From a virus: DNA of 31,681 bases. Positions 1-31,681 of this stretch are shown one piece after another. Where the stretch lies: positions 1-31,681 of the IMG/VR virus record IMGVR_UViG_3300037557_000074. One strand, given 5' to 3'. A program made the position numbers and the translations under genes. The notes under the pieces were generated by a model. It ran no database searches and had not been told where the DNA came from. It saw nothing but the letters and a program-made list of their open reading frames with translations. Each line of letters starts with the position of its first letter. Within the stretch, counting starts at the first letter, position 1.

Positions 1-205
1 ATATATAAGGTAACTCAAGATCGTAGTACTCAGCTGAAGCTACAAATCTATTTAAATGTCTATCAAGACAAAATGCTTTACCATCATATATAGGCATCAC
101 ATCATATGTTGCATCATTATGTATAAATCCAAAGTCTAATATTGTTGGACCACAATATTCTAAAGGTAAGAACTCTCCATTCTTATAACCAATTGTATCA
201 ATCAT
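1..205 (-). CDS. Class IV PLP aminotransferase, N-terminal part (cut by window edge)
   Basis: The first 68 residues of a leftward gene can be read; the rest lies outside the window. Start ATG at 205-203 overlaps the upstream stop (198-200). Residues 24-34 (DFGFIHNDATY) match the conserved Asp-x-Gly-x3-Asp-x-x-(F/Y) block of fold-type IV enzymes (IlvE, D-amino acid aminotransferase, ADC lyase). DRHLNRF at residues 48-54 with SAEY at 57-60 matches the family's following His-Leu-x-Arg-Leu-x-x-Ser block. These enzymes move an amino group between amino and keto acids, or act as PLP lyases. The catalytic Lys lies beyond the edge, so activity and sub-class (transaminase or lyase) cannot be judged. 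It is the last visible gene of a four-gene leftward operon. Confidence 0.8.
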   Translation of the reverse strand, partial: MIDTIGYKNGEFLPLEYCGPTILDFGFIHNDATYDVMPIYDGKAFCLDRHLNRFVASAEYYDLELPYI

Positions 206-452
206 CGAAATGTATCCTCTTTAAGTCTGGGTCATCGGGTAATTTTGACTTAAGGTATTTAAGTCGTTTAATTCTTGCTTTTAATAATTTAAAATCAATT
301 AACCAAGGGAAGAATGCATGTATTAAAGAACCAATAGCTGCAATGAATAACCATAAGGCTTCTATAAACGCAAATTTAAAATGCCACCAGTAGCCTCCCT
401 TACCTCCGGCTTTTATTTTTGCTTCTTTTAAATGATTCCAATTAAACCACAT
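198..452 (-). CDS. Small DUF6356-like membrane protein
   Basis: An 84-residue protein with one strongly hydrophobic segment at about residues 29-52 (FIEALWLFIAAIGSLIHAFF), followed by a basic stretch rich in Lys and Arg and an acidic C-terminus. The pattern of an N-terminal HL, a Gly-rich turn, an aromatic-His pair (YWWHF), a hydrophobic helix and then His-Ala-x-x-Pro (HAFFP) resembles the small DUF6356 family, whose function is unknown. Its start overlaps the end of the upstream gene by 11 bp and its stop overlaps the aminotransferase start, so translation is probably coupled. The basic residues after the helix suggest that end stays in the cytoplasm. Existence is well supported; the family call is from memory of the pattern. 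Confidence 0.7.
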   Translation of the reverse strand: MWFNWNHLKEAKIKAGGKGGYWWHFKFAFIEALWLFIAAIGSLIHAFFPWLIDFKLLKARIKRLKYLKSKLPDDPDLKRIHFDD

Positions 453-987
453 TTAATTTACTCCTTCTTTCTAAATATTTACCAATATTTAATTGCCATA
501 TAGTTTGTTCACAATTAAATAATTCCATATCACATATATAATTTAAATAAGCATCTTTCTGATTAGCTAATATACCCATCAACCTATGATTACGTAAAGC
601 CTTTCCTGAATGTTCATTACTTATATTAGTACTTATATATAAATCTTTTGTTGGACAATAATTAATAAATTCAGGAATAAAATCTCTTTGTGTTATACTA
701 TTCCAATCACTTTTATTTAATCCTTTATAAGGAGATGATCCAGGTAACTCACAACCTCTAAATAATATTCTCCAAGCACTATCATGTAATTGCGGTAATG
801 TATGACACCCAGCTACAGCAACTATATCATTACCTTTAATAGCACAAAAGTATTCTCCATTCTCTTTACACCAATCATAACGCATTAATTTAAGACTAGC
901 ATTATTAGTATAACCTAATGCTTTACATTTTATACAAAATGTTTCTAATTCTGGTATTAGCTCATCATTAATAGGTATTATTATCAT
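442..987 (-). CDS. Hypothetical protein, possibly GNAT-like acyltransferase fold
   Basis: A 181-residue protein. Residues about 45-75 contain two predicted beta strands (YFCAIKGNDIVAVAGCHTL), followed by a WRILFRG strand near 72-78, resembling the central sheet of GNAT acyltransferases. STNISNEHSGKALRNHRLM near 119-137 could be the region that carries the CoA pyrophosphate loop in that fold, but a clear Q/RxxGxG/A motif is missing. Function is therefore unproven; it may be a diverged or non-catalytic GNAT, or something else. Its ATG at 987-985 overlaps the stop of the upstream oxygenase gene (ATGA), indicating coupled translation. Together with an oxygenase and an aminotransferase it suggests the leftward operon acts on amino-acid-like substrates, which is inference. 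Confidence 0.6.
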   Translation of the reverse strand: MIIIPINDELIPELETFCIKCKALGYTNNASLKLMRYDWCKENGEYFCAIKGNDIVAVAGCHTLPQLHDSAWRILFRGCELPGSSPYKGLNKSDWNSITQRDFIPEFINYCPTKDLYISTNISNEHSGKALRNHRLMGILANQKDAYLNYICDMELFNCEQTIWQLNIGKYLERRSKLNVV

Positions 988-1616
988 GCTTTATAAAAAA
1001 ATCGTTTTGTCACTTCATTAAAAACTTCTTCTGTTAATTTAACATTAAGTACTAACCAATAACTTGGCTCTTCTGTAGCATTAAATAATTGATGCACTTT
1101 AGAAGTATCTACAAAATACATTGTACCTATATCCCAATTTAAAATTTTATCTTCTACTATAAATACACATGGATTCTTTAAAGGAATAATTAATCTAAAA
1201 GAATCAAAATTACTTAGCCTTAAATCTCTATGTTTAGGAAAGAATCCACCCGGATTTAATTTTAATATATGTGTTCTATAATAATTTCCTTTAAATGGTT
1301 CTAATATTTCTTGTAATTCTCTTGATTGTTTATAAACTTCCGTTGGTACATTAAAGTCGCTCTCTTCAAGAGATACATTATTTTCTGCGCAATATTCTCC
1401 CAAACTATCTAAGTCAGGAATACCGCTTAGTCCACCATCGTAACTTGTTATGCTTAATCCCCATCGGTCGATAGGTTTTCTAGGATTATATCTTACGTAT
1501 TCAAAGTTCTCTTCTGTCCAATCGACAAAACCTTCAGGGTCATCTAGCCTCAGATTTAATTCACTTTGTATTCCATATACCGAAAGATAAGAATATAATA
1601 AATGTTGGTCCATCAC
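984..1616 (-). CDS. Aspartyl/asparaginyl beta-hydroxylase-like Fe(II)/2-oxoglutarate oxygenase
   Basis: A 210-residue cupin-type protein. The Fe(II) facial triad is visible as H129-x-D131 (KHRD) and H175 (KVHQLFN). R141 and the following strand (RLIIPL) fit the position that binds the 2-oxoglutarate carboxylate region in this family. N-PGG before the HxD, and W161-x-x-G164 before the second His, match the family's double-stranded beta-helix layout. Members hydroxylate Asp, Asn or Pro side chains or free amino acids using O2 and 2-oxoglutarate. The length is that of a single catalytic domain without a membrane anchor. It is the first gene of the leftward operon, about 24 bp behind a late-promoter box. 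The substrate is unknown; marine phages often carry such oxygenases. Confidence 0.8.
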   Translation of the reverse strand: MMDQHLLYSYLSVYGIQSELNLRLDDPEGFVDWTEENFEYVRYNPRKPIDRWGLSITSYDGGLSGIPDLDSLGEYCAENNVSLEESDFNVPTEVYKQSRELQEILEPFKGNYYRTHILKLNPGGFFPKHRDLRLSNFDSFRLIIPLKNPCVFIVEDKILNWDIGTMYFVDTSKVHQLFNATEEPSYWLVLNVKLTEEVFNEVTKRFFYKA

Positions 1617-1639
1617 TATTCAAATTATAATTATATTAG

Positions 1640-1647
1640 TATTTATA
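1640..1647 (-). promoter_or_regulatory. T4-type late promoter, leftward
   Basis: The minus strand reads TATAAATA exactly, the T4 late -10 element. It ends 24 bp before the oxygenase ATG at 1616, leaving room for a short leader. It lies back to back with an identical rightward box two bases away. Confidence 0.7.
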
Positions 1648-1649
1648 CA

Positions 1650-1657
1650 TATAAATA
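1650..1657 (+). promoter_or_regulatory. T4-type late promoter, rightward, for the 20-gene cluster
   Basis: An exact TATAAATA followed by GA. It ends 28 bp before the ATG at 1686 and is the only promoter-like element ahead of the long rightward gene run. No strong Shine-Dalgarno sequence is seen between it and the ATG. Confidence 0.7.
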
Positions 1658-1685
1658 GAACTATAATAAAATGATTTGATAACAG

Positions 1686-3929
1686 ATGTTAAACATAGTA
1701 TGTACTAGCAAACCAGCTGATGGATTATTATTCTATAGCTATGAATATTGTTCCCACCTAAACGAAAAGGGTATAGATACTAGGCTTTGTATTATCACCC
1801 ATCGTGACTTTACATCAGGTGATTATACTCAATCTATTTTAGATAAATATATTCATTGTAAAAATGTAGAAGTTAATAATATATTTGTTGGTGATGATGA
1901 TGTGTCAATGATATTAGGTAATAGTATGATGACACTAGCTCATATGACTTGGAATGATTATAGTAACAACCAACAACTATCTCTCAAAGCTTTATTTTCA
2001 AAAAAACTAATTTCTGTTTATTCAGAAAATCACCCTAAAAAATTTCCTAAAGCTTTAAGCTTTTTTAATCCAAAAAGGATTATTAATTTGTGTGACACTG
2101 ATGTTTATCCTAATGGGCCAAAGGACGCAGAACATTTTGAAAAGATAATACATTTCCCTATATACAAAGAAGTTGAAGAAGATATTCAATTCGATCATTT
2201 GTTCTTAGGAACTAATAGAGAGTATTATAAAACAGTACAAAAAGTAATAAGCGATTATCCTGACCACGGTATATTAACTTATCATCAAGAAGCTAAATAT
2301 TTAGATTTAAAAAATACTAATCTAAAATCTCCTGTTCCTAATCTATTAGGTAAATTCAAAACATATGTTTATACTAAAGATACATTTGACCCTGCTCCAA
2401 GATTATTTCAAGAGTGTAGATGGTTAGGGAAAGAAATAATTTATCATCGAACCAATCCTGTCCAAGATGGTGGTTATTGGTATTGGAAACGCGGTTTAAA
2501 GAACCAAGATATCGGGCCTATCATAACTGCTCTAAATACATTTAAAGGTATGATAGCAATAGATACTGAGTTAGCTTCAGCAAATCATAAAGAACAGTTT
2601 GGTAATTTACCACAACCTGATGATATAATATTTTCTGTAAATAAAGAAGCAATAAGAAAACTTATTGATAATGGAGATATTTGGTTTTGTTCTATACCCC
2701 ATATAATGGCATTCACTGATGAAGAAGGTAATTATGCTCCATGTAATTTTGCTGTACGTTCTACAACACATAATTTATATAATACTTCACTTAAAGAATG
2801 GATGACTGGAGACATAATGGAAAATCTTCGTAGTGAAATGACAGATCCAAATTCTTCTTTTGAAACTGTTAATAAACATTGTAGTAAATGTATAAATGAT
2901 GAAACTAATATTAAAAGGTCTCGAAGAATGATTGCTAATGAACTTTATAGAGATGCTGATGAGAATTTATTTTGGGATAGGGTTATTAATAGTGCAAACA
3001 CATCTCCATATATATTCAAAGAGAGAATTCTTGAAATTCAAGTAAAATCTTTTGGTATAGAATGTAATTTAGATTGTCATATGTGTTTCCACTTCAGTTC
3101 TTCTATACGAACTAAAATGGCATTTGAAAATGGTGTATACAACGCGGTTGTTTGGGGTGATGAATTTCATAGAAGGGAACAATCTCGACAAGCTATGAAG
3201 AAAAAACCAGTAGATAAAGTTAATAGGCAGATTGTAGAACTTGGTCCATACATTTATAATTTAAAAATTATTGGTGGTGAACCACTTGTTATGAAAAAGC
3301 ATTATGAATTATTAGATATGTTAATAGAATCAGGCGATGCTGCAAATATACAATTAAAATATCAAACAAATGGAACTACAACTAAACATGGTAAGCATAA
3401 TATTTTTGATTATATTCCAAAATTTAAAACAGTTTTAATCACAGTATCTTTAGATGGAGTTGGAAAATATAATGATTATATTAGAAGAAGAGGAAACTTT
3501 AATGAGATTGTAGAAAATATAAATGAATTCCTAAGATATCGAAATGTTAGACTTGAATTAAATTCTGTAGTTACATTTTTTAGTGTATTACATTTATATA
3601 AAATGGCAGAACATTTCGAAGGAATGGAAAATCATTGGTGGCCAATAGATTTCCCACAGCAAATGAAAGCTAATAATTTGCCACAAGATATAAAGGATAG
3701 ATTAATTCCTATATATGAAGATATTCCACATATGAAAGAAATTGCTACACTTCTTAGATTACCAGCTGAGGAAAATTTTCAACCTAAAGAATTATATAAA
3801 TACTGTATAGATGCAGATGAAGCATACAAAGGCACAAAATGGGAAATGAATGTATTAGATGTATTCCCTGAACTTAAACCACACTATCTACAAACGGTAG
3901 TTGAACCACAAATATATAAGGAGAAATAA
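1686..3929 (+). CDS. Fusion: putative glycosyltransferase-like domain + SPASM/twitch-like domain + radical SAM enzyme
   Basis: A 747-residue protein in three parts. Residues 1-300 begin with a Rossmann-like strand and helix (MLNIVCTSKP, then a Gly-containing turn) resembling a GT-B glycosyltransferase; this is inference from pattern. Residues about 332-414 form a cysteine domain (C335, C353, C399, C402) like a SPASM/twitch auxiliary Fe-S domain, placed before the core rather than after it. Residues 450-747 are the radical SAM core: C460-x3-C464-x2-C467 (CNLDCHMC) binds the 4Fe-4S cluster, and GGEP at 530-533 contacts SAM. The C-terminus carries a GTKWEMN...FPEL signature shared with the two following radical SAM genes. 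It opens the rightward operon. The substrate is unknown. The two paralogues lack the N-terminal 300 residues, so the fusion is a feature of this gene. Confidence 0.85.
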   Translation: MLNIVCTSKPADGLLFYSYEYCSHLNEKGIDTRLCIITHRDFTSGDYTQSILDKYIHCKNVEVNNIFVGDDDVSMILGNSMMTLAHMTWNDYSNNQQLSLKALFSKKLISVYSENHPKKFPKALSFFNPKRIINLCDTDVYPNGPKDAEHFEKIIHFPIYKEVEEDIQFDHLFLGTNREYYKTVQKVISDYPDHGILTYHQEAKYLDLKNTNLKSPVPNLLGKFKTYVYTKDTFDPAPRLFQECRWLGKEIIYHRTNPVQDGGYWYWKRGLKNQDIGPIITALNTFKGMIAIDTELASANHKEQFGNLPQPDDIIFSVNKEAIRKLIDNGDIWFCSIPHIMAFTDEEGNYAPCNFAVRSTTHNLYNTSLKEWMTGDIMENLRSEMTDPNSSFETVNKHCSKCINDETNIKRSRRMIANELYRDADENLFWDRVINSANTSPYIFKERILEIQVKSFGIECNLDCHMCFHFSSSIRTKMAFENGVYNAVVWGDEFHRREQSRQAMKKKPVDKVNRQIVELGPYIYNLKIIGGEPLVMKKHYELLDMLIESGDAANIQLKYQTNGTTTKHGKHNIFDYIPKFKTVLITVSLDGVGKYNDYIRRRGNFNEIVENINEFLRYRNVRLELNSVVTFFSVLHLYKMAEHFEGMENHWWPIDFPQQMKANNLPQDIKDRLIPIYEDIPHMKEIATLLRLPAEENFQPKELYKYCIDADEAYKGTKWEMNVLDVFPELKPHYLQTVVEPQIYKEK

Positions 3930-3930
3930 A

Positions 3931-4650
3931 ATGGACGCGTTAGAATTATTGGATAGTAGAAGACATGTAATGCAATGGCATGCTGATCATCCTAAAAAAT
4001 CATTGGTAGAAAAAATATTATGGAAAGCATGGAAGGTTACACCTTCAAAAAATAACTTTATGCCATATCATGTAAATGTATATGGACCACAACAAATGCC
4101 AATGAGTAAGAATATTTGGCAGTTATCTAAACAAAATAAAAAGATGACTAATGAAAATCATATCCCACGAACTAAAACTACACCAGGTGTTATAGATAAT
4201 GATTTTACTGAATGGGATGATGGAGAAGGTGAAAACATTTTCTTTAATCATGTAAAAACAGCACCTTACCTCATAGTTTATAGTCAAAGACTTTGTGAAC
4301 CAAATGAAATGTATAGGAAAAATGTAGTAGGTGGAGACTACTATGAACCAATGCATTTATCAGAAATGCCAAATATTGCTAGAGGTGTATCTGTAGAAGT
4401 TGGAATGTTTGCTGCTAACTTAGGAGCATTTGCTTTAGAAGAAGGATTAGATACTTCAACAACTCTTTGTTTCCCAGGTGATTACGAAGATGGTTGGGAA
4501 GATATTGAAGGTGTAGAACATCCTGTTTTATTAATGCAAACTATTGGTAAATGTAAAACTTCTAAGAGAGAGTGGCAAGCAAAGTTTGAACCACAAAGTG
4601 ATTTAGAAGATAGGAAACCTGAATATGAGGATGTAGTTCGCTTTATTTAA
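3931..4650 (+). CDS. Nitroreductase-fold flavoprotein-like protein
   Basis: A 239-residue protein. I chose ATG 3931 because AGGAG at 3919-3923 lies 7 bases ahead; a TTG at 3901 would extend it by 10 residues into the previous gene. The N-terminus (DSRRHVMQWH, then about 25 residues on TPSKNNFMPYHVNV) matches the nitroreductase pattern of an Arg pair followed by PS-x-x-N-x-x-P, which binds FMN. RGVSVEVGMFAANLGAFALE about 85 residues from the end matches the dimer helix of the family. These NAD(P)H/FMN enzymes reduce nitro or quinone groups or oxidise/dehydrogenate peptides and other substrates. It directly follows a radical SAM gene, as does the second nitroreductase at 8294, suggesting they act in one pathway. 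The exact reaction is unknown. Confidence 0.75.
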   Translation: MDALELLDSRRHVMQWHADHPKKSLVEKILWKAWKVTPSKNNFMPYHVNVYGPQQMPMSKNIWQLSKQNKKMTNENHIPRTKTTPGVIDNDFTEWDDGEGENIFFNHVKTAPYLIVYSQRLCEPNEMYRKNVVGGDYYEPMHLSEMPNIARGVSVEVGMFAANLGAFALEEGLDTSTTLCFPGDYEDGWEDIEGVEHPVLLMQTIGKCKTSKREWQAKFEPQSDLEDRKPEYEDVVRFI

Positions 4651-4664
4651 TATAATTAAATATT

Positions 4665-5228
4665 ATGATTGATAAAAATATTATATTATTAATTGACTTT
4701 GAAGGTCACCCAATTATAGCCGATGAATATATGAATAATCTTCGTTATTCATATTTGAATAGTATGCTTTATGGTTTTGGAGATTTGTATCCAGACAAAT
4801 CGTTTTTAATTTTTTCAGATAATCATGATAAACATCTAAAAACTTCAGAAGTAGAAAAAATGCAATTTGCAGATGGTCAACATCAATGGATAACCATTGA
4901 CCCTGATGCAGGTTTAACTTATGAAGATATTATAAATTTAGCAGAAGTAGAAGGATATAATGTAAATAAAGTTATTATAGGAGGTTGCAATACTACTGGT
5001 TGCGTTTTAAGATCGACTGGTTATTCTGCAATACAATGGGCGAAAGCTGGATATGATGTAATAATATATCTTCCTATGTGTGCTGACTATCAAGTTGGTG
5101 GTGTTAATACTATTGAAAAAAATCTCCATTCATTTACATTATTATATAAAACTATAAAAGAAGAAAATCTAATTGATAAAATTGATATTGAACTTTTTCT
5201 TGGACCGGAGGTTACAGAAGGATTATGA
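4665..5228 (+). CDS. Isochorismatase-like (cysteine hydrolase fold) protein, probably atypical
   Basis: A 187-residue protein. The N-terminal strand IILLIDFEGH places D11 where the catalytic Asp of isochorismatase-family hydrolases sits. NKVIIGGCNTTGCVLRSTGY at 101-120 matches the family's strand, loop and nucleophile-cysteine helix, with C113 as the likely nucleophile. YDVIIYLPMCAD at 130-141 matches the next strand. I cannot find the usual Lys of the Asp-Lys-Cys triad with its Tyr-x-x-F context, so it may be inactive or use another mechanism. Family members hydrolyse amides, ureido groups or vinyl ethers. No clear Shine-Dalgarno sequence precedes the ATG. It lies 14 bp behind the nitroreductase and overlaps the next gene by four bases (ATGA). 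Confidence 0.6.
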   Translation: MIDKNIILLIDFEGHPIIADEYMNNLRYSYLNSMLYGFGDLYPDKSFLIFSDNHDKHLKTSEVEKMQFADGQHQWITIDPDAGLTYEDIINLAEVEGYNVNKVIIGGCNTTGCVLRSTGYSAIQWAKAGYDVIIYLPMCADYQVGGVNTIEKNLHSFTLLYKTIKEENLIDKIDIELFLGPEVTEGL

Positions 5229-6886
5229 GTGATAAAATAAATAACACAGCTGAAGATGATGAATGGAATGAACTACCAAAGTTCATGACACGGGGTGGTC
5301 CAGGCGATCACAACTTTAAAACATCTTTACTTGGCGGAAAGGTCGATACAACTGAGTGGTTTGCTAATGAATATATGTTTGACCCAAATACACTAGACTT
5401 TATCCCAGATTTATTAGGTGAAGGAACATTATCAGAAAAAGCAAAAAGCCAAGAGCTCTTCTTTTGTGATATTCCATTTACTCAAGTATATATGGAAATA
5501 AATGGAAAGTATCAAGCATGTTGTTTTGCAACTCAATCACCTACACATAGTGTATTAAACTCTTCATTAGAAGAGTGGATGCATAGTGATGAAATGAATA
5601 AAGTTCGTTCTGAAATGCTAGATCCAAATTCTAAATTCGAACAAACTAAAAGAACTTGTCAAAGATGCATAGCAGATGAAGAAAGATATGGAAGGTCTAG
5701 AAGAACTGCTTGTATGAAAATTCATTCTAATGATGCAGACTATTGGAAGAAAGTTGAACAGATGATAAAGATGATGGAAGTGTCTGGGGAATATCATATG
5801 ATGGATGGTGGAAGAATTCTTGAAGTCCAATTAAAAGTTTATGGTTCTGAATGTAATTTAGATTGTTACATGTGTGTACATGCTAATTCTACAATTCGTC
5901 AAAAGGTTGCTATTGAAGGTGGTGTATGGAGTGAAGCAATATTTGAAAAATTAGATGATGAAGCTAAAGAGAAACTTAGATGGGTATCAAAAGATAAGAA
6001 TGAAATATATAATGATGAAGATGTTATAATAGAGAAAGATGGTACAATAAGAATACCACTAGCTTCATTATCATATGACCGTGAAGGTGAACATTTCCTT
6101 GACCATATAAAGAAGAATGATGAAATAACTAATACAGTATCTATGGTAGACCAAACTATTGCTTTAGCACCATATATACGAAGCATTAAAATTATTGGTG
6201 GTGAACCTTTAATTATGAAAAGACATTATGAACTATTAGATAAATTAATAGAAATGGATGAAGCTAAAAACATTGTAATTAAATATCAAACAAACCTAAC
6301 AGAAACTAAAGCAGGTAAACATAACATCTTTAATTATATTCCAAAGTTTAAACTTGTTTGTATGGTAGCATCTGTTGATGGTATTGGTAAAACTATTGAA
6401 TACATGAGAAGAAGAACTGATTGGGATAAGGTTGTAAAGAATTGTGAGTATTGTAGAGAATACGATAATGCTAATGTAGACTTTAACGGTTTAGTTTCTT
6501 TCCTAAGTGTAATGAGATTTTATGAAGTAATTGATTTTTGTTTGGAAAATCCTATTGTCGATCAAATAAATTGGGCGTTATTAGAAGGTCCAATACATTT
6601 AAGAGTAAATAATTTACCAGAGAAAATAAAACAAGATTTAATACCTAAATATACACTTTGGCCTGATATTATTGCAGCCCTTGAAATGGAAGCAGATAGA
6701 GAAGTAGATATTCAAGATACTTTTGATTACTTATTAGCTGCAGATGAATATTATAATGGAACTAAATGGGAGATGCAATTATTTGATGTGTTTCCAGAGT
6801 TAGAAGAATATTATATACCAAAAGAAGATAGAAAACCATTTATTAAACCAAAGCCTAAGCGTAAAAAGAAAAGTGTTGCCAAATAA
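5225..6886 (+). CDS. Radical SAM enzyme with N-terminal SPASM/twitch-like domain
   Basis: A 553-residue protein. Residues 24-46 hold a GGPGD...LGGKVDT...WF motif that recurs at the start of the next gene. Residues about 78-160 form a cysteine domain (C81, C99/C100, C145-x2-C148 followed by a GRSRR basic patch), like an auxiliary Fe-S domain but placed upstream of the core. The radical SAM cluster motif is C210-x3-C214-x2-C217 (CNLDCYMC) and GGEP is at 325-328. An insert at about 240-300, rich in acidic and basic residues, is absent from the neighbouring paralogue. The C-terminus repeats GTKWEMQ...FPEL and ends in a Lys/Arg-rich tail. The ATGA start overlap suggests coupled translation. It probably acts on a peptide or sugar substrate; the identity is unknown. 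Confidence 0.9.
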   Translation: MSDKINNTAEDDEWNELPKFMTRGGPGDHNFKTSLLGGKVDTTEWFANEYMFDPNTLDFIPDLLGEGTLSEKAKSQELFFCDIPFTQVYMEINGKYQACCFATQSPTHSVLNSSLEEWMHSDEMNKVRSEMLDPNSKFEQTKRTCQRCIADEERYGRSRRTACMKIHSNDADYWKKVEQMIKMMEVSGEYHMMDGGRILEVQLKVYGSECNLDCYMCVHANSTIRQKVAIEGGVWSEAIFEKLDDEAKEKLRWVSKDKNEIYNDEDVIIEKDGTIRIPLASLSYDREGEHFLDHIKKNDEITNTVSMVDQTIALAPYIRSIKIIGGEPLIMKRHYELLDKLIEMDEAKNIVIKYQTNLTETKAGKHNIFNYIPKFKLVCMVASVDGIGKTIEYMRRRTDWDKVVKNCEYCREYDNANVDFNGLVSFLSVMRFYEVIDFCLENPIVDQINWALLEGPIHLRVNNLPEKIKQDLIPKYTLWPDIIAALEMEADREVDIQDTFDYLLAADEYYNGTKWEMQLFDVFPELEEYYIPKEDRKPFIKPKPKRKKKSVAK

Positions 6887-8279
6887 ATTAACTAAGGGTG
6901 GCCCAGGCGACAAGTTTCTAGGTGGTGGAAAGGTAGATACTAGTAAGTGGTTTAAGAATATACCTGACTTAGAAAAACAAATTAAAGATGAAGAGATTTG
7001 GTTTTGTACTGCGCCATTCCAAATGATTTATACAAGTACCAGAGGTGAACTTCTTCCATGTTCTTGGGCTGAAGAAAATATAGGACCAAATATTAAAAAC
7101 GTAAAAGGTACTGATTACTATAAGCACGACGATATGCTAAATGATTTACGTGAAGAGATGGTTACTCCTGGTTCTGATCTTAAGCTTGCAACAAGTGTAT
7201 GTAAGAATTGTATGTACCAAGAAAAACATTTTGGAAGGTCAAGACGTCAAGCTGCTTTAAAAATCCAATCAAACGATATAAGACTTTGGCCACGCATACG
7301 CAATGCTGTAGTAGAATTTAGAAAAGATAGAAGGCTTACACTTAATGAAAGATTACTTGAGGTACAAGTAAAAGCTTTTGGAAACACTTGTAATTTAGAT
7401 TGTTATATGTGTATTCCATATGACTCTAGTACTAGGATGGCTACAATGCATTCAGAAGAATTAAAAGGTGAAAAGATTTTTTCTAAGTTTGCAAAAACTC
7501 AACCAAAGCTAGTAGACAAACATACTATAGATGATATTATTGAAGATATCGTTAGTATAGCTCCATACATATATAATCTAAAATTAATTGGTGGTGAACC
7601 ATTAGTAATGAAAAAGTTTTATAGATTATTAGAAAGAATAGTTGAATCAGGTGAAGCTAAACATATGACAGTAAAATATCAAACGAATATGTCTACATTA
7701 GAGTTTGAAAAAATAAAGATTTCTAAATTCATTCCTTACTTTCATATATTTGAATTTACAGTGTCATTAGATTCAATGGGTAAAGCAAATAATTATATAA
7801 GACGTAGGTCTAATTGGGAAGAAATAGTTAGGAATATAGAACATGTTCGTCAATATCCAAATGTAACAGTAAATATAAATGGGGCTATATCATTTTTATC
7901 TGTACTTAGATTTTGGGAATTACTAGATTGGGTTAATGATAATCTAGATATGTTTAATCAAGTTAATTGGTCAAACATTAGAAGCCCTGCTAAGTTATGT
8001 GCTAATGTATTACCCAAACCATTAAAAGAAAAACTTATTCCATTTTATGAAGGCTATCCAGATATACAGAATGTATTAAAAGAAGAGCCTAAAGGTCTCG
8101 TACCTAATAAACCAGACTTTGGAAAAGATTTAGATTATCAAGACACATTAGATTATCTATTTATGAATGACAAACATTATGAAGGAACACAATGGGAAAT
8201 GAATTTATTTAAAGTATTCCCTGAACTAGAAGAATATCATCAACCCAAAGATTCAGGGTTAGACATTATAAATACATAA
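6873..8279 (+). CDS. Radical SAM enzyme with N-terminal SPASM/twitch-like domain (paralogue)
   Basis: A 468-residue protein with a GTG start at 6873 (TTG 6876 is an alternative); it overlaps the previous gene by 14 bp and has only an A-rich, weak ribosome site. Residues 9-27 repeat the GGPGD...GGGKVDT...WF motif of the preceding gene. Auxiliary-type cysteines are C45, C63, C110 and C113, followed by the same GRSRR patch. The radical SAM motif is C173-x3-C177-x2-C180 (CNLDCYMC) and GGEP lies at 240-243. The C-terminus ends in GTQWEMN...FPEL. High similarity to the genes at 1686 and 5225 shows tandem duplication. The substrate is unknown. A late-type promoter box lies within its last codons. 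Confidence 0.9.
   Translation: MLPNKLTKGGPGDKFLGGGKVDTSKWFKNIPDLEKQIKDEEIWFCTAPFQMIYTSTRGELLPCSWAEENIGPNIKNVKGTDYYKHDDMLNDLREEMVTPGSDLKLATSVCKNCMYQEKHFGRSRRQAALKIQSNDIRLWPRIRNAVVEFRKDRRLTLNERLLEVQVKAFGNTCNLDCYMCIPYDSSTRMATMHSEELKGEKIFSKFAKTQPKLVDKHTIDDIIEDIVSIAPYIYNLKLIGGEPLVMKKFYRLLERIVESGEAKHMTVKYQTNMSTLEFEKIKISKFIPYFHIFEFTVSLDSMGKANNYIRRRSNWEEIVRNIEHVRQYPNVTVNINGAISFLSVLRFWELLDWVNDNLDMFNQVNWSNIRSPAKLCANVLPKPLKEKLIPFYEGYPDIQNVLKEEPKGLVPNKPDFGKDLDYQDTLDYLFMNDKHYEGTQWEMNLFKVFPELEEYHQPKDSGLDIINT
8267..8274 (+). promoter_or_regulatory. Possible internal T4-type late promoter
   Basis: An exact TATAAATA lies across the last codons of the radical SAM gene, 19 bp before the nitroreductase ATG at 8294 and just upstream of a strong AAGGAG (8281-8286). 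The spacing resembles the other late boxes here, but chance is possible in such A+T-rich DNA. Confidence 0.45.
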
Positions 8280-8293
8280 AAAGGAGAAAAATT

Positions 8294-9079
8294 ATGAATC
8301 AACAAATAATGGATGCTGTAAAAGTATCTAAACAAGCCCAAAGGAATTGGGACTTATCCAAGACAATTCCACAGGAAGATTTAGACGCATTAATATATGC
8401 TGCTCAAAATTCTCCTAAGAAACAAATGGAAACTCATTTTGCTTTACATGTTTTCACTGACCCTGAAAAGATAAGAGCAATATATGATAACACTAAAAAG
8501 TTTTCTTTATTTCCTGTATCGGAAACTTCAGAAGTAGATGGTTACGATGGCAGTGATTTTCATAATCCCGGTATGTTTGAAGATAGGGACGGTGAGTTTT
8601 GGCAAAACGATGAATACTCTGTAAAAAATTCTCAGATATTATCAAATGCTATATTTGTATATACTGAAGATCGTCGTACAGTAAGAGGTGGTACCCACTT
8701 CATGGCTCAAGAGAATGGAGCATCACCAAATATTTTATCAATTTATGAAGAGCAAATAGATTTCTCAATTGGAATTTCAGTTGGTCAATTAATACTTTCA
8801 GCAGCGATGATGGGATATAAAACTGGAATATGTTCAGCACTTGACTCCGATCCAATATCTGAAATATTAGGTAAGAGAGCAGATGGTAAACTTATGAATG
8901 CTAAACTTATTATTGGCGTTGGATATCCTAATGAAGGAGTTGATAGGAGATTACATGCAGAAACTTTAAATAAAGATATACCCTTTGATGATCGTCGTAC
9001 AGGTGAACTAGATGGTAAGTATCGTTTCCCTACATTTGACGGTGTAACAGATGTATATTTAAATGGAACGCTTGTATAA
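8294..9079 (+). CDS. Nitroreductase-fold flavoprotein-like protein (second)
   Basis: A 261-residue protein with a strong ribosome site (AAGGAG, 7 bases before the ATG). Residues about 10-50 (QRNWDLS, then ALIYAAQNSPKKQMETHFAL) match the nitroreductase opening, in which an Arg-containing strand is followed by a helix and an A-x-x-x-P/S-P-x-x-Q/N segment. DFSIGISVGQLILSAAMMGYK near 152-172 matches the family's long dimer helix, followed by a Gly-rich KTGIC turn, and KLIIGVGYPNEG near 200-211 matches the closing strand that precedes a Gly-x-P motif. It is only distantly similar to the nitroreductase at 3931, so the two probably have different substrates or roles. It follows two radical SAM genes and overlaps the next gene by one base (TAATG). 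Confidence 0.75.
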   Translation: MNQQIMDAVKVSKQAQRNWDLSKTIPQEDLDALIYAAQNSPKKQMETHFALHVFTDPEKIRAIYDNTKKFSLFPVSETSEVDGYDGSDFHNPGMFEDRDGEFWQNDEYSVKNSQILSNAIFVYTEDRRTVRGGTHFMAQENGASPNILSIYEEQIDFSIGISVGQLILSAAMMGYKTGICSALDSDPISEILGKRADGKLMNAKLIIGVGYPNEGVDRRLHAETLNKDIPFDDRRTGELDGKYRFPTFDGVTDVYLNGTLV

Positions 9080-9474
9080 TGAGTTCGTCAGAAGCAGCAA
9101 TGAATAAACAGAAGGAAGATCAAGAACAAGAACTTGATATAGGTGAATTTAAATTAGAGATTAAACCTAGATGTTTAACTTTTAATCCGAAGTCTTATCA
9201 TAAACCTGCTGCTTATACATCTGATGGCTTTATGCTTCCATGCTGTTGGTTAGACGATCCAAAGAATGACTTTGGTGTAGAATATTTTGGATTAAAAGAT
9301 GAACACCTTCGAGTAAAGAATGTTGATTCAATAGCAGACATATTTAAATCAGAGGAATGGGATTTTTTCTTTCATACATTACTGCATGACCAAAGACATG
9401 CAATGAAGCATTGTAAATATAAGTGTGGTAACCTAAGGAAAGATAATAATTTATACTTAACAGAAACTATATAA
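9079..9474 (+). CDS. Stand-alone SPASM/twitch-like auxiliary Fe-S domain protein
   Basis: A 131-residue protein with no radical SAM core. It has C32, C55/C56, C112 and C116, with DGFMLPCCWLDD at 49-60 and a W/F-rich segment (SEEWDFFFH) before the last pair. The same pattern and spacing occur in the C-terminal domain of the fused enzyme at 11902 (C258, C277/C278, C335, C339), so this is a separated auxiliary-cluster domain. It begins on the stop of the nitroreductase gene (TAATG) and ends on the start of the radical SAM core gene in the same way, which suggests equal expression and a two-protein enzyme. An internal ATG at residue 8 is a possible alternative start. Confidence 0.7.
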   Translation: MSSSEAAMNKQKEDQEQELDIGEFKLEIKPRCLTFNPKSYHKPAAYTSDGFMLPCCWLDDPKNDFGVEYFGLKDEHLRVKNVDSIADIFKSEEWDFFFHTLLHDQRHAMKHCKYKCGNLRKDNNLYLTETI

Positions 9475-10247
9475 TGAGATTTTCAGAACTACAATCCGAT
9501 GATCGGATAGCCGATTGGTATACAACAAATGAAGTATGGGGCTCACCTAATATTGATTCATCTCATAGATGTATCTTAAGGTGTCCACAATGTCTTCGCC
9601 AAAAGGTAGAAGGTGGACCACGTATTAAAAGAGCATTTGATTTAGAGCCAAAAGAATTTCAAAAGCTATTAGATTACTATCAACACTGCATAACATTCTG
9701 TGGACAAATATCAGACCCAATCTATAATCCCCATTTTATGGAATTCCTAAGAATGCTAGATGGAACTGGTCGTGGTGTAAGGATTGCTACTTGTGGTCAG
9801 TCTCATAAAATTCATACTCAAGCTTGGTGGGAAGAAGCATTTACTTATGGTATGAATGAGTTCGCTTGGTACTTTGGTGTAGATGGAATAGATCAGAAGA
9901 GTGCATTGTATCGTATTGGTTCTAACTTTGATGAAGTATGGGATAAGATGCGATTAGGTAAATCAATGGGTGTTGCTATTGTTTGGCAATATATTGTGTT
10001 TGGTTATAATGAACATGAAATTGAAAGAGCAAAAGAGATGGCTGAGGAAGAAGGCTTTACTTTATTGTTAGTTAAAACAAATAGAGGATTCGATGCTAAA
10101 GCAAGAAACATACGTAGTAGTATGAAAGACATCTATAGTAATTTTCCAGCACCAAGTAAAGAAAACACTGTTAAGAAAATTAAGAATGAAGAATATTTTA
10201 ATGTCACTAAAGAACTAGAGACTTGGAGAAATACAAGGAATACATAA
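9474..10247 (+). CDS. Radical SAM core protein lacking its own auxiliary domain
   Basis: A 257-residue radical SAM protein. C33-x3-C37-x2-C40 (CILRCPQC) binds the 4Fe-4S cluster. FCGQISDPIYNPHF near 65-78 corresponds to the SAM-contact region and aligns with FCGNLSDPIYHPDF of the enzyme at 11902. No C-terminal cysteine domain is present; the missing part matches the separate 131-residue gene directly upstream, so the two probably form one working enzyme. The strand GVDGIDQ near 136-142 is in the normal barrel position. It is joined to both neighbours by TAATG overlaps. The substrate is unknown. Confidence 0.85.
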   Translation: MRFSELQSDDRIADWYTTNEVWGSPNIDSSHRCILRCPQCLRQKVEGGPRIKRAFDLEPKEFQKLLDYYQHCITFCGQISDPIYNPHFMEFLRMLDGTGRGVRIATCGQSHKIHTQAWWEEAFTYGMNEFAWYFGVDGIDQKSALYRIGSNFDEVWDKMRLGKSMGVAIVWQYIVFGYNEHEIERAKEMAEEEGFTLLLVKTNRGFDAKARNIRSSMKDIYSNFPAPSKENTVKKIKNEEYFNVTKELETWRNTRNT

Positions 10248-11113
10248 TGAAAATAACATATAATAATATAACAATACCTTTTTTCGATATTAAAGAACTT
10301 AAAAAATTAGATGATGTTAAACTTGATAAGAATGGTTTACCCTGTCAAGTTGTAGTTTCATTATCAGGGGGATGTGATTCTGCATCAGCTTTATATCTTT
10401 GCTTAAAATATTTTCCAGATATTGAATGGATACCATATACATGTAGAGATTTAAATGCTCCAGGCGATGCTGATTCAGCTATTATGTTTATTGAGAAATA
10501 TCAAAAATTATTTCCTCACGCTAATTTAAAAGATATACAAGTATTCGAATTTGATGACAAAGACCCTAAACATTTCGCTGATGCTAGATATTGTATAAAA
10601 CATTATGATAGATATAAAGACATGACACTTATTGGAATGGTAAAGATATTATTAATAGATAGAATCACAAGAGCTCTTATGTTAAAATATGACCAGCCTT
10701 TACGATTTGACGGTATGTCAAAAAATCCATCTGAAGAAGATATGATTAAAGATGGATTCTTAGAGTGGAGTGAACCACGACGAACACATGAAGATAACTG
10801 GCCAACATGTTTCAATCAAGTATATCAACCATTTATTAATGTTGATAAAAAGTTTATTGCCGATATATATTTTTCACATGAATTTTTACTTAAAGAAATT
10901 TATCCACATACTAAATCATGCACTGGGACAGCATGGGCTACACAAGGCTTTACAAGAGTATGTGGTAAATGTTTCTGGTGTCATGAAAGAAGATGGGCAT
11001 TTGGCGAAAAATTATATCCATTAAATCATTTAACAGATGTAGGAAAACCACCTCCTGGTTATAATGGAACTTTAAAAACTTATAATGATTATGAAGAAAA
11101 AATTAATAGTTAG
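10247..11113 (+). CDS. PP-loop ATPase, QueC-like
   Basis: A 288-residue protein starting at ATG 10247 (AAGGA at 10235-10239 lies 7 bases upstream); a TTG at 10223 would add 8 residues. SGGCDS at 40-45 is the PP-loop of adenylating ATP pyrophosphatases. C225, C239-x2-C242-x2-C245 followed by Glu-Arg-Arg and AFG resembles the zinc site and following Arg/Ala-Phe of QueC, which makes preQ0. The overall sequence is otherwise diverged and no other 7-deazaguanine gene is present here, so preQ0 synthesis is not claimed. The chemistry expected is ATP activation of a carboxyl or carbonyl group followed by attack of a nitrogen or sulfur donor. It sits between a radical SAM enzyme and an SGNH-like gene. 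Confidence 0.8.
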   Translation: MKITYNNITIPFFDIKELKKLDDVKLDKNGLPCQVVVSLSGGCDSASALYLCLKYFPDIEWIPYTCRDLNAPGDADSAIMFIEKYQKLFPHANLKDIQVFEFDDKDPKHFADARYCIKHYDRYKDMTLIGMVKILLIDRITRALMLKYDQPLRFDGMSKNPSEEDMIKDGFLEWSEPRRTHEDNWPTCFNQVYQPFINVDKKFIADIYFSHEFLLKEIYPHTKSCTGTAWATQGFTRVCGKCFWCHERRWAFGEKLYPLNHLTDVGKPPPGYNGTLKTYNDYEEKINS

Positions 11114-11915
11114 TGGTGATAGTGTTTCAGACTTAGAATTTAGGTCTTCAGCACATCCTGAAATAGATACGTCTTGGCCTAAGTGGCCAGAGTATGTAGC
11201 TAAACATTTAGATATGGAATTAGTTTGCTTAGCTAGAGGTGGACAAGGGAATACGTTTGTATACTCAACATTATTAGATAAAATTACTACAACACCTAAA
11301 GAAGAAATAGGTTTAGTTATAGCTGGTTGGAGTCAAGCTCATAGAAGAGATTGGCAAGTCTTTAAAGGAGATCCTGGCTTTCATCCAACAGACAGCATCT
11401 CTAGACAATTTTTTCAGAAACATTCATGGGTGTCTAATATTAATGACATGAGAGATCATAAGAACAATATAGAAAGTCATACACAAAAAAGTTTAAGAGA
11501 GATGTATAGCTTTCAAATACTTTGTGAAAGATATGATTTACCATATTTACAATTTCAAACTGGACATTTATTTGAAGATTGGTGGAATAATAAACAGTTC
11601 CATTTTCAAAATGATCAAGACAAGCTTGATGGTTTGAAAACCAATCGTCATCAGAAAACAAAAGTTAAAAAATCAATTAGAAGATGTTTAGATATTATAC
11701 TATCTTATGAAAACATTATAGATACTAATAGATTTATAGGATGGCCACTATCATATAACATAGGTGGTTTTGATTTAGAGAATAAAATAATAGGTGATAG
11801 TCAAAAACAAAAAGCACAAAGAGGATTATATATATCAGAAAAAGACTACCACCCTAATAGATTAGGACAAAAAGCAATCGGAGAATATATAATAGAATTT
11901 TATGAAAACTTATGA
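11085..11915 (+). CDS. SGNH/GDSL hydrolase-like protein
   Basis: A 276-residue protein; ATG 11091 is an equally good start. Block I is SGDSVSD with the candidate nucleophile S13. Block II is RGGQGN at 51-56. Block V is DYHPNR with D254 and H256. The usual block III Gly-x-Asn-Asp is replaced by GWSQ at 81-84, which is also seen in the paralogue at 12972. SGNH proteins remove or transfer acyl groups on sugars and lipids, and some are acyltransferases. It overlaps the PP-loop gene by 29 bp and the next radical SAM gene by 14 bp. A role in acylating or deacylating the cluster's product is inference. Confidence 0.7.
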   Translation: MIMKKKLIVSGDSVSDLEFRSSAHPEIDTSWPKWPEYVAKHLDMELVCLARGGQGNTFVYSTLLDKITTTPKEEIGLVIAGWSQAHRRDWQVFKGDPGFHPTDSISRQFFQKHSWVSNINDMRDHKNNIESHTQKSLREMYSFQILCERYDLPYLQFQTGHLFEDWWNNKQFHFQNDQDKLDGLKTNRHQKTKVKKSIRRCLDIILSYENIIDTNRFIGWPLSYNIGGFDLENKIIGDSQKQKAQRGLYISEKDYHPNRLGQKAIGEYIIEFYENL

Positions 11916-12975
11916 AGATATAAATTGGCTTCTTGATAACGAATTAAATTTCGAAGCAGGCATTGGTTGTAGATTACGATGTGGTGGGTGTATGATGCGT
12001 TTTCAAATGAAACCTGGTAGTCCGGAATATAAATCACAAGCTTGGGACCGTAGATATAATATTCCATTTGAAAAATATAAAGTTATATTTGATGTCTTTA
12101 ATATGGTACAATTCTGTGGAAACTTATCAGATCCAATCTATCATCCGGATTTTATAAAGACATTAAAGTATTTGAAAGGTAGAAAGATGAGAGTTCGTTT
12201 CCATACTAATGGTAGTGGCAAAACAATGGAATGGTGGAAAGATGTTTTCAAAATTTGTCAAGGTGAAAAAAAATGGAAATGGATATTTGCTTTAGATGGT
12301 TTACCAGAAGAATCTCATAAATATAGAGAAAACCAAAATGGCAAACAGGTTTGGGAAATAATGAAGCTTGCTAAAGAGATGCAGATGTATATTGAGTGGC
12401 AATGGATAGTATTTAAATATAATCAATACCATATTGACGAAGGTAAGCTTATGGCTGCGCAATATGGAATACCTTTTCAGGAAATGCATTCATCTCGATG
12501 GGTAGATGATAGATGGAAAGGTGCAAAAGATATGAGAGTATATGAACCATCTTCTGAACATAGAACAGACCAAAGACAAGACCATATAGAAATACCTATT
12601 AAGATTGGAAGAAGTGTTGGTGCTATGGAAGTTTATAGGCCTACTATTAATGAATTTGAAATAGACGCTGACTGTTTAGCTAAATTAAGAAAAGATATAA
12701 TGTTTAATAGTATGGGATATTTTATTCCATGTTGTGAGAAAGACCAATGGGTAGAGTCAATGGAGAAACGTGGATTTTATCAAAAAAAATTTCATATAGA
12801 TAATCTTCATACTGCTGAAGATATTAAAGATGTTTTTATGAGTGATACTTGGCAAAATTTTTATAAAGGATTAGGTGATGACCCTATGAATGCTCCTAGA
12901 CAATGTAAAACTTTTTGTGGTAAGAGTAATTTTCATAAAGACAATATGGGTGGAGACGGTAAAGGCTTTGTATGA
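11902..12975 (+). CDS. Radical SAM enzyme with C-terminal SPASM/twitch-like domain
   Basis: A 357-residue protein. The core has C23-x3-C27-x2-C30 (CRLRCGGC) and FCGNLSDPIYHPDF near 73-86. The C-terminal domain carries C258, C277/C278, C335 and C339, the same spacing as the free-standing protein at 9079. It is thus the fused version of the split pair at 9079-10247, with the domain after the core as in classical SPASM enzymes. It is set between two SGNH-like genes and overlaps both. Which substrate it activates is unknown; SPASM enzymes commonly modify peptides, sugars or small alcohols. Confidence 0.88.
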   Translation: MKTYEDINWLLDNELNFEAGIGCRLRCGGCMMRFQMKPGSPEYKSQAWDRRYNIPFEKYKVIFDVFNMVQFCGNLSDPIYHPDFIKTLKYLKGRKMRVRFHTNGSGKTMEWWKDVFKICQGEKKWKWIFALDGLPEESHKYRENQNGKQVWEIMKLAKEMQMYIEWQWIVFKYNQYHIDEGKLMAAQYGIPFQEMHSSRWVDDRWKGAKDMRVYEPSSEHRTDQRQDHIEIPIKIGRSVGAMEVYRPTINEFEIDADCLAKLRKDIMFNSMGYFIPCCEKDQWVESMEKRGFYQKKFHIDNLHTAEDIKDVFMSDTWQNFYKGLGDDPMNAPRQCKTFCGKSNFHKDNMGGDGKGFV

Positions 12976-13874
12976 ATTATGAAGAAAATAAAAAATTTCT
13001 TAAAAAGTATGGAGACGTAAAAAAGAATATTCCATTTACAAATCCAAATATAACGTTTAAGTCAAACAAAAAAATATTAATAGTAGGTGGTGATAGTTGG
13101 AGTGATAAAACTTTTAGATCTTCTTGTTACCCAGACATGGATGTATCATGGCCTAAGTGGCCTGAGCTATTAGCAAAAAAATGGAATATGGAAATTATTA
13201 ATTTATCTAGAGGTGGTCAAGGGAATGAGTTTATTTACTCAGCAATACAAGATACAATAATGAATATTGAAGACAAATCTAAAATAGGAATGGTTATAGG
13301 TTCATGGTCACAAGTTAGTAGATATGATTATCAGATAACTGAAGGTCATGCAGAATGGGCTCATACTAATGCTAGATATAGTTGGTGGAGTGAAAGAGTA
13401 CAACCAGCTGGTGACTTAATGGGTTGGTTACGTAAAAGTATTAGAAATTTTTTAGGATTACAAATAATGTGTGAAAGGTATGACATACCATATATGCAAT
13501 TTTGTATGGTACATCCATATAGAAATTTCTTAAATGGATTAAAGCCTACAGAAGGGGAAGTATTTCTTGAAGGATTAGACTGGGAAAAAGATGCAATGAA
13601 ATATCCAGGTAATAAACAAAAAGATGAAAAAAATATTTTAAGAATACTTAGTGAACATGAACATCTTATTGATATTGAAAAATTTATAGGTTGGCCAATG
13701 GCAAGCGAGCTTGGAGGGTTTATACTTAATAATGCAATTTTAGGTAAAGCGAAAAAAGACAAATTACCTTGGATTATAGATGAGTTAGACGAGCACCCTA
13801 ATGCTAAAGGGCAAGTGAAATTAATGGAATGGATAAAAACAAAAGCGGAGAATATTTATGACGGGTTGGGATAG
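12972..13874 (+). CDS. SGNH/GDSL hydrolase-like protein (paralogue)
   Basis: A 300-residue protein with about 35 residues more at the N-terminus than the paralogue at 11085. GGDSWSD holds the candidate nucleophile S42, followed by RSSCYPDMDVSWPKWPE, nearly the same as the other copy. RGGQGN is block II, GSWSQ replaces the usual Gly-x-Asn-Asp of block III, and DEHPNA near the C-terminus is block V. The two SGNH proteins share one unusual set of blocks and so form a distinct subfamily. It starts on the stop of the preceding radical SAM gene (ATGA) and overlaps the aminotransferase start by 17 bp. Acyl hydrolase or acyltransferase activity is inference. Confidence 0.72.
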   Translation: MNYEENKKFLKKYGDVKKNIPFTNPNITFKSNKKILIVGGDSWSDKTFRSSCYPDMDVSWPKWPELLAKKWNMEIINLSRGGQGNEFIYSAIQDTIMNIEDKSKIGMVIGSWSQVSRYDYQITEGHAEWAHTNARYSWWSERVQPAGDLMGWLRKSIRNFLGLQIMCERYDIPYMQFCMVHPYRNFLNGLKPTEGEVFLEGLDWEKDAMKYPGNKQKDEKNILRILSEHEHLIDIEKFIGWPMASELGGFILNNAILGKAKKDKLPWIIDELDEHPNAKGQVKLMEWIKTKAENIYDGLG

Positions 13875-14916
13875 AGAATATTTAGAAAACAAAGAAGAGT
13901 ATTTAAAACTCTTTGATAGCGTAATGCAAAAAGAACAAGAAAGAAATATAGAATTTCTTGAGAAGAGTTTAAAAGAATTAACTGGTAGAAAGTTTGCAGT
14001 TGCTTGTGCTAGTGGAACAGATGCTTTAACATTTTCTTTATTAAGTTTAGGTCTTAAACCTGATGATGAAGTATTAGTGACTAGCTTCTCTTGGATATCA
14101 TCAGCATCATGTGTATCATTAGCTGGTGCCACACCAGTATTTTGTGATGTAGATTTACATACATATCACATATCACTTGAAAGTATTGAAGAGATGGTGA
14201 GTGATAAAACAAAAGCAATTGTATATCCATTTCTATTTGGAAGTATATCTGACACTGCAGAAATACAAGAGTACTGTAAGCAAAACAATATTGTCTTTAT
14301 TGAAGATGCTTGCCAAGCGTTAGGTTCTAATTACAATGGATGGATAGCAGGTAACATAGGAGATATTAGTACATTTAGTTTTAATGCTAATAAACAAGTT
14401 GCTGGTATTGCTGGAGGTGGTGCTATACTTACAGACGATAAAAAACAAGCGGTGTTATTTAGAAAATTAAGAAAGCATGGTGAGCATGAAGTATTAGGAT
14501 ATAATTCTAAGATGCTTGGTATGAATGCTGAGTTTATTAATTTTAGATTAGGGAAGATGGATAAGTGGAATTTCCAAAGACAGGTTATTGCTGAAACATA
14601 TGATGAAGCATTTAAAGATTTGCCAGTTCATATACAAAAACCTGATGTTGGATTAAATCATACTTACCATAAATATGTTATAAGGTTTGAGACTAAAGAG
14701 TTAAGAGATAAAATAAAAGATAGAATAAAAGAATCAGGAATACATTATCCTAAACCTATTCCTGAACATCCAATGTATGAAACTCTTATACATAGAAGTA
14801 ATGGATGTAAAAATTCAAAACAGATATGTGATACAATATTAACATTACCAATGAATCCATATTTAGAAGATGAAGAAATAGAAGAAGTTATTAATATAAT
14901 TTTAATGTCAGTATGA
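13858..14916 (+). CDS. DegT/DnrJ/EryC1/StrS-type PLP aminotransferase
   Basis: A 352-residue protein with a good ribosome site (GGAG at 13847-13850, 7 bases from ATG). SGTDA at 52-56 binds the PLP phosphate; D150 and Q153 in IEDACQALGS are the family's pyridine-N and ring contacts; K179 in FSFNANKQ is the PLP lysine. These enzymes put an amino group on keto-sugars (NDP-linked) or on related cyclic ketones. It is complete in length. In this cluster it points to an amino-sugar or aminocyclitol step. It ends in an ATGA overlap with the next gene. The exact substrate cannot be told from sequence. Confidence 0.9.
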   Translation: MTGWDREYLENKEEYLKLFDSVMQKEQERNIEFLEKSLKELTGRKFAVACASGTDALTFSLLSLGLKPDDEVLVTSFSWISSASCVSLAGATPVFCDVDLHTYHISLESIEEMVSDKTKAIVYPFLFGSISDTAEIQEYCKQNNIVFIEDACQALGSNYNGWIAGNIGDISTFSFNANKQVAGIAGGGAILTDDKKQAVLFRKLRKHGEHEVLGYNSKMLGMNAEFINFRLGKMDKWNFQRQVIAETYDEAFKDLPVHIQKPDVGLNHTYHKYVIRFETKELRDKIKDRIKESGIHYPKPIPEHPMYETLIHRSNGCKNSKQICDTILTLPMNPYLEDEEIEEVINIILMSV

Positions 14917-15281
14917 TAGAAGTAGTAAACAATATACTTGTTCAAATAGATGCTGAAGGCAATATGATTTCTATCGATGATAAGTACCAGCAACTATATC
15001 TTAATATGCAAAAAATATTAGGTGATAAGTGTTCGCTTGAATATGAAGCTGGTGCTAGAGAAGTTGAAGATATATATTATTACTTAGTAGAAAAAATATA
15101 TGAGTTACCTACATACGCGTGGGATGCTGAATTTAAAGATGGGCCTAAGCAAAAATTAAATTCAGCATTTAATAAATTTATTCATAATAAAATCTTGTGG
15201 AAAACTCAAGAACCGTATTGGAACAATTACTTCTCAGATGCAAAAAATCTTAGACAAAGCAATGGTAAATTTTTAGTATGA
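14913..15281 (+). CDS. Unknown protein
   Basis: A 122-residue protein that I do not recognise. It is rich in Tyr, Trp, Glu and Lys, with no cysteine motif, signal peptide or membrane helix; predicted mostly helical. It is joined by ATGA overlaps to the aminotransferase before it and the radical SAM gene after it, so it is likely expressed with them. It could be a small partner protein of either. It is too long and lacks the Gly/Cys/core features that would suggest a peptide precursor. Confidence 0.6.
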   Translation: MIEVVNNILVQIDAEGNMISIDDKYQQLYLNMQKILGDKCSLEYEAGAREVEDIYYYLVEKIYELPTYAWDAEFKDGPKQKLNSAFNKFIHNKILWKTQEPYWNNYFSDAKNLRQSNGKFLV

Positions 15282-16117
15282 TAGATTTAAAAGACGTTCA
15301 AAATAATTATTTAGCAATAGACTTCTTTTTGTCAATGTCTTGTAATAAGGATTGTCATTATTGTACTAGCTATACTTTGGAACAAAGGAACCTAACAGTT
15401 GATATGGAGTTCTTAAAGAGAACATTATATTATTTAAGAAACTATAAAACAAGATGTAACATACTTGGTGGTGAACCTGGATTAATAAAAAATTTACCTG
15501 AAGTTATTGAAGAAATTAAAAGTAATCCTAATCATGTATGTGAGGTATTATCTAACTCAACAGTAAGGAGAAGGTACCCAAAAGTATTAACAGATCCTGA
15601 TATAATATATGTTGAGCATTTCATATTAGATTTTTATGAACATGAAATAACTTATTTGGGCCCTAGGTCATATGAGTTCCATCAAGAGAATGATATGAAT
15701 AATTATAACTTAGTGATTAAGACACCTAACTTTGAGAAGTATAAACATCTATATCCTGAAGAGATGAAAAAATTAGATAATAAGAATACATTATGGAAAG
15801 AGTTTAATGGTAGGTCTCCTAATTTTTCTGAGATACAATTAAATCCTCAAGCAGCCGAGATAGATAGGAAGATGTGTGCAGCATTCCCTATGGTACCTGT
15901 TATTAATTTTGAGAATCAAAACTTGGTACATTGTAGTAAGAAGTTTGCAAACAATGCTATCACCTCTAAAGAATTTGAAATTACTCAAGAGAATGTAGAT
16001 AAGATGATGAACTTCAGATTATTTAAATATGAAAACTATTGTGTAACCTGTACAGAATACGTACAACCTAAAGGACACTTCCCATTAAAAAAATACGCGA
16101 GCATATTACTTGAATGA
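15278..16117 (+). CDS. Radical SAM enzyme with C-terminal cysteine domain
   Basis: A 279-residue protein. C22-x3-C26-x2-C29 (CNKDCHYC) is the 4Fe-4S motif, and LGGEPG at 63-68 is the SAM-binding turn. Cysteines C200, C219, C255 and C258 in the last third suggest an auxiliary Fe-S site after the core. It is shorter than the three large radical SAM paralogues and lacks their GTKWEM C-terminal signature, so it is a separate lineage. It starts on the stop of the unknown 122-residue gene and ends on the start of the carbamoyltransferase (ATGA). The substrate is unknown. Confidence 0.85.
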   Translation: MIDLKDVQNNYLAIDFFLSMSCNKDCHYCTSYTLEQRNLTVDMEFLKRTLYYLRNYKTRCNILGGEPGLIKNLPEVIEEIKSNPNHVCEVLSNSTVRRRYPKVLTDPDIIYVEHFILDFYEHEITYLGPRSYEFHQENDMNNYNLVIKTPNFEKYKHLYPEEMKKLDNKNTLWKEFNGRSPNFSEIQLNPQAAEIDRKMCAAFPMVPVINFENQNLVHCSKKFANNAITSKEFEITQENVDKMMNFRLFKYENYCVTCTEYVQPKGHFPLKKYASILLE

Positions 16118-17691
16118 ATAAAATAAAAGCAGTAGCACTAAATCTACACGATCACAATACATATGATGGAGTGTGGCATAACCAAAGAGAAAGACAAACA
16201 CGATTTAAACATAACTTGCCATATTTCGCAGAAGCTTATGCTCATCAATCAGATGTATTAAATCCTAATGACTATAGATTGAATGATGAATTTACTGAAG
16301 AGTATTTTAAAAAAGAAGATGATAGTATACTAGCATTTACATATACTTATGGTGGTGTAAGGATGTCAAAGGAGCCTTTGCTTCAAACAGTTTTAAAAGG
16401 CCATGACGAGATATTTGATTGGCAACCTAAAAAGTTATGGGACCATTATTATAAAGATGGGATATACTTTATAGACCATCATCAATCACATGCTGCTTAT
16501 GCCTTTATTAATTCAGGTTTTGAGCAATCAGATAAATTAGCTATTGATGGTATTGGTAATAGATATAGATGTTGCTTCTTCGATAAGAATGATGTAATGA
16601 CCGATTTATCTAATGTACTACCTATTGGTTGGTTATGGAATCACATGGCAAACTTAACTGGGTTTGGTACATTAGGAGCTGGTAAACTTATGGGCCTATC
16701 TGCTTATGGCCAACGCAATGATTACTTCTATGAAATATTCGAAACAATACTTGCTGGTGAAATAACAGAAAAGAAGCAAGAAAAATTTGACCATATCGAT
16801 TTAAAAAAATATAGGAAACAAGATTTAGCATACACTCTTCAAGAATTCACAATAGATAAAATAAAAGAATTTGTTTATCCACTTAAAACCTCAGAGAATC
16901 TTTGTGTTGCTGGTGGTGTATCTTATAATGGTTATATGAATGAAGAGTTTACTAAAACATGGACGAATGTTCATGTACCTCCAGCTGTAGGTGATGAAGG
17001 TCAAGCTTGTGGGGTGTATCAACATGCTGACTATGTATTAAATAATAATAAGCATATAGTAGATACTTACTCTGGTAAAGCATACGATTGGAAACCTGGA
17101 AAAAATAAATATTTTGAATGGGGATATGAAGAATTATTATGGGAACCTCTTGATATGAAAAGAGTTGCTCAACAAATAGTTGATGGTAAAACAGTAGGTT
17201 GGTTTCAAGGTAAATCTGAGAGTGGTAATAGAGCATTGGGTAATAGAAGCATATTAGCAGACCCACGTAATCCTGACATAAAAGATATTATTAATAGTAC
17301 AATAAAAATGAGAGAAGACTTTAGACCATTTGCTCCTGTTGTAATGGAAGAATATTATCAAGACTACTTTGATACTAATCAACCATCTCCGTATATGTCA
17401 AGAATTATGCCAGTTAAATCTGATAAGATTCCTGGTGTAACACATGTTGATGGAACAGCAAGAATACAAACAGTGAATAGAGAACAAAATGAGAAGTACT
17501 ATGATATGATTCATGAGTTTTATAAATTAATAGGAATACCTATACTATTAAATACTAGCTTTAATTCTCAAGAACCTATTGTAGAAGAACCTTGGCATGC
17601 TATTAGAACGTTTAGAGAAACTGCTATAGATGTATTAGTAATTAATGATTGGATGTTAATTAAAAAAGTAACACATAATGGATGGGACTAA
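16114..17691 (+). CDS. NodU/CmcH-type carbamoyltransferase
   Basis: A 525-residue protein of usual family length. HD in NLHDHNTYDG at 10-19 and ERQTRFKH at 26-33 match the N-terminal start, HHQSHAAYAF at 122-131 is the metal/ATP site block, and AGKLMGLSAYGQ at 189-200 follows it. The C-terminal YrdC-like lobe has GKSESGNRALGNRSILADP and near the end ILLNTSFN. The family uses carbamoyl phosphate and ATP to make carbamoyl-AMP, then passes the carbamoyl group to a hydroxyl of a sugar or antibiotic. It follows the radical SAM gene in an ATGA overlap and overlaps the methyltransferase-like gene by one base. It suggests an O-carbamoyl group on the cluster's product. Confidence 0.92.
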   Translation: MNKIKAVALNLHDHNTYDGVWHNQRERQTRFKHNLPYFAEAYAHQSDVLNPNDYRLNDEFTEEYFKKEDDSILAFTYTYGGVRMSKEPLLQTVLKGHDEIFDWQPKKLWDHYYKDGIYFIDHHQSHAAYAFINSGFEQSDKLAIDGIGNRYRCCFFDKNDVMTDLSNVLPIGWLWNHMANLTGFGTLGAGKLMGLSAYGQRNDYFYEIFETILAGEITEKKQEKFDHIDLKKYRKQDLAYTLQEFTIDKIKEFVYPLKTSENLCVAGGVSYNGYMNEEFTKTWTNVHVPPAVGDEGQACGVYQHADYVLNNNKHIVDTYSGKAYDWKPGKNKYFEWGYEELLWEPLDMKRVAQQIVDGKTVGWFQGKSESGNRALGNRSILADPRNPDIKDIINSTIKMREDFRPFAPVVMEEYYQDYFDTNQPSPYMSRIMPVKSDKIPGVTHVDGTARIQTVNREQNEKYYDMIHEFYKLIGIPILLNTSFNSQEPIVEEPWHAIRTFRETAIDVLVINDWMLIKKVTHNGWD

Positions 17692-18437
17692 TGATAGATA
17701 GAGAAGAATTAACATATATTAAAAACATATTAGAATTATCTAATCAACCTTCAACGATAAATTTTAAATTACTTGAAAATATATTTACTATATTTGAACA
17801 TGAACCTGAACGTAAAGAAGATATATTTGATTCATTTAGCGCCAATCAAGTCAAAGGTAAATCACTATTAGTTAATCACTTAGATAAATTAAATCTTTTA
17901 AATAAAGATACTGAAGTTGTTATCTTTGGTTGTTGGTATGGAAGTGTTCTTATACCATTAATATCAGATAAAGTAAAAAAGATTACATGTATAGATGAAG
18001 ATGACCAAGCTATTACAATAGGTCGGAATAGATTATTTTATAAAGACAATAAAGTTGATTGGATAACCGGTGATGTGTTTGAAGAGTATAGAGATATGTT
18101 TGACACCGCAGATATATTTATTAATACTTCATGTGAACATATGAAGCCAATGTATCTTTGGGGACCAATAGGACCAAGGTCAATATGGAAAGATAATAAG
18201 TTTGTACCTGATTGGCTTGCTCACAAATGTTATAAGATACCTTGGTGGAGTAGAGTTAAACCTACTGCTCACTTTGCTTTTACTTCTAATAATATGATTG
18301 ATATACCAGGTCATATTAATTGTGTAAATAGTATAGAAGAATTTAAAGGACAACTACCTCCTGAAGCAGAGGTATTAATAGAGGATGAATTAGAAGACGA
18401 GAGAGGTATTAGATACATGTTAATAGGAAAGATATGA
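17691..18437 (+). CDS. Class I SAM-dependent methyltransferase-like protein
   Basis: A 248-residue protein. I chose ATG 17691, which forms TAATG with the previous stop, over the ATG at 17682 three residues earlier. VVIFGCWYGS at 76-85 is a variant of the glycine-rich motif I (usual Gly-x-Gly lost), and ITCIDEDDQAI at 98-108 holds an acidic residue at the end of the second strand, as in ribose-binding motif II. INTSCEHM near 144-151 is in the motif IV region. It may methylate an intermediate. Because motif I is imperfect, activity and even SAM use are not certain. Confidence 0.6.
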   Translation: MIDREELTYIKNILELSNQPSTINFKLLENIFTIFEHEPERKEDIFDSFSANQVKGKSLLVNHLDKLNLLNKDTEVVIFGCWYGSVLIPLISDKVKKITCIDEDDQAITIGRNRLFYKDNKVDWITGDVFEEYRDMFDTADIFINTSCEHMKPMYLWGPIGPRSIWKDNKFVPDWLAHKCYKIPWWSRVKPTAHFAFTSNNMIDIPGHINCVNSIEEFKGQLPPEAEVLIEDELEDERGIRYMLIGKI

Positions 18438-19312
18438 AAAGAATAGTTTATAGTATATATGTCGATGTACCGGCAGCTGAACATTTTGGTAATTCAAAAT
18501 ATACTTCACCAAATAAAAATGATTCAGAAGAGAAAGCAACCGAAACAATTAATGCTTTCCAAGGACATTATGATAGGCTCCTTGAAAATAAAAAAGATTA
18601 TGCTAAGAAGATAGGTGCAGCTTTTAAGATGTATACTTATGATGATAAGTATAAATCATTTGAAAAAAATATTCTTAAATTCTTTCCTGAATTAACTGGA
18701 TATGAAGTAATAAATTTTTATAAGATACATATCCTCTGTGAACTAGCAGATGTTTATGATGAAATTTTATATTTAGATTTTGATGCTGTACCTTTAACTA
18801 CTGAAAGTTTCTTTGATGCTTGGGATTTATCAAAGGGGATATGTGTTCTTCATAATAATGCTCATGTAATTAAGAGAGATGCTTTGAATTTTAATCATAG
18901 TATTAGAAGTCCATCAGCAAAATATTATAATTGTCAAGCTATGTTAATAGATGGTGGTTACCCTATTGCTAATGATGTAATTAATACTGGAATCATTGGT
19001 GCAAATGCAGAACATATAAAGCAGTTAGATTACTTTGGTGGGTTTGACCATATAATAGAAATGATGACAGCATTAAGAAGTGATGCATATGCAGACACTG
19101 GTTTATATCCTCAGAACATTCTTGATATGTTTAGGTATGATAACGAAACTATTTTCTCATATAAATTACAAGTTAATAATGTTAATGTACAATGGCTTGA
19201 TAATGAATGGCATTACTTCTTTGACAAGCAACGTTTCATTCCAGCTAAAACAAAAATAGTCCATGCAATCTGTAAAGATTTTGATTGTGTATGGAGAAGG
19301 TTAGATGCTTAA
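18434..19312 (+). CDS. GT-A fold glycosyltransferase-like protein (GT8-like)
   Basis: A 292-residue protein with AGGA at 18425-18428 before the ATG. EILYLDFDAVP at 110-120 contains the D115-x-D117 motif that binds the metal and sugar-nucleotide phosphates, preceded by a helix and Tyr-rich strand as in GT8 enzymes. IVHAICKDF near the C-terminus matches the closing His segment of this fold. The insert at 20-55 is rich in Asn, Glu and Thr. It transfers a sugar from a nucleotide donor to an unknown acceptor, in the cytoplasm (no membrane helix). First of three consecutive GT-A genes ending the operon. Confidence 0.75.
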   Translation: MKRIVYSIYVDVPAAEHFGNSKYTSPNKNDSEEKATETINAFQGHYDRLLENKKDYAKKIGAAFKMYTYDDKYKSFEKNILKFFPELTGYEVINFYKIHILCELADVYDEILYLDFDAVPLTTESFFDAWDLSKGICVLHNNAHVIKRDALNFNHSIRSPSAKYYNCQAMLIDGGYPIANDVINTGIIGANAEHIKQLDYFGGFDHIIEMMTALRSDAYADTGLYPQNILDMFRYDNETIFSYKLQVNNVNVQWLDNEWHYFFDKQRFIPAKTKIVHAICKDFDCVWRRLDA

Positions 19313-20075
19313 GATATGTACAGTATATTTTGGAAATAAATATACTCCAGATTATGTAGGTAAATTGTTTGATAGTATAAGGAGAAACTCAAGCATTCCA
19401 TTTCAATCTATATGTGTAAGTGATAATCCTAATGTTAAAGCAGATGTAGTACTACCATATAATTATAATAGCAATATTAAATTACATTGGCATAAGCTTA
19501 AATTCTTTTCTCCTAACTATGCATATCAAAATCCAGGTGATGATATTATAGTAATGGATATTGACCAAGTTATTGCAGGCAATGTTGATGAACTTATAGG
19601 ACACCCAGTAGAAGACGGTGAATTAATTACTTATGGTGTGTGGTGGAACTCAGAAAAATTAATAGAACATGGATTAACATTACAAACCAACGGTGGGTTT
19701 TATAAATTTAAATCTGGAACTTTATCATATGTATGGGATGACTTCATTGCATCTCCTGAATATTGGCAAATGAAATTTTTTAATGATGAAGTTGTTCATT
19801 ACAGATATTATGGAGAACAAAATTATGTTAATTGGAAAGTGTTTTGGGAAGCTAAAGCAAACGTAATTAAAACACCAGAGAAATGGATAGCTAAATATCA
19901 TAGTGATGATTACTTTGCAAACATTAAACTTAATAAAAAGTATTGTGAAATGTTTGATGCTGATTACATGATTTTAGATGATATAAATCCTAACATTAAA
20001 GTAATACATTTTCTAGGTCCAGAAGAAACTATACATAAAAATAATCTTAAATGGATTGAGGATAACTGGAAATGA
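19305..20075 (+). CDS. GT-A fold glycosyltransferase-like protein
   Basis: A 256-residue protein; GGAG and AAGG at 19293-19300 precede the ATG at 19305. VYFGNKYTPDYVGKLFDSI opens with the nucleotide-binding strand, and IIVMDIDQVIAGNVDEL at 81-97 contains D85-x-D87. VIHFLGPEETIHKN at the C-terminus is in the position of the family's conserved His-x-x-Gly-x-x-Lys. It starts inside the previous gene's last codons and ends with an ATGA overlap. Similarity in the opening and the DxD region links it to the next gene as a probable paralogue. Confidence 0.75.
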   Translation: MLKICTVYFGNKYTPDYVGKLFDSIRRNSSIPFQSICVSDNPNVKADVVLPYNYNSNIKLHWHKLKFFSPNYAYQNPGDDIIVMDIDQVIAGNVDELIGHPVEDGELITYGVWWNSEKLIEHGLTLQTNGGFYKFKSGTLSYVWDDFIASPEYWQMKFFNDEVVHYRYYGEQNYVNWKVFWEAKANVIKTPEKWIAKYHSDDYFANIKLNKKYCEMFDADYMILDDINPNIKVIHFLGPEETIHKNNLKWIEDNWK

Positions 20076-20644
20076 AAAGAATAATTTGTTGTAGGTTTGG
20101 TGATAAGTTTACTCAATGGCATGTTGATAACTTAAAGTATATGATAGACACTCATTCTGGTTTAGAGTATGATACCTTTGAAGTTATTGAAGAAAACTTA
20201 TATGGTAACTGGTATAATAAATTCCAAATGTATGATAGGTTTAGAGATGGGCAGAATTTATATTTTGATTTAGATGTGGTTATCTATAACAAGTTACCAA
20301 ACTTATGGAGAGAAAAATTTACATTGTTAGATGATAAGTGGTGGAGACCAGACTTTGGACATACACCACTCAACTCATCTATTGTTTCTTGGACTGGTGA
20401 TGTATCTCATATATGGGAAAAGTTCTGGCCTTATGCAGATGTCTATATGAAAAAATATAATAAGGGAAGCGATGAGTTTTATTATAATGAAATTGAATAT
20501 AATATATTCGACCCAGTATGTCCAAAGATAGATACCTCTGAACCGCATGCTGCAATGGGAATTGTTACATTAGGTCAACTGCATCACCTAATGGAAGAAG
20601 GCTGGACCGGTTGGTGGTCTAATTATTTCATGCCTTCTTCTTAA
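20072..20644 (+). CDS. GT-A fold glycosyltransferase-like protein, shortened
   Basis: A 190-residue protein. ICCRFGDKFTQWHVDNLKYM corresponds to the opening of the gene before it, and NLYFDLDVVI at 62-71 contains D66-x-D68. It is 66 residues shorter than its neighbour, and lacks that gene's closing HFLGPEE segment, so it could be a reduced but active enzyme or a non-catalytic partner. It is the last gene of the rightward operon. Its stop (20642-20644) overlaps the stop of the converging tail gene within TTAA. Confidence 0.7.
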   Translation: MKRIICCRFGDKFTQWHVDNLKYMIDTHSGLEYDTFEVIEENLYGNWYNKFQMYDRFRDGQNLYFDLDVVIYNKLPNLWREKFTLLDDKWWRPDFGHTPLNSSIVSWTGDVSHIWEKFWPYADVYMKKYNKGSDEFYYNEIEYNIFDPVCPKIDTSEPHAAMGIVTLGQLHHLMEEGWTGWWSNYFMPSS

Positions 20645-21408
20645 ACTTTATTTAGTCCAGCTTTTTTACGCTGAGCCTCAGTCAATTTACGTTTAGCCGG
20701 TTTTTGTCCAGCCACTATACTTTGGCCTGCTTTTCTAGCTTTAATAACTTTAGCAGGAGTATCTACTTCAGCACCAGCACCTAAATCTCCATGTTCAATA
20801 GGTTCAGCTTCAACTTTTTCTAGTTCTGCCTCATTCTCTTTAGGGTCAGAATCAGCAGGGACATCAGACCGATGATCTCTTACACCAACAATTTGAAATG
20901 CTCTTTGTAATACTTCAATTTTATTTTTACCTTTCCTTAATGCTGTCTTATTACTAGTATCAGTTGATTCTCTAATTTCTTGTATATCAAATAACGCTAG
21001 CTTCAAAGCAAATAGGTGGTCTTCATTTTCCATGTTAGTAAAAATAGTATTAACAATCGTAGGATAGATTTGAGTCTTTGTTAATAATGAATCAATATCA
21101 ACTGCATTGTTTGCAACTGCCTCTGCTTCATTAAACTCATCAGCAATAATACTTCTTGCCGTTGCTAAGAAAGCATCGCTCTCTGCTCTTTTTGATTCCC
21201 ACGTTTGTTCATGAAGTTGGTCTTCAGTAACAAGCTTTAGTAATGCTTTATACTCTACACTCTTTGGGTCCGCCTCAATAACATGTGGGGTGAGTGTTTT
21301 TGTTTCTGTATGAGGCATGTCAAGTAACACCTCAATGTTTTTACGCTCTTCATCTAAGAAGGTAGCTGAGACATAAGTCTTTTTGTTAATCATTGTAGCT
21401 GTTGCCAT
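20641..21408 (-). CDS. Unknown protein of the tail region, Lys-rich C-terminus
   Basis: A 255-residue protein with a strong GAGGAAAG ribosome site before the ATG at 21408. The first 60 residues are beta-like, residues 60-170 are mostly helical, and 190-230 is a Glu/Ala/Pro-rich linker. The tail KRKLTEAQRKKAGLNKV is strongly basic. I do not recognise a family. It begins on the stop of the repeat protein upstream (TAATG), so it is translated with the virion genes and may be a structural or assembly protein. It is the last gene of the leftward set. Confidence 0.65.
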   Translation of the reverse strand: MATATMINKKTYVSATFLDEERKNIEVLLDMPHTETKTLTPHVIEADPKSVEYKALLKLVTEDQLHEQTWESKRAESDAFLATARSIIADEFNEAEAVANNAVDIDSLLTKTQIYPTIVNTIFTNMENEDHLFALKLALFDIQEIRESTDTSNKTALRKGKNKIEVLQRAFQIVGVRDHRSDVPADSDPKENEAELEKVEAEPIEHGDLGAGAEVDTPAKVIKARKAGQSIVAGQKPAKRKLTEAQRKKAGLNKV

Positions 21409-22319
21409 TATTCTTTCCTCGCTTTTAAATAGTATGTTGAAATAGTTGCCGCTGAACCAGCCGGGAATTCTTGTGTTCTATAGTCATCAGTATTAACATA
21501 TCTTTGCTGGTATGTTGAGCTATTCAATTTAGTGTTAACCATACCTGAACCTAATGTAGTACCTGAGCCATCGATATAATATCTTACTCTATTACCAGAT
21601 AAACTTTCTGCCGTGTATCTAATACATTCTTTCATGATAACATCAAACTCTCCTGATGTAAGTTCTTCAAGGTTACCACTAGAATTAATAGTCATTGGTG
21701 TTGCAGAGTATGCAACATCTGTGCCATTAGATCTATGAAGGTAATAGTTAGTTATAGTTGTTGGTTGGTCTTGTGTTTCTCCAATACCACCAGCAGTATA
21801 TGCTCCAGCATCTGCACGTGTATCTGAAAAGACCGCTGTTGTTGAAACATTAGTATAGCCAGATGGTGCTGAAGTAGATGTACCTATTTGATATGGTATC
21901 GCTGCTATCACAGCATCAATCGCAGCACTAGCATATGTATCATACATTTCTTGTTGTGTCATAGCTTTTACATTATTGCTACTATCAATGTATGCTGGAA
22001 ATCTAAGATTATTTGTATCAGCTGGTGCACCTGCCGATGCAAGCCCTTGGCTAATCTTATCATAGCTTACTGTTACTGTACTTACGTCAGGTGTCTCTCC
22101 AGCAGATCGATAGCTACTCGCATGAGTAGTACTCGCTCCTGCTTGAGTTCTTGTATCACTCATAGCATCTAATGTACCACTACTACCAACTTGAGATAAT
22201 GTAACAGAAGGATCTGATAGATATAAGTATGCCATTCGCGATATGCAATTGTTATAATCGGTACTTGACATTTCTCTAACATTAGTACCATTTAATTTTA
22301 GGGGTGTTCTGCTTGCCAT
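21408..22319 (-). CDS. Virion-type protein of three tandem divergent repeats
   Basis: A 303-residue protein. Three repeats of about 90 residues cover nearly all of it, at 5-90, 108-195 and 208-301. Each begins with an Asn-rich strand followed by an M/L-x-E/Q helix (VREMSSTDY, VKAMTQQEM, LEELTSGEF), then a Ser/Thr/Gly-rich part, an Arg-containing turn (SDTRTQAG, SDTRADAG, DYRTQEFPAG) and ends in a strand near S/T-I-x-x-Y-Y. No known family is recognised. Position between the fibre genes and the 255-aa gene suggests a virion part. No clear Shine-Dalgarno sequence is present; two late-type boxes lie just upstream. Confidence 0.7.
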   Translation of the reverse strand: MASRTPLKLNGTNVREMSSTDYNNCISRMAYLYLSDPSVTLSQVGSSGTLDAMSDTRTQAGASTTHASSYRSAGETPDVSTVTVSYDKISQGLASAGAPADTNNLRFPAYIDSSNNVKAMTQQEMYDTYASAAIDAVIAAIPYQIGTSTSAPSGYTNVSTTAVFSDTRADAGAYTAGGIGETQDQPTTITNYYLHRSNGTDVAYSATPMTINSSGNLEELTSGEFDVIMKECIRYTAESLSGNRVRYYIDGSGTTLGSGMVNTKLNSSTYQQRYVNTDDYRTQEFPAGSAATISTYYLKARKE

Positions 22320-22324
22320 AGTAT

Positions 22325-22332
22325 TATTTATA
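22325..22332 (-). promoter_or_regulatory. Late-type promoter box close to the ATG
   Basis: Exact TATAAATA on the minus strand, ending only 5 bp before the ATG at 22319. Transcription from it would give an almost leaderless message, so it may be the less used of the pair. Confidence 0.4.
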
Positions 22333-22344
22333 TTCCCGTGTTAA

Positions 22345-22385
22345 GTCTATTTATATTAATCTTTAAAAGAAAAATATAAATAGAC
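22345..22385. repeat. 13-bp inverted repeat carrying two opposed late-promoter boxes
   Basis: GTCTATTTATATT at 22345-22357 and AATATAAATAGAC at 22373-22385 are perfect reverse complements around a 15-bp A+T-rich centre. Each arm contains TATAAATA: minus strand in the left arm and plus strand in the right arm (22375-22382), the latter pointing into the end of the fibre gene. It lies in the 76-bp gap between two tail genes. Confidence 0.75.
22348..22355 (-). promoter_or_regulatory. T4-type late promoter for the repeat protein gene
   Basis: Exact TATAAATA followed by GA on the minus strand, 28 bp before the ATG at 22319, which is the usual distance in this window. It lies in the left arm of a 13-bp inverted repeat. 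Confidence 0.6.
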
Positions 22386-22395
22386 GTTGTTATAA

Positions 22396-25300
22396 TTAAG
22401 CTCCTGCTCCGTAAATTGTATTAACAGTTGTTCCTGCCGAGTTAATAATCAATAGTGTTGCTAATGATTTTAATTCAGCTGAACCAACAGCATCATTTGC
22501 AATATGCTCTTCATCAATAGAGTCTGCAGCATAGTGTTCAGAGTTAATAACATCATCACCAATATGAGTAGCGTTTACTTGGTCATCTCCAATCTTTGAA
22601 GCTGTTATACAATCTGCCGCTAAGTGAGCATTATCTATTGATAGGTCTACATACTGGTCAGAATCAACTGAGTTTGCAGACATATGAGCTAAGTCAATGC
22701 TTCCATCAACATACTGGTCTGAATCAACTGAGTTAGCTGACATATGGTCTAGGTCAATAGCACCACTTGCAATCTCTGCCGAGTCAACTGCATCTGCTTG
22801 TATTGTTGCAACTGCTGTTACATTAGCTGAGCCATCAAAACTTCCTGAACTCCAAACCACATCTCCTGTTTGGGCAATAGTTCTGGCAGTTGCTAATGCT
22901 GTTGCTGTAGTAGCATTTCCAGTCCAAGTACCATTACCATTACCTTCTAAGTTAGCAACTAAAGTACCAACTGCATAGCCAGTACCAGCTGTGTTAACTG
23001 TTGTAGTAGGTTCTGCTTGGTTGTCTTTAAATAGCTTCCACTTACCTGAATCAGAAGCATCTCTAAATAAACCACCATAAAGGTCTTGTGAACCAGAGGT
23101 ATCATACAATCCGTATAGACCAATATCAACTGCATCAGCTGCACCATTGTTTGTAGCCATACTCAATAGTGGGTCTGCAACTTCGATAGTTGTTGAACTA
23201 ACTGAAGTGTTAGTACCAGACACCGTTAAGTTACCAGCAATGGTTACATTATCTGGTAAACCGATTGTGATTGTTCCTGAACTCTCAGCAACATTAACCT
23301 CATTGGTAGTTCCAGCAAAAGTAACTGTTGAACCAAGAGCCATAGCTGTAGTGTTTGAACCATCACTTACAGTAATGGATGAGTTAGCCATGTGAACATT
23401 GTCCACTGAACCATCTACATACTGGTCTGAATCAACCGAGTTAGCACTCATATGAGCTAGGTCAATTGACCCATCAACATATTGATCGCTATCAATAGAG
23501 TTAACTGACATATGTTCTAGGTCTACTGCACCTGCCGCGATGTGTTCACTATTAACAACATCATCTGCAATCAATGCTGCAGTGATTTGATCTGCTGCTA
23601 TATGAGCTGTGTCAATTGAACCATCAACATACTGGTCTGAATCGATAGAATTAACACTCATATGTGCCAAGTCTATTGAACCATCAACTATATGTTCTGA
23701 ATCAATCTGGTCATCTGCAATCAATGCTGATGTAATCTGATCTGCTGCAATGTGAGCAGTATCAATTGAACCATCTACATACTGGTCACTATCTACCGAG
23801 TTGGCAGACATATGGGCCAGGTCAATAGAACCATCAACATACTGGTCTGAATCAATAGAGTTAACTGACATATGAGATAAGTCTACTGAACCATCTACTA
23901 GTTCTGCTGAATCAACTGTGTTAGCTTGAAGAGCAGCCGCAGCTGTTACATTAGCTGAACCATCGAAACTTGCCGATGTCCATACAACATCTCCTGTCAT
24001 TCCTATTGTTCTACCAGTTGCTAACGCTGTAGCAGTAGTAGCATTACCAGCTACAGCACCTGTAATATTACCTTCGATGTCTGCAACTAATGTACCTTTA
24101 ACATATCCAGTACCTGAGGTATTAACTGTTGTAGTAGGTACAGCTTGAGTATCTTTAAATAGTTTCCACTTACCAGAATCATTAGCATCTCTGAACATTC
24201 CACTATATAAGTCTTGTGAACCTGATGTATCATACAAACCATAGAATCCAATATCAACCGCGTCAGCTGCATTGTTATTCGTAGCTAATGCAAGTAATGG
24301 GTCAGCAACATTAATTGTTGTTGAGGATATTGTTGTTTGAGTTCCTGATACTGTTAGGTTACCAGCAATGGTTACATTATCTGGTAAACCAATTGTTATC
24401 GTACCAGAACTTTCACCAACTTCAACCTCATTAGCAGTACCACTAAATGTAGCTGTACCACCTAAAGACAATGCTGTAGAGTTTGAACCATCTGTAACTG
24501 TTAGAGTTGAATTAGCTAAGTGAACATTATCAACCGAACCATCAACGTATTGGTCACTGTCTACTGAGTTAGCAGACATATGAGCTAAGTCAACCGAACC
24601 ATCAACTATATGTTCAGAATCGATTTGGTCATCTGCTATTAATGCTGATGTAATATTATCAGCTGCTATATGAGCTGTATCAATAGAGCCATCAACATAC
24701 TGGTCTGAATCAACTGAGTTAGCTGACATATGAACCAGGTCAATAGAGCCATCGACATATTGGTCACTGTCTACAGAGTTTGCTGACATATGAGCTAAGT
24801 CAATTGAACCATCAACGTATTGGTCTGAATCGATAGAGTTAACACTCATGTGAGCTAAGTCAATAGCACCACTTGTAATCTCTGCACTATCAACTGCGTT
24901 AGCTTGAATAGTTGCAACCGCAGTTACATTAGCTGAACCATCGAAACTTCCTGATGACCAGACTACATCGCCTGTTTGAGCAATCGTTCTACCAGTTGCT
25001 AAAGCAGTTGCTGTAGTAGAGTTACCTGATAGAGCTCCTTCAACATTTGAAACTAAGGTACCAACTGCATAGCCAGTGCCAGCAGTGTTAACCGTTGTAG
25101 TAGGGACAGCTTGAGTATCCTTAAAGATTTTCCATTTACCTGAATCGGAAGCATCTCTAAATATACCACCGTATAAATCTTGCGAACCTGATGTATCATA
25201 CAATCCATATAAACCTATGTCCACTGCATCAGCTGCATTGTTACTAGTAGCTAATGAAAGCATTGGGTCTGCTACCTCAATAGTAGTTGAGGAAACAGTT

Positions 25301-26385
25301 GTTTGAGTACCTGCAACTGTTAGGTTACCTGCAATCGTTACGTTAGTAGGTAAACCATATGTTACTGTACCAGCACTTTCAACAACATCAACCTCATTGG
25401 CTGTGCCAGCAAAAGTTAATGTACCACCAAGAGCAACCGGTGATGTGTTTGAACCATCACTTACTGTAACACTTGAATTAGCTAGGTGAACATTATCTAC
25501 TGAGCCATCAACATATTGATCGCTGTCAACACTATTAGCTGACATATGAGCCAGGTCTATTGAGCCATCAACATACTGGTCTGAGTCTACACTATTATCA
25601 CTCATATGAACTAAGTCTATTGAACCATCTACATACTGGTCTGAATCAATACTGTTAGCTGACATGTGAGCTAGGTCAATAGAGGCATCAACATATTGGT
25701 CGGAATCAATACTGTTAACACTCATATGAGCTAGGTCAATTGAAGCATCTACAATATGTTCTGAATCAATTTGGTCATCAGCTATTAAAGCAGATGTAAT
25801 ATTATCTGCAGCAATATGAGCTGTGTCTATTGAACCATCAACGTATTGATCGCTATCTACCGAGTTGGCAGACATATGAGCTAAGTCAATTGAACCATCT
25901 ACATATTGGTCACTATCAACTGAGTTAGCACTCATATGAGATAGGTCAACTGAACCATCAACTAGTTCTGATGAGTCTACTGTATTAGCAGCAAGACTTA
26001 TAGCACCACCATCTGTAATCGTAGCATCACCTGACATTGCTGCATCGCGCCATGTTGATGTTCCTGTGTCGTATAACAACAATGAACCATCAGCGGCGGA
26101 TGTGATGTTTACATCGTTATCTTCGGCAAGGGTGTTTTCACTCGCTATTTGCGCATCAACATAAGCTTTGACGGATTGTTGAGTAGGTACTTTAGTAGCA
26201 CTATCTGTTGCCATGTTATCTTCATCGATAACAAAGGAATATGCTGAAGTACTTGCTTGCGCACTTGTTATTATTGTACCAGCGTCATCTGGTAAAGTAA
26301 TTGTTCTATCTGTGGATGAATTAGGAGAAGCAATAGTAAATATACCAGTTCCGCCTGCATCACCTGTTAATTTTATCTTTGACAT
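22396..26385 (-). CDS. Large repeat-built tail fibre protein (1329 aa)
   Basis: A 1329-residue protein, with AGGAGAG before the ATG. The N-terminus (residues 1-80) has IKLTGDAGGTGIFTIASPNS followed by RTITLP, like fibre N-terminal modules, then a single SVKAYVDAQ segment that recurs in the next gene upstream. It consists mainly of 17 copies of a unit reading DSDQYVDGSID-x-x-HM-x-x-NS, in four blocks, alternating with three copies of a 130-150-residue module (SDGSN..., VTIAGNLTV, DTSGSQDLYGG, SGKWK). The C-terminus (LATLLIINSAGTTVNTIYGAGA) is not repeated. The low-complexity, Asp/Ser-rich design fits a long trimeric fibre shaft. Host-receptor contact is inference. Sequence bias differs from the biosynthetic genes, as expected for a Gly/Ser/Asp-rich protein. 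Confidence 0.85.
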   Translation of the reverse strand: MSKIKLTGDAGGTGIFTIASPNSSTDRTITLPDDAGTIITSAQASTSAYSFVIDEDNMATDSATKVPTQQSVKAYVDAQIASENTLAEDNDVNITSAADGSLLLYDTGTSTWRDAAMSGDATITDGGAISLAANTVDSSELVDGSVDLSHMSANSVDSDQYVDGSIDLAHMSANSVDSDQYVDGSIDTAHIAADNITSALIADDQIDSEHIVDASIDLAHMSVNSIDSDQYVDASIDLAHMSANSIDSDQYVDGSIDLVHMSDNSVDSDQYVDGSIDLAHMSANSVDSDQYVDGSVDNVHLANSSVTVSDGSNTSPVALGGTLTFAGTANEVDVVESAGTVTYGLPTNVTIAGNLTVAGTQTTVSSTTIEVADPMLSLATSNNAADAVDIGLYGLYDTSGSQDLYGGIFRDASDSGKWKIFKDTQAVPTTTVNTAGTGYAVGTLVSNVEGALSGNSTTATALATGRTIAQTGDVVWSSGSFDGSANVTAVATIQANAVDSAEITSGAIDLAHMSVNSIDSDQYVDGSIDLAHMSANSVDSDQYVDGSIDLVHMSANSVDSDQYVDGSIDTAHIAADNITSALIADDQIDSEHIVDGSVDLAHMSANSVDSDQYVDGSVDNVHLANSTLTVTDGSNSTALSLGGTATFSGTANEVEVGESSGTITIGLPDNVTIAGNLTVSGTQTTISSTTINVADPLLALATNNNAADAVDIGFYGLYDTSGSQDLYSGMFRDANDSGKWKLFKDTQAVPTTTVNTSGTGYVKGTLVADIEGNITGAVAGNATTATALATGRTIGMTGDVVWTSASFDGSANVTAAAALQANTVDSAELVDGSVDLSHMSVNSIDSDQYVDGSIDLAHMSANSVDSDQYVDGSIDTAHIAADQITSALIADDQIDSEHIVDGSIDLAHMSVNSIDSDQYVDGSIDTAHIAADQITAALIADDVVNSEHIAAGAVDLEHMSVNSIDSDQYVDGSIDLAHMSANSVDSDQYVDGSVDNVHMANSSITVSDGSNTTAMALGSTVTFAGTTNEVNVAESSGTITIGLPDNVTIAGNLTVSGTNTSVSSTTIEVADPLLSMATNNGAADAVDIGLYGLYDTSGSQDLYGGLFRDASDSGKWKLFKDNQAEPTTTVNTAGTGYAVGTLVANLEGNGNGTWTGNATTATALATARTIAQTGDVVWSSGSFDGSANVTAVATIQADAVDSAEIASGAIDLDHMSANSVDSDQYVDGSIDLAHMSANSVDSDQYVDLSIDNAHLAADCITASKIGDDQVNATHIGDDVINSEHYAADSIDEEHIANDAVGSAELKSLATLLIINSAGTTVNTIYGAGA
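22560..25985. repeat. 17 short DSDQYVD units in four blocks within the fibre gene
   Basis: About 60-bp coding units separated by the long modules. Block extents are near 25480-25985 (6 copies), 24515-24890 (4), 23400-23920 (5) and 22640-22760 (2). The units differ at synonymous sites, which shows they are old enough to have diverged or are converted between copies. Confidence 0.8.
22944..25470. repeat. Three long fibre modules, with a fourth copy in the neighbouring gene
   Basis: Module copies lie near 25031-25470, 24076-24505 and 22944-23376 in this gene. A fourth, partly different copy lies near 28906-29270 in the 1577-aa gene. All share the VTIAGNLTV, DTSGSQDLY and SGKWK landmarks. Confidence 0.8.
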
Positions 26386-26407
26386 TTTATGTCTCTCCTA
26401 AAAAAAT

Positions 26408-26415
26408 TATTTATA
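26408..26415 (-). promoter_or_regulatory. T4-type late promoter (proximal of two)
   Basis: Exact TATAAATA on the minus strand, 22 bp before the fibre ATG at 26385, with AGGAGAG in between. Confidence 0.65.
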
Positions 26416-26417
26416 TC

Positions 26418-26425
26418 TATTTATA
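26418..26425 (-). promoter_or_regulatory. T4-type late promoter (distal of two)
   Basis: Second exact TATAAATA on the minus strand, followed by GA, ten bases upstream of the first. It overlaps the last codons of the 1577-aa gene. Confidence 0.6.
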
Positions 26426-29400
26426 CGATTGCCCAACTACATCCTGTACCGACTGTAACTGAATAACCGCTATTAATTATTATAGGTCCACATGAAATTG
26501 CATTATTGCCATCCGTCATTACATAATTAGATGACACTACACTTTCGTGTTCCCATAATGGTTCTTCGGTAGTGTTACCACCACCAACTAAGCTCCAAGC
26601 ACTTCCATCATAGATTTCAGCTTGAGCCTCTGTTGTATTCCATCTGAAATAACCAGCACTTGGAGAACCATCCCTTTGTGCTGTTGTTCCAGCAGGTATC
26701 TTTGCGGAAGCAGTATTACCTGATTCCATAACCGCGCCAGCAGCTTCTACATTTGTAGCATCTGTGACATCGGCCGATGCTTCAACAGCATCTAATTTTG
26801 TTCCATCACTCGCAATATCTCTTCCATCAACTGTACCACCAACTGTTATGTTACCAGTAAGACTTGCAGTTGCACCTTCAAGGTTAGCAACTAATGTCCC
26901 TGTAGTTACTGTGAGGTTTCCAGTACTAGCACCTGTTGCTGTGGTTGTACCAACTACAAATTTATCAGCACTCTCATCCCACATAATGATTGCGTTATCA
27001 CCTGTGCTACCACGTTCGATAACAATACCTGAATCATTAGCATTGGTACTAGAACCATTGTTAAGTTCTATAAGGTTGTCACTTACTACCATGTTAGTGG
27101 TAGCTACTGTTGTTGTAGTACCATTAACTGTTAAGTCACCGCTTAATGTTAAGTTAACACCAGTTGCAGTACCAGTTATAGTTGGAGCTGTAAGAGATTT
27201 GTTTGTAAGTGTTTGAGTTCCTGTTAATGTAGTAACTGTTGAATCAATTGCAAGTGTTGCTGCATTACCTGTAGCACTTGAAGTTAATCCTGTTCCACCT
27301 AAGATAGATAATGTTTCACTATCTAAGTCAATAGCTATTGTACCAGAATCTGTTGTTAAATCTAAATCCTGTGCCGTGACTTGAGCATCAACGTATGCTT
27401 TAACTGATTGCTGTGATGGAAGACGTGTAGCTGAGTTACTAGCCATGTTGTCTTCATCAATTAATGCTGCAGTGATTCTTGCATCTGCTCTAGCAGATGT
27501 ATGATATAAATTAGTTGAACCTTCGCTAAGGTCATCAGTATCAGATGAGTTTTCATCTATTAATTTACGCCATGCAGATGCATGTGAAAAGTAAGCTTTA
27601 CCTGTTCCATGAACATGAGCAAACATACCATGATATGTTGAAGCACTTGGTAAGTCACCTTCATTTGTAAATACATTTGCATACTTAAGCTCACCTGTTG
27701 TAGTAATATTATTACTACCCATATCAATATTAGTACCTTGTATCGCAGCTATTGCTCTAGCATCTGTAAAGTATTTTGCTGAACCTTCAGATAAGTCATC
27801 TGTATCGTTATTAGCTAGGTCATAACCTGAACCACCAGCTGATGTTGCATCTAATCTTAATGTGTTTGCTGCATCATCATATGTGACTGTAATATTAGTA
27901 CCACCAATAAGCATTGCATTAAGTCTATCATCAAATCTTTCAGCTGTGTAATATAAATTGTTTGAACCCTCTGCGGTCTCATCAGTTGTCTGTGCATCTA
28001 CATAAGCTTTAATTGATTCACCAGAAGCAAGTGTTGTAGCACTGTGGCCTGTTAGTGTATCACTATCAATGACAGCTGAACCACTAACTCCTGTATTAAA
28101 TACTGGACTTGTTAATGTCTTATTAGTTAATGTCTGAGAACCTGTTAATGTTGTAACAGTAGAGTCTATGGAAGCTGTGACACCATTGCCACTACCTACC
28201 GTAGTAATACCTGTGCCACCTGCGATTGTTAGAGTCTCACTATCTAAATCGATTGCTAATGCACCGCCACTATCACCTTGGAAGTCTAAGTCTTGCGCCG
28301 TGACTTGAGCATCTACATATGCTTTAATAGATTGTTGGGAAGCAACTTGGGTAGCACTGTTAGATGCCATGTTATCTTCATCAAGGAATGCAGAACCAGA
28401 TATTCCAGTATTAATAACTGGACTTGTTAGAGTTTTACTTGCTAAGGTCTGTGCACCTGTTAATAATACTATGTCTGAAGTATTAGATAAATCTGTTGAG
28501 GCAATAGTAATGTTAGCAGAACCATTAAAGCTTTGACCAGCGATTGTTCTAGAAGTTGCTAGTATTGTTGCTGTATCTGCATTACCAGTTACATCACCTG
28601 TTAAGTCACCGACAAATGCTGTTGATGTAATACTTGTAGCACCTGTAACTACACCAGCATCAATAACTATTGCACCGTCTAATACAATTTGTTGTCCAGC
28701 CACTGGACCGATAAGTAAATCGGTACCACCAGTAGTTGAAATAGTATTTCCATTTAAGTTAAGGTTGTCAACTTGTAATGCTGTAAGAGTACCTACAGAA
28801 GTAATAGCTGTTTGCGCGGCTTGTGTAACTGATAACGCCGTGCCTGATGTATTACCTGTTACATTACCTGTAAGGTTACCTACTACATTTCCTGTTACAT
28901 TACCTTCAAGGTTAGCAACCCATGTACCAGTCGCATGACCAGTAGCACCTGTATTAACTGTAGTAGTTGGTTCGGCTTGTGAATCCTTATATAGTTTCCA
29001 TTTACCTGAGTCTGATGCATCTCTAAAGAGACCACCATATAAATCTTGTGACCCGCTCGTATCATACAAGCCATATAAACCTATGTCAACTGCATCTGCA
29101 GAACCATTGTTTGTAGCCAATGAAAGCATTGGGTCTGCAACTGTTACAGTGGTTGAGGATACTGTTGTTTGAGTTCCTGATACTGTTAGGTTACCAGCAA
29201 TGGTTACGTTAGTAGGTAACCCAACCGTAAGGGTATTACCTGACATTGCTGTTTCAATTTCGTTTGCTGTACCTGCTATTGTGAGTGTTTCAGAATCTAA
29301 ATCAATAGCTCCTGTACCAGAGTCACCAGCTATATCTAAATCTTGAGCAGTAACCGTTGTATCAACATATGCTTTAATAGATTGTTGAGTTGCTAGGTGA

Positions 29401-31154
29401 GTAGCAGAATCAGATGCCATGTTATCTTCATCTTTAATTGCTGAACCACTTACACCCGTGTTTAGTGTTGGACTAGTTACTGTAGGACTGGTTAATGTTT
29501 TGTTCGTTAGTGTTTCTGTACCTGTTAATGATACAAAGCTTTCACTTTGTAATGCAGCATTAAACTCGGCAAGAGAACCTGTAAGAGTGTTATTACCTAT
29601 GTCAATTGATTTGTTTGTGAGTGTATCAGTAGTATCTTTTAATACAATTGTGCCTGTGGCATTAGGTATAGTAATTGTTCTATCTGCGGTAGGGTCAGTT
29701 ACCGATACTGTTGTTTCATAATCATTGGGAGTGGCACCTTCAAAGACTAAGCTATATGCACCCATTGTTAGGTTAGCACCTAAACTAATTGTTCCAGTAT
29801 TAATAGCTGGACTAGTTAGTGTCTTATTAGTTAATGTTTCTGAACCAGTAAGAGATACAAAGCTATCACCTTGTAAAGCTGTGTTCCATTCTGCTAATGT
29901 ACCAGTTAATGTATTAGCATCAAGGTCAACAGTCTTATTAGTTAATGTTTGTGTAGCTGCAAGACCGGCAAAGCTTTCTGATTGGAGAGCAGTATTATAT
30001 TCTGCTAAAGTACCAGTTAAAGTATTATTACCTAAGTCAATTGATTTGTTTGTTAATGTCTGTGAACCAGTAAGGGTAGCAACTGTACCGTCTATAGCAA
30101 TTGATACATCATTGTTGGATACTGTTGTATCAATACCTGTACCACCAGAGAAATCTAATACATCTGAAGCAAGAGCTACTGCATCATTAGAACCTGAATC
30201 TGCTCCAACTGTTAGTTGAGTTACAATGCTTGCAGTACTTACCGCAGTAACTAATCCCTTAGCATTAACTGTAACAACTGGAATAGCTGTAGCACTACCA
30301 GCTTGGCCTACATTTCCATTAACTGTAGCAAGGGTTAATGCACCAGTGTCTGCTAGTGTAGCATCACCTGACATGACATTGTCAATCCAAACTGAATTGC
30401 CAGTATCATAAAGTAATAGGGAACCATCAGCTACCGATGTAAGAGTAACATCATTCATCTCACTTAACTGATCAGCTGTATCTACTTGGGCATCAACATA
30501 AGCTTTAATACTTTGTTGAGTTGCTAACTGAGTAGCTGAGTTAGTTGCCATATTGTCTTCATCTAATATAGCAGAACCACTAACACCAGTATTAATGACT
30601 GGGCTAGTTAATGTTTTATTTGTAAGAGTTTGAGAATCTGTTAGAAGGACAACAGTATTATCTACCGACCATGTAACACCATTACCAGAACCAACAGTAT
30701 CAATACCTGTTCCACCAGCAAATGTAAGAGTCTCTGAATCTAAATCAATACTTAAAGCACCACCGGAGTCTCCTTGGAAGTCAAGGTCTTGGGCAGTCAT
30801 CTCAGTATCTACATAAGCTTTAATCGATTGTTGAGTAGCTAGATGAGCAGCGGAGTTACTCGCCATGTTATCCTCATCAAGGACGGGAACTACAAAGTCT
30901 AGTGTTCCATCACCATCTTGATAAGTTACTGTAATGAAGGTTTCGGTATTACCCGTTACCATTCCACCTATAAAGTCTTCAACACTCTCTTCAGTTTGAG
31001 AGAATTGGCCTAAGGAATTCCATGCTGTGGAACCATCACCAACTTTCAGATAGGTATTTGTTTTATCTAATCCCAGTTCACCATCGGCAAGAGTAGGGTT
31101 ATTGCTCGACCAGTTGGCCGAGGTATCTCTTCTTATCTTAAATATTGTAGCCAT
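26421..31154 (-). CDS. Large tail fibre protein with Mtd-like N-terminus (1577 aa)
   Basis: A 1577-residue protein with GGAGGAG before the ATG. Residues 1-50 (KIRRDTSANW, ADGELGLDK, VGDGSTAWNSLG) match the N-terminal fibre-head or attachment domain seen in Mtd and many marine fibre proteins. The body repeats a block of SIKAYVD (six copies including a SVKAYVD variant), IDLDSETL and LTGSQTLTNKTLTSP units, with one copy of the VTIAGNLTV...SGKWK module shared with the smaller fibre. The end (NNAISCGPIIINSGYSVTV...SWAIV) resembles the closing strand of marine phage fibres. It would be a trimeric fibre shaft; which part meets the host is unknown. It starts 3 bp behind the 93-aa gene. Confidence 0.88.
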   Translation of the reverse strand: MATIFKIRRDTSANWSSNNPTLADGELGLDKTNTYLKVGDGSTAWNSLGQFSQTEESVEDFIGGMVTGNTETFITVTYQDGDGTLDFVVPVLDEDNMASNSAAHLATQQSIKAYVDTEMTAQDLDFQGDSGGALSIDLDSETLTFAGGTGIDTVGSGNGVTWSVDNTVVLLTDSQTLTNKTLTSPVINTGVSGSAILDEDNMATNSATQLATQQSIKAYVDAQVDTADQLSEMNDVTLTSVADGSLLLYDTGNSVWIDNVMSGDATLADTGALTLATVNGNVGQAGSATAIPVVTVNAKGLVTAVSTASIVTQLTVGADSGSNDAVALASDVLDFSGGTGIDTTVSNNDVSIAIDGTVATLTGSQTLTNKSIDLGNNTLTGTLAEYNTALQSESFAGLAATQTLTNKTVDLDANTLTGTLAEWNTALQGDSFVSLTGSETLTNKTLTSPAINTGTISLGANLTMGAYSLVFEGATPNDYETTVSVTDPTADRTITIPNATGTIVLKDTTDTLTNKSIDIGNNTLTGSLAEFNAALQSESFVSLTGTETLTNKTLTSPTVTSPTLNTGVSGSAIKDEDNMASDSATHLATQQSIKAYVDTTVTAQDLDIAGDSGTGAIDLDSETLTIAGTANEIETAMSGNTLTVGLPTNVTIAGNLTVSGTQTTVSSTTVTVADPMLSLATNNGSADAVDIGLYGLYDTSGSQDLYGGLFRDASDSGKWKLYKDSQAEPTTTVNTGATGHATGTWVANLEGNVTGNVVGNLTGNVTGNTSGTALSVTQAAQTAITSVGTLTALQVDNLNLNGNTISTTGGTDLLIGPVAGQQIVLDGAIVIDAGVVTGATSITSTAFVGDLTGDVTGNADTATILATSRTIAGQSFNGSANITIASTDLSNTSDIVLLTGAQTLASKTLTSPVINTGISGSAFLDEDNMASNSATQVASQQSIKAYVDAQVTAQDLDFQGDSGGALAIDLDSETLTIAGGTGITTVGSGNGVTASIDSTVTTLTGSQTLTNKTLTSPVFNTGVSGSAVIDSDTLTGHSATTLASGESIKAYVDAQTTDETAEGSNNLYYTAERFDDRLNAMLIGGTNITVTYDDAANTLRLDATSAGGSGYDLANNDTDDLSEGSAKYFTDARAIAAIQGTNIDMGSNNITTTGELKYANVFTNEGDLPSASTYHGMFAHVHGTGKAYFSHASAWRKLIDENSSDTDDLSEGSTNLYHTSARADARITAALIDEDNMASNSATRLPSQQSVKAYVDAQVTAQDLDLTTDSGTIAIDLDSETLSILGGTGLTSSATGNAATLAIDSTVTTLTGTQTLTNKSLTAPTITGTATGVNLTLSGDLTVNGTTTTVATTNMVVSDNLIELNNGSSTNANDSGIVIERGSTGDNAIIMWDESADKFVVGTTTATGASTGNLTVTTGTLVANLEGATASLTGNITVGGTVDGRDIASDGTKLDAVEASADVTDATNVEAAGAVMESGNTASAKIPAGTTAQRDGSPSAGYFRWNTTEAQAEIYDGSAWSLVGGGNTTEEPLWEHESVVSSNYVMTDGNNAISCGPIIINSGYSVTVGTGCSWAIV

Positions 31155-31156
31155 GC

Positions 31157-31438
31157 TTATGCATCTCCTCCGTCATATGTTCCTTGGGTTACAAAAGGTG
31201 TCGCATCAGAAGCTCCACCATCTATCCATATATCATATCCAACATCACCCATATCAATAGTTGTCTTTGCTGCTGCTGCAGCTCCACTAGCTAATGTTAT
31301 TATTTCACCTGCTCCGTTCTTTGAGTATAGCACTACGTCTGCTGTATTGATAGCGAGTTCGCCTTGTTGAAGGTCCGATGCTGAAGGTAATTTACCCGCA
31401 ACACTAGACTGTTTGATTTTTACTACAGTACCAGCCAT
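31157..31438 (-). CDS. Short fibre-N-terminal-like protein
   Basis: A 93-residue protein. KIKQSSVAGKLPSASDL, then GELAINTADVVLYSKNG, is the same kind of N-terminal domain as in the 1577-aa gene, but the protein ends after a Gly/Ala-rich linker and a Gly-Gly-Asp-Ala end. It could be a small independent adaptor, or a fibre gene shortened by mutation; there is no sign of further coding in frame, as the next gene begins 3 bp later. A late-type box lies 55 bp upstream. Confidence 0.7.
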   Translation of the reverse strand: MAGTVVKIKQSSVAGKLPSASDLQQGELAINTADVVLYSKNGAGEIITLASGAAAAAKTTIDMGDVGYDIWIDGGASDATPFVTQGTYDGGDA

Positions 31439-31492
31439 ATCTATGCTCTTATCTAATTGTGTATAGCAGAATATATATCCTGCTCTTACCTT

Positions 31493-31500
31493 TATTTATA
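31493..31500 (-). promoter_or_regulatory. T4-type late promoter for the tail set
   Basis: Exact TATAAATA on the minus strand, 54 bp before the ATG at 31438. It is the first such box of the leftward tail genes and leaves a longer leader than the other boxes. Confidence 0.6.
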
Positions 31501-31516
31501 CAAGTTAGATATTGAG

Positions 31517-31609
31517 CTAGTAACTAAATGCACCATTCAAATCAGAATGTGTACGATTCGCACCACCTCCATCAGAAAGTAAACGGTCTCGGAAATTAAC
31601 GGTGTACAT
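31517..31609 (-). CDS. Possible 30-residue ORF
   Basis: Leftward ATG (31609-31607) to TAG (31519-31517), 30 residues, with SDGGGANRTHSDL near the middle. Higher G+C than the flanks and sensible composition argue for coding, but there is no strong ribosome site and the frame upstream soon meets a stop. It may be a small gene, or the 3' end of a gene whose earlier part was lost or lies in another frame. Not recognised. Confidence 0.3.
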   Translation of the reverse strand: MYTVNFRDRLLSDGGGANRTHSDLNGAFSY

Positions 31610-31631
31610 TTGCCGCAAACTATGATATAAT
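31603..31631 (+). promoter_or_regulatory. Sigma70-like promoter, rightward
   Basis: TGTACA at 31603-31608 and TATAAT at 31626-31631 are separated by 17 bp, the optimal spacing for host RNA polymerase; TGTACA matches four of six of TTGACA. It would serve the gene beginning at 31662. Confidence 0.4.
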
Positions 31632-31661
31632 ATACTGGTATATATTGAATAGGATAGACAT

Positions 31662-31681
31662 ATGTGGAATCAATCCCCGCC
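31662..31681 (+). CDS. Start of a rightward gene, cut by window edge
   Basis: ATG at 31662 opens MWNQSP before the window ends. AGGA at 31651-31654 lies 7 bases upstream and a sigma70-like promoter lies before that. Only six residues are visible, so no function can be given. Confidence 0.4.

Follow-up and report, generated by a model that had tools for sequence, protein, structure and literature searches.

Repeat-unit variation in two adjacent, module-sharing fibre genes of a candidate T4-like SAR11 phage

Changes in fibre size through the number of repeated units are already known from published precedents. In the Xanthomonas phages OP1, Xp10 and Xop411, the fibre domains are arranged as -1-2-3-, -1-2-2-2-3- and -1-2-3-3-3-, and short repeats occur both inside these domains and next to them (PMC2248197). 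In the Enterococcus phage EfV12-phi1, a 1.8-kb tandem duplication arose within days of coevolution (PMC6365445). The copy number of a small domain also changes in T4 gp37; there it is the adhesin itself that is altered, and the host range becomes broader (Tetart et al. 1996, cited in PMC2248197 and PMC6365445). A further point of reference is the host recognition cluster of pelagimyophages, a variable block with VrlC beside it and gp14 as its boundary on the other side, in which tail fibres occur with radical SAM cassettes and genes for surface sugars (PMC7029224).

Here we describe a fresh example in FibA and FibB, a pair of long, minus-strand fibre genes from a 31,681-base virus record (hereafter the window), which carry one and three full copies of the same module, respectively. 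As in OP1, Xp10 and Xop411, fibre domain number differs between related phages; however, the duplications in those phages fall within the approximately 118 N-terminal residues and go with host range (PMC2248197), while in FibA and FibB it is whole shaft units that differ. A long fibre gene that changes its repeat number in frame, ahead of the predicted binding domain, recalls EfV12-phi1, but the duplication in that phage is new (PMC6365445) and the FibB copies are old and diverged. A small fibre domain varies in copy number as in T4 gp37, whereas the ends of FibA and FibB are conserved. Unlike the kind of repeats known from T4, OP1 and EfV12-phi1, the three FibB copies are neither recent nor nearly identical, sharing 55-59% third-position identity.

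FibB (P0001, positions 22396-26385, minus strand, 1329 aa) has an N-terminal cap and a C-terminal end that is conserved, with a 10/20-aa repeat array that holds three shared modules between them. FibA (P0002, 26421-31154, minus strand, 1577 aa) has an N-terminus that matches Mtd_N (PF18454, E 2.4e-13) and contains 105-aa units, a single shared module and a diverged copy of it; the Mtd_N domain is not evidence of a diversity-generating retroelement. Both genes lie in a conserved block, P0005-FibA-FibB-P0004-P0003, which the window shares with five further lineages when near-duplicates are set aside (L006, L007, L008, L017 and L021). P0005 (31157-31438, minus strand) encodes 93 aa with a fibre-type N-terminus, and P0004 (21408-22319) and P0003 (20641-21408), both also on the minus strand, are conserved genes that follow FibB in this order. 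The only match of P0004 among 50,697 phage records is a homologue in Pelagibacter phage Mosig (46.8%), which also provides the sole DNA match of window positions 1-24000 in the same records, a single piece of 443 bp at 78.2%. The P0004 homologue of Mosig lies close to VrlC, separated from it by two genes (936 and 225 nt) and without a long fibre gene in between, and L008, one of the relatives, has a homologue of VrlC (36% to that of Mosig) upstream of the block. The genes of the window comprise fibre families, four radical SAM matches (two of them under the curated cut-off), a DegT aminotransferase and a carbamoyltransferase. The locus is similar to the region that serves host recognition in T4-like SAR11 phages; since the window ends before any VrlC gene, its assignment to the pelagimyophage host recognition cluster is presumptive. 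The likeness consists in the kinship with a SAR11 myophage and in the joint presence of fibre genes, radical SAM genes and genes related to sugars. The published passages on the cluster describe gene content, not within-fibre repeat-unit variation, and the word 'recombination' is absent from the main text (PMC7029224).

The original prediction held that the two fibres share a module, recognizable from three motifs. The module is indeed real: VTIAGNLTV occurs three times in P0001 and once in P0002, and SGKWK is present in all four copies, while DTSGSQDLYGG is exact in three of the four and reads DTSGSQDLYSG in the middle FibB copy. The likeness of the copies far exceeds the motifs, with around 180 alignable residues and 80, 85 and 65% identity to the first copy. 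When used as a query, the FibA copy retrieves the three FibB copies at E-values of 1.2e-57 to 9.3e-55 and 77-82% amino acid identity. At the DNA level, identity to the reference copy is 76-77% across 300 nt, and the FibA and FibB modules of this genome share 71-74% identity. The 127-aa cores correspond to positions 25024-25404 (FibB copy 1), 24058-24438 (FibB copy 2), 22930-23310 (FibB copy 3) and 28890-29270 (FibA), all on the minus strand, and the range initially assigned to the module, 22944-29270, starts inside FibB copy 3 and stops where the FibA core copy ends. Three features were absent from that first description: a fifth, diverged copy in FibA, the 10/20-aa array around the FibB copies and a second repeat family. 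The fifth copy (26862-27218, minus strand) is detectable through a match at 26844-27155 with 41% identity and an E-value of 3e-6. The FibB array (22559-26012, minus strand; families D1 and D2) has a 60-nt period, and the FibB modules sit inside it. An 82-nt repeat (family D6), with six members in FibA (27377-30878, minus strand) and one in FibB, marks the FibA unit of approximately 105 aa.

We searched 65 copies of the module for known families. PHROG 697, a family of structural proteins, was matched by 58 of them, and the Pfam search returned nothing convincing, with scattered hits and a best E-value of 0.0055. Among the 50,697 phage records, the module had no match at 1e-5, and a longer query with E-values up to 10 reached 120 records, none with 80% coverage. 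Two sequence searches of the PDB gave best E-values of 0.31 and 1.3. AlphaFold returned a poor model of the 230-aa unit (pLDDT 60.4) and a moderate one of the 127-aa core (pLDDT 79.7, pTM 0.63), in which a long extended part is followed by three strands. A Foldseek search of the PDB with the core model detected no fold match at E ≤ 0.001, and at the same threshold the model had 29 fold matches to predicted viral proteins, several of which are annotated with tail or fibre features. The stalks of T4 gp34, VgrG-type proteins and endosialidase scored Z 3.3 or less against the core model, among unrelated chains. The module may be pictured as a small bead of beta-sheet, carried by a stalk that would be extended and probably trimeric. 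No paper on the module itself emerged from a literature search whose reach did not include most subscription journals.

Copy-number variation among relatives, on which the original prediction depended, is detectable in both genes. The 10 complete FibB genes carry three modules in the window, two in L007 and one in the remaining eight; the set includes the six lineages with the conserved block and four others (L012, L025, L030 and L032) in which FibB has no adjoining P0004, and leaves out the cut gene of L041. FibA has one module in eight genes and no full-strength copy in four more with matching ends (L030, L032, L133 and L141), two of which, L133 and L032, are near-duplicates. Over all loci, we collected 119 distinct module-bearing frames (265 before the removal of duplicates), 86 of which are complete. 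More than one full-strength copy, defined as 120 bits or more, is found in only two of the 86, namely FibB of the window and FibB of L007.

Variation in length is accompanied by conservation of the ends. We compared the first 140 and the last 80 residues of all pairs of the 86 complete genes by local alignment and picked the 74 pairs with alike ends, that is, with 75% or more identity at both of them. The lengths of these genes differ by up to at least 812 aa, among the 60 of the 74 pairs listed. The six P0004-linked lineages have a common FibB ending, (S/T)L(A/S)TLLI(I/V)N(S/A)AG(T/S)TV plus a few residues, regardless of whether the gene contains one, two or three modules, and the four FibB genes without P0004 have a different ending, common to these four. 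Judging from these sequences, the number of units tracks length and not the tip inside each FibB group, and it is between the two groups that the tip differs. The further proposal that recombination changes the tip of the fibre finds no support; in the pairs chosen for their alike ends, it is length that differs.

How units are gained or lost is best seen in the comparison of L017 and L021. To one side of the site the two share 98.2% identity along 8.8 kb, and to the other 91.4% along 2.4 kb. L017 has a 105-aa FibA unit that is missing from L021. At the junction, a single switch between two L017 repeats fits 206 out of 210 bases, as compared to 165 and 183 without the switch, and the switch point falls in 20 bp that are identical in both repeats. 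A junction like this is a hallmark of homologous recombination, here between repeats of the same gene. The expected change of fibre length by recombination between repeats is thus borne out at one clean junction, but for a unit other than the module originally named. A second 105-aa difference, between L025 and L012, showed no clean switch (191 of 210 bases), and two FibB gaps between the same two genomes did not yield a junction either. Exact repeats of at least 20 nt, which are substrates for recombination in FibB, are 34 within FibB, two within FibA and two between the genes. The module copies themselves read as mosaics: the nearest neighbour of a copy shifts along its length, and in a home-made PHI test none of 1,000 permutations reached the observed signal, either for 13 FibB copies or for six FibA copies.

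We consider it probable that a T4-like SAR11 phage encodes FibA and FibB side by side as long fibres, whose shafts of repeat units between conserved caps and ends include the module as an interchangeable bead, with the number of beads changed by recombination. In each fibre, the N-terminal cap and the C-terminal end would be conserved and the shaft between them built from repeated units, of which the shared module would be one. The number of modules may have been changed by the same process as the 105-aa unit, which would be unequal homologous recombination inside the gene and between co-infecting relatives. The number of beads would then alter reach or side contacts, and not the receptor-binding end. 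Against this reading, we counted that the clean junction concerns the 105-aa unit and not the named module, that the divergence of the window's FibB copies is too great for the event to be recent, that near-identical contigs show no variation, and that solved structures gave no significant match. The locus and its relatives offer a sequence-level case, with one clean junction, of fibre length that evolves as whole shaft units are gained or lost between conserved ends in uncultivated SAR11-type phages. It also separates repeat-driven length change, which is seen, from tip swapping between neighbouring fibre genes, which is not.

Exchange between phages is suggested by a module-bearing block of FibA (28623-29372, minus strand), where third-position identity, counted in codons for the same residue, is high to both L006 (87-98%) and L007 (77-93%). 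In the five 50-residue blocks that follow, the identity is 57-76% to L006 and 50-78% to L007. The 5' edge of the block is weak, above all for L007, because the preceding block still shows 74% identity to L006 and 82% to L007. FibA is close to L006 also elsewhere, with 96 and 89% in the first 100 residues and 92% in residues 1501-1550. The simplest reading is that the module-bearing block probably moved between phages.

The origin of the three FibB copies can be approached by comparison with L006. Third-position identity to the single copy of L006 is 73% for copy 2, 70% for copy 3 and 56% for copy 1, which, given the values among the three copies themselves, suggests that they had diverged before the split from L006. 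Upstream of copy 3, the adjoining 240 nt share 92% identity with their L006 counterpart, as compared to 35-80% in the other pairs; on the upstream side, copy 3 is therefore the likely counterpart of the L006 copy, and the others are extra. The downstream linkers of copies 2 and 3 share 80 and 74% with L006, respectively. One possible, though doubtful, explanation, which concerns only the origin of the copies, is that the ancestral FibB had several modules and that deletions between repeats removed them from most lineages, so that the window retains the old state. The deep divergence of the copies speaks for this, and deletion or gain of a unit through repeats is seen for another unit; however, the presence of one copy in eight out of 10 FibB genes favours, by parsimony, gain over loss of extra copies, and the mosaic structure of the copies suggests import.

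In the original prediction, FibA and FibB recombine through the shared module and in this way swap fibre length or tip, which now appears very improbable. In the module tree, the FibA and FibB copies form two separate clades, each with support of 100/100, and the data reject (p 7.8e-6) a tree that groups FibA of the window with copy 3 of FibB. Among the genes compared, FibA and FibB also retain N- and C-terminal ends of their own. Exchange probably took place in miniature: a stretch of 45 nt in FibB copy 2 (24331-24375, minus strand) is identical to FibA positions 29163-29207 (minus strand). This 15-codon run was reached in one out of 20,000 permutations of codon identity within amino-acid-identical codons, whereas the other eight of the nine same-genome pairs of FibA and FibB modules have runs of only four to six codons. 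We preferred this codon test to a run test, in which 10 of the 78 pairs of FibA and FibB copies fell under 0.01; with so many low values the null of the run test looks inflated, and many of these pairs join different genomes. Among the 13 same-genome pairs, the run test returned one value under 0.01 and two more under 0.05 (L008, 0.0148; window copy 3 with FibA, 0.045). Because the tract differs from FibA of L006 by one base and from that of L007 by three, FibA is the likely donor and FibB copy 2 the likely recipient. One short conversion in this direction probably happened, and it alters neither length nor tip. At sites diagnostic for FibA of the window, L006 and L007, copy 1 of the window has the FibA state at five out of 22, as compared to zero to three in the other 12 copies, a signal too weak to identify further tracts. 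Broad exchange between the genes was rejected on account of the two module clades and, with 71-74% DNA identity and eight of nine same-genome pairs without a tract, substantial recombination between the neighbours is without support. Save for one short tract, the modules of FibA and FibB belong to lineages that separated long ago, and adjacent fibre genes with similar modules need not be exchanging. We would likewise put little weight on a scheme of linked reservoirs, in which FibA tracts would repeatedly re-colour FibB modules, blocks would travel between co-infecting phages, and bead surfaces would co-evolve while the ends stay fixed, the number of beads setting reach on the very small SAR11 cell.

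It is very improbable that the three FibB copies derive from a recent tandem duplication in the lineage of the window. The restriction of multiple full-strength copies to the window and L007 would fit such an event, as would the quick tree, which pairs FibB copies 1 and 2 with a support of 0.866, and the one-clade test of the two L007 copies, which is not rejected (p 0.22). However, the copies are less similar to each other than copies 2 and 3 are to L006, and the same test rejects the three window copies as one clade (p 0.0175), although recombination weakens it, as mosaic sequences break the assumption of one tree. Taken together, divergence and tree test led us to discard this candidate.

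The pace of length change was judged from near-identical contigs. In seven pairs of contigs with 98.7-100% identity (L008 with L009, L010 and L011; L017 with L050; L032 with L034; L134 with L135 and L133), some of them from one metagenome, the fibres are equally long wherever the gene is uncut, so that fast length switching between near-identical contigs is not supported. Another very improbable explanation is that differences in copy number are assembly errors, with repeats collapsed or expanded: every locus but one is a metagenome assembly and the genes are repetitive, but the longest exact repeat inside FibB measures 44 nt and the longest shared by FibA and FibB 45 nt, usual sequencing reads are longer than this, and separate contigs, several of them from other samples, agree in length.

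The shaft of the shorter of the two fibres (FibB, 1329 aa; 22396-26385, minus strand) differs among related viruses in more than one kind of repeated piece, or bead. Close to its C-terminus, the FibB gene of the related locus L007 (12857-17119 in L007 coordinates) carries three copies of a GAITTNSTFDG unit, of which the FibB of the window has none. Another unit again, LVRDANSS, varies in six of the nine FibB genes other than that of L007 and is confined to L006, L008, L017 and L021. Additional bead types thus occupy the same slots.

The FibB 10-aa repeats exceed the Pfam cut-offs for the antitoxins VbhA and RnlB, and no individual stretch of FibB scores above the cut-off for either. These scores are an artefact of the repeats and a possible source of wrong automatic annotation.

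Pelagibacter phage Mosig (6527-14757) has both a homologue of the conserved gene P0004 and VrlC, with neither FibB nor the 1577-aa fibre FibA found between them, so the entire fibre pair may be gained and lost at this site. In relatives carrying the block, FibA is preceded by P0005 (93 aa; 31157-31438, minus strand), whose only resemblance is to the N-terminal domain found in long fibres.

Facing the fibre genes is a long run of enzyme genes (1686-20644, plus strand). Of its ten scanned proteins, four match radical SAM (two below the curated cut-off), and nitroreductase, QueC-like, DegT aminotransferase and carbamoyltransferase are matched once each. The run probably encodes a phage pathway for a surface sugar or small molecule.
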